Shown here: one piece after another, positions 1 to 64,000 of the stretch | Layout of the letters: each line of letters starts with the position of its first letter | Position numbering within the stretch: the stretch's first letter is position 1 | From: an uncultured Bacteroidales bacterium | GTDB lineage: Bacteria > Bacteroidota > Bacteroidia > Bacteroidales > Paludibacteraceae | Direction of reading: 5' to 3' | DNA length: 64,000 nt | NCBI GenBank assembly: GCA_949282265.1 | Contig: CASDOZ010000004.1 | Span: forward strand, 1-64,000 | Notes under the pieces: generated by a model | The model's input: the letters and a program-made list of their open reading frames with translations, nothing else | Database searches by the model: none | What the model was told of the DNA's origin: nothing | Position numbers and translations under genes: made by a program

Positions 1-35
1 ATGGTACTGCGCGAGCGGGAGAGTAGGTAGCCGCC
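1..35 (+). rRNA. rrf: 5S ribosomal RNA, 3' end only
   Basis: The first ~35 bases match the 3' arm of bacterial 5S rRNA: the helix IV/V segment with the conserved GAGAGTAGG motif at about 19-28, closing with GCCGCC. The rest of the gene, and presumably a 16S-23S-5S operon, lies upstream of the window. A T-run and a strong terminator follow at once, as expected at the end of an rRNA operon. The call rests on motif recognition over a short stretch. Confidence 0.8.
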
Positions 36-48
36 GTTTTTTTTGCTG

Positions 49-96
49 GGCGTCCTTCCGGTCTATACACAAGACTGGAAGGACGCCTTTCTTGTT
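49..96 (+). terminator. Rho-independent terminator of the rRNA operon
   Basis: A 16-bp stem (49-64 with 72-87, one G.U pair) encloses a 7-nt loop and is followed by TTTCTTGTT. It lies directly downstream of the 5S 3' end, so it most likely ends the rRNA transcript. Confidence 0.85.
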
Positions 97-116
97 AAAT
101 AACTAATGTTTTTTTG

Positions 117-148
117 TTTGTCGGACTCCGTCAAAGTTGTTACTTTTG
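117..148 (+). promoter_or_regulatory. Bacteroidetes-type promoter for rlmD
   Basis: TTTG at 117-120 and TACTTTTG at 141-148 are separated by 20 bp. This matches the -33 TTTG / -7 TAnnTTTG arrangement of Bacteroidetes housekeeping promoters. The start codon of the methyltransferase lies 32 nt downstream of the -7 box. Confidence 0.7.
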
Positions 149-180
149 TCATGAATTAATAATTATATGTATTGTTTGCA

Positions 181-1593
181 ATGGCAAAAAAGAAAAAGAG
201 TCTTCCTTTATTGGAAAATGTGACCATTACTGGTGTGGCAGCGGAAGGGAAAGCGCTTGCACGTGTTGATGATTGTGTCGTGTTCGTTCCTTTCGTGGTG
301 CCGGGCGATGTTGTTGATTTGCAAGTTCTCCGTAAGAAGCATAACTATATGGAAGCGGTTCCTGTGGCTTTTCATGCTTACTCGGAACAGCGTTGCGAGC
401 CTAAGTGCAGGCATTATGGTGTGTGTGGGGGCTGCAAGTGGCAAATTTTGCCTTATCAGGAACAGTTGAAATATAAGCAGAAGCAGGTTATGGACAATCT
501 GACCCGCATAGCAAAGGTCGAATTGCCTCCTGTTTCACCTATTATCGGTTCACAGAAGATTTACGGCTACCGCAACAAACTTGAATTTACGTTTAGCAAC
601 AAGCGTTGGCGCACATGGGACGAAGTGCGTGAAGGTACGCAGTTCGATACGATGAATGCGGTAGGTTTCCATATTCCGAACGCTTTCGACAAGGTGCTGG
701 ACATAGAGGAATGCTGGTTACAGGATGATATCAACAACCAGTTGCGTAACGAAATACGCCGCTATGCTTTGGAACACGGCCTGGAGTTTTTCGATTTGCG
801 TACCCAGACCGGTTTCTTGCGCACGATGATGGTGCGTACCAGCACAACGGGCGAATTGATGCTGATATTAGTCTTTTTCAGAGAGGACAGAGAGGCGCGC
901 ATTGCCTTGTTGCAGCATTTGGCGGATAAGTTCCCGCAAATCACCTCGTTGCTTTACGTCATCAACTCCAAGGCCAACGACACCATCACCGACCAGGAAA
1001 TACATGTGTTCAAGGGCAAGGACCATATTTTTGAACGCATGGAAAATTTGTCTTTCAAGATAGGGCCGAAATCTTTTTACCAGACCAATTCGGAGCAAGC
1101 CTACGAACTTTACAAGGTCGCACGCGATTTTGCAGGTCTGACCGGCAAGGAGCTGGTGTTCGATTTGTACACCGGCACGGGAACGATAGCCAACTTTGTG
1201 GCAGGGAAAGCACGCCGGGTTATCGGTATCGAATATGTGCCGGAGGCGATAGAAGATGCCAAAGTCAATGCGGAGTTGAACGGAATTACGAATGCAATGT
1301 TTTTTGCGGGCGACATGAAGGACATATTGAACGGGGAGTTCATTGCTGCCTACGGCCGTCCTGACGTGGTGATTACCGACCCGCCGCGCGCCGGAATGCA
1401 CGAGGATGTCATCAAGACCATCTTGTCGGCGGAGCCGGAACGTATCGTCTATGTAAGCTGCAATCCGGCGACGCAGGCGCGCGACATCGCGTTGCTGGAC
1501 GCGAAATATGCCGTAAAGGCCATACAGCCAGTCGATATGTTCCCGCATACGCAGCATGTGGAGAATGTGGTGCTGTTGCAGAAACGGGGCTGA
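181..1593 (+). CDS. rlmD: 23S rRNA (uracil-5-)-methyltransferase, RlmD/RumA family
   Basis: This protein of 470 aa is a SAM-dependent RNA m5U methyltransferase of the RumA/TrmA superfamily. An N-terminal TRAM-like RNA-binding domain (about residues 10-65) is followed by a Cys cluster (CRHYGVCGGC) of the kind that binds a 4Fe-4S cluster in RumA. The C-terminal Rossmann methyltransferase has FDLYTGTGT for SAM binding, DPPRAG, and the catalytic loop VSCNPAT with the nucleophilic Cys. Length fits the family. The reading frame is open from a TTG at 172, but ATG 181 gives the usual basic start (MAKKKKS) and is preferred. The gene stands alone between the rRNA terminator and a convergent terminator shared with ettA. 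Which uridine it methylates (RlmD versus RlmCD type) cannot be told from sequence. Confidence 0.88.
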   Translation: MAKKKKSLPLLENVTITGVAAEGKALARVDDCVVFVPFVVPGDVVDLQVLRKKHNYMEAVPVAFHAYSEQRCEPKCRHYGVCGGCKWQILPYQEQLKYKQKQVMDNLTRIAKVELPPVSPIIGSQKIYGYRNKLEFTFSNKRWRTWDEVREGTQFDTMNAVGFHIPNAFDKVLDIEECWLQDDINNQLRNEIRRYALEHGLEFFDLRTQTGFLRTMMVRTSTTGELMLILVFFREDREARIALLQHLADKFPQITSLLYVINSKANDTITDQEIHVFKGKDHIFERMENLSFKIGPKSFYQTNSEQAYELYKVARDFAGLTGKELVFDLYTGTGTIANFVAGKARRVIGIEYVPEAIEDAKVNAELNGITNAMFFAGDMKDILNGEFIAAYGRPDVVITDPPRAGMHEDVIKTILSAEPERIVYVSCNPATQARDIALLDAKYAVKAIQPVDMFPHTQHVENVVLLQKRG

Positions 1594-1617
1594 TGCCGCC
1601 GGTTTATCCGTAAACAG

Positions 1618-1659
1618 AACAGGCAGGTAACTGATTGGGTTGCCTGCCTGTTTTTGTTT

Positions 1660-1660
<1 letters not shown>
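1618..1660. terminator. Bidirectional terminator between rlmD and ettA
   Basis: The inverted repeat AACAGGCAGG...CCTGCCTGTT (1618-1652) is followed by a T-rich tract on the plus strand that reaches the ettA stop codon. An A-rich flank serves the opposite direction. Its position between two convergent genes suits termination in both directions. Confidence 0.75.
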
Positions 1661-3336
<1,676 letters not shown>

Positions 3337-3374
3337 ACGGTGTTTTTTTAGTGTTTCGGTTGTTTTCCAGGGTG

Positions 3375-3382
3375 CAAAGATA
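3375..3382 (-). promoter_or_regulatory. -7 box of the ettA promoter
   Basis: Read on the minus strand, TATCTTTG lies 38 nt upstream of ATG 3336 and matches TAnnTTTG exactly. No convincing -33 element is visible at the expected spacing. Confidence 0.65.
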
Positions 3383-3664
3383 ATAAAAATAACCGACAAC
3401 GTGCGCGCCTTCCTGCTTTGACGGCGATGGCAACGTGGCTTGCGCGGCTCCTTTTCCTTGCCTGCCGGCGATGGTTTTTCCGGCCGGTGCCGTACTATTC
3501 TGTAAACCATACTGCAATCTGCATTGGTTGCTGTTTGGTTTGTACGGATTGCACAGTGGTTTATAAAAACCGTTCAACGGCCTATATGATTGCAGGGCAT
3601 GGCACGGATTTTGCGACGTTTCCGCATAAAGATTTCATCAGTAACGTTTTAAAAAATCATCGTT
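3383..3664. other. Divergent intergenic region, ettA / HU-like gene
   Basis: Together with the ettA leader, this leaves about 330 bases without a credible gene. Open frames here have no recognisable protein character. No clean TAnnTTTG box for the plus-strand HU-like gene is visible; the nearest candidate (GGATTTTG, near 3607) lacks the TA. Confidence 0.5.
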
Positions 3665-4297
3665 ATGTCAGCACGATACACCATGCAGGAAATGGTCGAT
3701 TTCCGCCATGCGGGGCGGACGGTGCTCTACCCGCGTATGCTCATAAGCCGTTGCCTGGACACCGACGGGCTGCTCCGGTCGGTGGCACGGGAAACCACGT
3801 TCAGCGTGGGCGAACTCAGGGCCATGCTCATGTTGCTGGCGCGCGGCCTCGCATCGGCCATGGCCGAGGGGCAGTCCGTCCGGCTGGACGGCATCGGGCG
3901 GTTCACGCCCTCGCTCTCGCTCAAGGCGGGGCGCGAGCGAGAGCAGGCCGACGGCTCGGGCACAAGGCGCAACGCGGCCAGCATACAGGTGGGCAAGGTC
4001 AATTTCCGCGCCGACCGGGAGCTGGTCGGGGAGACGCGGCGCAGGTGCACGCTGGAGCGCGCCCCGGGCAACATAAGCCGCAGGCTGTCGCCTTATACGC
4101 CGGAGGAACGGCTCGCACTGGCGCTGGATTTCCTGGGCAAGAACACCGTGATGCGGCCGGCCGACTACGCCGCCCTGACGGGCATGAGCCGCACCGCCGC
4201 AGGCAAGGAACTGCGCCTGTGGCAGGAAACGCCCGGTTCGGGCATTGGCAGCGCGGGCGCGGGGCCGCACAAAGTCTATATCCGCCGGCAAGGCTGA
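3665..4297 (+). CDS. HU family DNA-binding protein with C-terminal extension
   Basis: This 210-aa protein resembles the long HU-like proteins common in Bacteroidales. Residues ~1-125 form the HU-like DNA-binding domain: the N-terminal MQEMVDF segment, a helical part, then SVRLDGIGRFTPSLSLK and the RRNAASI segment before a second beta strand. The C-terminal ~80 residues (from about YTPEERLALAL to HKVYIRRQG) form a small second domain with a helix-turn-helix-like run (MRPADYAALTGMSRTAAGKEL). Such proteins are taken to be nucleoid-associated or regulatory, and the specific role is unknown. The gene is strikingly GC-rich, including third codon positions, compared with flanking DNA, as is the next gene. 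No operon partner is evident; the PCMD gene downstream has its own -7 box. Confidence 0.8.
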   Translation: MSARYTMQEMVDFRHAGRTVLYPRMLISRCLDTDGLLRSVARETTFSVGELRAMLMLLARGLASAMAEGQSVRLDGIGRFTPSLSLKAGREREQADGSGTRRNAASIQVGKVNFRADRELVGETRRRCTLERAPGNISRRLSPYTPEERLALALDFLGKNTVMRPADYAALTGMSRTAAGKELRLWQETPGSGIGSAGAGPHKVYIRRQG

Positions 4298-4344
4298 TGC
4301 GCGCCTGCGGATGCGGGCATGGCGCGCGAACCGATGCTTTTTCG

Positions 4345-4352
4345 TATATTTG
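4345..4352 (+). promoter_or_regulatory. -7 box of the PCMD gene promoter
   Basis: TATATTTG matches TAnnTTTG and lies 22 nt before ATG 4375. It supports that ATG as the start rather than any of the codons far upstream in the same open frame. Confidence 0.65.
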
Positions 4353-4374
4353 CACCATAAAGTCCAATAACCTT

Positions 4375-5334
4375 ATGCGACAGAACAAGATACTCCTGGC
4401 CGCCATCGTGGCAGCCCTGGCCGCCCCCCTGGGGGCGCAACGTACCGAAGCCGTCCGCTATGGCGACTTCGAGCACTTTACTGTGCGGCACATCACCGAG
4501 TCCAAACTGCTTGGCGGCAAGCAGAAAACGCTTTATGTCATCGGGCCTACGGACACGCTCGACGGCAACGACCCTTACCAATACGGCCTCCACACCCCGT
4601 GGAGCAGCTCGAACGCCTATGCCAACGTGGCCGGCATAGCCAAAGGCAGCAACACGATGTTCCCCGAACGGCGCGGCAACGGCTATTGCGCGCGTATGGA
4701 CGTGATGCTGGAAAGGGTGCAGGTGTTCGGCGTCATCGACATATCGGTGGTCGTGTCCGGCTCCATCTTCCTGGGCCGCACGCTGGAACCCATACGCAGC
4801 ACGAACGACCCCTATGGCTACATAGACATGGGCATCCCCTTCACGGGCAAGCCGCGCGCGCTCATGTTTGACTACAAGGCCCGCATCTCCGACAAGGGCA
4901 TCGTAACCGAATCGAACGGTTTCAAGCTGAAGGAGCACGCGGGCAAGGATGCCGCCATGGTGTTCGTTTTCCTACAAAAACGCTGGGAGGATGCCGACGG
5001 CAACGTTTACGCCAAGCGCATCGGAACGGGCTACCAGCGTTTCGGCAAGACGGTTTCCACCTGGCAGAACGCCTACCAGCTGCCCATCCGCTACGGCGAC
5101 GTAACATCGGAGCCGTGGTTCAAGCCCTACATGGGGCTGATGCCCGAAGACGGGAATCCTTACTGTTGCCAGAACAGCAAAGGGGAGATGGTGGAAATAC
5201 AGGAGGTCGGGTGGGGCGGCCCCGCCGACGAACCGACGCACATCATAGTCATGTTCTCGTCCAGCATCCAGCCTGCTTTCTGGGGAACCATAGGCAACGC
5301 CCTCTGGGTGGACAACGTGAAGTTTGTCTATTAG
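4375..5334 (+). CDS. Secreted protein with PCMD-type (putative carbohydrate metabolism) domain
   Basis: This 319-aa protein starts with a Sec signal peptide (MRQNKILLAAIVAALAAPLGAQ, cleavage likely after residue 20). The mature part resembles the PCMD domain (PF13201) seen in Bacteroidales surface proteins, often near glycan-related genes. Hallmarks seen are HTPWSSSNAYAN, then FPERRGNGYCARMDV, then VVVSGSIFLG, with a beta-sandwich-like C-terminus ending in GNALWVDNVKFVY. No catalytic residues are established for this domain, so the function is unknown beyond a suspected link to carbohydrate binding. The frame is open far upstream (to 3418), overlapping the HU-like gene, but the signal peptide and the -7 box at 4345 fix the start at 4375. 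It is GC-rich like its upstream neighbour. A strong terminator follows. Confidence 0.7.
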   Translation: MRQNKILLAAIVAALAAPLGAQRTEAVRYGDFEHFTVRHITESKLLGGKQKTLYVIGPTDTLDGNDPYQYGLHTPWSSSNAYANVAGIAKGSNTMFPERRGNGYCARMDVMLERVQVFGVIDISVVVSGSIFLGRTLEPIRSTNDPYGYIDMGIPFTGKPRALMFDYKARISDKGIVTESNGFKLKEHAGKDAAMVFVFLQKRWEDADGNVYAKRIGTGYQRFGKTVSTWQNAYQLPIRYGDVTSEPWFKPYMGLMPEDGNPYCCQNSKGEMVEIQEVGWGGPADEPTHIIVMFSSSIQPAFWGTIGNALWVDNVKFVY

Positions 5335-5360
5335 CAAGGGTTTTGGCATGGCCTGTATGC

Positions 5361-5395
5361 AACGAAAGCCGTTTCACATCGAAACGGCTTTCGTT
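5361..5395. terminator. Bidirectional terminator
   Basis: A perfect 14-bp stem (AACGAAAGCCGTTT, 5361-5374, with 5382-5395) encloses a 7-nt loop. It lies between the convergent PCMD gene and the GH20-like lipoprotein gene, 26 nt and 22 nt from their stops, and can serve both. Confidence 0.75.
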
Positions 5396-5417
5396 ATACA
5401 TGTCCGGCCAGCCAGCT

Positions 5418-5897
5418 TTATATGCCCTTGCCGCAGATGTCCGCGGCGGGGAAAAACACCACGCGCCTGTGTTTGATGGCGGGCATCGTCTGGCGCAAGG
5501 CGCGTATTCCCTGCCACAAGCCCTCTTCCGTCCGCCCGCTGATCCGGATTTGCTTCGAGTCGATATTGATACGGTATCCGTTCGTTTGCGTGATGGTCGT
5601 GTCAATGGACAAGACAATGCCGCGCTTTGCCGTATCGGTTTGCAGGTTGCCCCGCAGTTTGAGCTTGCGTTTCAAGTATTCGGACAAGAACTCGGCTTCC
5701 CGGAAAACCTTCTTGTTCCCGGAGGGATATATGATATTGACCTTCCGGCGTGCCCGGAACGGGTCGCCATCTTGGTAGGTAACCTTTTGCCCGTCGGATA
5801 TGTTGCCATAGTCGGCTACTTTTACATCCGCATGGCATGAGCCAAGCAGGAAGCATAGCCCAACCAGCGCGCTGATATGTAAAATTCTGTGTTTCAT
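5418..5897 (-). CDS. Lipoprotein consisting only of a GH20 N-terminal (domain 2-like) module
   Basis: This 159-aa protein has a lipoprotein signal (LCFLLGSC, lipidated Cys near residue 21). The remainder resembles the non-catalytic N-terminal alpha/beta domain of GH20 beta-N-acetylhexosaminidases: NIIYPSGNKKVFREAEFLSE, then a GYRINI...IRISGRTEEGLWQG segment and IRALRQTMP. In full GH20 enzymes this leads into the TIM barrel with the catalytic Asp-Glu pair; here translation stops directly after VVFFPAADICGKGI. It is either a domain-only protein or the relic of a truncated hexosaminidase. It starts 17 nt downstream of glmM and is probably co-transcribed with that amino-sugar gene. Domain recognition is by motif only, so function is uncertain. 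Confidence 0.6.
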   Translation of the reverse strand: MKHRILHISALVGLCFLLGSCHADVKVADYGNISDGQKVTYQDGDPFRARRKVNIIYPSGNKKVFREAEFLSEYLKRKLKLRGNLQTDTAKRGIVLSIDTTITQTNGYRINIDSKQIRISGRTEEGLWQGIRALRQTMPAIKHRRVVFFPAADICGKGI

Positions 5898-5914
5898 TTC
5901 TTCAATAGTCAGGA

Positions 5915-7309
5915 TTATGCCAATCCTGCAATGCGTCGCACTTCCGTAATGATGGCCTGCGCGAACTTGTCAGCCTGTTCCTTGGTCGGCGCTTCGCTAT
6001 ATACCCTGATGATAGGTTCCGTGTTGGATTTGCGCAAGTGTACCCAGCCTTGCGGGAAATCAATCTTGACGCCGTCCTTGTCGTTTATTTCGTATTGTTT
6101 GTACAGTCCTTTTATGGCGGTCAGAATGGCGTCCACATCGATGGCGGGAGTCAGCTCGATTCTATTCTTTGAAATGGAATAGGACGGGAAAGTCTTGCGC
6201 AGTTCCGACACTTTGATTTTCCGCTTTGCCAGGTTGGTCAGGAACAGTGCTATTCCAACCAGCGCATCACGGCCGTAATGGCAGGCCGGATAAATGACGC
6301 CTCCATTGCCTTCGCCGCCGATAACGGCATGGGTGGCTTTCATTTCCGCCACGACGTTCACTTCGCCGACAGCCGATGCGGAATAAGAGCCGCCGTGTTT
6401 CAGCGTGATGTCGCGCAGGGCGCGGGTCGAGCTCATATTGCTGACTGTGTTGCCCGACGTGTGTTGGAGCACGTAGTCGGCCACGGACACGAGCGTGTAT
6501 TCTTCGCCGAACATGTCGCCGTTCTCGCAAATGATGGCCAGCCTGTCCACGTCTGGGTCAACCACGAAACCGACATCAGCTTTGCCTTGCTTGAGCAAGT
6601 CGGAGATTTCGGTCAGGTGTTCCGGAAGCGGTTCCGGGTTGTGCGGGAATTTGCCGTCGGGTGTGCAGTTCAGTTTTTCAATATGCTTGACGCCAAGTGC
6701 TTCCAGCAGGGCCGGAATAGCGATGCCGCCGACGGAATTGACGCAATCGATGGCTACGGTCAGCCCAGCTTGTTTGATGGCTTCCGCATCCACCAGGTCC
6801 AATGCCAGAACACAATCGACATGTTTTTGCGTGTAGTCGTTTTTATGAATCAGTTTTCCCAATTGGTCAACTTCGGCAAAGTTGAAGTCTTCTGCCGCGG
6901 CGACGGCCAAAACGGCTTTGCCTTCCGCGTCGTTCAGGAACTCGCCCCGTTCGTTCAGCAGTTTCAGCGCGTTCCATTGTTTCGGATTGTGGCTGGCTGT
7001 CAGGATAATGCCGCCGGCAGCACCTTCCATGGTCACGGCGAGTTCGGTTGTAGGTGTGGTGGCCAGCCCGATGTTGACAACATCGAAGCCCATGCCGAGC
7101 AGCGTGCCGGTAACTAATTGGTCAACCATTTCGCCGGAAATGCGGGCATCGCGTCCTACGACGATTTTGTTGCTGTTGTTTTTTTTGCCTGCCCTGATTT
7201 GGGTGGCATAGGCGGCAGTGAACCGCACAATGTCCAGCGGATTGAGGCCATCACCGACTTTGCCGCCGATGGTTCCGCGAATGCCGGAAATAGATTTGAT
7301 AAGTGTCAT
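5915..7309 (-). CDS. glmM: Phosphoglucosamine mutase (phosphohexomutase family)
   Basis: This 464-aa alpha-D-phosphohexomutase is expected to interconvert glucosamine-6-phosphate and glucosamine-1-phosphate for UDP-GlcNAc synthesis. Visible family motifs are the phosphoserine loop TASHNP (Ser106), the metal loop DPDVDR (251-256), the sugar-binding GEGNGG, and the phosphate-binding RKSNTEPIIRVY near the C-terminus. The N-terminus (SISGIRGTIGG) is typical of Bacteroidales GlmM. A phosphomannomutase activity cannot be excluded from sequence. The gene follows the DUF4827-like lipoprotein gene by 47 nt and precedes the GH20-like lipoprotein by 17 nt on the same strand. Confidence 0.88.
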   Translation of the reverse strand: MTLIKSISGIRGTIGGKVGDGLNPLDIVRFTAAYATQIRAGKKNNSNKIVVGRDARISGEMVDQLVTGTLLGMGFDVVNIGLATTPTTELAVTMEGAAGGIILTASHNPKQWNALKLLNERGEFLNDAEGKAVLAVAAAEDFNFAEVDQLGKLIHKNDYTQKHVDCVLALDLVDAEAIKQAGLTVAIDCVNSVGGIAIPALLEALGVKHIEKLNCTPDGKFPHNPEPLPEHLTEISDLLKQGKADVGFVVDPDVDRLAIICENGDMFGEEYTLVSVADYVLQHTSGNTVSNMSSTRALRDITLKHGGSYSASAVGEVNVVAEMKATHAVIGGEGNGGVIYPACHYGRDALVGIALFLTNLAKRKIKVSELRKTFPSYSISKNRIELTPAIDVDAILTAIKGLYKQYEINDKDGVKIDFPQGWVHLRKSNTEPIIRVYSEAPTKEQADKFAQAIITEVRRIAGLA

Positions 7310-7356
7310 AATGGTAAATGAATTAGGTGATTTATGAAATGATGAATTTAAAAGTG

Positions 7357-7902
7357 TCAGTTTTTCTGTATCTTGATTTTTATTTCGTAGGCGTATGGTG
7401 TCACGCTGTTTTCATCATCAGAGAATCCGAGCTTGGACTCTACAATCAGTTTTGCATGTGAGTTGTTGCGTTTCATGTATCCGACGGCTTCCTGCCATGC
7501 CTCACAACTTGCGTCTGATGATATGCCGTATTGGAAAGTCAATGGATATGCGGATTCGTCGGTTGTCCAATAGCTTGTCGTGTCGGAATATGCGCTTAAT
7601 TGCCAGCGTTTGTATCTGATAATCACTTTATCGTTATATGCAACGGTGTCAGTGCCGGTGCCTGCATCCACCAATTGGAAATACAGCCCGCTTTCAGTCC
7701 GTACAAACTCATTGTCAGCAAATTGGTTGTCGGCCGGGAAGGCATCCAGGACTTTAATGTTTTCCCGTTTGATGTATTCTTCAATCAGTTTCTTTTCGGC
7801 TTTGCGCTGCACTGAATACACGCTGTCCCGGTCTTTGCATCCTCCTGGAATTATGATTATGGAAAGGAATAATATATGCAGGAAAATGTTGGTTCTCTTC
7901 AT
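7357..7902 (-). CDS. FKBP-fold lipoprotein, DUF4827-like
   Basis: This 181-aa protein has a lipoprotein signal peptide (lipobox PGGC, Cys22), so it is likely anchored in the envelope. The mature part begins with a helical segment (KAEKKLIEEYIKRENIKVLD), then a beta-rich region: SGLYFQLVDAGTGTDTVAYNDKV fits the entry strands of an FKBP-like domain, and the last strands are YAYEIKIKIQK. This layout is that of the DUF4827 family in Bacteroidales, which is related to FKBP prolyl isomerases but of unproven activity. It sits between another FKBP-like lipoprotein gene (98 nt upstream) and glmM (47 nt downstream) on the same strand. Confidence 0.65.
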   Translation of the reverse strand: MKRTNIFLHILFLSIIIIPGGCKDRDSVYSVQRKAEKKLIEEYIKRENIKVLDAFPADNQFADNEFVRTESGLYFQLVDAGTGTDTVAYNDKVIIRYKRWQLSAYSDTTSYWTTDESAYPLTFQYGISSDASCEAWQEAVGYMKRNNSHAKLIVESKLGFSDDENSVTPYAYEIKIKIQKN

Positions 7903-8000
7903 GTGGTCGAATTGTTTAAACGTTATGCAAATATCTGATAATTCTCTCTATATGGCAAGTTAAATATCAACGTTGTTCGTTAAAAGTTCCGCTTTGCGGT

Positions 8001-8552
8001 TTACAGTTCCATGACGCTGATTTCAAAGCGCACATTGGCGTATGCGCCTATTTTTGCATTGTTTCCGTACTGGCCGTATGCCAGATACCACGGTGCCAAT
8101 ATGCTTGCGCTTTCTCCTTCGTGGAGCAGCAACAGGGCGGAATCCACGGCGGTAGGCACTTGTTTTTTCCCTATTTGCAATGTCATGACCATGTCTTCGC
8201 ACAGTGTCCCGTCCAATAGATATACTTGCTGGGCAATGGTTACGGTTTGCTCTTTTTGCAGCGTGAGCCCTTCTGTGCGGTTGGTTATCATGTACCAGAA
8301 GCCTTGGTCGTCCTGCACGTAGGGCTGGCCGGAAGCAAGCACGTATGATGCAAGTTCATCATTGGCTTTCTGTACCAGCCGCTGGTTCATTTCCACCATG
8401 GCCAATGCGACGGAATCGGTTTTCGGTTGTTTGTTGCTTGGTAGTTGAGGCTTGCGTTTGCCGCATGAGGCCAGGAGACATGCGCATAGAATGAGCGCGC
8501 TCCATAATAACCGTCCGGCAAGCCGTTGGTTTTGTCTTGTCTTGTTGTTCAT
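8001..8552 (-). CDS. FKBP-type peptidyl-prolyl isomerase-like lipoprotein
   Basis: This 183-aa protein has a lipoprotein signal (LILCACLLASC), indicating an envelope location. The C-terminal ~110 residues resemble FKBP-type isomerases: GFWYMITNRTEG, a VYLLDGT insert, a MTLQIGKKQVPTAVDSALLLLHEGE segment and the final VRFEISVMEL strand. Most canonical FKBP active-site aromatics are not obvious, so it may be a chaperone-like relative. Start choice: ATG 8552 follows the thrA stop codon by one base, indicating translational coupling. An in-frame ATG at 8570 would lie inside thrA and is less likely. Confidence 0.65.
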   Translation of the reverse strand: MNNKTRQNQRLAGRLLWSALILCACLLASCGKRKPQLPSNKQPKTDSVALAMVEMNQRLVQKANDELASYVLASGQPYVQDDQGFWYMITNRTEGLTLQKEQTVTIAQQVYLLDGTLCEDMVMTLQIGKKQVPTAVDSALLLLHEGESASILAPWYLAYGQYGNNAKIGAYANVRFEISVMEL

Positions 8553-8553
8553 G

Positions 8554-10989
8554 TCATCGAATGTTTGCAATGCTGATAACGTCGGCGAAAACGCCCGCGG
8601 CAGTCACGCTTGCGCCTGCGCCGTAGCCCTTGATCATCATGGGGAACTCGTTGTAACGTTCCGTGGTTATCAATATGATATTGTTGCTGCCTTGCAGGTC
8701 GTAGAATGGATGCATGTTGTCCACTTCCTGCAAACCGACGCGGCATTTTCCTTTTTCCATGGTGGCGACAAAACGCCAGCGTTTGTTTTGGGCGGCCAAT
8801 GCTTTACGTTTCTGCTCGAACTCATTGTCCAATTCCGGAATATTCGCCCAGAACTCATCCAGGCTTCCTGCGAAGAATTTGTCGGGAATGAACAGGTTTT
8901 TCTCCACATCTTCCTGGTTGACCCGATAGCCGGCTTCACGTGCCAGAATGACAAGTTTGCGTATCACATCCTTGCCGCTCAAGTCTATGCGCGGGTCAGG
9001 CTCGGCAAAACCGGCCTCCTTGGCGGCCAAGATGGCCTTGCTTAACGGCACATTCTCGCTCAACGTATTGAAAATGAAATTCAGCGTTCCTGACAAGACG
9101 GCTTCCATTTTCAGAATGACATCACCGCTGTTTATCAGGTTGTTCATTGTGTTGATAATGGGCAGCCCTGCACCGACATTGGTTTCGAACAAGTATTTGA
9201 CGCCCCGGCTGCGCGACAGCGTTTTCAACCGTTCGTACTTTTCATAGTCGGAAGATGCGGCTATTTTGTTGGCTGCGACAACCGACACGTTGTTTTCGAG
9301 CATCACCTCGTAAAGGTCGGCTATTTCCTGGCTTGCCGTGCAATCCACAAAAACGGAATTGAATATGTTCATTTTCAAGATTTCGTTCCGTAAAATCTCC
9401 GTGGTTGATTCTATGCCATGGTTTTCCACTTCTTCATGGTAGTTTGCCAAGTCGATGCCGTTTCTGTCCAGCAATAGTTTTTGGGATTTCGCAATACCCA
9501 CAACATTTAGTTTGAGGCGATTGTGCGCCATGAGCTTGGGCTGTTGCAACCGGATTTGTTCCAGCAGGCTGCCACCGACAGTTCCCGTGCCGATGACAAA
9601 CAGGTTCAGCACCTGGTATTCAGACAGGAAGAATGAATCGTGGATGACGTTCAGTGCCTTGCGGAGCGATTTGGTGTCGGTTACGAACGAAATGTTGGTT
9701 TCGGAAGCTCCTTGCGCACAAGCTATGACGTTGATACCGTTCCGTCCCAATGTGCCGAACAGTTTGCCTGCAATGCCGGGCGTCCGTTTCATGTTTTCGC
9801 CGACAATGGCTACCGTTGCCAGGTCTTTTTCTGCAAAAATGTCGTTGATTTCCCCTTGGGCAATTTCGTTGGAGAATTCCTGGTGCAGGACGTTTACGGC
9901 TTTGTCGGCTTCGGCGTTTTTGACACCGATGGATGTCGTGTTTTCGGATGATGCCTGCGACACGAGGAAAACACTGATGCCATTCTTTGCCAATGCCCTG
10001 AATATTCGGTAATTGACTCCGATAACGCCAACCATGCCCAGACCTTGCACGGTGATGAGCGCAGTGTCGTTGATACTGGAAATGCCTTTGATGGCTTTGC
10101 CTTTCTCGCCTACTTTTTCGCGGGAAATGTAAGTGCCGGTCGCCTCCGGATTGAATGTGTTCTTGATGACGATCGGGATATTGCTGTGGTAAGCAGGGAA
10201 GATAGTCGGCGGATAGATTACCTTTGCCCCGAAGTTGCACAATTCCATGGCTTCTATGTAGCTCAGGCGCTCTATGACGTACGCGTTGTTGATAATACGC
10301 GGGTCGGCGGTCATGAATCCGTCCACATCCGTCCATATTTCCAGCTTTTCTGCATTCAGTATGGAAGCCAGCAATGCGGCCGTGTAGTCTGAGCCGCCGC
10401 GTCCCAGATTGGTTATGTTGCTGGTGTTCTTGTCGGCCGATATGAATCCGCCGCATACGACAATCTGCGGTGCGTTGGCAAATTTTTCTTTGACCAATAT
10501 GCTGGTCGCATTCAAATCGACAATGTGTTTGTCGAACTGCGAGAACGTGCGTATGTAATCACGTGAATCAAAGTGCACGGCGCCCGCGATTGTGTTTGCC
10601 ACGATTATGGACGACAGGCGTTCGCCGTAGCTGACGATAGTGTCGGTTATTTTGGGTGAAATATCTTTTATCAGGAAAAGCCCTCTGAAAATATTTGCCA
10701 AATCGTTGAACAAGCCTTCGATAGCTGTCTGCGTGTCCGCCATAAAAGTAGGTATGACTACTTTTTTCAGCATGTCCGAATGGCGCGCACGCATTTGCTC
10801 CAAGGGGACGACGTACTGCTCGTCACCGGCAGAAGCCTTGCGGGCTATTTCATATAATTGGTCGGTTACTCCAGAAAGGGCGGATACGACGACAACAACT
10901 TGTTCTTGTTCCGCTTCTACTATCTGTTTTACTTGTAATACACTGTCAACGCTACCTACGGATGTACCGCCGAATTTCAGAACCTTCAT
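8554..10989 (-). CDS. thrA: Bifunctional aspartate kinase / homoserine dehydrogenase I
   Basis: This 811-aa fusion catalyses the first and third steps from aspartate to homoserine, feeding threonine, methionine and isoleucine synthesis. Residues ~1-300 are aspartokinase (MKVLKFGGTSVG at the N-terminus; GRGGSDYTAALLA). The middle holds two ACT-type regulatory segments (TVQGLGMVGV; VAIVGENMKRTPG), pointing to allosteric control, classically by threonine. The C-terminal ~350 residues are homoserine dehydrogenase with the NAD(P)-binding VIGTGTVGGSLLEQI and the FETNVGAGLPIINT catalytic region. Length matches E. coli ThrA. It has its own promoter box at 11054-11061 and a ~50-nt leader, and its stop is 1 nt from the start of the FKBP-like lipoprotein gene. 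Confidence 0.95.
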   Translation of the reverse strand: MKVLKFGGTSVGSVDSVLQVKQIVEAEQEQVVVVVSALSGVTDQLYEIARKASAGDEQYVVPLEQMRARHSDMLKKVVIPTFMADTQTAIEGLFNDLANIFRGLFLIKDISPKITDTIVSYGERLSSIIVANTIAGAVHFDSRDYIRTFSQFDKHIVDLNATSILVKEKFANAPQIVVCGGFISADKNTSNITNLGRGGSDYTAALLASILNAEKLEIWTDVDGFMTADPRIINNAYVIERLSYIEAMELCNFGAKVIYPPTIFPAYHSNIPIVIKNTFNPEATGTYISREKVGEKGKAIKGISSINDTALITVQGLGMVGVIGVNYRIFRALAKNGISVFLVSQASSENTTSIGVKNAEADKAVNVLHQEFSNEIAQGEINDIFAEKDLATVAIVGENMKRTPGIAGKLFGTLGRNGINVIACAQGASETNISFVTDTKSLRKALNVIHDSFFLSEYQVLNLFVIGTGTVGGSLLEQIRLQQPKLMAHNRLKLNVVGIAKSQKLLLDRNGIDLANYHEEVENHGIESTTEILRNEILKMNIFNSVFVDCTASQEIADLYEVMLENNVSVVAANKIAASSDYEKYERLKTLSRSRGVKYLFETNVGAGLPIINTMNNLINSGDVILKMEAVLSGTLNFIFNTLSENVPLSKAILAAKEAGFAEPDPRIDLSGKDVIRKLVILAREAGYRVNQEDVEKNLFIPDKFFAGSLDEFWANIPELDNEFEQKRKALAAQNKRWRFVATMEKGKCRVGLQEVDNMHPFYDLQGSNNIILITTERYNEFPMMIKGYGAGASVTAAGVFADVISIANIR

Positions 10990-11053
10990 ATAAAAATGTC
11001 AATTTTCACGAATTACAAACTTGGAATGTCCGGCCTTCCGGCCAATAATTCCG

Positions 11054-11086
11054 CAAAAATACTATTTTTTTTCATAATTCGGCAAA
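11054..11086 (-). promoter_or_regulatory. Bacteroidetes-type promoter for thrA
   Basis: On the minus strand, TTTG (11083-11086) and TATTTTTG (11054-11061) are separated by 21 bp. The promoter overlaps the last codons of the upstream HTCS gene. The ~50-nt leader contains a short GC-rich hairpin (GGCCGGAAGGCCGG) near 11030. No threonine leader peptide was found. Confidence 0.6.
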
Positions 11087-14000
11087 CTCTTTTTATACTC
11101 TGTCGGTGTCATGCCGTACATGGCCTTGAAACATTTGCTGAAATAGCGTGAATCGTTCATTCCGACCATGTAGGTTATTTCTGTTATGTTATATTGCCCG
11201 GTTTCCAGCAATTGTGCCGCCCGTTTGACGCGCACTTCGCGTACAAATTCGACCGGCGACAGGCCGGTCAGGCTTTTCAGCTTGTTGAAAAAGACCGTGC
11301 GCCCGAGTGCCATTTCCGATACCATGTCGTCTATCATCAATTCGTTGTTATCCATGTTTCGTTCCATGAAATCAAGCAGTTTGGCGAGGAATGTTTCTTC
11401 GGGTGAGGCTTGTTCCTTTTTTTGTGGTGTGAGGTCCAATAGCTCTTTCCTGTAACGTTCTTGCAACCGTTTGCGTTGGGTCAGGATATTTTCAACTCGT
11501 GCTTCTAGGTAAAGTGGTGAGAAAGGCTTTGTTATATAGTCATCTGCTCCATATTTTAGCGCTTCCAAGCGGCTCTCAACGGCAGTCTTTGCTGTTAGTA
11601 GAATAATAGGAATATGATTGGTTGCCTCGTTGGATTTTAATTCGTTAGTCATTTGTAAGCCGTCCATATTAGGCATCATCAGGTCGGAGATGATTATGTC
11701 AGGAACCATCTTACGTGCTTTTTCCAATCCTTGTGTACCATCTTCAGCTGTTTCTATTTTATATTTATTTTTGAATATGTTAGTCAAGAACGTACGCATT
11801 TCTTCATTGTCTTCAACTATAAGTACAGATATGGAATCATGTCCTACGTTTGGTATGCGCTCGGATATGTGCGATACGTCCAGTGTTTGGAGTGGATTTT
11901 CTTTGCTTTCGACGTCTTCCACAATAAAATCGACATTGTCGTCGTAGTGGTCTTTGCCCTCGCGGAACATGACTGTGAAAGTCGTTCCTTTGTTTGGTTC
12001 GCTGTCCACTTCGATATATCCTTTGTGTAAATCAATAAGTTCTTTGACTAGATTCAGACCAATACCGGAACCGCGCGTATTGTTCAGGCTTTGCCGTTCG
12101 TGAAGTGATGAAAAACGCTCGAACAGGATGTTGCGTTTTTCACGGGGGATACCTATGCCTTCATCGATAACTTTAAGAAGGATGAAGCCATTTGTCTTAT
12201 CTATTTCTACGGTTATGGATTTGCCTTCTGGCGTGAATTTGAATGCATTGGACAGCAGGTTGTATAAAATAATGTCTGTTTTATCACGGTCAATCCATAA
12301 TATGCAGTCATCTATTTTATTGATTACCTCAAATCGGATATTTCTATCCATGGCTTCTTTTGTAAAGTTTGCAGCTGTTTCACGTACGAGGCTTTCGATG
12401 TGTGTAGGCTGTATTTTCAGCCTCATTTTTTTATTTTGTATTTTCCGAAAATCTAGAATTTGGTTAATCATGCGTAACATGCGCGATGTGTTACTTTGGA
12501 TTACCTGTAATTGTTCACGTACGTTCGGTGTTACTTTTTCATTGCGCAAAATGTTTTCTACTGGTCCCATGATTAAGCTCAATGGTGTGCGCAGTTCGTG
12601 TGATATGTTTGTGAAGAAGCGCAATTTTATGTCAGTCACTTTTTGTTCGATTTCTATTTCGCTTCTTAACTTATTATATGTGGTTGCCATATAATACACA
12701 AAAAATAGAACGACAAGAATTAATAATGCATATATAATATAGGCAACCGGAGTTTCCCAAAAAGATGGTTTTACGATAATGGTCATTACTTTTTCGTTTT
12801 GCATCCAGATGCCTTCTTTGTTGGTGGATTTTACTTTAAAATGATATATGCCTTTTGGTAAATTTGTATAAGTTGCTTTGCGTTGGTTATGTACGTAGTT
12901 CCAGTTGTCTTCAAAATTTTCCAGCATAAAAGCATATTGGATTTTTTCCGGATTTTCATAATCGATGGCTGCATATTCTAGACTGAAAACGGATTGCTCA
13001 TGATTCAATGTCAATGTTTGTGTTTCACCGATGCATTGTGTAAGTGGGGAATTTTTACCATCGATTTCCACATTTTGGTTAAATAGTTGGAAACTTGTAA
13101 ATTCAATTGGAGGTACGTCGTTGCTTCGCAGCATTCGTTCCGGATCAAATGCATAGATTCCTTTATTGCTGCCGAACAACAGTTTACCTGCGCTGTGGAA
13201 AATTCCTGTCGATTCAGAAAAATAGGCATCGCCGGTTTCGCTTAATACATTGAAATTTTGGAACATGCCGTTTTGCATATCATAACGCGAAATGGTATTT
13301 TCTGAACTGAGCCATAAATTACCTTGCCGGTCTTCCAAAATACAGAGAACAATATCACTTCCCAAGCCGTCTGTCAGTGTATAGCTTTGGAATTCGGCTG
13401 GTTGATTCTTATCGGCTTTACGTATCAGCTTGTTCAATCCACCCCCGAATGTCCCGATCCAAAGCGTACCCGACTTATCGAGATGCAGGCAATGTACGTC
13501 ATTGTTTCCCAGAGAGTTTGCTCTATTCCCTATTTTCTGGGAATAAAATATTTCCTGTTCTTGACTATTAGAAGTTAGATTTATCTGCAATAATCCATTG
13601 GCTGTGGCAATCCATAAGACATTGTTGTTGTCAATCAACATATCTCTGATTTTTGAACATTTGTCCATGGGGTAGGCAGTTAATTCGTTTCCTGAATGTA
13701 TGAAACGAATATTACCATTTTTTTCTTCGGCAATATTAAGTCCACCTCCGAATGTGCCAATCAGAATGCGGTTACTTGCTCCTTGAATGATATTATATAT
13801 GTTGTCGTTTGACAAGCTGTATGCGTCTTCGGGTATGTGGCTGTATTGCTGTAGGGTATAACACGGCCTTTCGCCGGATTGGTAAACCGGTGTCAGAATA
13901 ATCAGTCCCCTGCCTTTGGTTCCAAGCCAAAGTCGCTTGGTAGTATCCTCATGAATGCAATATACCAGGTCAGTAAGGTAGTCTCCGTTTTCTAAAACGC

Positions 14001-15471
14001 TGCCATTTTTGCATAAGAAACCGATGTTTTTCATCGTATTATCGTAAAAGCGTGTGCGCCCATCTTTGGTTGCCACAATAAGAAAGCCATCCGATGTCTC
14101 TTTTAATGTTCTTACTTCATTGGATGTCAGTGTGTTCCATTTTATTTCCGGTTTTATCAACTGGAATTGCGAGCGGATAGATATGATTTTTTCCAGTCCT
14201 TTGTTGTATGTGCTCAGCCATAGGTGCCCTTTGTCATCGGAATATGCTGTATGAATTATGTTGGAGAAACGACATTCTGCTGATTCTGGTTCATTGAAAA
14301 AGTATTCCAAACGGTCTTCATCCCGATTGTACCATGAAAATCCGCCTCCCTGCGGGTTGACCCACAAACGATGGTTGACATCTTCAAACAAAATGTGGTT
14401 AGGCATAAGTGATGCACTGTGTACGGCATCCACTTTGGGTTGGAAATGTTTCAGGGAAGCATCTTTCGGGTTGAACCGGAAAATGCCAAGCTGGTCAGAA
14501 ACCAACCAAGCGAGCCCGTACGAATCGGCAGTTATGGAAGTAAAATGGTCGGACTTTATGCAGGCCTCGTTAGCTGATGAGTAATTGTCCAGTTCCGATT
14601 TCTGGATGTCATATACGTAAAATCCGTCATTGGCTGTCGTGGCAATCAAATAGCGTTTGTCTATCATTTCGAGGTCGGTTATTCTACCTTCCGTTTTTAA
14701 CGATATGCGTTCAAAGTGCAGGTCCACGTCCGAATAGCGCCACAGAACGCCGTCGGCTGTCCCAAACCATATTTCTTCGTTACAAATGTAGGCCGCACAA
14801 AAATTGTTTTCCGATTTTACGGAATTTGGCTGGTAAAAACGTATTTCACCATCAGGTTTGATACAATGCAATCCTTTGTCCGTTCCAGCCCACACGTTGT
14901 TTTCTTTGTCTTTCTCAATGAAATTGATATGGTCGCTTTGCAGCTTATGGTCGGAATGTGTGCTGTATTCCATAAATGTCAGTTGGTCGGTTTCCTTGTC
15001 AGGGATAGCCCTGATGATTCCGTTCGTTTCCGTAATGATCCATATCTCGCCGGGGTTTGTTTCCAGGAAATAGCCGGCATAGCGTCCTTGTGCAATGGTG
15101 TGTTCCGCCTTTCCGGGCAGGCTGACAAACGTTTCCATGCGCGGGTTAAACCGGTGGAACCTGTCGTCATAAGTCTGGAACCAGATATATCCGGCTTGGT
15201 CTTCCTTGATGAAGTCGATACGGTTGGTTGTGATTTGGCTGTTGTCGCCCGGATAGGATTTGTAAACCGTGAACTGGTAGCCGTCGAATTTGTTCAGGCC
15301 GTCCCATGTGCCGAACCACATGAATCCTTTGTGGTCCTGTGTTATGGCCATTACGGTGTTTTGCGACAAGCCATCATCGACCGAGTAGTGTTGGAACGAA
15401 TATGTCGTGTTGGCTTCCAGATTATTTGAGAAGCATAATAGCCAAGCAAATACAAAAACATTTTTTTTCAT
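11062..15471 (-). CDS. Hybrid two-component system regulator (HTCS)
   Basis: This 1469-aa one-protein phosphorelay is typical of Bacteroidetes glycan sensors. A signal/anchor segment (1-20) leads into a periplasmic sensor of two-component-regulator propeller repeats (residues ~25-760; e.g. GFMWFGTWDGLNKFDG, LWIGTFGGGLNK) and a Y_Y_Y domain (~780-845). A membrane helix follows (IIYALLILVVLFFVYYM, ~855). The cytoplasmic part has a HisKA domain with FFTNISHELRTP (phosphorylated His958), an HATPase domain (SGIGLNLVKEL), a receiver with SDLMMPNMDG (Asp1263), and a C-terminal AraC-type HTH. Such proteins usually sense an oligosaccharide and activate a nearby PUL. Here the neighbours are thrA and rfbA and no SusCD is adjacent, so the target is unclear. 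It starts 129 nt downstream of rfbA on the same strand; no own -7 box was seen. Confidence 0.93.
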   Translation of the reverse strand: MKKNVFVFAWLLCFSNNLEANTTYSFQHYSVDDGLSQNTVMAITQDHKGFMWFGTWDGLNKFDGYQFTVYKSYPGDNSQITTNRIDFIKEDQAGYIWFQTYDDRFHRFNPRMETFVSLPGKAEHTIAQGRYAGYFLETNPGEIWIITETNGIIRAIPDKETDQLTFMEYSTHSDHKLQSDHINFIEKDKENNVWAGTDKGLHCIKPDGEIRFYQPNSVKSENNFCAAYICNEEIWFGTADGVLWRYSDVDLHFERISLKTEGRITDLEMIDKRYLIATTANDGFYVYDIQKSELDNYSSANEACIKSDHFTSITADSYGLAWLVSDQLGIFRFNPKDASLKHFQPKVDAVHSASLMPNHILFEDVNHRLWVNPQGGGFSWYNRDEDRLEYFFNEPESAECRFSNIIHTAYSDDKGHLWLSTYNKGLEKIISIRSQFQLIKPEIKWNTLTSNEVRTLKETSDGFLIVATKDGRTRFYDNTMKNIGFLCKNGSVLENGDYLTDLVYCIHEDTTKRLWLGTKGRGLIILTPVYQSGERPCYTLQQYSHIPEDAYSLSNDNIYNIIQGASNRILIGTFGGGLNIAEEKNGNIRFIHSGNELTAYPMDKCSKIRDMLIDNNNVLWIATANGLLQINLTSNSQEQEIFYSQKIGNRANSLGNNDVHCLHLDKSGTLWIGTFGGGLNKLIRKADKNQPAEFQSYTLTDGLGSDIVLCILEDRQGNLWLSSENTISRYDMQNGMFQNFNVLSETGDAYFSESTGIFHSAGKLLFGSNKGIYAFDPERMLRSNDVPPIEFTSFQLFNQNVEIDGKNSPLTQCIGETQTLTLNHEQSVFSLEYAAIDYENPEKIQYAFMLENFEDNWNYVHNQRKATYTNLPKGIYHFKVKSTNKEGIWMQNEKVMTIIVKPSFWETPVAYIIYALLILVVLFFVYYMATTYNKLRSEIEIEQKVTDIKLRFFTNISHELRTPLSLIMGPVENILRNEKVTPNVREQLQVIQSNTSRMLRMINQILDFRKIQNKKMRLKIQPTHIESLVRETAANFTKEAMDRNIRFEVINKIDDCILWIDRDKTDIILYNLLSNAFKFTPEGKSITVEIDKTNGFILLKVIDEGIGIPREKRNILFERFSSLHERQSLNNTRGSGIGLNLVKELIDLHKGYIEVDSEPNKGTTFTVMFREGKDHYDDNVDFIVEDVESKENPLQTLDVSHISERIPNVGHDSISVLIVEDNEEMRTFLTNIFKNKYKIETAEDGTQGLEKARKMVPDIIISDLMMPNMDGLQMTNELKSNEATNHIPIILLTAKTAVESRLEALKYGADDYITKPFSPLYLEARVENILTQRKRLQERYRKELLDLTPQKKEQASPEETFLAKLLDFMERNMDNNELMIDDMVSEMALGRTVFFNKLKSLTGLSPVEFVREVRVKRAAQLLETGQYNITEITYMVGMNDSRYFSKCFKAMYGMTPTEYKKSLPNYEKK

Positions 15472-15600
15472 AAGCAGTTACAATTATCCGAACCTATTTT
15501 TTGTAATAAGTTTTTTGTCGGCTATTGAATTAATATGTATTTCCGGTTTAAGTCGGAACGTCTGGAATCCGGTATCTTTTATAGTCTTTTGCCGGTGCTT

Positions 15601-16464
15601 TTATTTGACCAGTTCCATCAAATACTGGCCGTATGCGGTTTTTTCCAGGTTTTTGCCCAAAGCATGGAGTTGTTGGTCGTCTATCCATTTGTTGCGCCAT
15701 GCAATTTCTTCTATGCAGCTGACATAGAATCCTTGCCGGTTTTGTATGGTCGCTACAAAATTGGCTGCTTCAAGCAAGCTGTCGCAATTTCCGGTGTCCA
15801 GCCAGGCGAATCCTCTTCCAAACAGTTCCACTTTCAACGTGCCTTCTTCCAGGTAAAGCCTATTCAGGTCAGTGATTTCGTATTCGCCGCGCGCCGATGG
15901 TTTGAGCGATGCAGCTTTCTGGGTCACAGTGGCATCATAGAAATAAAGTCCGGGGACGGCATAATTGCTCTTCGGGTATGCCGGTTTTTCTTCTATGGAA
16001 AGTACTTTGCCATGGTTGTCGAATTCAACAACGCCGTAAGCGCGCGGGTCTTTTACTGCATATCCAAATACACATGCGCCTTTTTCTATGGAGGCAGCCC
16101 GTTTCAGCATGGCTGAGAAACTTTGCCCGTAAAACAAGTTGTCGCCTAAAATCAGGCAACCGGGTTCGCCGTTCAGGAAATCGGCTCCCAGGACAAAGGC
16201 TTGTGCAAGTCCATTCGGCACTTCTTGTATCTTATATTGGAATTTCATGCCCAGCTGTTCACCGTTTCCAAGCAATTCCCGGAACATGGGCAAATCGCGA
16301 GGGGTGGAAATAACCAGCACTTCCCTGATTCCGGCCAACATGAGTGTTGATAGGGGATAGTAAATCATCGGTTTGTCGTAAACCGGCATGATTTGTTTGG
16401 AAATGGCTTTTGACAGTGGATATAAGCGTGTTGCACTTCCGCCTGCGAGAATGATTCCTTTCAT
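15601..16464 (-). CDS. rfbA: Glucose-1-phosphate thymidylyltransferase
   Basis: This 287-aa nucleotidyltransferase makes dTDP-glucose from Glc-1-P and dTTP, the first step to dTDP-L-rhamnose. It has the N-terminal signature GGSATRLYPLSKAISKQ (here G-S-A-T-R, near the usual GGxGTRL) followed by MPVYDKPMIYYPLSTLM. Further family motifs are LGDNLFYG, EEKPAYPKSNYAVPGLYFYD and FAWLDTGNCDSLLEA. Length is that of RmlA. No rmlB, rmlC or rmlD is adjacent, so the rest of the pathway lies elsewhere. A promoter box sits at 16523-16530. Confidence 0.93.
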   Translation of the reverse strand: MKGIILAGGSATRLYPLSKAISKQIMPVYDKPMIYYPLSTLMLAGIREVLVISTPRDLPMFRELLGNGEQLGMKFQYKIQEVPNGLAQAFVLGADFLNGEPGCLILGDNLFYGQSFSAMLKRAASIEKGACVFGYAVKDPRAYGVVEFDNHGKVLSIEEKPAYPKSNYAVPGLYFYDATVTQKAASLKPSARGEYEITDLNRLYLEEGTLKVELFGRGFAWLDTGNCDSLLEAANFVATIQNRQGFYVSCIEEIAWRNKWIDDQQLHALGKNLEKTAYGQYLMELVK

Positions 16465-16522
16465 AGATATTAAATTTACAAGTTTATGTCAGACTGAATT
16501 TTACGGCCCAGAAAGCCATGCC

Positions 16523-16530
16523 CAAAAATA
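16523..16530 (-). promoter_or_regulatory. -7 box of the rfbA promoter
   Basis: TATTTTTG on the minus strand lies 58 nt upstream of the rfbA ATG, in the 81-nt gap after the DUF4924 gene. A TTTG at 16557-16560 is further upstream than the usual spacing. Confidence 0.5.
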
Positions 16531-16545
16531 ATACAAATAATTGGA

Positions 16546-17091
16546 CTATTCGTTATCAAACCCGTTATTTTTCCATTTTATGTAATTTTTCGAAAGCAAA
16601 ACCATGAATTTACCGATTTCGTCGGCGGTTTGTTGAGTAGCCGGCGATATATCTTTATGCGTCCTCCGCAGGTTTATAATGCCGTACAAGAAAATGAAAC
16701 ACATTTCAACGTCGGGCACCGTGAGGTCGATTGTTTTGCCTTTCAGTACTGTAATGGACGGGAGAATATGATAGAATTTTGCATTATATGCAACATCCTT
16801 GCCGGTTTCCAGCAAGTATTTGTGCATGTCTTCCAAATCGGACAAGATATTTTTAATAAGTTGTATATGTCCGCTTTGCTGCACGTTTTCGCTGCGCATC
16901 ATGTCAATCAGGCTTTCATACCATTCTTTTATTTTGTGCCGTTCCGTATCCGGCACGTCGTATGCAGTAATCAAATCCCGTTCGATTTTGTCTATGTCCA
17001 GACCGTATGCGCGGATGATATCCTCCACATTGAACATGTACAGGATGTATTCAGCTATATTTTCCTTGATTAGTTTTTGTGCTATCAGCAT
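16546..17091 (-). CDS. DUF4924 family protein
   Basis: This 181-aa, all-helical, soluble protein has no signal peptide. It matches the Bacteroidetes-specific DUF4924 family from the first residues (IAQKLIKENIAEYILYMFNVED) through the conserved EWYESLIDMMRSENVQQSGH and the FLYGIINLRR...SPATQQTADEI segment. No function is established. It is the last gene of the rplY-pth-hslR-DUF4924 run, 17 nt after hslR; this linkage with ribosome-associated genes hints at a translation-related role, but that is inference only. Confidence 0.8.
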   Translation of the reverse strand: MLIAQKLIKENIAEYILYMFNVEDIIRAYGLDIDKIERDLITAYDVPDTERHKIKEWYESLIDMMRSENVQQSGHIQLIKNILSDLEDMHKYLLETGKDVAYNAKFYHILPSITVLKGKTIDLTVPDVEMCFIFLYGIINLRRTHKDISPATQQTADEIGKFMVLLSKNYIKWKNNGFDNE

Positions 17092-17108
17092 AGTTTTGCT
17101 TTTTATGT

Positions 17109-17486
17109 TCAGTTGCCAAAGAATGCCTCCAAATCTCTGCGTTCTTTTTTGGTCGGGCGGCCAGTGCCGCGTGCCCTTCCCAATTGGGCGGCCATTTTGC
17201 TAAGTTCCAGCATTTCAAGTTGGTCGGGCGGGGTTATGTCGCACATGTATTCCGGTACTAATTTGGCACCCATGCGGTTTTCAGTCAGGGCGAGTATACG
17301 GTAAGTTGCCCATATCGGATTGCGACGAACCTGTATTTCATCTCCTACTTTTACCATTCGTGATGGTTTTACAGCAACTCCTTGGATCTGCACATGTCCT
17401 TTTTTACATTCTTCCGCAGCTATGCTGCGTGTTTTGAATAGTCGTACTGCCCATAGCCATTTGTCGATTCTAACTTCTTCCGCCAT
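17109..17486 (-). CDS. hslR: S4-domain RNA-binding protein, Hsp15/HslR family
   Basis: This 125-aa protein has a single N-terminal S4 domain (residues ~5-65: VRIDKWLWAVRLFKTRSIA, then CKKGHVQIQG and VKVGDEIQVRR) and a basic C-terminal tail (RARGTGRPTKKERRDLEAFF). In E. coli, Hsp15 binds free 50S subunits that carry a peptidyl-tRNA and helps recycle them. Its position directly after pth (peptidyl-tRNA hydrolase, 28-nt gap) fits that role in stalled-ribosome rescue. Confidence 0.85.
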   Translation of the reverse strand: MAEEVRIDKWLWAVRLFKTRSIAAEECKKGHVQIQGVAVKPSRMVKVGDEIQVRRNPIWATYRILALTENRMGAKLVPEYMCDITPPDQLEMLELSKMAAQLGRARGTGRPTKKERRDLEAFFGN

Positions 17487-17514
17487 AGTTTCTCCAAATT
17501 GTTTTTGGTGCTAT

Positions 17515-18078
17515 CTATTTGCCGTTAAACTGGTTCATAGTTAGTTGTATTCCTGCCAGACAGAAATTTTTGATGATTTCGCCGCATGTTTCCAGTTTGG
17601 GTGACAAGGCTTCTTCTTCTTCTTTGTCCCATTCGCCTAAAACATAGTTGATTTGTGCGCCGTGCGGGAAATCGTTCCCAATACCGAAACGCAAGCGGGC
17701 GTAGTTTTGCGTACCGATGGTTTCTTGTATGTTTTTCAGGCCATTGTGTCCTGCATCCGAGCCTTTGGCGCGTAGGCGCAGAGTCCCGAAGGGTAAAGCT
17801 AGGTCATCAACCAGGACAAGCATGTTTTCAACAGGAATTTTTGCCTGTTGTAACCAATAACGCACTGCGTGTCCGCTTAGGTTCATATAGGTAGATGGTT
17901 TCAGTAGCAGCAAGGTTCGGCCTTTCAGTTTGTATTCGGCTGTGGATCCGTAGCGGTTTTCCTCAAAAAAAACATTGGACGCTTCGGCAAAAGCGTCCAA
18001 TATTCTAAATCCTATGTTGTGGCGGGTATTCCGGTATTCGGCACCTATGTTACCCAGGCCGACAATCAGATATTTCAT
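17515..18078 (-). CDS. pth: Peptidyl-tRNA hydrolase
   Basis: This 187-aa enzyme releases peptides from prematurely dropped peptidyl-tRNA. The N-terminus [24 protein letters not shown] carries the active-site Asn and the catalytic His of the family; [37 protein letters not shown] and RLRFGIG are also conserved. The frame is open upstream to 18141, inside rplY, but MKYLIVG at ATG 18078 is the family start. It lies 28 nt after rplY and 28 nt before hslR in one operon. Confidence 0.94.
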
Positions 18079-18106
18079 AATTTGTGCATTAAGAAAATTT
18101 ACGCTC

Positions 18107-18679
18107 TTATGCTTCTGCAGCAGCAGCGCCGCGTGCAGCACGTGTCAGTTTGACTTGGGCGACAACGGCATTTTTGGCGTTCATCATTTGCAATTTGTCA
18201 ATAACAACGTCGGCAACCTGGATTTTCTTGCCCAGCCCAAGATCTGTTACATCCAATACAATATTTTCAGGAATATCTGTATAGATGCCTTTTACTTTGA
18301 GCTTACGCATTTCCAAACTCAATTTGCCACCAGCTTTCACACCTTCTGCCAACCCGGTCAGTTTTACAGGAATTTCCACTTCAACAGGTTTTTTGTCATT
18401 GACTTCCAGAAAATCGATGTGCAATAGCGCGTCGGTAACTGGATGGAATTGCAATTCTTTCAATACGGCTTTTTTGGTTTCTTTGCCGATAGTCAGGTTT
18501 ACAACATATACATCAGGTGTGTAAATCAATTTGCGCAAATCACTTGCAGTTGCGTAAAAATTAATGTTTTCTGCACCTCCGTACAATACGCAAGGTACGT
18601 TTTCTGCTGCACGGCAAGCTTTGGTAGCTTTTTTACCGAGTTCGGTTCTTACGGAACCGTTCAAATCAAATGTTTTCAT
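18107..18679 (-). CDS. rplY: 50S ribosomal protein L25 (CTC-type)
   Basis: This 190-aa protein is the long, two-domain form of L25 (general stress protein Ctc family), which binds 5S rRNA. The N-terminal L25 domain (1-~95) includes [21 protein letters not shown] and the [16 protein letters not shown] strand. The C-terminal TL5-like beta domain (~96-175) includes [23 protein letters not shown] short Ala-rich tail follows. It is the first gene of the rplY-pth-hslR-DUF4924 operon, with a promoter at 18779-18809 and a ~90-nt leader that contains a hairpin. Confidence 0.94.
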
Positions 18680-18710
18680 TTAATAAAATTTATTGTGTTA
18701 CTCAAAATTC

Positions 18711-18741
18711 AGGCAGTTGGCTTTTAAGTGATTAGCTGCCT
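18711..18741 (-). promoter_or_regulatory. Hairpin in the rplY leader
   Basis: A short stem (AGGCAG with CTGCCT, 18711-18716 and 18736-18741) lies in the transcribed leader about 30 nt before the rplY start. It could be an autoregulatory L25-binding site or a chance hairpin. No known leader motif was recognised. Confidence 0.3.
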
Positions 18742-18778
18742 TATTTCCCATCACACTTTCTTTTGCAAAAAAGCGGCG

Positions 18779-18809
18779 CAAAGGTATGAAAAAAAATCGG
18801 ATAAACAAA
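18779..18809 (-). promoter_or_regulatory. Bacteroidetes-type promoter for the rplY operon
   Basis: On the minus strand, TTTG (18806-18809) and TACCTTTG (18779-18786) are separated by 19 bp, a close match to the consensus. Transcription would start near 18772, leaving a leader of about 90 nt. Confidence 0.75.
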
Positions 18810-18812
18810 GGG

Positions 18813-19481
18813 CTATTTTATGTTTGCATCGGGTAGCTCTTTTAATAATTCACCCTCTGCAGTTAGCTTGTTTGTGATGGTTTGCGTTCCATTCGTATCG
18901 TAATATAAAATTTCCCATACGTTTTCGGAGATTTGTTCTGCTTCTATCACCCGCATGTCTGTATAGGCAATACCCAATTCCTGCATGATGCTTTCTGGAA
19001 TTACAATCGGGTGGGGGTCATCAAGGTCGTTGCTGTGTTCGAGTATTTGCCCGGATTCTATGCAAATCATTTCTGTCTGCGAAAGTTCTATATAATAATG
19101 TACGCAGAAATAGGGACGTTCTATTTTGTGAATGTCCTCTACATTGCTTGCATAATAGCCTTTTTCCCCGATAGTGCTTTGTATTCCTTCCGAAAGCAGC
19201 TTGTAAACGATTTCCGTGGAAGACATGCGCCATGTGGCGGACTGGTCGAACCAGGCTTCCACTTCAAAGCCGTCGGAGCGGAATGAGGCCACGTAATAGC
19301 CATCTTCCAGTTCCCATTCTATATATTGTGCATTGGGATAGCGGTTGCGCAAGGCATCGCCGACTTCGTTCGGAACACGGTAACTGTTTTTCCCGTACCA
19401 GTCGGCTTTTTGGTCATCACAACCATAGCTAAAACAGAGCAAACTAATGAGCGATAGTAAATAAATGACTTTTTTGTTCAT
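18813..19481 (-). CDS. PepSY-like lipoprotein
   Basis: This 222-aa protein begins with a lipoprotein signal (MNKKVIYLLSLISLLCFSYGC, Cys21). The mature part has two PepSY-like repeats of the kind found in small Bacteroidetes envelope proteins (PF11396 type). In the first, residues ~40-80 read VGDALRNRYPNAQYIEWELEDGYY and then a VEAWFDQSATW segment; a related pattern follows around ILEHSNDLDDPHP...MRVIEAEQISENVWEILYYD. Function is unknown; PepSY domains are proposed to inhibit proteases or bind small ligands. The frame is open upstream to 19715, overlapping mfd, but the signal peptide and the -7 box at 19503-19510 set the start at 19481. Confidence 0.7.
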   Translation of the reverse strand: MNKKVIYLLSLISLLCFSYGCDDQKADWYGKNSYRVPNEVGDALRNRYPNAQYIEWELEDGYYVASFRSDGFEVEAWFDQSATWRMSSTEIVYKLLSEGIQSTIGEKGYYASNVEDIHKIERPYFCVHYYIELSQTEMICIESGQILEHSNDLDDPHPIVIPESIMQELGIAYTDMRVIEAEQISENVWEILYYDTNGTQTITNKLTAEGELLKELPDANIK

Positions 19482-19502
19482 AGTTTTTGTTTTTTTGCGC
19501 GG

Positions 19503-19510
19503 CAAAGATA
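19503..19510 (-). promoter_or_regulatory. -7 box for the PepSY-like lipoprotein gene
   Basis: TATCTTTG on the minus strand lies 21 nt upstream of ATG 19481. It excludes the farther upstream in-frame codons as starts. Confidence 0.65.
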
Positions 19511-19615
19511 AGTATAATTCGTGAATTTGAGAAATATGTGGTTTTGGGGCTGTTTCATGGGTGTGTTCGGGCATTCCTGCGGCATCTTTTATTTTTTCAA
19601 TTCGTTGAATATGCC

Positions 19616-19623
19616 TATTTTTG
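19616..19623 (+). promoter_or_regulatory. -7 box for mfd
   Basis: TATTTTTG on the plus strand lies 71 nt upstream of ATG 19695, in the intergenic region shared with the divergent lipoprotein gene. Confidence 0.55.
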
Positions 19624-19694
19624 CACGATAAACAGGTAACGGCGCATTTTTCTGGAAAATAGCTTACCAATGAGCCGTATCGTTGTTTGGTTCT

Positions 19695-22600
19695 ATGGAG
19701 ATACAGAAACTTCATGCGCTATATGCGCAACATCCGCAAGTGGATTTGGCTGGCAAATGGCTGAAAAGTAAAAAGGAGCCCCATTTGCTGGTACGGGGCT
19801 TGTATGCGTCGGCACGTTCCATGGTTTTGGGCGCGTTGTTCAGGCAACAGTCGTGCTGCCAGTTCATCGTGGCCGACGATTTGGACAGTGCATCCTATCT
19901 GTTCAATGACTTGCAGGCGCTTTTGGAAAGTTCCGAACTGGCTTTTTTCCCTTCGTCATATACGCGGCGGCTTCGAAACCGTCAAGCCGATTCGGCCAAT
20001 GAGATTTTGCGCACCGAAACCTTGAACCGGTTGGCTAACAATCCTGCGCCCTGCATAGTTGTAACCTATCCGGAAGCGCTGATGGAAAAAGTGGTTACGG
20101 CAGACAACCTGAAACAAAATACTTTGCCTTTGCGCGTCGGCGGGCATTTCGACACGGAAGCCTTGCAGCAGGTGTTGCAAACATACGGTTTCCAGCGTGT
20201 TGATTTTGTGTATGAACCAGGTCAATATGCTGTGCGCGGAAGTATTGTAGACATTTTTTCCTATTCATGTGAATTGCCATACCGTATCGATTTTTTTGGT
20301 GATGAAATTGATTCAATCCGTATTTTTGACATAGAAACCCAGCTTTCGCAGACGAAAAAGCAAGAAGTGGAAATCGTGCCGGACATGAATGTGGAAAAAT
20401 ATGTGGAGACGGAATCCATTCTGGAATATCTGCCGGCCGATACTTTGTATGTTTTTGATGACCTTGCGTTTGTATGCGGCAAAATGGACCGATTGTATGA
20501 CGAGGCGGTTTTGCAGGCGCAGGAAGCCGGCAAGCAAAAAGCCGATTTGGCAGCCACTTTGCTGAACGGTAACGATTTGTCTGCATGGTTGGCTGACAAG
20601 CGTACTTTTGAAATGAGCCGGGCATCTTGCTTCCAAAAATATGCGGCTCTGGAGTTTCATACTGAACACCAGCAGCTTTTCCATAAGAATTTCGATTTGA
20701 TTACGGCTTCTTTTAAGGAGTCGCTGGACAAAGGCTATCAGATTTTCATATTGAGCGACAGCGTCAAGCAGACCGATCGCATCGCTTCCATTTTTGAAGA
20801 TATGGGGCAGCAAATCGAGTTTACGCCTGTCGATAAGACTTTGCACGAAGGATTTATCGACCACGACAAGCGCATTTGCTGCTATACGGACCATCAGATT
20901 TTCGAACGTTTCCACAAGGCGCAGTTCCGCACTGACAAGACGCGGCAAGGTAAAGCCATATTGACGTTGAAAGAGTTGAACCAATTGCGGGTCGGCGACT
21001 TTGTGGTGCATGTGGACCACGGAATTGGCAAATTTAGTGGACTGGTGCGCACGAATGTGAACGGCAAGATGCAGGAAATGGTCAAGTTGGTTTATCGGGA
21101 CGATGACATTATTTTCGTGAGCATTCATGCGCTACACCGCATAAGCAAATACAAAGGCAAAGAGGGCGAACCTCCCAAAATCAGCAAGCTGGGAAGCGGG
21201 GCATGGGAACGCTTGAAAGACCGCACCAAGTCGAAGGTAAAGGACATTGCGCGCGAGTTGATCCAGTTGTATGCCAAACGGAAGGCGGAAAAGGGTTTCC
21301 GTTATTCGCCGGACAGTTTTTTGCAGCATGAACTGGAAGCATCATTTATCTATGAAGACACGCCGGACCAGATAAAGGCGACGATGGATTTCAAGAAGGA
21401 CATGGAGTCCGACATGCCGATGGACAGGCTTGTTTGCGGTGATGTCGGCTTCGGGAAGACCGAAATAGCCATGCGCGCGGCGTTTAAGGCAGTATGCGAC
21501 GACAAGCAGGTGGTTGTTCTTGTGCCGACGACAGTGCTTGCTTTGCAGCATTACCATTCGTTCAAGGAACGTTTCAAAAACTTCCCCTGCACGGTCGATT
21601 ATTTGAGCCGCGCTCGCACCAGCAAGGAAACCAAAGATGTGTTGGAACGCCTTGCCAGCGGCGAGTTGAACGTGATAATCGGCACGCACAAATTGGTGGG
21701 CAAGAATGTCAAGTTCAAGGATTTGGGTTTGCTTATCGTGGATGAAGAACAGAAATTCGGTGTTGCCGTGAAGGAAAAACTCAAAGAGTTGAAAGTCAAT
21801 GTTGATACAATGACGCTGACGGCCACTCCCATTCCGCGGACTTTGCAATTTTCGCTGTTGGGTGCGCGTGACCTGAGCGTCATGACCACGCCGCCGCCCA
21901 ACCGCTATCCGGTGCAGACCGAAATCATCAGCATGTCCGACGAAGATATTATCCGTGAAGCCATAGAGAACGAGATGGCACGTAACGGGCAGGTATTTTT
22001 CATCAATAACCGCATACAAAACCTGTTTGTCATAGAGAACATGGTTAAACGGCTGGTGCCGCATTGCCGCGTGGCGGTCGGGCACGGCCAAATGCCGCCC
22101 GAACAACTGGAAAACGTATTGCTTGATTTTATCAATTATGAATACGATGTGCTGGTGGCGACAAGCATAGTGGAGTCCGGTGTGGACATTCCCAATGTCA
22201 ATACGATTATCATCAACAGTGCGCACCATTTCGGGCTGAGCGACCTGCACCAGTTACGGGGCAGGGTGGGGCGCAGTAACCGGAAAGCCTACTGCTACCT
22301 GATTGCGCCGGACCGTAGCCTGCTGACTCCCGAGGCGCGGCGCCGTTTGCAGGCCATAGAAACATTTGCAGATTTGGGCAGCGGTTTCAACCTGGCGATG
22401 CAGGATTTGGATATCCGCGGAGCGGGAAATATGTTAGGTGCGGAGCAGAGCGGCTTCATTGCCGACTTGGGCTACGAAACCTACCAGAAAATTTTGAACG
22501 AGGCAGTGTTGGAGTTGAAGGAGGACGAGTTTTCCGATTTGTACCAGGAAGAATTTAAGATGGCCGAAAACAATACGACTTTCGTTACGGATTGCCAACT

Positions 22601-23030
22601 GGACACGGATATGGAAATCGGTTTCCCGATGGAATATATTGAGAACACATCGGAACGCATCAGTTTGTACCGTGAGTTGGATGCGATAACTAACCCGTTG
22701 GATTTGCAGGCGTACAAGCAGCGTTTGGTCGATCGTTTTGGAACATTGCCGCCGCAAGGCGAGGAACTGCTTGTCGTGGTGCAAATGCGTTGGGCGGCCA
22801 TGCGCTTGGGATGCGAGCGGCTTATCCTGAAAGGAGGCCGCATGATATTGCATCTTGTTTCCAATGTCAATTCGGCTTATTATCAGTCGGAAACGTTCGG
22901 TCGCGTGCTGAACTATATGGTACAGAATCCCCGCCGTTGCCAGCTGCGCGAACAGAATGGCAAGCGTTCGGCAGTTATAGCCGATGTTACTACCATAACG
23001 GAAGCCTGGAAAATTCTTTCGGAGATATAA
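19695..23030 (+). CDS. mfd: Transcription-repair coupling factor
   Basis: This 1111-aa protein displaces RNA polymerase stalled at DNA lesions and recruits UvrA. The N-terminal UvrB-like region (residues ~1-330) includes YGFQRVDFVYEPGQYAVRGS. An RNA-polymerase-interacting, CarD-like domain (~430-500) has LRVGDFVVHVDHGIGKF. The superfamily 2 translocase has Walker A GDVGFGKTE (~582-590), the DEEQ box (VDEEQKFGV, ~683), TATPIPRTLQ, and the RecG-like IVESGVDIPNVNT and LHQLRGRVGR. A C-terminal TRCF domain completes it. Length is that of the family. The frame is open from a TTG at 19683, but ATG 19695 is preferred. It stands as a single gene with its own promoter box; fumarase downstream has a separate promoter. 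Confidence 0.95.
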   Translation: MEIQKLHALYAQHPQVDLAGKWLKSKKEPHLLVRGLYASARSMVLGALFRQQSCCQFIVADDLDSASYLFNDLQALLESSELAFFPSSYTRRLRNRQADSANEILRTETLNRLANNPAPCIVVTYPEALMEKVVTADNLKQNTLPLRVGGHFDTEALQQVLQTYGFQRVDFVYEPGQYAVRGSIVDIFSYSCELPYRIDFFGDEIDSIRIFDIETQLSQTKKQEVEIVPDMNVEKYVETESILEYLPADTLYVFDDLAFVCGKMDRLYDEAVLQAQEAGKQKADLAATLLNGNDLSAWLADKRTFEMSRASCFQKYAALEFHTEHQQLFHKNFDLITASFKESLDKGYQIFILSDSVKQTDRIASIFEDMGQQIEFTPVDKTLHEGFIDHDKRICCYTDHQIFERFHKAQFRTDKTRQGKAILTLKELNQLRVGDFVVHVDHGIGKFSGLVRTNVNGKMQEMVKLVYRDDDIIFVSIHALHRISKYKGKEGEPPKISKLGSGAWERLKDRTKSKVKDIARELIQLYAKRKAEKGFRYSPDSFLQHELEASFIYEDTPDQIKATMDFKKDMESDMPMDRLVCGDVGFGKTEIAMRAAFKAVCDDKQVVVLVPTTVLALQHYHSFKERFKNFPCTVDYLSRARTSKETKDVLERLASGELNVIIGTHKLVGKNVKFKDLGLLIVDEEQKFGVAVKEKLKELKVNVDTMTLTATPIPRTLQFSLLGARDLSVMTTPPPNRYPVQTEIISMSDEDIIREAIENEMARNGQVFFINNRIQNLFVIENMVKRLVPHCRVAVGHGQMPPEQLENVLLDFINYEYDVLVATSIVESGVDIPNVNTIIINSAHHFGLSDLHQLRGRVGRSNRKAYCYLIAPDRSLLTPEARRRLQAIETFADLGSGFNLAMQDLDIRGAGNMLGAEQSGFIADLGYETYQKILNEAVLELKEDEFSDLYQEEFKMAENNTTFVTDCQLDTDMEIGFPMEYIENTSERISLYRELDAITNPLDLQAYKQRLVDRFGTLPPQGEELLVVVQMRWAAMRLGCERLILKGGRMILHLVSNVNSAYYQSETFGRVLNYMVQNPRRCQLREQNGKRSAVIADVTTITEAWKILSEI

Positions 23031-23043
23031 AAACAGTGTTTCG

Positions 23044-23074
23044 TTGTTCGGGTGACGGATTTTTTTTACCTTTG
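23044..23074 (+). promoter_or_regulatory. Bacteroidetes-type promoter for fumarase
   Basis: TTG (23044-23046) and TACCTTTG (23067-23074) are separated by 20 bp, 62 nt before ATG 23137. Confidence 0.7.
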
Positions 23075-23136
23075 CGAGTCGCTACGGAAAAATTGCAGCA
23101 GAAAACGAACAAAACAACTATCAAAAAAGATAAATT

Positions 23137-24768
23137 ATGGCACAAACAGAGTTCAAGTACAGCCCTATGTTTCAGTTGGGCAAGGATGAAACGCAGTATT
23201 ATTTGCTCACCAAAGATTATGTATCGGTTTCCGAATTTGAAGGCAAGCCCATTTTGAAGGTTGCCAAAGAGGGTTTGACAGCGATGGCCAATGCGGCTTT
23301 TCGTGACGTCTCCTTTTTGTTGCGGCGCTCTCATAATGAGCAAGTTGCTAAAATCCTGACAGATCCGGAAGCCTCTGAAAATGACAAATATGTAGCTTTG
23401 ACATTCTTGCGCAATGCCGAAGTTTCGTGTAAGGGCAAATTGCCGCTTTGTCAGGATACGGGCACGGCCATTATTCATGGCGAAAAAGGGCAGCAGGTCT
23501 GGACAGGCTATTGCGATGAAGAAGCTTTGTCGCTGGGTGTGTTTAAAACATATACGGAAGAAAATTTGCGCTATTCGCAGAATGCGCCGCTCACCATGTA
23601 CGATGAAGTGAACACAAAGTGCAACTTGCCAGCCCAAATCGATATAGAGGCTACCGAAGGAATGGAATACCGTTTCTTGTGTGTGACCAAGGGCGGAGGC
23701 TCGGCCAACAAGACATATCTTTACCAGGAAACCAAAGCCTTGCTGAATCCGGGCACGTTGGTTCCGTTCTTGGTGGAAAAAATGAAAACCCTCGGCACAG
23801 CGGCATGTCCGCCCTATCATATCGCTTTCGTCATTGGCGGAACATCGGCGGAACGCAACCTGCTGACCGTGAAGTTGGCTTCGACGCATTATTATGATAC
23901 TTTGCCGACCACCGGCGACGAAACGGGCCGTGCTTTCCGTGATGTGGAACTGGAAAAAGAAGTCTTGAAAGAAGCCTGCAAAATCGGATTGGGTGCGCAG
24001 TTCGGCGGAAAATACCTTGCACATGACGTGCGGATCGTGCGCTTGCCGCGCCATGGCGCAAGTTGCCCGGTAGGTCTGGGCGTTTCGTGCTCGGCAGACC
24101 GCAACATCAAGTGCAAAATAAACAAGGATGGAATTTGGATTGAGAAATTAGATGATAACCCCGGCGAACTGATTCCGGAAGAATTGCGGCAAGCTGGCGA
24201 AGGCAATGCCGTGCGCATAGACTTGAACCAACCTATGGCCGAAGTGTTGAAAGAACTGACCAAATATCCGGTGGCGACCCGCTTGTCGTTGAACGGCACC
24301 ATCATTGTCGGCCGCGACATTGCACACGCCAAAATCAAGGAACGCCTTGACACGGGCGAACCCATGCCGCAATACTTGAAAGACCATCCTATTTATTATG
24401 CAGGTCCCGCGAAGACACCGGCAGGAATGGCTTGCGGCTCCATGGGGCCGACGACGGCAGGACGTATGGATCCGTACGTGGATTTGTTCCAGAGCCATGG
24501 CGGCAGCATGATTATGTTGGCCAAAGGCAACCGTAGCCAGCAGGTAACTGATGCATGTAAGAAACATGGCGGTTTCTACCTTGGTTCCATTGGTGGCCCG
24601 GCGGCTATCTTGGCGCAAAACAATATCAAATCCATTGAGTGTGTCGAATATCCAGAACTGGGCATGGAAGCGATTTGGAAAATCGAAGTACAGGATTTCC
24701 CTGCCTTTATTCTTGTGGATGACAAAGGAAACGACTTTTTCAAACAATTGAAGCCGGCTTGCAAGTAA
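23137..24768 (+). CDS. fumA: Class I fumarate hydratase (4Fe-4S)
   Basis: This 543-aa iron-sulfur fumarase interconverts fumarate and malate; in anaerobic Bacteroidetes it feeds the reductive branch to succinate. The three cluster cysteines occur at exactly the positions known for E. coli FumA/FumB: Cys105 (LPLCQDTGT), Cys224 (TAACPPYH) and Cys318 (GLGVSCSAD). Other family motifs are [22 protein letters not shown] and GPTTAGRMD near the C-terminus. Class I fumarases are oxygen-sensitive, in line with an anaerobic host. Single gene with its own promoter. Confidence 0.94.
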
Positions 24769-24912
24769 GCGGCGGCTTTTAGTTCCGATATAGTCTCCGG
24801 ATGGCTGCGTGCCGTTCGGGGACTACTTGTCTTGGAGCGGCCATTTGGCATTTTGTATCATTTCTATTGCCGTTTCCTGCGGGAAGACGGCAGTTTAATA
24901 CTTGTTTTCTAT

Positions 24913-27342
24913 ATGAAATTACACGTTTATTTTATGCGGCTCTTGTGTTTGCTGTCTTGCGTGGCAATCTCATGGGCAATGTCAGCGCAGGTGCCGGAAG
25001 GTTATTACGACGATGCCATTGGCAAACGGGATACCTTGTTGAAAACAGCCCTGCATCAGATTATTGAAGTCGGGACACGTCTTTCTTATGGTTCGGGGGC
25101 GGAATCGACTTGGACAGGTTTTGAGAAAGCCGACCTGCATCCGGACGGTTATGTCTGGGATATGTATTCGCTCAACAAAGTGAAATTTCCCGGCAATGGG
25201 AAAGCGCCATCGGGCATGAACATCGAACACAGTTTTGCCAAAAGCTGGTGGGGCGGTGCGAAAAACAATGCATATAAGGACTTGTATCATCTGAATCCTT
25301 CCAATGCGAAGGCCAATTCGGAACGTGGCAGTTTTCCGTTGGGCGTGGTTGATGGCGATGGCAGTTTCAACAACGGCTCGCTGAAAGTCGGCAAGAATTG
25401 CTATGGCACCAGTTATTCCGGCCAGTGTTTCGAGCCGCTCGATGAGTACAAGGGCGACTTTGCCCGTGCTTATTTTTACATGGTTACCTGCTACGAAGAC
25501 TTCAATTGGAGCGCCGGCAACAGCAATTCGCTGGCTGTTATCAATCCGGCAGACAAATACCGCGTGTTCAAGCCGTGGTTTGCGCAGATGCTGTTGGAAT
25601 GGCATCGTGCCGACCCAGTGAGCGAGAAGGAAATCAACCGCCAAAAAGCCATTTATGAATTGCAGTACAACCGCAACCCGTTCATTGATTATCCTTGCCT
25701 GGTGGAATATATCTGGGGCAGCAAGGTGGGCGAACCGGTCGATTTTGATATGTTGATGAGCACGTCATCTGATGAATATCTGTCGTCTGACGACAAGTCG
25801 GGATGCGATTGCCGCATCACGGTGCCGACTGTCACTGCGCCACGTAAAAATGCGACTGTGGCCGTAGGAGCCGCCAACGTCGGGCAGACAGTGTCGGTGG
25901 AAGTACTTGTGCAGGGTGTTTTGCTGACGCAGCCGCTTGCTTTGCAGCTGTTGGGGCAGGATGCCGGTTGTTTCTCGTTGTCGCAGACGGAAATTGCGGC
26001 GGACGACGCTTTGGCCGGCACAATGTTGCAAATTACATATCGTCCGGAGGCCTTGGGCAACTATCAGGCTACGCTGGCCATATCCAGCGCGGAACTGCAA
26101 GCCGCCACGGAAGTTGTGCTGACTGGCGAATGTTTGGCAGCGTTGACCGCTCCCGCGGTTGATGAGTTGCTCTTGAACAGCACAGACGCCACTGAAACAC
26201 AGGAAACTATTATTGAATTGCGTGGAACAAACCTGCAAAGTCCAGTCCGGCTTGCATTGTCTGGGCAGGATGCGGCGCATTTCTCCTTGTCGGCAAACAC
26301 GGTGCAGCCGGCCGAGGCCATGGATGGTACGCAGATTACTTTGTCCTATCGTCCGCAGGAGATAGGAGCGCATACTGCAGTCTTGCAGATAACCAGTCCC
26401 GATTTCAGCACGAAGACCATCAACTTGGTAGCACATTGCTCGTTCGAGGTGTACGACCCTGTTGATGTTACAGAAGAATCCTTCTGTGCTTCATGGAGCA
26501 ATGCGGATGTCGCCGACTATATTTTAGATGTTTATACCAAGCAGGTAACCGGTGTGGAAATGGATACCGTGTTCAGCGTAAGTCCGCTTTCCACGTCGGC
26601 CGTTGCGGAATCATCGTATTTGAACACAACCGGTAAGGTTTATGATGAAACGGATGCATTGCGCCTCGGGACAGGCAGCGGTGATGGTACGTTGAATATT
26701 TCCGGTGTTGATTTTTCGGCCGGAGGCATGATCTATATCACGGCTCAGCGTTACCGTGACGACAAGAGTGTGCTGAAAGTCACCCAGGGTGCAGTAGTGC
26801 TGGCCTCTTATGAACTATCCGGCGAATATCGCACTTACGAGGTGGTTGTGCCCGAGGGAACATCCGGTGTCATATCCGTGCAGCAAGGCAACAAAGACGA
26901 GCGAATCAATATAGCTTCAATTACGGCAGTTACGGGTGGCGAGAAAATCTCGAATGTGTCGTTGGCCGGTTACCCGAAACATACGGGCAATGTGTTGTCT
27001 GCTGTTGTTGAGGGATTGTCGCCGCAGTATGTTTATTATTATACTGTTACGCCCGAAGGGCTGGCGGAATCCGAGGAAATCGAAGTGTTGCTGCTCGGCA
27101 ACGATATGGCCGTCGTAACGCCTGAGGAGAACCTTGTAAGCTGTTATGTGATGGATGATGTGCTTCATGTTTCCGGCCTGCCGGCTAATGTCCGCCTGGC
27201 TTTGTATGATGTTTCCGGCCGCGTGCTCCATGTGATGGAGGCGCATGGGACTGCGCAGATTCCGTTACCGGCAGATGGGGTGTTTATGCTTCAAATTGTT
27301 GAAAATTCCGGTATGCAGATAATCAAAATACTGAAACAGTAA
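24913..27342 (+). CDS. Secreted endonuclease I family nuclease with beta-sandwich repeats and a T9SS-like tail
   Basis: This 809-aa protein has a Sec signal peptide (ends near SWAMSAQ, residue ~25). The N-terminal ~270 residues belong to the bacterial endonuclease I (EndA/Vvn-like) superfamily: MNIEHSFAKSWWGG holds the catalytic His and DLYHLNPSNAKANSERG the second conserved block. Two similar ~100-residue beta-sandwich repeats follow (~300-405 and ~410-507), each with a GQDA..FSLS core and an ITYRP/LSYRP segment. After a further beta domain, the last ~70 residues (LYDVSGRVLHV...GVFMLQIVENSG...IIKILK) look like a type A T9SS sorting domain. The likely role is degradation of extracellular DNA for phosphate and nucleosides, or from biofilm. 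ATG 24913 is chosen because it starts the hydrophobic leader; the frame is open from 24832. Confidence 0.85.
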   Translation: MKLHVYFMRLLCLLSCVAISWAMSAQVPEGYYDDAIGKRDTLLKTALHQIIEVGTRLSYGSGAESTWTGFEKADLHPDGYVWDMYSLNKVKFPGNGKAPSGMNIEHSFAKSWWGGAKNNAYKDLYHLNPSNAKANSERGSFPLGVVDGDGSFNNGSLKVGKNCYGTSYSGQCFEPLDEYKGDFARAYFYMVTCYEDFNWSAGNSNSLAVINPADKYRVFKPWFAQMLLEWHRADPVSEKEINRQKAIYELQYNRNPFIDYPCLVEYIWGSKVGEPVDFDMLMSTSSDEYLSSDDKSGCDCRITVPTVTAPRKNATVAVGAANVGQTVSVEVLVQGVLLTQPLALQLLGQDAGCFSLSQTEIAADDALAGTMLQITYRPEALGNYQATLAISSAELQAATEVVLTGECLAALTAPAVDELLLNSTDATETQETIIELRGTNLQSPVRLALSGQDAAHFSLSANTVQPAEAMDGTQITLSYRPQEIGAHTAVLQITSPDFSTKTINLVAHCSFEVYDPVDVTEESFCASWSNADVADYILDVYTKQVTGVEMDTVFSVSPLSTSAVAESSYLNTTGKVYDETDALRLGTGSGDGTLNISGVDFSAGGMIYITAQRYRDDKSVLKVTQGAVVLASYELSGEYRTYEVVVPEGTSGVISVQQGNKDERINIASITAVTGGEKISNVSLAGYPKHTGNVLSAVVEGLSPQYVYYYTVTPEGLAESEEIEVLLLGNDMAVVTPEENLVSCYVMDDVLHVSGLPANVRLALYDVSGRVLHVMEAHGTAQIPLPADGVFMLQIVENSGMQIIKILKQ

Positions 27343-27370
27343 ATAGTTTGCTTGATTTTGGTAGTTGCAT

Positions 27371-27421
27371 ATAGCAAGAAATCAGGCCATTGTGCCGGAT
27401 TCTTGTTATGTATTTCTTTTT
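27371..27421 (+). terminator. Probable rho-independent terminator of the nuclease gene
   Basis: A hairpin (ATAGCAAGAA arm at 27371-27380, TTCTTGTTAT arm at 27400-27409, plus an inner GGC/GCC stem) is followed by TATTTCTTTTT. It lies about 30 nt after the stop codon. Confidence 0.55.
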
Positions 27422-27602
27422 GTGGTATGTTTTTACTGGGTGGTATCGATATGGCAAAAAGGGTTGGGGGCATTAATAACCCCAATCCATATTTTTCTTT
27501 TCCAAAACTGAATGACCTAATATATGCCAATATGAGTTTGCGGATATTGTCATCATTCAAAAGAAAATAATTGTCCGATTATCGAATCCGTAAAAATTTG
27601 CG
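27422..27602. other. Intergenic stretch before pheS with a second hairpin
   Basis: No credible gene lies between the nuclease and pheS (332 bases in all). A GGTTGGGG/CCCCAATCC hairpin at 27462-27488 is followed by ATATTTTTCTTTT and could be a second terminator. Nothing else was recognised. Confidence 0.4.
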
Positions 27603-27610
27603 TACCTTTG
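27603..27610 (+). promoter_or_regulatory. -7 box of the pheS promoter
   Basis: TACCTTTG lies 64 nt before ATG 27675. The leader RNA shows no Phe-rich leader peptide. Confidence 0.65.
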
Positions 27611-27674
27611 CACACCCTTGTTAGTTCTTGGTTAAGAGCGGCGGGTTTGTTTTTGAAATATAAATGATTAGTAT

Positions 27675-28691
27675 ATGAAAGAAAAGATTCAGGCGTTACG
27701 TGCGCAGATTGAACAATTGAAAGCAGCCAATCAGGAAGAATTGGAGAACTTGCGTATCAAGTATTTAAGCAAGAAAGGTGAAATCACGGAATTGTTCAAT
27801 GATTTTCGGAATGTTCCTAACGAACAGAAACGTGAAATAGGGCAGTTGTTGAATGAATTGAAGAACATGGCCCAGGAGAAAATCAATACTTTGCGCACCA
27901 TGTTTGAACAATCGCAGTGTGCAAAGGAAGAAACGGATTTGAGCCGCACGGCCGATCCTGTTGCATTAGGTACACGCCACCCGCTTTCGCTGGTACGCGA
28001 GGAGATTATCGATATTTTTTCCCGTATTGGTTTTACGGTGGCCGAAGGGCCTGAAGTGGATGATGACTGGCATGTATTCGGAGCTTTGAATTTTCCGCCG
28101 GAACATCCGGCCCGCGATATGCAGGACACGTTCTTCGTGGAGAAAAATCCGGATATTATGTTGCGTACGCATACATCAAGCGTGCAGAGCCGCGTCATGA
28201 CTACGCAGCAGCCGCCTATTCGTGTGCTGTGTCCGGGGCGTGTTTATCGGAACGAAGCCATTTCAGCACGTGCGCATTGCTTTTTCCATCAGGTGGAAGG
28301 GCTTTATGTTGATAAAAACGTGTCGTTTGCAGACCTGAAACAAGCCTTGCTGTACTTCGCGCGCGAGATGTTCGGTGCCGATACGCAAATCCGTTTGCGT
28401 CCATCCTATTTCCCGTTTACGGAGCCGAGTGCCGAAATGGATATTTCGTGCAATCTGTGCGGCGGTAAAGGTTGCAGTTTTTGCAAGCATACGGGCTGGG
28501 TGGAAATCTTGGGCTGCGGAATGGTTGACCCGAACGTGCTGGAGGCTTGTGGCATTGATAGCCGGGTTTACACCGGTTATGCTTTCGGAATGGGAATTGA
28601 GCGCATCACGAACTTGAAATACCAAGTTAATGACTTGCGCCTGTTCTCGGAAAACGATGTGCGTTTCCTGCGCCAGTTTGAACATGCCTGA
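27675..28691 (+). CDS. pheS: Phenylalanine--tRNA ligase alpha subunit
   Basis: This 338-aa class II synthetase subunit forms an alpha2beta2 enzyme with PheT, which is not in the window. The N-terminal coiled-coil (1-~85) binds tRNA. The catalytic core shows motif 2 (RVYRNEAISARAHCFFHQVEGL) and motif 3 (YAFGMGIERITNLKY). A zinc-like Cys set (CNLCGGKGCSFCKHTGW) lies before motif 3, as in many PheS proteins. ybaK follows by 5 nt and is surely co-transcribed. Confidence 0.95.
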   Translation: MKEKIQALRAQIEQLKAANQEELENLRIKYLSKKGEITELFNDFRNVPNEQKREIGQLLNELKNMAQEKINTLRTMFEQSQCAKEETDLSRTADPVALGTRHPLSLVREEIIDIFSRIGFTVAEGPEVDDDWHVFGALNFPPEHPARDMQDTFFVEKNPDIMLRTHTSSVQSRVMTTQQPPIRVLCPGRVYRNEAISARAHCFFHQVEGLYVDKNVSFADLKQALLYFAREMFGADTQIRLRPSYFPFTEPSAEMDISCNLCGGKGCSFCKHTGWVEILGCGMVDPNVLEACGIDSRVYTGYAFGMGIERITNLKYQVNDLRLFSENDVRFLRQFEHA

Positions 28692-28696
28692 TTGCA

Positions 28697-29170
28697 ATGA
28701 AAGTGCAAAAAACAAATGCGGCCCGTTTGCTCGATGCGCGCAAAATAGCGTATGAGCTGGTGCCTTATGAGGTGGATGAAAATGATTTGAGCGCGGTACA
28801 TGTGGCTGCACAGTTGGGTGAGAATATTCAGCAGGTTTTTAAAACACTTGTACTTCAGGGCGATAAAACAGGTTATTTTGTTTGTGTACTTCCGGGCGAG
28901 GCGGAAGTTGATTTGAAAAAGGCAGCCAAAGCCAGCGGGAACAAGAGCTGCGCTTTGATACACATGAAGGAGTTGCTCGGGTTGACGGGATATATTCGGG
29001 GCGGCTGTTCGCCGATAGGTATGAAAAAGCAATTCCCAACTTATTTTCATCAAACTTGCAGAGATTTTCCGTCCATATTTGTCAGTGCCGGCGTCCGTGG
29101 ATTGCAATTCAAGATAAAACCAGACGATCTGGTTGCGGTTACGCGTGGAGTTATAGCTGATCTGGTATAA
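28697..29170 (+). CDS. ybaK: Cys-tRNA(Pro)/aminoacyl-tRNA deacylase, YbaK/EbsC family
   Basis: This 157-aa trans-editing factor hydrolyses Cys-tRNA(Pro) and related mischarged tRNAs. Family motifs are TNAARLLDARKIAYELVPYE at the N-terminus, VFKTLVLQGD with the essential Lys, GGCSPIGMKKQFPTY, and a C-terminal SAGVRGLQFKIKPDDLVAVT. It begins 5 nt after pheS, so the two tRNA-charging genes share an operon. Confidence 0.92.
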   Translation: MKVQKTNAARLLDARKIAYELVPYEVDENDLSAVHVAAQLGENIQQVFKTLVLQGDKTGYFVCVLPGEAEVDLKKAAKASGNKSCALIHMKELLGLTGYIRGGCSPIGMKKQFPTYFHQTCRDFPSIFVSAGVRGLQFKIKPDDLVAVTRGVIADLV

Positions 29171-29271
29171 AAGAATATAGGTTTCTACTGGATAAATCGA
29201 ATAATTTTATAAATCGGATGTTGTTTTTGTGATATTTTGAAAGAAAAAACAATAAAAATATTTCAAATCAC

Positions 29272-29302
29272 TTGCCGGAATAGTTTTTTAGTATTACTTT
29301 TG
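29272..29302 (+). promoter_or_regulatory. Promoter of the leucine operon
   Basis: TTG (29272-29274) and TACTTTTG (29295-29302) are separated by 20 bp. Transcription would start near 29309, about 18 nt ahead of the leader-peptide ATG. The bases between ybaK and this promoter hold nothing recognisable. Confidence 0.75.
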
Positions 29303-29326
29303 CACCCGAATTTGAAAAACGACATA

Positions 29327-29395
29327 ATGAATACTTCATATTTGCATATTCTACTACTCGGTATTATTATTCTCTTGCGTTGCGAGCGGAAGTGA
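29327..29395 (+). CDS. leuL: Leucine/isoleucine-rich leader peptide of the leu operon
   Basis: This 22-codon frame runs ATG (29327) to TGA (29395) and reads MNTSYLHILLLGIIILLRCE plus R-K at the end. It contains six Leu codons (including two CTA, which looks uncommon in nearby genes) and four Ile codons, concentrated at 29342-29377. It starts about 18 nt after the predicted transcription start, ends 34 nt before a terminator hairpin, and precedes leuA. This is the layout of an amino-acid attenuator: ribosome stalling at Leu/Ile codons under starvation should prevent termination. No Shine-Dalgarno is obvious, which is normal for this phylum. Confidence 0.8.
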   Translation: MNTSYLHILLLGIIILLRCERK

Positions 29396-29429
29396 GTTTG
29401 GTATGTAGATATTTTAGTATAAGAAAAAG

Positions 29430-29466
29430 AAAGCCTTTCTCACTTCATGGTGAAAAGGCTTTTTTG
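29430..29466 (+). terminator. Attenuator terminator of the leu operon
   Basis: The arms AAAGCCTTTCTCAC (29430-29443, one bulged C) and GTGAAAAGGCTTT (29450-29462) form a stem followed by a T-run to 29465. An alternative pairing is visible: GAAGTGAG at 29389-29396, over the leader stop codon, is complementary to CTCACTTC at 29439-29446, inside the terminator's left arm and loop. A ribosome at the stop would cover the first element and let the terminator form. A ribosome stalled upstream at Leu codons would leave it free and block termination. Confidence 0.8.
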
Positions 29467-29520
29467 ATATGTTAGGCGGTTACAAGAAAGTTATTGGAAG
29501 ATTTTATAACAGAGAAAATT

Positions 29521-31017
29521 ATGGACAAATTGTTTATTTTTGACACGACTCTCCGGGATGGTGAACAAGTTCCCGGATGCCAGTTGAATACAGTTGAAAA
29601 GATTCAGGTGGCAAAGGCACTGGAAGGTTTGGGCGTTGATGTGATCGAAGCAGGTTTCCCTATTTCCAGCCCGGGTGATTTCAACTCGGTAGTGGAAATA
29701 TCGAAAGCGGTTACATGGCCGACCATATGTGCATTGACACGGGGAATTCAAAAAGACATAGATGTTGCCGTGGAGGCTTTGCAATATGCCAAACGGAAGC
29801 GCATCCATACTGGATTGGGTACATCGGACTACCATATCAAGTATAAATTCAATTCCACACAAGAAGAAATTTTGGAGCGTGCGGTTGCCGCGACCAAGTA
29901 TGCGAAAAAGTTTGTGGAAGATGTGGAATTTTATTGTGAAGATGCCGGACGCACGGATAATGAATATCTGGCGCGGGTTGTCGAAGCGGTGATCAAGGCC
30001 GGCGCAACAGTTGTGAACATACCTGACACGACCGGTTATTGCCTGCCGGGGGAGTTTGGTGCCAAGATAAAATATCTGATGGAGCATGTGGATGGAATCC
30101 ATAACGCAATCATTTCGGTGCATTGCCATAACGATTTGGGCATGGCGACCGCCAATGCGTTGGCCGGCATTATCAACGGTGCCCGTCAGGCGGAAGTAAC
30201 TATTAACGGCATCGGCGAACGTGCCGGAAACACAGCTCTTGAAGAAGTGGTGATGGCTTTGAACTGCCACAAACATCTGGGCATAGAAACAAATATCAAT
30301 ACGGGCAAAATATATGCTACAAGCCGGATGGTTTCCGGGCTGATGAACATGCCTGTGCAGCCGAACAAGGCTATTGTGGGGCGTAATGCGTTTGCCCATT
30401 CGTCCGGCATCCATCAGGATGGCGTGCTGAAAAATATCCAGACTTATGAAATCATGGACCCGAAAGCGGTGGGCATTGATGAAAATTCCATTTTGCTGAC
30501 GGCACGCAGCGGCCGTGCAGCCTTGAAACACCGCTTGAGCATACTTGGTGTGGATTTGGACAATGGGAAACTGGATGCCGTTTATGCTAAATTCTTGGAG
30601 TTGGCGGACAAGAAAAAGGAAATCCACGATGATGATTTGCTTATGTTGGCAGGTGTGGAACACCGCGAAAACCGCCATGTCAAATTGGAATATTTGCAGG
30701 TAACATCCGGCAAGGGTGTCCGCGCGGTGGCCAGTATCGGTCTGAATATCGCAGGCGAACGTTTCGAAGCCGCCGCCAGCGGAAATGGTCCGGTGGATGC
30801 CGCCATCAAGGCGATGAAACAGATTATCAAGCGGCAGATGACTTTGCAGGAGTTTACGATTCAGGCCATTAACCGCGGTAGCGATGATGTCGGCAAGGTG
30901 CACATGCAGATTTTGTATGACCATAAGGTCTATTATGGCTTTGGCGCGAATACAGACATTGTGGTTGCTTCGCTGGAAGCCTATATTGATGCAATAAACA
31001 AATTTAAAATCGACTAA
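29521..31017 (+). CDS. leuA: 2-isopropylmalate synthase
   Basis: This 498-aa enzyme condenses acetyl-CoA with 2-oxoisovalerate, the committed step of leucine synthesis. It has the HMGL-like barrel start [17 protein letters not shown], the metal-binding [14 protein letters not shown], the [15 protein letters not shown] motif, and [13 protein letters not shown]. The C-terminal ~120 residues are a LeuA allosteric dimer domain (leucine feedback). The frame is open from a TTG at 29494, but ATG 29521 (MDKLFIF) is the family start. It is the first structural gene after the attenuator, with leuC 13 nt downstream. Confidence 0.95.
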
Positions 31018-31030
31018 TAGACAAAAGATT

Positions 31031-32467
31031 ATGGAAAATAATCGACAAAACGGAAAGGTGGGGCAGCAACAACCGCTCACCTTGTTTGAAAAAATCTGGA
31101 ATGCCCACGTGGTAACGGAAGTGCCGGATGGTCCTACGCAGTTGTATATTGACCGGATGTATTGCCATGAGGTAACCAGCCCGCAGGCGTTTGCCGGTTT
31201 GCGCACGCGCGGTCTGAAAGTTTTTCGCCCGGCGCAGATTACTTGTATGCCTGACCATAACATACCGACGTTGGATCAGGACAAGCCGATTCGCGATGAA
31301 ATATCAAGGAACCAGGTGGATACATTGGATAGGAATGCCAAAGAATATGGTGTGAATTACTATCCGATGGGACATCCCAAGAATGGGATTATTCATGTCG
31401 TAGGGCCGGAAAACGGCCTGTCTTTGCCCGGGATGACCATGGTGTGTGGCGATTCGCATACCAGTACGCACGGAGCGGTTGGTGCGGTGGCTTTCGGCAT
31501 AGGTACGTCAGAGGTGGAGATGGTGTTGGCGACGCAGTGTATTTTCCAGTCCAAGCCCAAGACCATGCGTATTTCAGTGAATGGCAGGCTTGGTAAGGGT
31601 GTTACGGCCAAGGATATGGCGTTGTATATCATATCGAAAATGACGACAGGCGGGGCGACCGGCTATTTTGTGGAATATGCCGGGAGTGCTGTGCGTGCGT
31701 TGAGTATGGAAGGTCGTTTGACCTTGTGCAATTTGTCCATCGAAATGGGCGCGCGTGGTGGCATGGTTGCTCCTGACGAGACGACTTTTGCTTATCTCAA
31801 AGGCCGTGAATACGCACCCAAAGGTGATGCTTGGGAAAAAGCTCTGGCATATTGGCAGACTTTGCCGACTGATGAGGGCGCGGTGTTCGACAAGGAAATC
31901 GTGTTCGATGCGGCCGACATAGAACCAATGGTAACGTATGGCACCAATCCAGGCATGGGAATGGGAATTGACGGGCATATTCCTGCGTTGGAAAGTGTGG
32001 ATGTAGCTGGGCGTATTTCCTATCAGAAATCGTTGGATTACATGGGATTCCAACCGGGCGAGCAATTGGTCGGCAAAAAAATCGACTATGTTTTCTTGGG
32101 AAGTTGCACGAATGGCCGTATAGAAGATTTCCGGCTGTTTGCCAATTATGTCAAAGGAAAACGCAAGGCAGATCATGTCGTGGCATGGTTGGTTCCCGGT
32201 TCGTGGGCTGTTGACAGGCAAATAAGGGAAGAAGGGTTGGATAAAATATTGTTGGATGCCGGTTTTGAATTGCGCCAGCCGGGATGTTCGGCTTGCTTGG
32301 CCATGAACGATGATAAAGTCCCGGCTGGGAAATATGCTGTTTCCACCAGCAACCGTAATTTTGAAGGACGGCAAGGGCCTGGGGCACGCACTATATTGGC
32401 GGGGCCGTTGGTAGCGGCTGCGGCGGCAATTGCTGGAAAAATAACAGACCCTCGTACAAATATCTAA
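31031..32467 (+). CDS. leuC: 3-isopropylmalate dehydratase large subunit
   Basis: This 478-aa aconitase-family subunit isomerises 2- to 3-isopropylmalate with LeuD. Cluster and active-site motifs are [23 protein letters not shown] (first cluster Cys) and [11 protein letters not shown] (the two further Cys). The [14 protein letters not shown] segment is also typical. A short polar N-terminal extension (about 15 residues before [13 protein letters not shown]) precedes the normal start; no better start is visible. It is the second structural gene of the leu operon. Confidence 0.95.
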
Positions 32468-32532
32468 ATTGATTATGTGCCGGCACTGAATATTATCGGT
32501 TTGCCGGACATGCACACTGAAAAAAAATTGAT

Positions 32533-33126
32533 ATGGAAAAACTGAATATTTTACAATCAACCTGCATACCTTTGCCGCTTGAAAATGTGGATACCGACCA
32601 GATTATTCCGGCGCGTTTCCTGAAAGCGACCAGCAAGGAAGGCTTTGGCGATAATCTTTTTCGCGATTGGCGTTATGACAAGCAGGGCAACCCGAATCCT
32701 GATTTTGTGCTGAACAATCCGATATACAAAGGCCAGATTTTGGTGGCCGGTAAAAATTTCGGTTCCGGAAGCAGCCGCGAACATGCTGCATGGGCGATTG
32801 CCGGATATGGATTCCGGGTTGTCGTGAGCAGCTTTTTTGCTGATATTTTCAAAAACAATGCAATGAACAATGGCGTGTTGCCGGTGGTCGTTTCAGACGA
32901 TTTCCTGGCAGAGGTTTTTGCGGCTGTCAAGCAGAATCCGGCAATGACACTGACTGTGAATTTGGAAAAACAAACGATAACGAACGACTTGACAGGCAGG
33001 GAAGAAACGTTTGCCATTAACAGCTACAAGAAGGAATGTTTCTTGAACGGTTTTGATGACATTGATTATTTGCTGAGCAAGAAGGGCAAAATAGAAGAAT
33101 ATGAACAGAGTCGAATCCGTTTCTAA
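32533..33126 (+). CDS. leuD: 3-isopropylmalate dehydratase small subunit
   Basis: This 197-aa swivelling-domain partner of LeuC has the standard motifs: [20 protein letters not shown] near the N-terminus, [18 protein letters not shown], and [18 protein letters not shown]. Its 3' end overlaps the next gene by 26 nt, which suggests coupled translation. Confidence 0.95.
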
Positions 33127-34648
33127 AAATGTCCCGTTGATAGAGTTGCTGGACACGACATTGCGCGATGGTGAGCAGACTTCCGGCGTTGCTTTTGCAG
33201 CGCAGGAAAAGTTGAACATTGCTCGTTTTATGCTTGAAGAATTGGGTATAGACCGCATCGAGGTGGCATCAGCCCGTGTTTCCGAGGGTGAGTTTGAAAC
33301 GGTTCGTTGCATTATGTCATGGGCGGCGGAAGCCGGTTTCCTGGACAAAATCGAGGTGCTGGGATTTGTCGATGGCGGCAAGTCGCTGCAATGGATCAAG
33401 GATGCTGGCGGCCGCGTCATCAATTTATTGGCAAAAGGCAGTTACAAACATGTTACGGAGCAGTTGCATAAAACGCCGGAAGAACATATTGCCGACATCC
33501 GGCAAATGCTTGCGTTGGCAGCTGATATGGGTTTTGCGGTAAACCTTTATCTGGAAGATTGGAGCAACGGCATACAAAATTCGCCCGATTACGTCTGGCA
33601 AATGATGGATGCATTGGCCGACAGCGGTATCCAGCGTTTTATGTTGCCTGATACGCTTGGCATTCTGTCCCCGCAACAAGCGTTTGACTACGTGCGGGAA
33701 ATGAAATCTCGTTATCCGTCTGTCCGTTTTGACTTCCATGCACATAATGATTATGACATGGCGGTGGCCAATACGTGTGCGGCCATAGAAGCCGGCGCGC
33801 GTTGCGTCCACGTAACGGTGAACGGGCTGGGCGAGCGTGCGGGAAACGCTCCTCTGACCAGTGTGGTGGCTGTCATTCACGACCAGTTGAAATACAACAC
33901 CAATATACAGGAATCGAAAATATACCAGATAAGCAAGTTGGTGGAAACTTATTCCGGCATCCGTATCCCGAATAACAAGCCTATTGTCGGCGACAATGTT
34001 TTTACGCAATGCGCGGGTGTCCATGCTGATGGCGATTCCAAGAATAATCTGTATTTCAATGATTTGGCACCGGAACGTTTCGGACGTGTCAGAGAATATG
34101 CCTTGGGCAAAATGTCCGGCAAAGCGAACATACGCAAGAATCTGGCAGAGCTGGGCATTACGCTTGATGAAGATGCCATGCGCAAGGTAACGCAAAAAAT
34201 CATCGAGTTGGGCGACAAAAAGCAGTTGGTAACCAAAGACGAATTGCCGTATATTGTTTCGGACGTTTTGAAACACGGGCATCAGGAGCAACGAATCAAG
34301 GTGGTGAATTATTCCATGCAATTGACTTATGGCCTGCGGCCGGTAGCCACGGTCAAAATGGAAATCGATGGTGAAATGTACGAACAGACGGCCAATGGTG
34401 ACGGACAGTATAACGCATTCACAAAAGCCTTGTGGAAAATATACAGGCAATTGGACAAACCGGCACCAGAACTGTTGGATTATGCGGTTGTTATCCCGCC
34501 GGGCGGTAAAACAGATGCCTTGGTACATACTACAATCACATGGCGGTTTAATGGGAAAATACTCAAAACCCATGGTTTGGATGCCGACCAGACGGAAGCA
34601 GCAATCAAGGCAACCGTCAAGATGCTGAATATCATTGAAAACGAATGA
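33101..34648 (+). CDS. cimA: 2-isopropylmalate/(R)-citramalate synthase-like enzyme
   Basis: This 515-aa second member of the LeuA/HMGL-like family in the operon shows [20 protein letters not shown] at the N-terminus, [16 protein letters not shown] and [16 protein letters not shown] for metal and substrate binding, CAGVHADGD, and a C-terminal LeuA-type regulatory domain. Its sequence is clearly different from leuA 3.5 kb upstream. It belongs with the citramalate-synthase-like branch, which condenses acetyl-CoA with pyruvate to start a threonine-independent route to isoleucine. LeuCD and LeuB can process citramalate products, which would explain its place here and the Ile codons in the leader. 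Substrate specificity is inferred, and a second isopropylmalate synthase or homocitrate-like activity remains possible. The ATG at 33101 lies 26 nt inside leuD; no later in-frame start keeps the conserved N-terminus. Confidence 0.75.
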
Positions 34649-34702
34649 TAATTATTCTTTTGTAACAAAACGATAATTGATAACGAATAAAGGTAAAAAG
34701 AT

Positions 34703-35764
34703 ATGGATTTGAAAATTGCAGTATTGCCCGGTGATGGTATCGGGCCCGAAATATCCGCCCAGGGCGTGGCGGTCATGCGTGCCGTTTGTGAAAAATTCGG
34801 ACATAATGTTTCTTTTCAGGATGCTTTGTGCGGAGCTACCGCGATAGAGCAGGTTGGTGACCCGTTCCCGGAGGAGACGTTCCAGATATGTCAGGAATCG
34901 GACGCAGTATTGTTTTCGGCTGTTGGCGACCCTAAATTCGACAATGACCCGACGGCCAAGGTCCGGCCGGAACAAGGCTTGCTCGCCATGCGCAAAAAGT
35001 TGGGATTGTTCGCCAATATACGTCCTGTGCAGACTTTTGCTTGTCTGGTACATAAATCGCCATTGAAGCCGGAGTTGGTGGAAGGGGCGGATTTTATTTG
35101 TATCCGCGAACTTACGGGCGGCATGTATTTTGGTGAGAAGTATGAAGATTCCGATAAGGCATACGACACGAACATGTACACCCGCAACGAGGTGGAGCGT
35201 ATTCTGAAAGTCGGTTTTGAATATGCACGCAAGCGTCGCCATCATTTGACTGTGGTCGATAAAGCCAATGTGTTGGCTTCGAGCCGTTTGTGGCGTCGCG
35301 TGGCACAGGAAATGGAACCGGATTTCCCTGATGTGCGGGTTGATTACATGTATGTTGACAATGCAGCCATGCGTATGATCCAGGAGCCGACTTTTTTCGA
35401 TGTGATGGTAACGGAAAACACTTTCGGTGATATTCTGACGGATGAAGGTTCTGTGATTTCCGGCTCGATGGGCTTGCTTCCTTCTGCCTCCACAGGTACG
35501 GGTACGCCGGTTTTTGAGCCGATTCATGGTTCATGGCCGCAGGCAAAAGGCAAGAATATCGCCAATCCGCTGGCGCAGATTTTATCTGTGGCTATGTTGT
35601 TCGAGTATTTCGACCTGAAAGCGGAAGGAAAATTGGTTCGCGATGCTGTAGATGCAAGCCTGGAAGCCAATGTCCGCACGCCAGAAATTCAAATAGCAGG
35701 TGGTGCGGCTTATGGAACCAAGGAAGTCGGCAAATGGATAGTGGACTATATCAGAAAAAAGTAA
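34703..35764 (+). CDS. leuB: 3-isopropylmalate dehydrogenase
   Basis: This 353-aa NAD-dependent oxidative decarboxylase catalyses the third leucine-specific step. Motifs are [14 protein letters not shown] (N-terminus), the substrate-binding [28 protein letters not shown], and [23 protein letters not shown] with the metal-binding Asp residues. Length is typical. It is the last gene of the leu operon, closed by the terminator at 35788-35825. Confidence 0.96.
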
Positions 35765-35787
35765 ATTGCTTTTAAGTATGTTTTTAT

Positions 35788-35825
35788 ACGGAGAGTACTG
35801 AATGATTGGTATTCTCCGTTTTTTT
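35788..35825. terminator. Terminator between leuB and the LacI-type regulator gene
   Basis: A 10-bp stem (ACGGAGAGTA, 35788-35797, with 35810-35819, one G.U) has a 12-nt loop and is followed by seven T. The gene on the other side converges on it. Confidence 0.8.
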
Positions 35826-36849
35826 ATTTGTTCCCGGAACTTTGGGATGAATCTCTGATATTAAGGCAGGCATTAAGACAAATTGTATGCGGATTCAATG
35901 TATCCGGTGTGTTAATTTGTTCTATGACAAGATTTGCAGCTGCCATCCCAATTTCTAATGTTGGTTGTGCTACACTTGTCAATGTAGGGGTGACTAATTG
36001 TGCTATTTCTGTTTCTGAAAAACCAACCAATGCAATTTGTTCCGGACATCTGATATCTTCTTCTTTCATTGCTTTTAAGGCTCCCAAAGCTAATGGATCA
36101 TTAAAACAGAAGACGGCATCTGGTATATCTTGTGTAGCAAGTACTTGTTTCATTGCTGCATATCCTTTTTCCATTAGCACTCCGACGGTAATAATAGATT
36201 TATCTGTCAGTTCTTTATGATGTTTGTGCATGGCATCGATAAATCCTTTTTTTCTTTTCTCCGTAATACACAGATTTTTGGGGCCAGCAAAATGATATAT
36301 TTTTTTAAAACCATTATAAATTAAATGCTCGGTTGCAAGAAAGGCAAATTTGTAATCATCTATGATAACTTTTGGGGCATTTACCAATGTTGTGACACGG
36401 TTAAAAAATACGAGGGGGATACCATTTTGCATTAACTTGGTATATAATTCCTTGTTTTCCCCTTCTCGTGATATAGATATAATGATACCTTCCACGTTAT
36501 GGTTTTCCAGCATTTGCAGGTTTTGTGCTTCTATTGTTTTTGATTCGTCGGATTGTGTGATTATCAGTTGATAGTTTGCGCTAGATAATACTTTTTGTAT
36601 TCCGGCAATTACTAATGGGAAAAAGGATGTCCTTAATTCAGGGACGACCAAACCGATTAACCGGGATCTGTTTTTTTGTAGCTTGAGGGCAATCAGATTG
36701 GGATGATAATTAAGTTGTTTGGCGGCGTTAAGCACTTTGTTTCTGGTCGTAGCTTTTACATTTGGAAGGTTTGCCAATGCACGGGAAACTGTGGCGACGG
36801 ATATATTGAGGTATTTAGCAATATCTTTGATTGTAGTCTGTCGTTTCAT
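35824..36849 (-). CDS. LacI family transcriptional regulator of the PUL
   Basis: This 341-aa protein has an N-terminal LacI helix-turn-helix (TIKDIAKYLNISVATVSRAL, then the hinge NYHPNLIALKLQ) and a periplasmic-binding-protein-like effector domain (IGLVVPELRTSFFP ... CFNDPLALGALKAMKEEDI ... LVGFSETEIAQLVTPTLTSVAQP). The effector is probably a sugar from the PUL substrate. The frame is open from ATG 36873, but that codon overlaps the -7 box at 36871-36878 and would lie upstream of the transcription start, so ATG 36849 (MKRQTTIKDIA) is chosen. It is transcribed divergently from the symporter gene, with two matching palindromes between them. Confidence 0.92.
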   Translation of the reverse strand: MKRQTTIKDIAKYLNISVATVSRALANLPNVKATTRNKVLNAAKQLNYHPNLIALKLQKNRSRLIGLVVPELRTSFFPLVIAGIQKVLSSANYQLIITQSDESKTIEAQNLQMLENHNVEGIIISISREGENKELYTKLMQNGIPLVFFNRVTTLVNAPKVIIDDYKFAFLATEHLIYNGFKKIYHFAGPKNLCITEKRKKGFIDAMHKHHKELTDKSIITVGVLMEKGYAAMKQVLATQDIPDAVFCFNDPLALGALKAMKEEDIRCPEQIALVGFSETEIAQLVTPTLTSVAQPTLEIGMAAANLVIEQINTPDTLNPHTICLNACLNIRDSSQSSGNK

Positions 36850-36870
36850 ATCAGCTGATTTTTGACAAGA

Positions 36871-36878
36871 CAAAGGTA
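36871..36878 (-). promoter_or_regulatory. -7 box of the LacI-type gene
   Basis: TACCTTTG on the minus strand is an exact consensus match. Transcription would begin near 36864, only ~15 nt before ATG 36849, which decides the start codon. Confidence 0.7.
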
Positions 36879-36926
36879 AGTTTTTTTTCTATATTATGGA
36901 TGAGAAGCATTGTATTTACGCAGAAA

Positions 36927-36940
36927 TGTAAACGTTTGCA
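36927..36940. promoter_or_regulatory. LacI-family operator 1 (imperfect palindrome)
   Basis: TGTAAACGTTTGCA has the central CG and near-perfect dyad symmetry of LacI/CcpA-type operators. It lies 29 bp centre-to-centre from operator 2, about 60 bp upstream of the regulator's own predicted start. Confidence 0.75.
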
Positions 36941-36955
36941 TTATTTTTTTTATGA

Positions 36956-36969
36956 TGTAAACGTTTACA
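36956..36969. promoter_or_regulatory. LacI-family operator 2 (perfect palindrome)
   Basis: TGTAAACGTTTACA is a perfect 14-bp palindrome with central CG. It sits about 60-75 bp upstream of the predicted symporter transcription start. The paired, same-face-spaced sites suggest cooperative binding of the divergent regulator. Confidence 0.8.
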
Positions 36970-37015
36970 ATTGTGTTTTAGAACATTTGGCTAATTTATT
37001 TGTAGAAATCGCTTT

Positions 37016-37023
37016 TATCTTTG
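37016..37023 (+). promoter_or_regulatory. -7 box of the PUL operon promoter
   Basis: TATCTTTG on the plus strand lies 30 nt before ATG 37054. No good -33 element is present at 19-21 bp, which would suit a promoter that needs an activator. Confidence 0.65.
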
Positions 37024-37053
37024 TATGCAAAATTGGTAATGATTATATAGGTT

Positions 37054-38712
37054 ATGGCAATATTGGATTATATTACTATTGTTCTGTTTTTGATTGGAGT
37101 TTTGATTGCAGGTCTTTCCTTCTCAAAAAAGAGTAAAAATATGACAAGTTTTTTTGCTGCAGATGGTAATATACCTTGGTGGATTGGTGGTCTATCGTTA
37201 TTTATGGGATTCTTTTCTGCAGGAACATTTGTTGTTTGGGGCTCTATTGCTTATTCATATGGTTGGGTGGCAATTACGATCCAAATGTGTATGTGCGTTG
37301 CTGGGTTTGCGGTGGCGTTTTTTATTGCACCGCGCTGGAAGCATACACGTGTTTTGACTGTTGCAGAATACATTACTAATCGTTTGTCTTTATCAACACA
37401 GAAAATATATACATATCTTTTTTTATTGGTTTCGTTATTTACTACGGGGGCTTTCTTGTATCCTGTAGCAAAGATAGTGGAAGTTTCTACGGGTTTGTCT
37501 TTGCAATTATGCATATTATTGTTGGGAGGTATAAGTATTTTGTATGTTGCAGCAGGCGGCTTGTGGGCTGTGGTCATAACTGATGTTTTACAATTTGTTA
37601 TACTTACTACTGCAGTGCTGATTGTAGTTCCTTTGTCTTTTGAAAAAGTGGGCGGCATAGGTGAATTTTTTGCAAATGCACCAACTGATTTTTTTGCGTG
37701 GACAAATGGAGAGTATACATGGTTGTTTGTCTTGGCTTTTTGTATATATAATACATTCTTTTTGGGCGGTAATTGGAGCTATGTACAGCGTTATACTAGC
37801 GTTAGGACAGAAAAGGATGCACGTAAAGTAGGTTTGTTATTTGGCAGTTTGTATGTGATTTGTCCTTTATTGTGGATGTTGCCTCCTATGATTTATAGAG
37901 TTTATAATGGTGATTTGGTCGGGTTGGCGGATGAGGGAGCATATTTGATGATGTGTAAGGAAGCCTTGCCAAAAGGTTTCTTGGGATTAATGCTTGGAGG
38001 GATGGTTTTTGCGACAGCAAGTTCTTTGAATGGAGCCTTGAATATTTCAGCAGGTGTTTTTACCAATGATATATATAAACGTATTTTTACTAAATCATCA
38101 GACAAACAATTGATTAGAGTGGCTCGCTGGTCAACAATAAGTTTTGGTATATTGGCAGTAATAGTTGCATTGTTGATCCCGTATATGGGAGGAATTGTGA
38201 ATGTTGTGATTAGTCTGGGCGCATTGACTGGTGTACCTTTATATTTACCTGTAATATGGACACTGTTCTCAAAACGTCAGAATAAGTTTACTGTGCTTTT
38301 TACAACGTTGTTTAGCCTTTTCGTAAATCTGGTATTTAAATTTATAACCCCTGCATTGGGGCTAACCTTGAATCGGGAATGGGAAATGTTGGTGGGTGTT
38401 CTGACTCCGATAGCGATATTGTCAATAGTTGAAGTTTATTTATATATAGTCCATTATACGGATCCGAATGTGGGGAAATTTAAACTTTTGATTGCGAAAC
38501 AGTTGCATGTGGATGAAGAACAATCGGTAAAACAGGCGGACAATGCGTTCGGCTTGTCTGTAGTAGGCATTGGTATTGGTTTATCGGGGATATTGATTGC
38601 TCTTCTGGAAATCATTGCTTCTGCCCAAGGTAATGTACATTGGATTATCTACCTGATGGCAGCATTGCTATTGGGTGTAGGAATACTATTTTATTGTAAA
38701 TCAAAAAAATGA
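37054..38712 (+). CDS. Sodium:solute symporter (SSS family)
   Basis: This 552-aa inner-membrane protein has about 13-14 hydrophobic helices, the length and pattern of SSS (SGLT-like) sugar/Na+ symporters. Family-like stretches include FFAADGNIPWWIGGLSLFMGFFSAGTF in the first two helices and VAAGGLWAVVITDVLQF. A periplasmic-to-cytoplasmic uptake role for the PUL's monosaccharide or small product is inferred from position: it is the first gene downstream of the LacI operators, 36 nt before the FAD oxidoreductase gene. The ion and sugar are not predictable. Confidence 0.9.
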   Translation: MAILDYITIVLFLIGVLIAGLSFSKKSKNMTSFFAADGNIPWWIGGLSLFMGFFSAGTFVVWGSIAYSYGWVAITIQMCMCVAGFAVAFFIAPRWKHTRVLTVAEYITNRLSLSTQKIYTYLFLLVSLFTTGAFLYPVAKIVEVSTGLSLQLCILLLGGISILYVAAGGLWAVVITDVLQFVILTTAVLIVVPLSFEKVGGIGEFFANAPTDFFAWTNGEYTWLFVLAFCIYNTFFLGGNWSYVQRYTSVRTEKDARKVGLLFGSLYVICPLLWMLPPMIYRVYNGDLVGLADEGAYLMMCKEALPKGFLGLMLGGMVFATASSLNGALNISAGVFTNDIYKRIFTKSSDKQLIRVARWSTISFGILAVIVALLIPYMGGIVNVVISLGALTGVPLYLPVIWTLFSKRQNKFTVLFTTLFSLFVNLVFKFITPALGLTLNREWEMLVGVLTPIAILSIVEVYLYIVHYTDPNVGKFKLLIAKQLHVDEEQSVKQADNAFGLSVVGIGIGLSGILIALLEIIASAQGNVHWIIYLMAALLLGVGILFYCKSKK

Positions 38713-38748
38713 TATTTGAAAATTGTGATTATATAAATATACTGGGAT

Positions 38749-41040
38749 ATGAAGATCGTAGAAAGTTGTAATAGCCGAACCTTAAATTTAATCAATAAGG
38801 ATTATGATTTGGTTGTCGTTGGTGGCGGTATGTCCGGTATTTGTTGTGCTATTGCAGCGGCTCGTCAAGGTGTAAAAACAGCATTAGTTCAGGCGCGTCC
38901 CGTTTTGGGAGGCAATGCATCTAGTGAAGTTCGATTGTGGGTACTTGGTGCGACTTCCCATATGGGTAATAACAATCGTTGGTCACGTGAAGGCTGGATT
39001 TTAGATGAGATTTTGGTTGAAAATACTTATCGTAATAAAGACGGCAATCCGGTTTTATTTGATATGGTGTTGCTGGATAAAGTTCTTGCTGAAAAGAATA
39101 TAGACTTATATTTGAATACTATTGTAACAGGTATTTCGAAAAATGGGAATCGATATGTATCAGAAGTATCGGCATTTAATCCACAAAACTCAACAGAATA
39201 TTTGCTGCGGGGAAAGTTTTTTGCAGATTGCTCTGGCGATGGCATTGTAGCATACTTGGCGGGAGCTTCTTTTAGAATGGGAGCAGAAGATAAAGAAGAA
39301 TATAATGAATTGTTTGCTCCAGATAAAAAGCAATACGGTGAATTGTTGGGACATAGTATTTTTTTCTATATGAAAGATACAGGGCAACCCATAAGATATA
39401 AAGCACCAGATTTTGCCTTGAAAAATCCAGAACGTTATATAACTAAATTACAGGTGGATGAATATACGAATCCGAAGCATCATGGCTGTAAATATTGGTG
39501 GATTGAATATGGGGGGCGTTTAGATACCGTGTATGACACGGAGAAAATAAAATATGAATTGTGGAAAGTCGTTTATGGTGTCTGGGATTATTTGAAAAAT
39601 TCAGGGAATTATCCGGAATTAGAAAATTATACATTAGAATGGGTTGGACTTGTTCCAGGAAAACGTGAAAGTAGGCGTTTCATTGGGCATTATATGTTGT
39701 CACAACAAGATATAATACATCAGGAATCGCATTATGATGATGTTGCATATGGTGGTTGGTCTATTGATTTACATCCGGCAGATGGAGTATATGCGGTTGG
39801 AAAAGCTTGTAATCAATGGCATTCCAAAGGAATATATCCCATACCTCTGCGTTGTTATATCAGTACTGATATTGATAACTTATTTATTTGTGGACGTATA
39901 ATGAGTGCAACCCATGTCGCTCAAGGGTCAACACGGGTTATGTGTACAGCTGCTCATGGTGGACAAGCCGTAGGAGTTACGATCGCTACGTGCTTGAAAG
40001 AAAATTGTTTACCAATAGAGTGCTGTAAAGGTAGCCGTATCACTTTAATTCAGAAGATATTGTTGGAAAATGGTCAATACATCCCGATGTTGAACATTAA
40101 TGATAGCGAATCCATTGTTGCTAAAGCTGATATTACGGTTTCTTCAGAGTTGATGGTTTCTGAATTGCCGTTGGGTAATACATTTTGTTCATTGACCGAT
40201 CCTGTTGCAATGTTATTCCCATTATACGGGAAAGTACCTCAAATTGGTTTTTGGGTAAATAATAAAAACACCCGGACTGAATTATTGTTGGTACAATTAC
40301 GTAAAAGTATAAAAGTACAAAATTTTACGCCAGATACGATAGTAACGGAAAAAGTGTATGAATGTCAGCCAGGTTTGCATAATATGCAAATTGATTTTGG
40401 AATTGAAGTTGGGGAGCAATATTATTTTTTGTGTTTCATGAAAAATGATTTTCTTGAGATAGCGGAAAGTGAAATGTTGTTGACTGGAATAATGCCAGTT
40501 TACAATTATCAAAATCCAGCAGTTTCGAATTATGGTAAACAATGTGCTCCTGAGGGTATAGGAATCGATTCTTTCGAATTTTGGTGTCCTAAGCGACGCC
40601 CTCAAGGCAAAAATCTTGCATTGTCATTTTCGCCAGCTTTGAAGGCTTTTGATAAAGAATATCTAAGAAATATGACGCAACGTCCGGTTATAAGAACAAA
40701 CGCTTGGGTTGCTGATTTGTCGGATGCTTCTCCTTGTATTGAGCTGTCTTGGTTGAAACCAATGCAGATTCATTCGATACGTTTATTTTTTGATACGAAT
40801 GCGGATCTTGCATTGGAAAATGTGCAAATGGGGCATTATGATGCGATTGTTCCTACTTGTGTCAGAAAATATCAGATAACAGATAAACAAGGCAATATCA
40901 TATATTCAAAATATGATAATTACCAAACAATAAATGATATTAATTTTAGTATTCCTATAGAAGTGGACACTGTGAAAATATATTTGGAACATCCATTTTC
41001 AAATATTCCGGCTGCATTATTTGGCATTATTATATTTTAA
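38749..41040 (+). CDS. FAD-dependent oxidoreductase (FAD_oxidored family) with C-terminal F5/8C-like domain
   Basis: This 763-aa protein has no signal peptide, so it is likely cytoplasmic. Residues ~15-45 form the FAD-binding Rossmann motif (YDLVVVGGGMSGICCAIAAA) followed by the GGNASSEVRLWVLG segment typical of the FAD_oxidored (PF12831) family, whose members are often loosely called xanthan lyase-like. A second FAD contact is LFICGRIMSATHVAQGSTRVM (~385-405). The C-terminal ~140 residues (from about NAWVADLSDASPCIELSW) resemble an F5/8C (discoidin-like) beta-sandwich, unusual for a cytoplasmic enzyme. Clustered after a sugar symporter, it may oxidise the imported sugar or an intermediate. 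No substrate is known. Confidence 0.8.
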   Translation: MKIVESCNSRTLNLINKDYDLVVVGGGMSGICCAIAAARQGVKTALVQARPVLGGNASSEVRLWVLGATSHMGNNNRWSREGWILDEILVENTYRNKDGNPVLFDMVLLDKVLAEKNIDLYLNTIVTGISKNGNRYVSEVSAFNPQNSTEYLLRGKFFADCSGDGIVAYLAGASFRMGAEDKEEYNELFAPDKKQYGELLGHSIFFYMKDTGQPIRYKAPDFALKNPERYITKLQVDEYTNPKHHGCKYWWIEYGGRLDTVYDTEKIKYELWKVVYGVWDYLKNSGNYPELENYTLEWVGLVPGKRESRRFIGHYMLSQQDIIHQESHYDDVAYGGWSIDLHPADGVYAVGKACNQWHSKGIYPIPLRCYISTDIDNLFICGRIMSATHVAQGSTRVMCTAAHGGQAVGVTIATCLKENCLPIECCKGSRITLIQKILLENGQYIPMLNINDSESIVAKADITVSSELMVSELPLGNTFCSLTDPVAMLFPLYGKVPQIGFWVNNKNTRTELLLVQLRKSIKVQNFTPDTIVTEKVYECQPGLHNMQIDFGIEVGEQYYFLCFMKNDFLEIAESEMLLTGIMPVYNYQNPAVSNYGKQCAPEGIGIDSFEFWCPKRRPQGKNLALSFSPALKAFDKEYLRNMTQRPVIRTNAWVADLSDASPCIELSWLKPMQIHSIRLFFDTNADLALENVQMGHYDAIVPTCVRKYQITDKQGNIIYSKYDNYQTINDINFSIPIEVDTVKIYLEHPFSNIPAALFGIIIF

Positions 41041-41055
41041 AACAATAGGATTAGA

Positions 41056-43887
41056 ATGAAATTGTGTAATTGGATTATATGGGTGTTTTTCTTCTTGGCT
41101 GTAATCTCGTGTTCGTCAAAGCAAGTAGGGGATGATGGCAATATTGAAATACGTATAAATAACCATGTTTTTGCATTCCGTCCTGATTTTACGGTTATAT
41201 ATACGGAAAAAGACCCTAATTTGGCCTTCCGCCCAAGTGGTATTCCAAATGTGCAGTATAATGTTCCTGTCTGGAATACGGTAACTACATCGGACACATT
41301 AGTTTATGTGGAGCGTACCGAGGAACAATATGGAGATGGATTTGATGACTCGATTTTGGAACGGAATAATGGAAGAATAACTCCTAATGTATATAAAAGT
41401 GGTGAGGTTTACCATACGGAATTGGATTATTATAAACAAAGTGGAGATACGGTTTATTTTGTTTTTAGACCATTGAATGTTGGAAATTTACAGGCAAAAG
41501 TGATATTGTCAGAGCAATATCCGATATTGAGATTTGAATTTTTCCCTGAAAAAACGGGCTTTTACTCTATTGGATATACGGGGGCTCCAGAATACGGACA
41601 ACAAAAAGTAGATGAAATTTGGCAACCTCTTATATGGCAGGAAAAACGTATTCCTACGTTGCCATATATGACAATGGCTTATCGCTGTCCAATACCTACA
41701 GCTTTGATGAATGTCCGGAATGTAACGTTGGGGGTCGTTGCAAAATCAAGTGAGTTCCCGTTTATGCCTTTGCCCACGATGGATAATAGTCGTTTTGGCG
41801 TGGTTCTTATAAATAGCTCCGGACATATACAACCGCAATTGTTCGCTCCTGTTTTGGGTGGACAGGGGTCTGAAATGGATATGGGTGATGTATTTCGGTT
41901 TTCCATGCACTTATACGTTGATTCTGGAGATTGTTCCATGGCTTTTGAACAAATTGGCAAAGAATTGTATGGTTTTAAGAATTATCGCCGGAATGTAGAT
42001 GTGTCCCTCAATCGGACATTGGATAATATGATTGATTATGCGATGAGTCCGTATAGTATGTTTGTGGATAGTCTGAAAGGTTGTAATTATTCGACGGATG
42101 CTCCGGGTGCAGTTAAGAATGTTTCGGCATTGAATCCTTTGCAGACAGCTATAATTTCTGGCCGTGAAGATATTTATGCGAAACGGGCATATCCAATGAT
42201 AGAATATATGTTGTCAAGGGACAAGTTTTTGTTTGCAATAGATTCAACACAAAAAATACAGTATCCATCTCGGAAATTGACCGGTCCTTGTGCACCAATC
42301 AGTGAGCTTGTGTCATTGTATCTCATTTCGGACAAAAAAAATCCATTTTTATTGGACATGGCATTAAAAGAGTTTTCCGGTTCACGTGTGCGTAATTTAG
42401 CTAAATTAGAGTTTGGTGGACGCTGGCAAAATGCGCTTGCATTGTATCGTGCAACAAGCGACCAACATTGGCTCGATGCAGCGAAACAGGGAGCTGATGT
42501 GTATTTAAAGGATCGTGTGTATTCCAAACAAAAAGATTTCTCTGAACAAGGAGTTGAATATTTCTTTTGGACAGGATTTACGCCGGATTGGGTGTCTTTG
42601 TTTGAGTTGTATGAAACTACGGGTGACAAACGTTATTTGGATGCTTCACATAAGGCTTTGCGGGAATATGCTATGTTTGTTTGGTTTGCACCACAGATAC
42701 CGGAAGACACTGTTCTCGTAAATCCGGATGGTTTAGCTCCTTATTATCCGTATTTGCGCTCAAAAGGTTATGAACGTATGGTAGCAGCACCAGAAAAGGT
42801 ACCTGCGTGGCGTTTATCTGAAATTGGTTTGACCTCAGAAAGTTCAGGAACATCTACTGGACATCGTGGTATATTTATGGCTAATTATGCTCCATGGATG
42901 TTGCGAATAGGATATTTGACCAATGATAGTTGGTTGCAGGATATCGCTAGGTCAGCAATAATTGGGCGTTATCAGAATTTTCCAGGTTATCATATTAACA
43001 CAGAGCGTACGACGATTTACGAGAAAGAAACATATCCTTATAAAAAATACGATGAATTAAGTGTCAATTCTTTTCATTATAATCATATTTGGCCACATAT
43101 AAATATCCTCACTGACTTCTTGGTGACAGATGCATATGTCAGATCAGAGGGGAATATAGTTTTCCCTTCGGAATTTGTGGAAGGTTTTGCTTATCTGCAA
43201 AGTAAGTATTATGGACATGCAAAAGGGTGTGTGTATGGGTATGATGATGTACAGCTATTTTTACCGCAGGGCTTGTTAACATCAAGTTCATGTCAATTGA
43301 ATTATATAGCAGGTTATAATAAAGAGATGTTTTTTCTTGCTTTTATGAATCAATCACCTGAAAAACAATCTGCGGTGATAATACTGAATGATTCTTTGTT
43401 TGGGAATTTGTCTGCCCAAGATTATAATGTGGAAGTTTGGCAAGCAAATACAAAGGCAAACAGTACGTTGTTACAATCTGGCAAAATGAAAATTGATGTT
43501 CCAGGAAATGGATTGGTGGTGACAATAATTAAGGGTTTATCTCCGACTCGTGAGGTATTAACATTCCCATGTAAAAGTGATGAGAGGAGGTGGAAAAAGG
43601 CATTCTTACATGATGAAAATAGTGGAATAACAGCTATGTTACTGCAAATAGCAGGTAAAAAAACACTGTTTATATATAGTAATAAGGATGATTCGGAGTA
43701 TGACGAATGTGTGTTATATTATAAAATGAATGAGTATGCAGATTGGCAAGTAAGCAATTCCAAAAGGTTTCCATTTGAATACACTGTTACATTGCCAGAT
43801 TCTTGTCGTTATGTAGAATGTAGATTGGATGGCAAGGATAAAGTGGGTAAATTGGAGCAAGGTTTGGTTATTGATTTATATGAATAG
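41056..43887 (+). CDS. Lipoprotein of an unrecognised large (probably alpha/alpha-toroid) carbohydrate-active family, copy 1
   Basis: This 943-aa protein has a lipoprotein signal (lipobox VISC, Cys19). An N-terminal beta-sandwich-like region (~20-290) precedes a helix-rich middle (~310-720) with paired helices and Trp/Tyr-rich loops, reminiscent of (alpha/alpha) toroid glycosidases and lyases. A beta-rich C-terminus follows. I could not assign a known GH or PL family. Blocks shared with the next gene include LDNMIDYAM, GAVKNVSAL, PAWRLSEIGL (Trp585), HRGIFMANYAPW, IGRYQNFPGYHINTERTT and a FHYNHIWPHINIL segment. These polar, aromatic blocks look like an active site. The gene lies 15 nt after the FAD oxidoreductase and upstream of SusCD. 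Envelope-anchored action on the PUL glycan is inferred. Confidence 0.6.
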   Translation: MKLCNWIIWVFFFLAVISCSSKQVGDDGNIEIRINNHVFAFRPDFTVIYTEKDPNLAFRPSGIPNVQYNVPVWNTVTTSDTLVYVERTEEQYGDGFDDSILERNNGRITPNVYKSGEVYHTELDYYKQSGDTVYFVFRPLNVGNLQAKVILSEQYPILRFEFFPEKTGFYSIGYTGAPEYGQQKVDEIWQPLIWQEKRIPTLPYMTMAYRCPIPTALMNVRNVTLGVVAKSSEFPFMPLPTMDNSRFGVVLINSSGHIQPQLFAPVLGGQGSEMDMGDVFRFSMHLYVDSGDCSMAFEQIGKELYGFKNYRRNVDVSLNRTLDNMIDYAMSPYSMFVDSLKGCNYSTDAPGAVKNVSALNPLQTAIISGREDIYAKRAYPMIEYMLSRDKFLFAIDSTQKIQYPSRKLTGPCAPISELVSLYLISDKKNPFLLDMALKEFSGSRVRNLAKLEFGGRWQNALALYRATSDQHWLDAAKQGADVYLKDRVYSKQKDFSEQGVEYFFWTGFTPDWVSLFELYETTGDKRYLDASHKALREYAMFVWFAPQIPEDTVLVNPDGLAPYYPYLRSKGYERMVAAPEKVPAWRLSEIGLTSESSGTSTGHRGIFMANYAPWMLRIGYLTNDSWLQDIARSAIIGRYQNFPGYHINTERTTIYEKETYPYKKYDELSVNSFHYNHIWPHINILTDFLVTDAYVRSEGNIVFPSEFVEGFAYLQSKYYGHAKGCVYGYDDVQLFLPQGLLTSSSCQLNYIAGYNKEMFFLAFMNQSPEKQSAVIILNDSLFGNLSAQDYNVEVWQANTKANSTLLQSGKMKIDVPGNGLVVTIIKGLSPTREVLTFPCKSDERRWKKAFLHDENSGITAMLLQIAGKKTLFIYSNKDDSEYDECVLYYKMNEYADWQVSNSKRFPFEYTVTLPDSCRYVECRLDGKDKVGKLEQGLVIDLYE

Positions 43888-43935
43888 AAAAGAGTAGAAT
43901 GATTGTAATGGAATAATTTTTAAGGTTATAATATC

Positions 43936-46900
43936 ATGAAAAAAAACATTGTTATTTTATTGTTATTATCTGTTGTGAGCAGTTTGTGTGCCCAAATTCA
44001 TACGATGTTGAATGATAGGTATAGACTTTCGTATGATAGTGGTACTCATGAGTTGGAGGTTATGGAGTTATCATCTCAAGTTTCCCGTATTTTTTCTCCA
44101 ACATTTCAAGTTGTTTATCGTTCTGCTAAGCCGAATTTAAGTCTGGCTGAAATTAGTGAGGATTTTAATTATAAGACAGTTGCATATAATGGGGATACGG
44201 ATTTGTTTTCCGCAAACGCAGGTTCTTTTACTTTATGCGTGCCAGAATCCGTTGTTATTCAAAAAGATACATTGGTGATTTCATATCAGACATCAGATAA
44301 GTATATATTTAAAGCCAAAATCTTTTTGCCACAAGGGAATGAAGAACCTGTCGTTATATCAGATTTACAGAATTTAGTTGCAGGTTATTTTAGTGTAGGC
44401 TACTATGGCGCTCCGGAGCAAAACATAGATGGCGTAAAAGAATTGTTTCAACCCTTACCATTTATAGGGAAAAGAGCCCCGCAAAAATCATATCTTACTC
44501 CAGCATTTTTGGCAACTATACCCGGAACGTTTTTAACGGTGGGGAATATAACATACGGGGTTTATGCTGATCCTGTTGAATTTCCATTTGCTCCTTTGCC
44601 ATGTACGTTGGCACGTAGTCCTTTTGGTGTTGCTATTCGAAATCAATATGGTATAGGGAAAGAATTAAAGCCTATGGTATGGGCTCCCATAATAGGTAAT
44701 TCAGATTCGTACATGTCTGTTCCGAATGAAAAGAAATCTTTTAGGATTCGCTTATATGTATCTGGGGAGACATTGACATCTGCTTATGAAGATATTGCAT
44801 GTCGGGTGTTTGGGTTTGGTGATTACAGAAACAATGATTTGGGATCATTAAATACGACGATGGATCGCATGATAGATTATGCTATGAGCACGGAATGGGG
44901 AGTTTGGAAAGCTGATATGAAAGGTAGTAGCTATGATACTGATGTGGAAGGGGCAGTGAAAAATACGTCTGCATTACCAGCTTATGCCATGGCATTTGTC
45001 GTAGATAATGAAAATATATTTAATGAAAGAGCCATGCCTGTTTTGGAGTTTTTATTATCTCGAGAAAATACAATGTTTGCTTATAGTGAAACAGGCGGGG
45101 CAGGAGGGCAAACAGCTACAAATAGTTTAGGTAAACCTTGTATGAATGTTTCAGAGATGTTGTCTTTCTATTCTATTACAGGAAATAAAATGGATGCTTT
45201 GTATGAATTGGCATTGCAAAATAAACGTGGTTCTTTATTGTCATCGGAAGTTGCACTTAAAGAGAATTTTTCATTTTTTAGAGCAACTGGTGAAAGCTTG
45301 TATAGAACTAATCTTATAGAAGGCACAAATAAATACATAGAGGAGGAAATAACCAATAAACCGACAGATTTTACTTATGTCAATCATAGTAAATCAAGTT
45401 TCTGGTCACAGATAGCACCCAAATTTGTTGAGCTATATGAGATATATAAGACGACAGGTGATATTGATTATTTGTACGCAGCTCATCAAGCAGCTCGTTC
45501 CTATGCTTATTTCCTATGGATGGCTCCGCGGTTTGAGCTATCAGACAGTGTGTTATGTAATGTGGGGAATAAAGCTCCGAATTATCGTTCGGGAACTCCC
45601 ATTTTTATACCAGAAGAAAAAGCTCCGGCGTGGCGGTTGTCGGAAATGGGATTGCAATGTGAATGTGGTGGTACGTCGACATCGAAACACCGTGGCATAT
45701 TTACGGCGAATTATGCTCCTTATTTATTGCGTATAGGTTCATTAGTCCAAGATAGTTTTCTACTTAATATAGGCAAAGCCGGAGTCATAGGAAGATATTC
45801 AAACTTTCCGGGTTATCATATCAATACAGATCGGACAACGGTTTATGAGAAAGAGAACTTTCCTTTACGTCCTTTATCCCAATTGACAACGACGACATCT
45901 ATGCATTATAGTCATATTTGGACTCAAATAAATTTATTGCTTGATTATATGGTTAGTGATGTCGCAGCTCGCACCCATGGGAAAATCGATTTCCCAGGTT
46001 ATTATGTTCAAAACATAGTGCATATGCAAAGCCAAGTTTATATGCAGGGCGGTGAATTTTATGGAGAGAAAGGATTGGTTCTATATATGCCCCAAAAATT
46101 CCTAGTAGTTGACAATAAGCAACTGAATTATGTAACGGCATATGGGAATAACAAGTTGTACATTATTTTTACGAACCAAAGTAATAATGATGTTTATAGC
46201 TCTATCGTGATTAATCCAAATTATATTTCAATTCCAGATAATGTATATAAATGCTGGGAGGAAAATGAACTCATTGCAGGTGGTACAGTGAAAGATAATT
46301 TGTTGTCTGTTCATGTTGGTCCTGGGGGTGTAACAGCCATAGCCGTAGAGAATGTTATAATCAAACCTAAATTTCAGCAAAAGATTCTTCAAAATACATA
46401 TAGAAATAAATGGTCGCAATATTATGTTGGTAATATTGAAGTCGGAAACTCAAAAGCAGTATTGCTTAATCCATCTGATTCATTGACTCGACTATTTGTG
46501 TTTTCAACAGCGCCATCCGGTGAATTGGATAAATTTCAAATAGATTATTCTATAGATGGTCAGGAGTGGCATACTGAAATTGATGATGCATATCCATTTG
46601 AATTTACAATTAAAATAGATGATGCCAATTCGATAGATTATAAAATAACAATAGCTGGTAGAACATCTGAAGTTTACCGCATGGAACGTCTTAAACCAAC
46701 TGCGGTATTGGAAGGTTGGAATAGTATAAAACGTTCGCAAGGTGCGGACATGTACTTGTCTTTTAATGGAGAAAGTCCATTTGACATAACATACACAGAA
46801 AATGGAAATTTACAGTCAATTACAGATATACCAAATGCTTCTCATGTATTCCATGTTGCACCTCAATACGATTCTCGTTATACCTTGTGTTCTGTCGTAG

Positions 46901-47742
46901 ATGCTTATGGAACAAAAGGTACGGTAACGGGGAATTCGAAAGTTGTCGTAGTAGATGGTTATGAAGCACTACAGAAATATCCTGTTGTGCAGGATGCTCA
47001 GACATTTAACTCGCAACCGGCAAATAATTTTGGAAGTGCAGAACAAATTGAATTAAAAGGGATTCCTTCCAATAGGAAAGATTTGTATTTTACTTTTGAA
47101 TTGCCGGAAATAGAACTTGCTGACAAAGAAAGGCTTAAGTTGGGATTATGGCTCAATTCAAAGAAACGATTGGATGAACCAGGTAGTAAGGTTATGCTTG
47201 TACTTGATAAATTTGATACGGATTGGGTTGAAACGGAACTGACATGGCAGTCTCGTCCGGCAGATGCGATAATGCAATCTATTGATACAATCGCGATAAC
47301 AAATGATACTCCTGTTGATGGCTTTATTTATTTTGATATAACACCATTAGCAGAGGATGGGGGGGGGAATTTGAATTGTAAGGTTTCTTTTTTAGATGGT
47401 GAGGAAGCAGCTTCTTTATATATTGCAACAAAGGAAGATGTCGAACAAGAAAAACATCCTCATATAGCGTTGATGACAGAAGCAGAACGTACGGAAATCT
47501 ATCCGGTTCAAAAAGGTGATAACGACGTTGTTTTGACTCCTACCATTGTTTCTGCTTTGTTAAATATACATTCTTCTGGATCGTATGATGAAATAATTAT
47601 ATATAATTCAAACGGTCAAACAATTCGTCGTATGCCATATGCCAGTGTATTAGATCTGTCATTTCTTGCGCGAGGGAGTTATTTTTTAATGTTGATAAAA
47701 GATGGTATGCAACAAGTGGTTCAACAAATAGTAAAAAAATAG
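43936..47742 (+). CDS. Secreted paralogue of the preceding gene with Ig-like, DNRLRE and T9SS-tail modules, copy 2
   Basis: This 1268-aa protein has a Sec signal (ends SSLCAQ, residue ~20) instead of a lipobox. Residues ~20-900 are homologous to the preceding protein (MDRMIDYAM, GAVKNTSAL, PAWRLSEMGL with Trp566, HRGIFTANYAPYLLRIG, IGRYSNFPGYHINTDRTT). It then carries an Ig-like module (~918-1005), a DNRLRE-type module (~1005-1182; WVETELTWQSRPAD is characteristic) and a type A T9SS C-terminal domain (~1190-1268; IIIYNSNGQTIRRM...GSYFLMLIKDG). So the same unknown activity occurs once as a lipoprotein and once as a T9SS-type cargo. A run of nine G at 47359-47367 lies in the DNRLRE part; slippage there would remove the sorting tail. 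Confidence 0.65.
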   Translation: MKKNIVILLLLSVVSSLCAQIHTMLNDRYRLSYDSGTHELEVMELSSQVSRIFSPTFQVVYRSAKPNLSLAEISEDFNYKTVAYNGDTDLFSANAGSFTLCVPESVVIQKDTLVISYQTSDKYIFKAKIFLPQGNEEPVVISDLQNLVAGYFSVGYYGAPEQNIDGVKELFQPLPFIGKRAPQKSYLTPAFLATIPGTFLTVGNITYGVYADPVEFPFAPLPCTLARSPFGVAIRNQYGIGKELKPMVWAPIIGNSDSYMSVPNEKKSFRIRLYVSGETLTSAYEDIACRVFGFGDYRNNDLGSLNTTMDRMIDYAMSTEWGVWKADMKGSSYDTDVEGAVKNTSALPAYAMAFVVDNENIFNERAMPVLEFLLSRENTMFAYSETGGAGGQTATNSLGKPCMNVSEMLSFYSITGNKMDALYELALQNKRGSLLSSEVALKENFSFFRATGESLYRTNLIEGTNKYIEEEITNKPTDFTYVNHSKSSFWSQIAPKFVELYEIYKTTGDIDYLYAAHQAARSYAYFLWMAPRFELSDSVLCNVGNKAPNYRSGTPIFIPEEKAPAWRLSEMGLQCECGGTSTSKHRGIFTANYAPYLLRIGSLVQDSFLLNIGKAGVIGRYSNFPGYHINTDRTTVYEKENFPLRPLSQLTTTTSMHYSHIWTQINLLLDYMVSDVAARTHGKIDFPGYYVQNIVHMQSQVYMQGGEFYGEKGLVLYMPQKFLVVDNKQLNYVTAYGNNKLYIIFTNQSNNDVYSSIVINPNYISIPDNVYKCWEENELIAGGTVKDNLLSVHVGPGGVTAIAVENVIIKPKFQQKILQNTYRNKWSQYYVGNIEVGNSKAVLLNPSDSLTRLFVFSTAPSGELDKFQIDYSIDGQEWHTEIDDAYPFEFTIKIDDANSIDYKITIAGRTSEVYRMERLKPTAVLEGWNSIKRSQGADMYLSFNGESPFDITYTENGNLQSITDIPNASHVFHVAPQYDSRYTLCSVVDAYGTKGTVTGNSKVVVVDGYEALQKYPVVQDAQTFNSQPANNFGSAEQIELKGIPSNRKDLYFTFELPEIELADKERLKLGLWLNSKKRLDEPGSKVMLVLDKFDTDWVETELTWQSRPADAIMQSIDTIAITNDTPVDGFIYFDITPLAEDGGGNLNCKVSFLDGEEAASLYIATKEDVEQEKHPHIALMTEAERTEIYPVQKGDNDVVLTPTIVSALLNIHSSGSYDEIIIYNSNGQTIRRMPYASVLDLSFLARGSYFLMLIKDGMQQVVQQIVKK

Positions 47743-47749
47743 TCGTGTT

Positions 47750-50700
47750 ATGAAAAAGTTGAGTTTTATTATCGTATGTTTTTTTGTTTGTACTTCAACA
47801 TTGCAAAGTTTTGCGGAAACACGAACAATAACAGGACAAGTGGTTGATGAAGAGGATATGGCTATAATAGGAGCCACGGTCGTGACATCAGATGGATCAG
47901 GTACTATTACCGATCTTGATGGCAATTTTAGTTTGAATATTTCGGAAGCGACAAAAACTATTGAGGTGTCGTATATGGGCTATAAAAGCCAAACTTTGAA
48001 AGTCGGAGACAAAACTGTGTTTTTCGTGAGGTTGGAAGCGGATGTCCATACATTGCAGGAAGTTGTTGCAGTGGGATATGGAACGCAGAAAAAAATTAAT
48101 TTGACGGGTTCTATAGAAAATGTGGATATGCGTACATTGGAGAATAGGGCTTTGACTAATGCGAGTATGGCTTTGCAAGGTCAAGTATCTGGTGTTATGG
48201 TTGTTCAAGGATCTGGACAAGCAGGTGGCGACCAAGCTCAAATACGTATACGAGGCATATCTTCTATGGAAAATAACAATAGCCCATTAGTAATAATTGA
48301 TGGAATGGAAGGGGATATTAATGATGTGGACCCAAAAGATATTGAGTCAATGACAGTTATGAAGGATGCTTCGTCAGCAGCTATTTATGGAAATAAGGCA
48401 GCCTCCGGTGTTGTCTTAATTACAACAAAACGAGGTAGGGGAGATGTGTTTCAAGTTGACTATTCATTTATGCAATCCTTACAAGAACCAACTCGGTTGC
48501 CTGAGATTGTAAATGCAAAAGAATACATCACATTATGGAATGAAGCTAATATAAATGATGGTACGGTACCGCGTTATGATTTGGACAAGGAATTTGCTGC
48601 TTATGATGAAGGGACGAAGGCATCGATAAATTGGTATGATGTATATTTTAAAAGGGCACCGATGCAAAAACATCATATCAATATTATGTTGAGTTCAGGA
48701 AATTTGAATACTTCAACATCTTTCAGCTATTTGAAGCAAGATGGTATGTTGTATGGGACAGGTTATAACAAATTTAATTATCGTACGAATATAGGTGCAA
48801 TGACAAAAAATAAGAAAATCAAGTTAGACATGCATATTTCTGGTTATCGTGACAATACGGAAGACAATACGAGTGCCAGTCAATATGTATTGAATAAAGT
48901 GAACAGTTCCCCTCCTTTTGCACCGTATGTGACGGAAGCATCTGATCCGTCAAATCCATTCACATACATAAAAAAGGAAACTGCAGATGGGGTTATATAT
49001 AGTGGATATGCAAATTATATAGGATATAAAGAATTGGGAGGCGGCAAAAATACGATAAAAAACCGAATTAATAATAATTATATTCTGACTTATGAGCCGA
49101 TTAAGGGATTGAGTATAGAAGCTAGATATGGATTTTATTTCTTATCTAACAGTATGAGTAATTTTTTGCCGGTTACAACTTTACAGAGTGATATTAATAG
49201 TGAAGCAGGGGGGGCATTATCATCTTCCCGTGCCGAATTGACAGAAAGTAGGACGGAAACTTTCTTTCAGAATTTCCAAGCAGTCGCTAAATTTGAGAAG
49301 ACATTTGCAGAATCCCATAAATTGAATCTTTTGGCAGGAACGTCACTGGAAGACCAGTCGACAGCTTTGATATCGACAAAAGTAACAAATTTTGTAACCA
49401 ATGTGGGTGTTTTGGATTTTGGCGAAGATCCTGTTAATCCGACAGGAACCATATCAGAACGTCGTTCGTTATCATTCTTTGGCCGGCTTAATTATAATTA
49501 TAAGGAACGGTATTTAGTAGAAGCGAACTTACGTTATGATGGTTCTTCCCGATTCTTGAAAGGGCATCGTTGGGGAGCATTTCCATCTTTCTCTATTGGT
49601 TGGCGCACATCTCAGGAGGATTTTTTTGCTCCCCTTTTGCCAGTCGTATCTAATTTGAAAATACGTGCGTCATATGGTTTATTGGGTAATGAAAACATTT
49701 ATACGTATTATGCAGGCTATAATCAATTAAAGAGCGATGTTAGTTATTCATTTGAAGATAAGGTATATAATGCTATTCGTTTGTATTCATTTGCAGATAA
49801 AAATACAACATGGGAAAAAACAGAACAAGCTAATCTTGGATTAGATATGAGTTTGTTTTCCAGATTAAATCTTACGTTTGATGTCTATCGAAAACGGACC
49901 TATGATATATTAGCCAGAGTTCAGGTTACGAATATTATTGGTACGGATGTATTGCCATATCAAAATATTGGAGAAATGTTAAATGAGGGTTGGGAGTTGA
50001 GTTTGAATTATAATGATAATTTTTGGAATGATTTTCAAATATATGCGAATATGAATATTTCCGGACAGCGTAATGAATTGTTGAGTTTGAAAAACACTTC
50101 CCAAGATTATGTGTTCAATTCTGTTTCGAGTTCTTTTTTTGAGGGCTATAATATGATTATTACCAAAGTGGGGGAATCTTATGGATCTTATTATGGTTAT
50201 GAGGTAGAGCGTATATTCCAAGTGGATGATTTTACGTGGCAGAATAATAGCGACCCAACTATCAGTCATGCAAACCGCGAGTATGTCCTGAAACCGGGAA
50301 TAGCGACCCAATCGGAAAATCCACGACCGGGTGATCTGAAATTTAAAGATTTGACTCCGGATGGAATTATCAATGACAAAGACCGTACAATTATAGGTAA
50401 ACAACTACCGGATTTGATGTATTCTTTCAATGTGGGTCTTAGTTGGAAAGGAATTGATGTTTCATGTTTCTTTCAAGGCGTTATGGGAGGTGATGTTTAT
50501 ACAGGAGGATATCTGGTATCGCCATTTTATAATAGTGCTCCATTGTTAAAATCATATTTGACGGATCGTTGGACTTATGAAAATCCAAGTACGGAATATC
50601 AAAGGGTTTACATAGACAAAACCAAACAAAAAATTGTGTCAGATTATTATGTACAAGATGCATCATATTTGCGTCTTAAAAACATAGAATTGGGTTATAC

Positions 50701-50884
50701 TTTCCCTAAAAAGTGGATGGAAAAAGTGAGGCTTACAAAATTAAAGATATATGGAAGCGTGCAAAATGCTTTTTTATGGAGTAAAGCAAAATCTTTTGAC
50801 CCGGAAAAACTTGGTAATGTGGTTAGTTCTGATTTCCACCCGCAAGCGCGTATATATTCAATTGGACTTAATGTTGTATTTTAA
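47750..50884 (+). CDS. SusC-like TonB-dependent outer-membrane transporter
   Basis: This 1044-aa protein has a signal peptide (ends SFAE, ~24), then a carboxypeptidase D regulatory-like domain (TITGQVVDEEDMAIIGATV ... IEVSYMGYKSQTL), a TonB-box region (LQEVVAVGYGTQKK), a plug domain (QIRIRGISSMENNNSPLVII; DASSAAIYGNKAASGVVLIT) and a 22-strand barrel ending in aromatic-rich RIYSIGLNVVF. It imports oligosaccharides across the outer membrane, powered by TonB, with the SusD gene 12 nt downstream acting as lid. It lacks an N-terminal STN domain, so no anti-sigma coupling is expected; control here is by the LacI-type protein. Confidence 0.96.
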   Translation: MKKLSFIIVCFFVCTSTLQSFAETRTITGQVVDEEDMAIIGATVVTSDGSGTITDLDGNFSLNISEATKTIEVSYMGYKSQTLKVGDKTVFFVRLEADVHTLQEVVAVGYGTQKKINLTGSIENVDMRTLENRALTNASMALQGQVSGVMVVQGSGQAGGDQAQIRIRGISSMENNNSPLVIIDGMEGDINDVDPKDIESMTVMKDASSAAIYGNKAASGVVLITTKRGRGDVFQVDYSFMQSLQEPTRLPEIVNAKEYITLWNEANINDGTVPRYDLDKEFAAYDEGTKASINWYDVYFKRAPMQKHHINIMLSSGNLNTSTSFSYLKQDGMLYGTGYNKFNYRTNIGAMTKNKKIKLDMHISGYRDNTEDNTSASQYVLNKVNSSPPFAPYVTEASDPSNPFTYIKKETADGVIYSGYANYIGYKELGGGKNTIKNRINNNYILTYEPIKGLSIEARYGFYFLSNSMSNFLPVTTLQSDINSEAGGALSSSRAELTESRTETFFQNFQAVAKFEKTFAESHKLNLLAGTSLEDQSTALISTKVTNFVTNVGVLDFGEDPVNPTGTISERRSLSFFGRLNYNYKERYLVEANLRYDGSSRFLKGHRWGAFPSFSIGWRTSQEDFFAPLLPVVSNLKIRASYGLLGNENIYTYYAGYNQLKSDVSYSFEDKVYNAIRLYSFADKNTTWEKTEQANLGLDMSLFSRLNLTFDVYRKRTYDILARVQVTNIIGTDVLPYQNIGEMLNEGWELSLNYNDNFWNDFQIYANMNISGQRNELLSLKNTSQDYVFNSVSSSFFEGYNMIITKVGESYGSYYGYEVERIFQVDDFTWQNNSDPTISHANREYVLKPGIATQSENPRPGDLKFKDLTPDGIINDKDRTIIGKQLPDLMYSFNVGLSWKGIDVSCFFQGVMGGDVYTGGYLVSPFYNSAPLLKSYLTDRWTYENPSTEYQRVYIDKTKQKIVSDYYVQDASYLRLKNIELGYTFPKKWMEKVRLTKLKIYGSVQNAFLWSKAKSFDPEKLGNVVSSDFHPQARIYSIGLNVVF

Positions 50885-50896
50885 AAATTGGTCAAT

Positions 50897-52465
50897 ATGA
50901 AAAAGTTGGTTTATATTACAGCAATAATGATATCTTGTGTGTCTTGTGAAGATTTTCTGGATCTTCAACCTAAAGACAGTTTGACACCTGAAAATTATTA
51001 CAATACGGCATCGGAAGTAGAGAAGGCTTTGAATGGGGTGTACCATGTTTTGATTTTACAAGGTGGTGCGGATTTTATTTTGAACGCAGAAGTAATGACA
51101 GATAATTGTGTTTATAGTTCGGCGAGTGGTTCAGAATGGTTGGCCTTTACAAAAGGGACATTAAATCCGAGTACATCATACGTTGCGACCAAGTGGGAAA
51201 ATAATTACAAAGGTATAGCTCGTGCAAATCTTGTTATTGAAAATTTGAATCATAAAGAATCCATGATTATTTCTGAAAGTGATCGTCAACGTTTTCTTGG
51301 TGAAGCCCATTTTCTACGTGCATATTTTTATGCAGACTTGCTTAATTTCTATGGTGGCGTTCCAATTGTTATGTCAACATTGGACAATATAAAAGATTAT
51401 AATTTGCCAAGATCCGCACCCGAATTGGTGTTGGATACCATATTGTATGATGTGAATATAGCCATTGAGAATTTGAAAGAAGAAGCACCTGCCAATAATC
51501 TTGGGCGAGCTACTAAAGGGGCGGCATTATTTTTAAAAGCAAGAGTTTTGTTGTTTAATGAACGGTATATGGAATCATATACCGCATTACAAACTTTAAA
51601 TCAATTGGAAATATATGAATTGTTACCTAATTATGCAGACATCTTTGCTCCTGACAATGAAAATAATCAAGAAGTGATTTTCGATATCCAATATGCAGAT
51701 GCAAATAATACATACTCATCATATCCATTTTATTCGTATATAAAAGAATGGAGTGGAGGATATGTTCCAACTGTTTCATTGGCAGAGGATTTTTATGATT
51801 TACGAGGTGGTAAGGTTGAATTTCCGCCTAAAAAATTTGGAGATTTCTTCAAAAATAGGGATAAGCGTATGTCAGTAACATTGACACTTCCTTTGGATAA
51901 TTGGGGAGATGGTATTTATATTCCAAAAAGTTCGGATAAGAAATACTATAATTCATGCATGAAAGTGAATAAATATTTTGTATATAGTGATTTGACCAAC
52001 TCAAATAAGCGTTCTACATTGAATATTATTCTTTTCCGTTATGCAGATGCCAAATTGATGCAGGCTGAATGTATTATAGAAGATGATAATTTGTTTGCCG
52101 ATAAAAAACGCGAGGCCATTACGCTATTGGATGAAGTAAGGAACCGCGCAGGGCTTCCTGCTATAGAACAGGTTATCGCAAATCCTTCACGTGAAGAATT
52201 ACGGGAAATATTGCGTAGGGAGCGTCGGTGCGAATTGGCATTTGAAAATTCGCGATTGAATGATATTCGTCGTTGGAAGATAGCGGAAGAAGTAATGTGT
52301 GCGGATGCGTTGGGATATGATCCGGAAGCCTATGAGGCTGGTACATGGGAAACATATCCGATAGAGACCAATCGTTTGTTTTTACCGCATCAATATTTGT
52401 GGCCGATTCCCCAATCAGAAATGGATGCCAATACTGGTATTGATACAAATAATCCAGGATATTGA
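50897..52465 (+). CDS. SusD/RagB-family glycan-binding lipoprotein
   Basis: This 522-aa protein has a lipoprotein signal (lipobox CVSC, Cys17) followed by the classic SusD start CEDFLDLQPKDSLTPENYYNT. The helical TPR-like part (RQRFLGEAHFLRAYFYADLLNFYGGVP) and the C-terminal RRERRCELAFENSRLNDIRRW are family signatures. The final segment LFLPHQYLWPIPQSEMDAN is also conserved. It forms the substrate-capturing lid on the upstream SusC-like transporter. ATG 50897 is chosen over the TTG at 50888 because it starts the signal peptide. Confidence 0.95.
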   Translation: MKKLVYITAIMISCVSCEDFLDLQPKDSLTPENYYNTASEVEKALNGVYHVLILQGGADFILNAEVMTDNCVYSSASGSEWLAFTKGTLNPSTSYVATKWENNYKGIARANLVIENLNHKESMIISESDRQRFLGEAHFLRAYFYADLLNFYGGVPIVMSTLDNIKDYNLPRSAPELVLDTILYDVNIAIENLKEEAPANNLGRATKGAALFLKARVLLFNERYMESYTALQTLNQLEIYELLPNYADIFAPDNENNQEVIFDIQYADANNTYSSYPFYSYIKEWSGGYVPTVSLAEDFYDLRGGKVEFPPKKFGDFFKNRDKRMSVTLTLPLDNWGDGIYIPKSSDKKYYNSCMKVNKYFVYSDLTNSNKRSTLNIILFRYADAKLMQAECIIEDDNLFADKKREAITLLDEVRNRAGLPAIEQVIANPSREELREILRRERRCELAFENSRLNDIRRWKIAEEVMCADALGYDPEAYEAGTWETYPIETNRLFLPHQYLWPIPQSEMDANTGIDTNNPGY

Positions 52466-52508
52466 CTAGTATCATATAAAATAATGTTTAACTTTAAATT
52501 ATGGTCTT

Positions 52509-55500
52509 ATGAAAACAAGTTATTTTTTAGCAGCAGGTTTGGCTATGCTAATTAGTGTTGGTGCAGTTGCGCAAACTCCAAAAGACACGTTGAAGACATG
52601 TTATGATAATTTTTTAGAGTATCAAGTACAAGGAGCTAATAATGAGAATGCCGGCTATATGCGTTTGGCATTGAAATCAGGTTACTTTCGTTACGGTTTA
52701 GTAGCTTTTGATATGTCTAAAATGTCATCTATCAGAGATAAGGTGGAACTTGCTTTGTATGTGTATAGTTCGACATCTGATGATTTCTTTAAGGGTACTG
52801 TTCAGGATACTTATCCAATAGGTGTTTATGGTTTGAAACGCAATCCGACTTTACCTACTTCATATGGTAGATTTGTTGGAACCTCAACAGATGATCCTGC
52901 CGGCGACGGGTTTAGTATAATAGGATCATATCCTAAAAAATTGGCAGAAGAGGATGCTGATTTTCTGGGTGAAGTGGTTGTCCAGAAAGCGGATCAAGAT
53001 AGTTATGTCAAGGTGGATGTGTCCGATTTTGTTAATAAACACATAAATAGTAATGATACGATATTTTTCTTTTTAACTTCTAATGCAACGGTTGCTGATA
53101 AGGTCTCGCTTTACATAAAGACAATGGAGGAAGGCAATAACGTGGCTCCCCGGTTATATTTGTATGATGAGCAGCCAATTGCATTAATGCAAGGAGGACG
53201 GGATATCTTTGTTGGGGAAAAAGATTCTGTTTTTGTCTTTTTTCCGGCAACAGCACAGCCTCCATTTTCGATAACTTATACAGAAGGCGATAAACCAGTT
53301 CAAGTTAATGGTATTCAATCTATGAAGTATGGTTTTGAAGTCGCTCCTCAAACAGACATTACCTATACCTTGACACATGCAGAGGATGCAAATGGAGAAT
53401 TAAGTATTAGTGGTTCCGCTTCTTTTGTTATTAAAACGCCAACTGCTGTTATAAGTGGAAAAAATAAAATATATACAGGTTCGTCATCGAGTCTTAAAAT
53501 TGATTTTCAAGGGATTCCTCCATTTTCATTTTCGATGGAAGATGATAAAGGGAATATTATTTCCCAAACAAACATATTAACAAGCTCATACGTGTTGACT
53601 GTATCGCCTGAGAATACATTTACATATACTTTGTTGTCGGCTTCTGATGCTAATAATACTAATATAGTTACAAGTGGGGATGCACAAATTGTTGTTATGG
53701 ATATTCCAGAACCAATGTTAGGTGAAAACTCTGATCAATGGAGCATTGTGTATGGTGAAGAATTTGGAGCAGCCGAACTACAATCGACTGATTGGTCCAT
53801 AACAAAAGGACAACCGGAAGTTGAAGATGATGAATTACGGTTGTATATTACTAATGATGGAACGACAAATGTCGCTGCGCAAGTAAAATATGCGCATGTT
53901 TTACCGACGAATACTGATTTGTATTTGGAAACAAAAATAAAACCGATAAATGCATCAGGTGTTAGCAGCACAATGTTTACACAAACTTATGATGCATCGC
54001 TAAGTTCAATGTACAAGAATCGATATGGGATGACTTTTCCTGAGATACGTTATGTTGGAGATAAGTTATATAACTTGTACTATGCTTTGGATGATTGGAA
54101 AACCAATTATTATATTAAGGATATAGATCCCGATTTAGACTATTATAGTGTAAAAGATTCTTTGTTAGCTCAAACAATTGATGGCTATGCTGTCTTTGGG
54201 GTTGAAATTCGAAAGCAGGAAATAATTTATTATTTAAATGGAATTGAGGTTAAACGTGCCAGCAATATGTATGGCTATAATTCAGGTACGAAGTTTATTG
54301 ATGCATTGACCGCTATAGGATCTGCATATCAGGACGTTGCCCAGAATGCCTATGGGTATTATGAACAAGAAGACTGGAATTTTCTTGGGGGATATACGGG
54401 AGATCAAATGGCTTATATAATGGGGGTAACCATAGATAACACCTTGTTTGATGAAAATGCTGTCGGGCAGTATGCGGCGGTTGATTATTTTCGTATATAT
54501 AAGCTGAAATCAGAAATTAATACGACTCCTGAAGTGGATATTGTTTTTGATGATGATTTGCATTTGGAAATTAGCGGCGATGCCGTTAAGGATAATGGGG
54601 TTATCGCTGTTAATGAGGGTAGTGCAAAATTTGATTTGGGAAAGAATTTTGATGTTGGACAAGATGCATGTTATTATTTTTCGACTATAGTAAATAAAGA
54701 TGAGGATGGTGAGTTTACTATTTCACTTTGTGATGCAGCTAATGAGATTTTAGCAGGATCAGTAATTGATAATTACAATCAACTGAAAACAGGATTTGGC
54801 AGTAACAAACTGTATTATGCTTCTACGGTAAGTGCAGAGCCAGTTGGCAAAAAAAATACTTATTACAAGAATAACGAGGTTTATTTATTGGTCGGACGTA
54901 TTGAAACATCTGCAGAATCCGATGATTATATGAGTCTTTCATTATTCCCGATAATGGATGAAATATCGGAACCCTACTTTTATCCAAATATATCAGGAGA
55001 TTATGGCCATACGAGCCTTAATAATGGTTGGGATTTGAATTATAAGTATGAAATAGGCACAGGGACGATTTCAAAGATTCAACTCGAAAGTAAACGTGCT
55101 ACAACTTTTGTACAAAAATATTTGTTAGGAACCAGTTTCAAGAGTGTTTTACCTAAGGAAAGCTTCGTGACTTTTGCTCCGCAGATGTATTATATAGCTA
55201 AGGGTGAAAACATTGATATTGAAATTTTATTGAAGGGAGAAGCTCCATGGACAATAACTTATACAGATGGTAGTGAAATATATACGATAAAAGATATTAC
55301 GACGCCAACGTTTAAATTAGCTGTAGCCCCGGAGCAAACTACACATTATGAGTTATTGTCGCTTGTTGATGGAAATGGGAACGATGGAATCGCTTTTGGA
55401 GAACTTACAGTGAAAGTTAAATCAGAAGATGCCGTTAGTTTATATCCATACTATGATTCGTTTGTTCGTGCGGATCAGCCAAATGTAACATACGCAAATG

Positions 55501-56234
55501 AAATTACGGGAGAAGTGAAGCAAGATGCCGTATATCATAGGGATGCTTATTTGAGCTTTGATATTTCTGAGTATGACACGACTGATTCTATCGATGTAGC
55601 TTCTTTGTCATTGTTCTTTTTGTCGAATGATAAAGGTGCTGAGGCCGGATTGAGTTTATATTCCGTTGAAGATGGCATGCCTGGCGATATTATTGATTTG
55701 TGTTGGGCGAATCGGCCAGATGATGTGAACATGAAATTCTTAAGTGAAATAACTGTCCAGAATCCCGGATTTTATGGAGTAAGAGGTAATTGGGATGTCG
55801 CAAAATTTATTAATGAAAAATTGCGCAGTGGGGCAGGAACAGTAGATTTTTGCATAAAATTGACCAGTGGTAATACCAGTGCTTTGCTGAAGTGGCGTCA
55901 ATATGCTCCGGATTCTTTAGAGCTGGCTTCTCAATTTCCAATGTTGGAGTTGGATCCATATCATGAGCCTACCGCTATCAGTTCAGTTATAAGAGATAGA
56001 GACATTGTCGGAATTAGCCCTAATCCGGTAATGGATGGATATTTCGATATTAATTCGACAGGGCAGTTGATTGGTAATTTTACTGTACGTGTATATTCGA
56101 TTAGTGGAGAATTGATTTCTATACCAGAAGTAAATCATTGTCGAGTTCAAATAGGTAATATGCCGAAAGGTATTTATATGGTGGAAATCAAGGACGAAAT
56201 TATGCGATATTATGCAAAATTGATAGTTCAGTAG
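52509..56234 (+). CDS. Multidomain surface protein with a catalytically degenerate GH16-like domain
   Basis: This 1241-aa protein has a Sec signal (ends VGAVAQ, ~22), then a DNRLRE-type module (~25-225), two Ig-like modules (~225-400), a GH16-fold domain (~405-670), a LamG-like module with a YLLVGRI motif (~680-880), a third Ig-like module (~895-975), a second DNRLRE module (~975-1150) and a type A T9SS tail (~1168-1241; SPNPVMDGYFDI...GIYMVEIKDE). The GH16 region aligns with the next gene (shared NRY, DWKT and QxDWxxxGG blocks), but the catalytic ExDxxE is here G507-M-T509-F-P-E512. The nucleophile Glu and helper Asp are lost; only the acid/base Glu remains. A binding, not hydrolytic, role is inferred. 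Its place right after SusD is that of surface glycan-binding proteins. Confidence 0.75.
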   Translation: MKTSYFLAAGLAMLISVGAVAQTPKDTLKTCYDNFLEYQVQGANNENAGYMRLALKSGYFRYGLVAFDMSKMSSIRDKVELALYVYSSTSDDFFKGTVQDTYPIGVYGLKRNPTLPTSYGRFVGTSTDDPAGDGFSIIGSYPKKLAEEDADFLGEVVVQKADQDSYVKVDVSDFVNKHINSNDTIFFFLTSNATVADKVSLYIKTMEEGNNVAPRLYLYDEQPIALMQGGRDIFVGEKDSVFVFFPATAQPPFSITYTEGDKPVQVNGIQSMKYGFEVAPQTDITYTLTHAEDANGELSISGSASFVIKTPTAVISGKNKIYTGSSSSLKIDFQGIPPFSFSMEDDKGNIISQTNILTSSYVLTVSPENTFTYTLLSASDANNTNIVTSGDAQIVVMDIPEPMLGENSDQWSIVYGEEFGAAELQSTDWSITKGQPEVEDDELRLYITNDGTTNVAAQVKYAHVLPTNTDLYLETKIKPINASGVSSTMFTQTYDASLSSMYKNRYGMTFPEIRYVGDKLYNLYYALDDWKTNYYIKDIDPDLDYYSVKDSLLAQTIDGYAVFGVEIRKQEIIYYLNGIEVKRASNMYGYNSGTKFIDALTAIGSAYQDVAQNAYGYYEQEDWNFLGGYTGDQMAYIMGVTIDNTLFDENAVGQYAAVDYFRIYKLKSEINTTPEVDIVFDDDLHLEISGDAVKDNGVIAVNEGSAKFDLGKNFDVGQDACYYFSTIVNKDEDGEFTISLCDAANEILAGSVIDNYNQLKTGFGSNKLYYASTVSAEPVGKKNTYYKNNEVYLLVGRIETSAESDDYMSLSLFPIMDEISEPYFYPNISGDYGHTSLNNGWDLNYKYEIGTGTISKIQLESKRATTFVQKYLLGTSFKSVLPKESFVTFAPQMYYIAKGENIDIEILLKGEAPWTITYTDGSEIYTIKDITTPTFKLAVAPEQTTHYELLSLVDGNGNDGIAFGELTVKVKSEDAVSLYPYYDSFVRADQPNVTYANEITGEVKQDAVYHRDAYLSFDISEYDTTDSIDVASLSLFFLSNDKGAEAGLSLYSVEDGMPGDIIDLCWANRPDDVNMKFLSEITVQNPGFYGVRGNWDVAKFINEKLRSGAGTVDFCIKLTSGNTSALLKWRQYAPDSLELASQFPMLELDPYHEPTAISSVIRDRDIVGISPNPVMDGYFDINSTGQLIGNFTVRVYSISGELISIPEVNHCRVQIGNMPKGIYMVEIKDEIMRYYAKLIVQ

Positions 56235-56271
56235 TTGGTTGTGTTGTTTTTTTAATGGGAATGATACAGGG

Positions 56272-56299
56272 TTGCACGATGATTATTTCCATTGTGCAA
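56272..56299. other. Hairpin between the two GH16-type genes
   Basis: A 9-bp inverted repeat (TTGCACGAT with ATTGTGCAA, one G.U) with a 10-nt loop lies in the 97-nt gap. No T-tract follows, so it is not a standard terminator; it may shape mRNA processing or expression differences within the operon. Confidence 0.35.
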
Positions 56300-56331
56300 T
56301 TCTGTAACATTTCTGGGTTTATATACGAGAT

Positions 56332-58824
56332 ATGATAAATATAAGATATTTTTTATTGTCTGTTGGTCTGGTTGGTTATCTAACTCTGAATGGGCAGCCT
56401 TTATTGCCTAATGCAGAGGATTACGAATTGGTCTTTCAAGATGAGTTTTCAGGAACGGAACTGGACTGGACGATATGGGAAAGTGCAGAGGAGATTTCCA
56501 CTTCATCCAGTGGTGAGACTGTTGGCAGATGGGCAGAAAACGCTATTGTGGAAGACGGCCAACTAAAATTGGTAGTTAAGAAAGCAAATAGGGCAGATAG
56601 TGAATGGACTGCTGGCTTTGTTTGGTTGCGCCAAACGTTCGGGCCGAATACCTATTATGAAGCTCGTTTCAAATGTACAGATGCTCCTGGGGTCAATAAT
56701 GCTTTTTGGACGGCTTGTAAAACGACTATGGATATGGATTCTAAGGATTATCGTAACAGGTATGAAATAGATGTTGTGGAGGCAAAGCGTTTAAATGGGC
56801 AGGATGCATTAACCGGACATTTGGCTTGGCACGATTGGAAGACATATTCATATACGGATGGGGTTGATATTGCTCAAGGCATAGTAAAAACTTACCCAAC
56901 TATTGATTATCAGACATGGGGCTTATGGGTAGGTGAGAATACGATGATTATTTATTGTGATGGCGTGGAGCAATGGCGTGGAACAACGCATGACAAATAT
57001 CCAAATCAGTGGAAAACTGGAATAGGGAAGTTACCGCAATGGTATTCTCAAGAAGAAAAACGTGCTTATGGAAAATATGGACAGGATGATTGGTCATATA
57101 TGGGGGGCATGAATGGAGATGATATGAATTTGTGTTTGAGTACTATGCCTTGGTCGGCTGGAAATTCTACTCTTACGGACAAAGCGCACAATACTTCAAT
57201 GGATATTGACTATGTGCGTGTGTATAAATTAAAGCGGGATTTGTCTGAGAATGTTGTACAACAACAGGAATATATCGGTGTCGATACAAAAGTAGAGATA
57301 CAATCTCCTTGGGATTTTGATGTATCCCATAATTATTATTTTAGTGTTTTGCTTGAACGAGCGGATAGAGAAAATAGTGCAGTTTCATTATATGATTCTG
57401 GAGGAGGGTTATTTGCAAGGTTGACGATTGCGGAGAATGGGAATTTGATATTGTCAAATAATATTGGCGCTGTGGCAACAACAGAAACTGCATACCCTGC
57501 AGCTATATCTGAATATTCTTATGTAGAACAAAACAAGAAGTTTTTATTAGTTGGCCGTATAACGGCTTCAGTTTCCGAAAAGGATATCCTCAGTTTTAGC
57601 CTTTTTGAGTTAGGACATGATATTCCTAAACGAGAACCTTTTTTGTATAGGAATATTGATGATTCCGGTAATACTTCGATAACGAATGAATGGATGATTA
57701 ATATAAAATCTGATTTTTCAGGAGTTGTTGATTATTTGGATTTTGTAGGGGCAAAGACTTCTTTCTCAGATTTATTGATTGCAAATAATTATTGGGCGGT
57801 TGTTGCTCCTTATGCAGATAATCCGACTGCTTTTTTGTATGGGGAAGATAAGTCGAATACAAGCAAGCGTATATACATACAAACGACAGGGGATTTGCCT
57901 TTTCAAGTTGTGTATTCAGATGGTGTGGAACAAAAAAAAATCGTAGTAGATTCCCAGCCTTTTTCAGTACAAGTGAAACCGGGTATAACAACAACTTACC
58001 AATTGGTAAGCGCTTGCGATGCAGAGGGCAACGAGGCCATTATCGGTGGAAATGCTGTGTTTTATGTTCGGGATGATGATGAATATCAAGTATTTCTGCC
58101 AGTATATGACACATATACGATAGCTGATTTGAATGAGAATCATGCGACGGAAGCGGATATATGGGTAAGTAATGATTTGACGAACTATCGGGTGGGATAT
58201 TTCTCTTTTGAGATAATGGATGGGGCTGAAATAACGTCTGATGCCTGTTTGAATGTTTATTTGACCTCGAAGGCACCAGCCGATGCCTGTAAAATTGCGT
58301 TATATGTTAGTGATATAGCGATAAATGACCGAACGGATTGGAATAATATCCCTGATGATTGGGAGCTGTTAATGTATAAAACATTAGGGACTACGTCAGG
58401 ATATTATATGAATTTTGATATTTCAGAATGTTATAATCGTTATGTTAAAGGACATAAGAGGAACTTGACTTTTAAAATTGTTGCAATAGGAGCAGATGGA
58501 AATGTGAGTATTAAGTTGAAACCGGGACATAATATAACTACAAGTGTGCCGACTATGTTATATGTAAAAAAGCAAGGGGGTAGTAGTTTGGGCGGATCTT
58601 TGTTGTTTGATGCCATTTCACATAATTATGATAATGTCAGTCGGATTTTGACTGTTGCCGCAATGGATGAGATTGATAGTTTGGCGCTTATGGATTTAAA
58701 TGGACGAATTGTGGCAACTTCGAATGTAAATATGATATATGTACCGGTTGGATGTAATGGCTTGTTTTTGTTGAAGATTAATACCAAAGGAAAAGAACAA
58801 TACCAGAAAATCATGTTACACTAA
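56332..58824 (+). CDS. GH16 family endo-glycosidase with LamG-like, Ig-like and DNRLRE modules
   Basis: This 830-aa protein has a signal peptide (ends TLNGQ, ~22). The GH16 domain (~25-300) starts ELVFQDEFSGTELDWTIW and carries the intact catalytic motif EIDVVE (Glu145 nucleophile, Asp147, Glu150 acid/base) of the beta-bulge type shared by laminarinases, agarases, porphyranases and carrageenases. The domain ends at VRVYKLKRDL. It continues with a LamG-like module (FLLVGRI at ~402), an Ig-like module (~505-582), a DNRLRE module (~582-745) and a short C-terminal sorting-like tail (~770-830). It is the most credible endo-acting depolymerase of the locus. The 1,3/1,4-beta-glycan class and the exact subfamily cannot be fixed by eye. 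The architecture repeats that of the preceding degenerate paralogue. Confidence 0.85.
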   Translation: MINIRYFLLSVGLVGYLTLNGQPLLPNAEDYELVFQDEFSGTELDWTIWESAEEISTSSSGETVGRWAENAIVEDGQLKLVVKKANRADSEWTAGFVWLRQTFGPNTYYEARFKCTDAPGVNNAFWTACKTTMDMDSKDYRNRYEIDVVEAKRLNGQDALTGHLAWHDWKTYSYTDGVDIAQGIVKTYPTIDYQTWGLWVGENTMIIYCDGVEQWRGTTHDKYPNQWKTGIGKLPQWYSQEEKRAYGKYGQDDWSYMGGMNGDDMNLCLSTMPWSAGNSTLTDKAHNTSMDIDYVRVYKLKRDLSENVVQQQEYIGVDTKVEIQSPWDFDVSHNYYFSVLLERADRENSAVSLYDSGGGLFARLTIAENGNLILSNNIGAVATTETAYPAAISEYSYVEQNKKFLLVGRITASVSEKDILSFSLFELGHDIPKREPFLYRNIDDSGNTSITNEWMINIKSDFSGVVDYLDFVGAKTSFSDLLIANNYWAVVAPYADNPTAFLYGEDKSNTSKRIYIQTTGDLPFQVVYSDGVEQKKIVVDSQPFSVQVKPGITTTYQLVSACDAEGNEAIIGGNAVFYVRDDDEYQVFLPVYDTYTIADLNENHATEADIWVSNDLTNYRVGYFSFEIMDGAEITSDACLNVYLTSKAPADACKIALYVSDIAINDRTDWNNIPDDWELLMYKTLGTTSGYYMNFDISECYNRYVKGHKRNLTFKIVAIGADGNVSIKLKPGHNITTSVPTMLYVKKQGGSSLGGSLLFDAISHNYDNVSRILTVAAMDEIDSLALMDLNGRIVATSNVNMIYVPVGCNGLFLLKINTKGKEQYQKIMLH

Positions 58825-58831
58825 AACCCCA

Positions 58832-60190
58832 ATGAGTATGAAAAAGAGTGTTTTTATTTCGATTATGTGGTTTGCCATTTTCAATGTGGCAGCTACTTCA
58901 ATTACCTTGCAACCTGATAGTAGTGGATTTATTAAACAGCAGGGTAATACGAGTGTTTGGACGCAACAAAATGCGGAAGTTAAAACTATGGCCAATTATT
59001 GCAGGGAAATGGTTTTGGATTTTAGTTTGGAAGATTTGGATTTTACTCCACAGAGTGCATTGCTACGAATATTTTGTTCAAGTGTAGACCAGGAGGGTGG
59101 ATTTATTATTAATGCTTTCGGTATAGAACAGTCAGTGTTTGAATTACCTTATCAAACGGTGAAAGAACTCCCATCGCATGCTGGTATTGCAATTGATAAG
59201 AATACGGAATCGCTGGTTAACCAATGGATAGAAATCGATGTTTCCGAATTTATAGGAATGTTGGATTTGACGGCAACAACACAAATTGCATTTCGGGTTG
59301 AAATCGTGTCGGTAGGCAATACAGCTTTAATGAAGTTCAATACACATAAGGCCACAATAAACCGGCCGGAACTTTTATTATCAGAAACGCCTCCAGAGGA
59401 CATAAGGGAATTAGCATATTGTGGTATTAAAAGTATTGTTGCTTCCAATTCTTCGGAAAGGGGTGCAGTTGAATATGCCTTTAATGGTGCCGGCGTGTTG
59501 CCGGGTATGGTACATACAAATAAGGCATATGATAACGCATGGATAACTGATCTGCCAAAAGAATCAGAATTGAATAGTGGCTTGCATTGGATTAATGTGG
59601 AATTGAACCGTCCTGTAAATCTTTCAAAAATGCATATTTGGAATCTTAGCTGGCTATATGGGGCTAACCAGGATGATTTTTCCAATAGGGGAGTAAAGGA
59701 CATGGAAATATATGTATCAAATTCTGACGAGGATTTATCTAATGTTGCATATTCGGATGAGCGTTGGGCAAAACAGTCAGATGTTCAACTTACACGCAAT
59801 GAAGGATCTCCAGATCAATACTCATATCAAGAAATTGATTTTGAAGTGGAGCCTAAAGGTGTACGTTGGATAGGTTTCCATATATTGTCGAATTACAGCG
59901 ATGACCATTATACAGGAATTGGTGAGATTAAGTTGTTTGAACGTGTTGAGGTTTCTGGTGATATATCTACGGATGGACAAATACCATTATCTGATAAAAT
60001 TAATATATATGCAATAAACCATAAATTGTATTGTAATCGATTGGAAATAAACTTGCCGGTTATAGTTTATAGTGTTTTAGGTGAGGTAGTGTGCCGTACA
60101 AATGCGGATGATTTGTCTTCTGGAATAATATTACCTCCAGGGATATATGTGCTGAGGATAGGTGATCATACGCAAAAAGTATGTAACTAA
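58832..60190 (+). CDS. DNRLRE + F5/8C carbohydrate-binding protein with T9SS tail
   Basis: This 452-aa protein has a signal peptide (ends NVAATS, ~23). Residues ~25-190 form a DNRLRE-type module and ~205-375 an F5/8 type C (discoidin) domain (WINVELNRPVNLSKMHIWNLSW, MEIYVSNSDED, GVRWIGFHILSNYSDDHYTGIGEIKLFE). The last ~65 residues resemble a type A T9SS domain (VIVYSVLGEVV...LPPGIYVLRIGD). No enzymatic motif is visible; a non-catalytic glycan-binding role at the surface is inferred. It starts 7 nt after the GH16 gene. ATG 58838, two codons downstream, is an equally good start. Confidence 0.7.
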   Translation: MSMKKSVFISIMWFAIFNVAATSITLQPDSSGFIKQQGNTSVWTQQNAEVKTMANYCREMVLDFSLEDLDFTPQSALLRIFCSSVDQEGGFIINAFGIEQSVFELPYQTVKELPSHAGIAIDKNTESLVNQWIEIDVSEFIGMLDLTATTQIAFRVEIVSVGNTALMKFNTHKATINRPELLLSETPPEDIRELAYCGIKSIVASNSSERGAVEYAFNGAGVLPGMVHTNKAYDNAWITDLPKESELNSGLHWINVELNRPVNLSKMHIWNLSWLYGANQDDFSNRGVKDMEIYVSNSDEDLSNVAYSDERWAKQSDVQLTRNEGSPDQYSYQEIDFEVEPKGVRWIGFHILSNYSDDHYTGIGEIKLFERVEVSGDISTDGQIPLSDKINIYAINHKLYCNRLEINLPVIVYSVLGEVVCRTNADDLSSGIILPPGIYVLRIGDHTQKVCN

Positions 60191-60203
60191 AACTAATATC
60201 ATG

Positions 60204-60261
60204 ACATGATGAAGGGGAAAAATGGTTGGTTGGGAGATGTTTATTTTTCTCTTCATCATGT
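60204..60261. repeat. Long-loop inverted repeat upstream of the GH2 gene
   Basis: ACATGATGAAG (60204-60214) and CTTCATCATGT (60251-60261) are perfect complements around a 36-nt spacer. They lie between the stop of the binding-protein gene and ATG 60300. It could be an RNA stem-loop affecting GH2 expression. Confidence 0.5.
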
Positions 60262-60299
60262 TTCTTAATATACGAATTATAGTTAAAATTGAAGTGCTG

Positions 60300-62216
60300 A
60301 TGCGGAGATGTAGAATTTTATTGTACATGTTGTGCTTATCAAGTGTATTACCGGCGCAACAAACACTATTGTTGGATGGTGTCTGGAGCTTTAAACCTTA
60401 TGCATCAGATAGTTGCTTCAATGTTTCGGAGTCCAGTCTTATGACAGATTGGTCGCCAATGATAGTCCCAGGCAGTTGGAATACGGAAAATATGTATTTT
60501 TCGTATGTAGGTAAAGCATGTTATTATACGACTTTTGAGTTGCCGGACAATTGGAATTTGCCATGTTCAATTTTACGTTTTAATGCTGTATATGAATCCG
60601 CGGAAGTATATTTGAATGGGTTTCGATTAGGGAGACATAAAGGAGGTTATACGCCTTTTGAATTTGATGTGAGCCGTTATTTGAGAAAATGTAATGAAAT
60701 CGTCGTATTGGTTGATAATACATATAAAAGAGGGGCATGGTGGCCATGGAGAGGCATTAGCAGATCGGTTGAGCTGTTTAATATGATGCCTAATCGGATA
60801 TTGTATCAGCATTGTACCAATATGATAGATTTTGATTTGGGTCAAATAGCACTAAATATAAATTATGCAATATGTCATGGAGTAGATGCAACATTTGGAT
60901 TGTCGTATCAGCTAAAAGATGCCGCCGGGGATGTGATTTTTCAAGGTGATACGGTGGGAATTTTTGTTTCATGTCTTGGTGATACTATCAATTTGCGGCA
61001 GTCTTTTAAAATACCTATAGAGAAAGTTCGTTTGTGGCATTTTGACAGTCCTGTATGTTATCAGCTTGTAAGCACATTATCAACTTCTGGCTTTCCGGAG
61101 CACGTTGTTTCTGATAAAATTGGTTTTCGGCGTGTGGAGATTAAGGATGCCCAACTGTTTCTTAATGGAGAGGCTATACGGGTGAATGGTCTAAATCGTA
61201 TACATGACCATCGGGCTTATGGCAATACAGAACCAATCAGTTTATTGCGGAAGGATATATTGAATATGAAGTCTGTTGGTGGTGTCATGGCTCGTATAAT
61301 GCATGCTCCATGTGCCCCGGAGTTGCTGGACCTTTGTGACGAATTGGGATTAATGTTAATACCGGAAATTCCTGTTTGGGGGAAGGCTGATCCTAATGCT
61401 GTACCGGATAATCCTGTTACAAAACAGTGGCTGCATGAAATGATTGTTCGTGATTACAATCATCCGTGCATTATCGGCTGGAGTGTGGGTAATGAATTGG
61501 CCATGAATATCCAGGACTGGCGTATGCTCTCTATGACGAAAGAGCAGCAACAATATGTTTGCTCTATGGCTGATTATATCCGGGATAATTTGGATTCGAC
61601 TCGCATGCTTACCTATGCCAGCTTTACTGCTTTTAGGGATAGTAGTACTGTGGATAATGAACCAGCCTCCTTTTTAGATATTGTTTCTGTGAATTGTTAT
61701 GGGGTTGCAGATAAGCAGTTAGAAGCAGTCCATCAAAAATGGCCAAATAAAGCCTTGTTTGTTTCTGAATATGGAAAAGAGCAAATAGGTGAATCATTAG
61801 ATGCAACTTTGTCCGATGCCCTTGTCAATACATACGATTCAATAGCCGCATTGCCTTATGTCGTAGGAACTTCATTATGGTCATATAATGATTATAGGAG
61901 TGACTATGTTGGTTCTAATAGTTCACAAAGCAGAAGCTGGGGTATAGTTAATGAATGGCGGCAAAAGAAACAGGCATTTGCTGATTTACAAAAAATGTAT
62001 GCACCTGTTGCTGGAGTTGAGCTTTTCAATAATAGTGATAGTATTAAAATAAGGATAAAACCAAGACCAAAGGGTGGGTTACCAAATTATATATTGAGAG
62101 GTTATTATTTGACATTAGATCTATTTGACTGGCAGGGTGTTGTTATTGCTTGTATACAATTTTGTTGCCAACTATTGAACCAGGAGACGATACCATTGAG
62201 TTTGGCAGGATATTAA
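60300..62216 (+). CDS. GH2 family beta-glycosidase, frame 1 (frameshifted gene)
   Basis: This 638-codon frame has a signal peptide (ends SVLPAQQ, ~22), a sugar-binding jelly-roll (~25-170; IVPGSWNTENMYFSYVGKAC, VYESAEVYLNGFRLGRHKGG), an Ig-like domain (~175-285) and a TIM barrel (~290-590). The barrel holds the GH2 acid/base in WSVGNE (Glu399) and a nucleophile in FVSEYGKEQ (Glu490). Homology stops after LFDWQGVV, where the frame runs on into unrelated sequence and ends at 62216. The natural continuation is in the -1 frame (62150-62818). The catalytic core is intact, so a partly functional enzyme is possible. ATG 60300 is chosen over 60222 because it starts the signal peptide. Beta-galactosidase, beta-glucuronidase or beta-mannosidase specificity is open. 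Confidence 0.8.
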   Translation: MRRCRILLYMLCLSSVLPAQQTLLLDGVWSFKPYASDSCFNVSESSLMTDWSPMIVPGSWNTENMYFSYVGKACYYTTFELPDNWNLPCSILRFNAVYESAEVYLNGFRLGRHKGGYTPFEFDVSRYLRKCNEIVVLVDNTYKRGAWWPWRGISRSVELFNMMPNRILYQHCTNMIDFDLGQIALNINYAICHGVDATFGLSYQLKDAAGDVIFQGDTVGIFVSCLGDTINLRQSFKIPIEKVRLWHFDSPVCYQLVSTLSTSGFPEHVVSDKIGFRRVEIKDAQLFLNGEAIRVNGLNRIHDHRAYGNTEPISLLRKDILNMKSVGGVMARIMHAPCAPELLDLCDELGLMLIPEIPVWGKADPNAVPDNPVTKQWLHEMIVRDYNHPCIIGWSVGNELAMNIQDWRMLSMTKEQQQYVCSMADYIRDNLDSTRMLTYASFTAFRDSSTVDNEPASFLDIVSVNCYGVADKQLEAVHQKWPNKALFVSEYGKEQIGESLDATLSDALVNTYDSIAALPYVVGTSLWSYNDYRSDYVGSNSSQSRSWGIVNEWRQKKQAFADLQKMYAPVAGVELFNNSDSIKIRIKPRPKGGLPNYILRGYYLTLDLFDWQGVVIACIQFCCQLLNQETIPLSLAGY

Positions 62217-62818
62217 GAAAGAAATATAAAAGGTGCGAGGTAGCTTTGCATTCTTCTCAGCATATAGTTATGTATAGAACACATATTGACTATTGTTTGC
62301 CTTCAGCTCCTCATGTAGTCAATGTCGAGAGTGCAGGGGATGGATTTCGTATTTTCTTTGATAAGCACTATAATACGGATCAGTACATTGTGTCTTATGA
62401 CTCTATTGAATCTATAGTTTATTCAGACTATTATTATACTTCGGATTCTTTTGGTAAAGGGATCGGAGAAATAAGTGTGGTCGCTATAAAATCATTAGGA
62501 AAAAGTCGTCCGGTACGGATAAGTTTGAAAAATGATACTTCTATACTATTGCCACCCATGTTGTGGGCTGCTGAAGTTGTTGGAACCGATGTGGTCATTG
62601 GTTATGAAACTCGAAAAGCCGATGTGGGATATTCTATTGTATGCGAAAGTAAATCAGATAAAAGAAGATTTGATTTTCCAGCAGTGCACGCGGGCTCATA
62701 TCGTATAAAAGATTTACTTCCAGGACAATGTTATGAAATAAAAATTTCTCGTAATGCACATGAAAAACAAAGCTCATGGAGTCGTGGTATTAATATTACT
62801 ATTCCATGCCGCCAATAA
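62150..62818 (+). pseudogene. C-terminal part of the GH2 gene in the -1 frame
   Basis: This frame (222 codons from TTG 62150) continues the GH2 protein: YTILLPTIEPGDDTIEF is the expected closing strand of the GH2 C-terminal Ig-like domain. It is followed by two fibronectin III-like modules (SAPHVVNVESAGDGFRIFFD ...; MLWAAEVVGTDVVIGYE ... LLPGQCYEIKISRNA). It has no signal, no start codon context and no promoter. Adding one base near 62141-62152 joins it to the upstream frame to give a single ~839-aa protein. It is a one-base deletion in the genome, or a sequencing or assembly error. Confidence 0.75.
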
Positions 62819-62828
62819 TATAAAACTA

Positions 62829-64000
62829 ATGAAGAGGGTGTTATTATTCGTTATAGCCTATATGTGGTTATATTTCTGTTCTGTTTCATGCATTCCAACA
62901 TGTACACAATTGGATTCGCCGAATGCGGTATGTTCTGTTTCATTGCTACCTGCAGATTCTTGCCTGCTCCTTAATGTTGCAAAAGAAGGTGTAAATGTAG
63001 CAGAAATAACTGTTGGGATGAAAACTAATAAATATATAGAGCGTTTTAGTCAGATAAGAATATCAGCAACAAATAGTAATTCTAGTTATAATGAATATGA
63101 AATATATTCTGATTTATCCGCTTTATTCTTGCAGTGCCGTTTGTATGATGATGCGATCGCTTTTCGCTATATTGACAATGTCAACGCAAATTTGCACATA
63201 TTGGACGAATTGACTACCTGGACATTACCGGAAGCAACAAAAGTATGGTATTTTGAACGTGAAAATCATTGGAAGCTGAAATCGTATGCAGGGCTATGGA
63301 GTTTCTGCGATATTTCCCAATTTGATACAATATCTTCTGGATCTAATATACAGGGAACACCGTTAATATTAGAGTATAAATTTGGCTTTAAGGGGTTTGT
63401 TTCAGAGAGTAATTTGTTGAATTATAGTGGGATGAGGTTGGAGGCATTTGGTGGTAATGCAATAAAAGTGAATTTTACAGAAGGAGCTGATGGCTTTGTG
63501 GTTAGAGGGAAGTGTATAACACCTTGGCGCGTATTATATATAGGAAATAATTTGGAGCAATTGGTTAACCAGGAAATTATCTGTGATTTGGCTTCAAAAC
63601 CTGATAGCTTGTTGTTTCCTGATTTGAATTATATCCAACCTGGTAAATCGGTTTGGCGTTGGTTTCCACAAGGTACAGGAGAATTTTCGGAAGAATTGTC
63701 GTATGTTGATTATGCAGCAAAATTGAATTTTGCATATACGACCATAGATGAAGGTTGGGAATTGTGGCCATCGTCTTGGGAAAAAATGGAGCAATTGGTT
63801 GATTATGCGAAAGAAAAGAATGTGAAAGTCATAGTTTGGAAAACATCCAAGGAACTTAATGATTCGACCAATAATTATAGTAAAATGCGTTTGTTTTTGG
63901 AGCGTTTGCATGATATTGGGGTTGCCGGTATCAAGGTAGATTTTATGGATAGCGAAGATTATGCGACTATTGGCTTTGATATTCGGCTTCTGGAGGAATG
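62829..64000 (+). CDS. GH97 family alpha-glycosidase (partial, runs off the window)
   Basis: The frame is open from ATG 62829 to the window end (390 codons). It begins with a signal peptide (MKRVLLFVIAYMWLYF...SC, possible lipobox near residue 21). The N-terminal super-sandwich (~30-260) contains EYKFGFKGFV and, before the barrel, VWRWFPQGTGEF. The TIM barrel starts with YVDYAAKLNFAYTTIDEGWE and reaches IGVAGIKVDFMDSED. The Asp in KVDF corresponds to the nucleophile position of retaining GH97 members (alpha-galactosidase-like) rather than the inverting SusB type; the remaining catalytic residues lie beyond the window. A probable periplasmic role is trimming alpha-linked side or end residues. 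It lies 10 nt after the GH2 gene. Confidence 0.85.
   Translation, partial: MKRVLLFVIAYMWLYFCSVSCIPTCTQLDSPNAVCSVSLLPADSCLLLNVAKEGVNVAEITVGMKTNKYIERFSQIRISATNSNSSYNEYEIYSDLSALFLQCRLYDDAIAFRYIDNVNANLHILDELTTWTLPEATKVWYFERENHWKLKSYAGLWSFCDISQFDTISSGSNIQGTPLILEYKFGFKGFVSESNLLNYSGMRLEAFGGNAIKVNFTEGADGFVVRGKCITPWRVLYIGNNLEQLVNQEIICDLASKPDSLLFPDLNYIQPGKSVWRWFPQGTGEFSEELSYVDYAAKLNFAYTTIDEGWELWPSSWEKMEQLVDYAKEKNVKVIVWKTSKELNDSTNNYSKMRLFLERLHDIGVAGIKVDFMDSEDYATIGFDIRLLEE

Follow-up and report, generated by a model that had tools for sequence, protein, structure and literature searches.

A sparse, phylum-crossing family of putative carbohydrate-active enzymes and its recurrent LacI–symporter–FAD oxidoreductase partner cassette

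Introduction

HypBA1, a member of GH127, carries a catalytic Glu/Cys cluster, and GH95 is an (alpha/alpha)6 family. For PL27, one published account (PMC8377490) gives a layout of a beta-sandwich plus an (alpha/alpha)6 barrel. Here we compare with these systems two neighbouring proteins, P1 and P2, encoded in a 64,000-nucleotide stretch of DNA (the window) from an uncultured Paludibacteraceae bacterium. The branch of a known fold to which they appear to belong, and the recurrent gene cassette beside it, were found undescribed in the literature and databases searched; among the titles and abstract openings listed from the open-access PMC literature, no description of either was found.

Two old paralogues in one operon

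Both P1 (41056..43887, + strand, 943 amino acids) and P2 (43936..47742, + strand, 1,268 amino acids) are present as open reading frames. They align over 893 columns with 33% identity (463 bits, E 4e-149), a similarity far above chance that bears out the tandem paralogy claimed in an earlier, sequence-only reading of this DNA, and the sequence blocks quoted in that reading (PAWRLSE and others) fall in the best conserved part of the alignment. With P1 as query, the two proteins were the sole matches in their own genome (2.47 Mb, 28 contigs, completeness put at 89%).

P1 starts with a signal-like stretch followed by a lipobox (VIS-C19, at Cys19), identified by eye and with a simple pattern. The pattern occurred in 4 of 49 family rows (P1, L013, L038 and, doubtfully, L065); it is missing from the P1-like neighbours in L010 and G613. 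Judged by eye, P2 also opens with a signal-like stretch, and it carries extra C-terminal modules. Its CBM96/DNRLRE module (residues 1014–1165; 46975..47430, +) matched PF24517 with 45 bits (cut-off 26) and NF033679 with 34.1 (cut-off 34), while a possible T9SS type A tail (residues 1209–1265; 47560..47730, +) remained below the cut-offs for Por_Secre_tail (17 bits versus 27 in Pfam, 18.3 versus 23 in NCBIfam). An Ig module, proposed for P2 purely from reading the translation, gave no Pfam match at E ≤ 1. The two localisation signals described earlier stand in part: the P1 lipobox (by eye), the signal-like start of P2 and its DNRLRE module were found, but the lipobox is not conserved and the T9SS tail is below cut-off. 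The further proposal of one activity in an anchored and a T9SS-secreted form is unsupported, because the proteins are 33% identical, the partners in L010 and G613 lack the lipobox and the tail of P2 does not reach the cut-off. A frame break, which may be an assembly error, interrupts the P1-like gene of L010 (9998-12651, from a Paludibacteraceae MAG of reindeer).

Upstream of P1, a LacI-type regulator with Pfam LacI and Peripla_BP domains (35824..36873, −) is divergent from the operon. On the + strand follow a sodium:solute symporter (SSS; 37054..38712), assigned by homology cluster c2 and by TIGR00813 (E 2.1e-47; 162 bits, below the cut-off of 184), and a FAD-dependent oxidoreductase (PF12831; 38749..41040), placed by Pfam and a tree in a dedicated subfamily and, by eye, without a signal peptide. 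Downstream of P2 (all +) are a SusC- and SusD-like pair (47750..52465; SusD by Pfam, SusC by its translation and homology cluster), three CBM96 proteins (52509..60190; Pfam, NCBIfam) and, by domain search, a GH2 (60222-62216) and a GH97 gene (from 62754, past the window end to about 64700). From symporter to SusD the genes follow one another in a single run, separated by 36, 15, 48, 7 and 3 bases. Of the three CBM96 proteins, only the first has a T9SS tail above the cut-off, the others scoring below it; in the second, a GH16-like (ExoK) match lies far under the cut-off.

Between the lacI and symporter genes lie two LacI-operator-like sites, TGTAAACGTTTGCA and TGTAAACGTTTACA (36927..36969, no strand assigned), 29 bases apart from start to start. 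These sites (TGTAAACGTTTRCA) have no further exact match in the assembly. Reversed, the pattern also hits once on each strand, so that the informative features are the pairing and the position. An identical pair with the same 29-base spacing occurs at a family locus of genome G611 (L022:614-656), where it lies past the family gene's stop codon. We infer from these sequences that the LacI protein would bind the paired sites.

Distribution and history of the family

Family matches were counted in five scans, whose samples overlap and whose counts each include the scan's own centre genome. The scan of the phylum with P1 as query (E ≤ 1e-5) gave matches in 4 of 395 genomes, two of the four being weak and of the outgroup type. 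Matches were found in 3 of 61 relatives, in 9 of 300 genomes of the same taxonomic family (family profile search), in 15 of 288 from the phylum of the Verrucomicrobia locus L007 and in 2 of 246 from the phylum of the Planctomycetaceae locus L008. Four loci came from a scan of genome contigs: two from Verrucomicrobia, one from Planctomycetaceae and one from Paludibacteraceae. The family is thus sparse yet crosses phyla, being present in Bacteroidota, Verrucomicrobiota and Planctomycetota. Some genomes (G438, G253, G881 and G1135) carry two to four members or near relatives. No relatives were found in viral contigs or plasmids. Two members from Verrucomicrobia (L007:9599-15196 and L009:9551-15220) extend about 900 residues beyond the family region.

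The family tree and alignment comprise 43 rows, six of the 49 family ORFs (those under 650 amino acids) having been left out. P1 clusters first with members of its own order, class and family and then with those of Verrucomicrobia; P2 belongs to a three-row clade with its counterparts from L010 and G613. The gene order P1–P2 is common to the window genome, L010 and G613. From their separate positions in the tree, and the order kept in three genomes, P1 and P2 are old paralogues retained as neighbours, and a recent local duplication is not supported.

Predicted fold and relation to named families

AlphaFold models show a beta super-sandwich followed by a six-hairpin barrel. In P1 the predicted parts are an N-terminal, galactose-mutarotase-like super-sandwich (residues 21–306; 41116..41973, +), a six-hairpin (alpha/alpha) barrel (residues 318–696; 42007..43143, +) and a beta domain after the barrel (residues 700–830; 43153..43545, +). 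Model 2 places twelve helices within residues 318–696, in agreement with the helical toroid that had been suspected from the sequence.

The shared body of P1 and P2 reached the cut-off of no Pfam or NCBIfam model, and searches of Pfam, NCBIfam and the PDB yielded no match to it over cut-off, whether started from the two proteins or from the profiles. At E ≤ 1, Pfam gave for P1 a single family, GH127 (PF07944; residues 460–535), with 24.7 bits versus 24.9, and for P2 no match to it. The one NCBIfam match of P1 (E 0.021) was judged meaningless, a search of PDB sequences with P1 gave nothing better than E 0.11, and PHROGs had no match for either protein. The statement that no GH or PL family is recognisable consequently held for these collections; the family is unnamed in all three of Pfam, NCBIfam and PHROGs, and may match a CAZy family that has no Pfam model.

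PF07944 matched P1 at 1.4e-5 and 13 of the 43 members at E ≤ 0.01; Pfam GH88 did so in 2 of 43, and GH76 was absent among the 11 families listed. The 43-row profile had 34 matches at E ≤ 10 among PDB sequences, led by 4mu9 (deposited as GH73; 1.7e-5) and GH76 chains (3.0e-5 and 3.2e-5), and these top matches cover only the repeat, around profile positions 426–556. In hhalign comparisons the P-values were 1.9e-8 for GH127 (probability 95), 2.1e-5 for GH76 (77) and 4.1e-5 for GH88/105 (70), with only the repeat region aligning for the latter two. Profiles of GH95, SusC, GH97, GH106, SusD, sulfatase, FAD oxidoreductase and symporter gave 0.0075 or weaker. The predicted twelve-helix barrel and the profile signal agree with the six-hairpin (alpha/alpha)6 superfamily. 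The GH95 profile (three rows) scored like the controls, which counts against a simple superfamily reading since GH95 itself has this fold. Weighing these results, we regard the family as what looks like a distant offshoot of the six-hairpin enzymes.

Conserved residues

The 43-row alignment places W585, E595, R617, R638, Y645, H677 and D687 of P1 in one stretch (42808..43116, +). Across the three phyla T522, G591, R638, H677 and D687 are invariant (43 of 43 rows). E595 and Y645 are present in 41 rows and were lost jointly in L056 and L063, the two longest end branches of the tree, as expected if these residues were a working pair and both members inactive. Lacking E595 and Y645, L056 and L063 are candidate inactive forms. 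At position 348 the 38 core rows carry Asp (30) or Glu (8), and Gly is found in all five outgroup rows (L004, L005, L065:1191-3827, L067:11938-14391 and L074:766-3441). Three of these five share loci with core members.

P1 and P2 both hold the full conserved set, with E576, R620, Y627, H660 and D670 of P2 as the counterparts of E595, R638, Y645, H677 and D687. This set of polar residues favours the enzyme-like character proposed earlier. It fits catalysis, and would suit hydrolysis and elimination alike.

The FAD oxidoreductase cassette

The neighbours of family members were counted with profiles run on the six frames of each of 25 stretches (21 genomes). A SusC/SusD pair, whose co-occurrence the sequence-only reading had offered as a check, is not a constant feature (SusC in 6 stretches, SusD in 5). 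The FAD oxidoreductase subfamily was found in 12 stretches, a count that leaves out two further lower-scoring copies, and the symporter in 10. Other members have GH106, GH95, GH43, GH3, GH31, GH141 and sulfatase genes as neighbours. GH95- and GH106-like ORFs, present near just a few members, fix no substrate; with GH2, GH97 and a weak GH16-like match in the window, the neighbour genes point to no single one.

A gene of the FAD subfamily lies within 5 kb of a family member in 13 of 28 genomes (the 31 genomes with a match minus G836, G190 and G249), as compiled by hand from the PF12831 matches listed and the six-frame profile counts. Random placement predicts 0.96 of 28, and 200,000 simulations never gave more than 7, under a null that takes no account of the general clustering of PUL genes and with some contigs short. 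The symporter adjoins the FAD gene in nine stretches, eight of them from the 13 genomes; G253 has it at a distance of about 15 kb, and for two of the 13 the stretch is too short to judge. In one locus (L136:15378-18500), beside the FAD oxidoreductase, the cassette symporter is a fusion with a GDSL-like esterase domain (28.4 bits against a cut-off of 32.9).

A tree was built from 36 FAD sequences, 16 from family loci (of which L062, L009 and L075 lie over 5 kb away from a member) and 20 PF12831 copies chosen elsewhere among the matches listed. The 16 near copies grouped with four of the others and away from the remaining 16, which come from the same set of genomes; the label 'near' required 3 changes versus a mean of 12 after shuffling. 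The four other copies of the subfamily have the symporter (4/4) and mostly a LacI gene (3/4), with no family member in the stretch covered, so that the cassette exists independently of the family, which often accompanies it. A Mantel test on the distances of FAD enzymes and family members showed no significant co-evolution.

Near copies accompanied by the symporter have no clear signal peptide by eye, two of their starts being uncertain, and the outlying copies of L009 and L075 have a signal-like start. These two (L009:2316-4172 and L075:289-2334) bear an extra N-terminal part, the opening of which resembles, by eye, that of the family members L006 and L012.

Discussion

The explanation that we favour, with moderate confidence, is that P1 and P2 belong to an unnamed CAZyme-like family of exported enzymes that cleave carbohydrates and feed the cassette. 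Their most likely action is to cleave a complex glycan, setting free a sugar to which the symporter, the FAD enzyme and the LacI regulator are tuned. P2 would probably act on polymer outside the cell with the help of its CBM96 module, and P1, at the membrane or within the periplasm, on material imported by SusCD. The symporter would take up the freed sugar, which the partner FAD enzyme would oxidise in the cytoplasm; the LacI protein would sense the sugar and control the operon through the paired sites. Because relatives in three phyla often adjoin the same kind of importer and a sugar-oxidising enzyme, the family probably feeds one shared breakdown route. Counting against a passage from glycan to cassette, there is no one-to-one tie between family and cassette, no significant distance correlation and no substrate from the neighbours.

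In the predicted architecture the barrel, between the N-terminal super-sandwich and the following beta domain, would bear the active site. Our guarded first choice of chemistry is hydrolysis with an acid pair of D348, acidic in all 38 core rows, and E595. The alternative within the same favoured explanation, elimination by Y645, H677, R638 and E595, is possible but somewhat doubtful.

Elimination overlaps with a separately weighed lyase version of the favoured explanation that we think rather unlikely, in which the proteins are PL27-like lyases performing beta-elimination beside a uronic acid, Y645 and H677 serving as base and acid while R638 and E595 neutralise the carboxylate. With the better model, the PL27 enzyme BACCELL_00875 ranked third in Foldseek (5nok, E 2.0e-5, probability 1.0; 5no8, 9.9e-5), and the family hardly varies in the Tyr, His, Arg and Glu. 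However, query TM-scores were below 0.3 (0.28 for 5nok), no PL27 chain was among the 34 PDB matches of the 43-row profile (E ≤ 10, in a set whose PL27 content is unconfirmed), and 34 stretches, nine of them short loci, held no GH88/105-like ORF at E ≤ 1e-6. Absence from a Foldseek or VIA list was never used to exclude a fold.

It is less likely still that the barrel was kept in a non-enzymatic, glycan-binding or structural PUL protein. The CBM96 modules of P2 and of three downstream neighbours would suit such a role, and the two rows that lost E595 and Y645 suggest that inactive members may exist; against it, P1 and P2 keep E595, R638, Y645, H677 and D687 or their counterparts, and three of these (R638, H677 and D687) never vary from phylum to phylum.

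We consider a remote GH127-type arabinofuranosidase very improbable, despite the PF07944 and hhalign signals given above and the second rank of HypBA1 in Foldseek (E 4.7e-6). P1 falls under the curated cut-off, the match is restricted to the helical repeat, and the family has no conserved cysteine (best column 20 of 43 rows), whereas the GH127 ORFs fetched for comparison have CC in 12 of 13 and ETC or ESC in 8 of 13. A sugar isomerase or epimerase of the AGE kind has next to no likelihood.

Returning to exported enzymes that feed the cassette, their broadest form is one that we advance tentatively: a new, active and polyspecific CAZyme family in three phyla that hands its sugar to an undescribed LacI–symporter–FAD route in which oxidation by the flavoenzyme comes first. 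If true, an enzyme family would be added to the sugar-degrading repertoire of three phyla, and tied to a flavoenzyme route for a sugar. As the cassette recurs, its FAD enzyme and symporter should reveal the sugar ahead of the polysaccharide.

Among known systems, the GH127 beta-L-arabinofuranosidases (PF07944) resemble the family in the profile of the helical repeat, and differ from it in that the match stops short of their conserved loops, P1 is below cut-off and the family lacks conserved cysteines. The six-hairpin glycosidases GH76 and GH88/105 share the predicted barrel fold and the repeat motif, but the repeat alone aligns and neither P1 nor P2 has a Pfam match to them over cut-off. Enzymes of the GH65/GH94 type, whose families appear neither among those Pfam listed for the 43 members nor in the profile search of the PDB, have a beta super-sandwich before an (alpha/alpha)6 barrel as the models do, with Foldseek and VIA matches over both parts. 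The PL27 L-rhamnose-alpha-1,4-D-glucuronate lyase BACCELL_00875 is absent among the PDB sequences that the profile matched, and the family has further beta domains past the barrel; in the predicted models the likeness to this lyase nevertheless covers both parts in Foldseek, the beta-sandwich and the (alpha/alpha)6 barrel that follows it.
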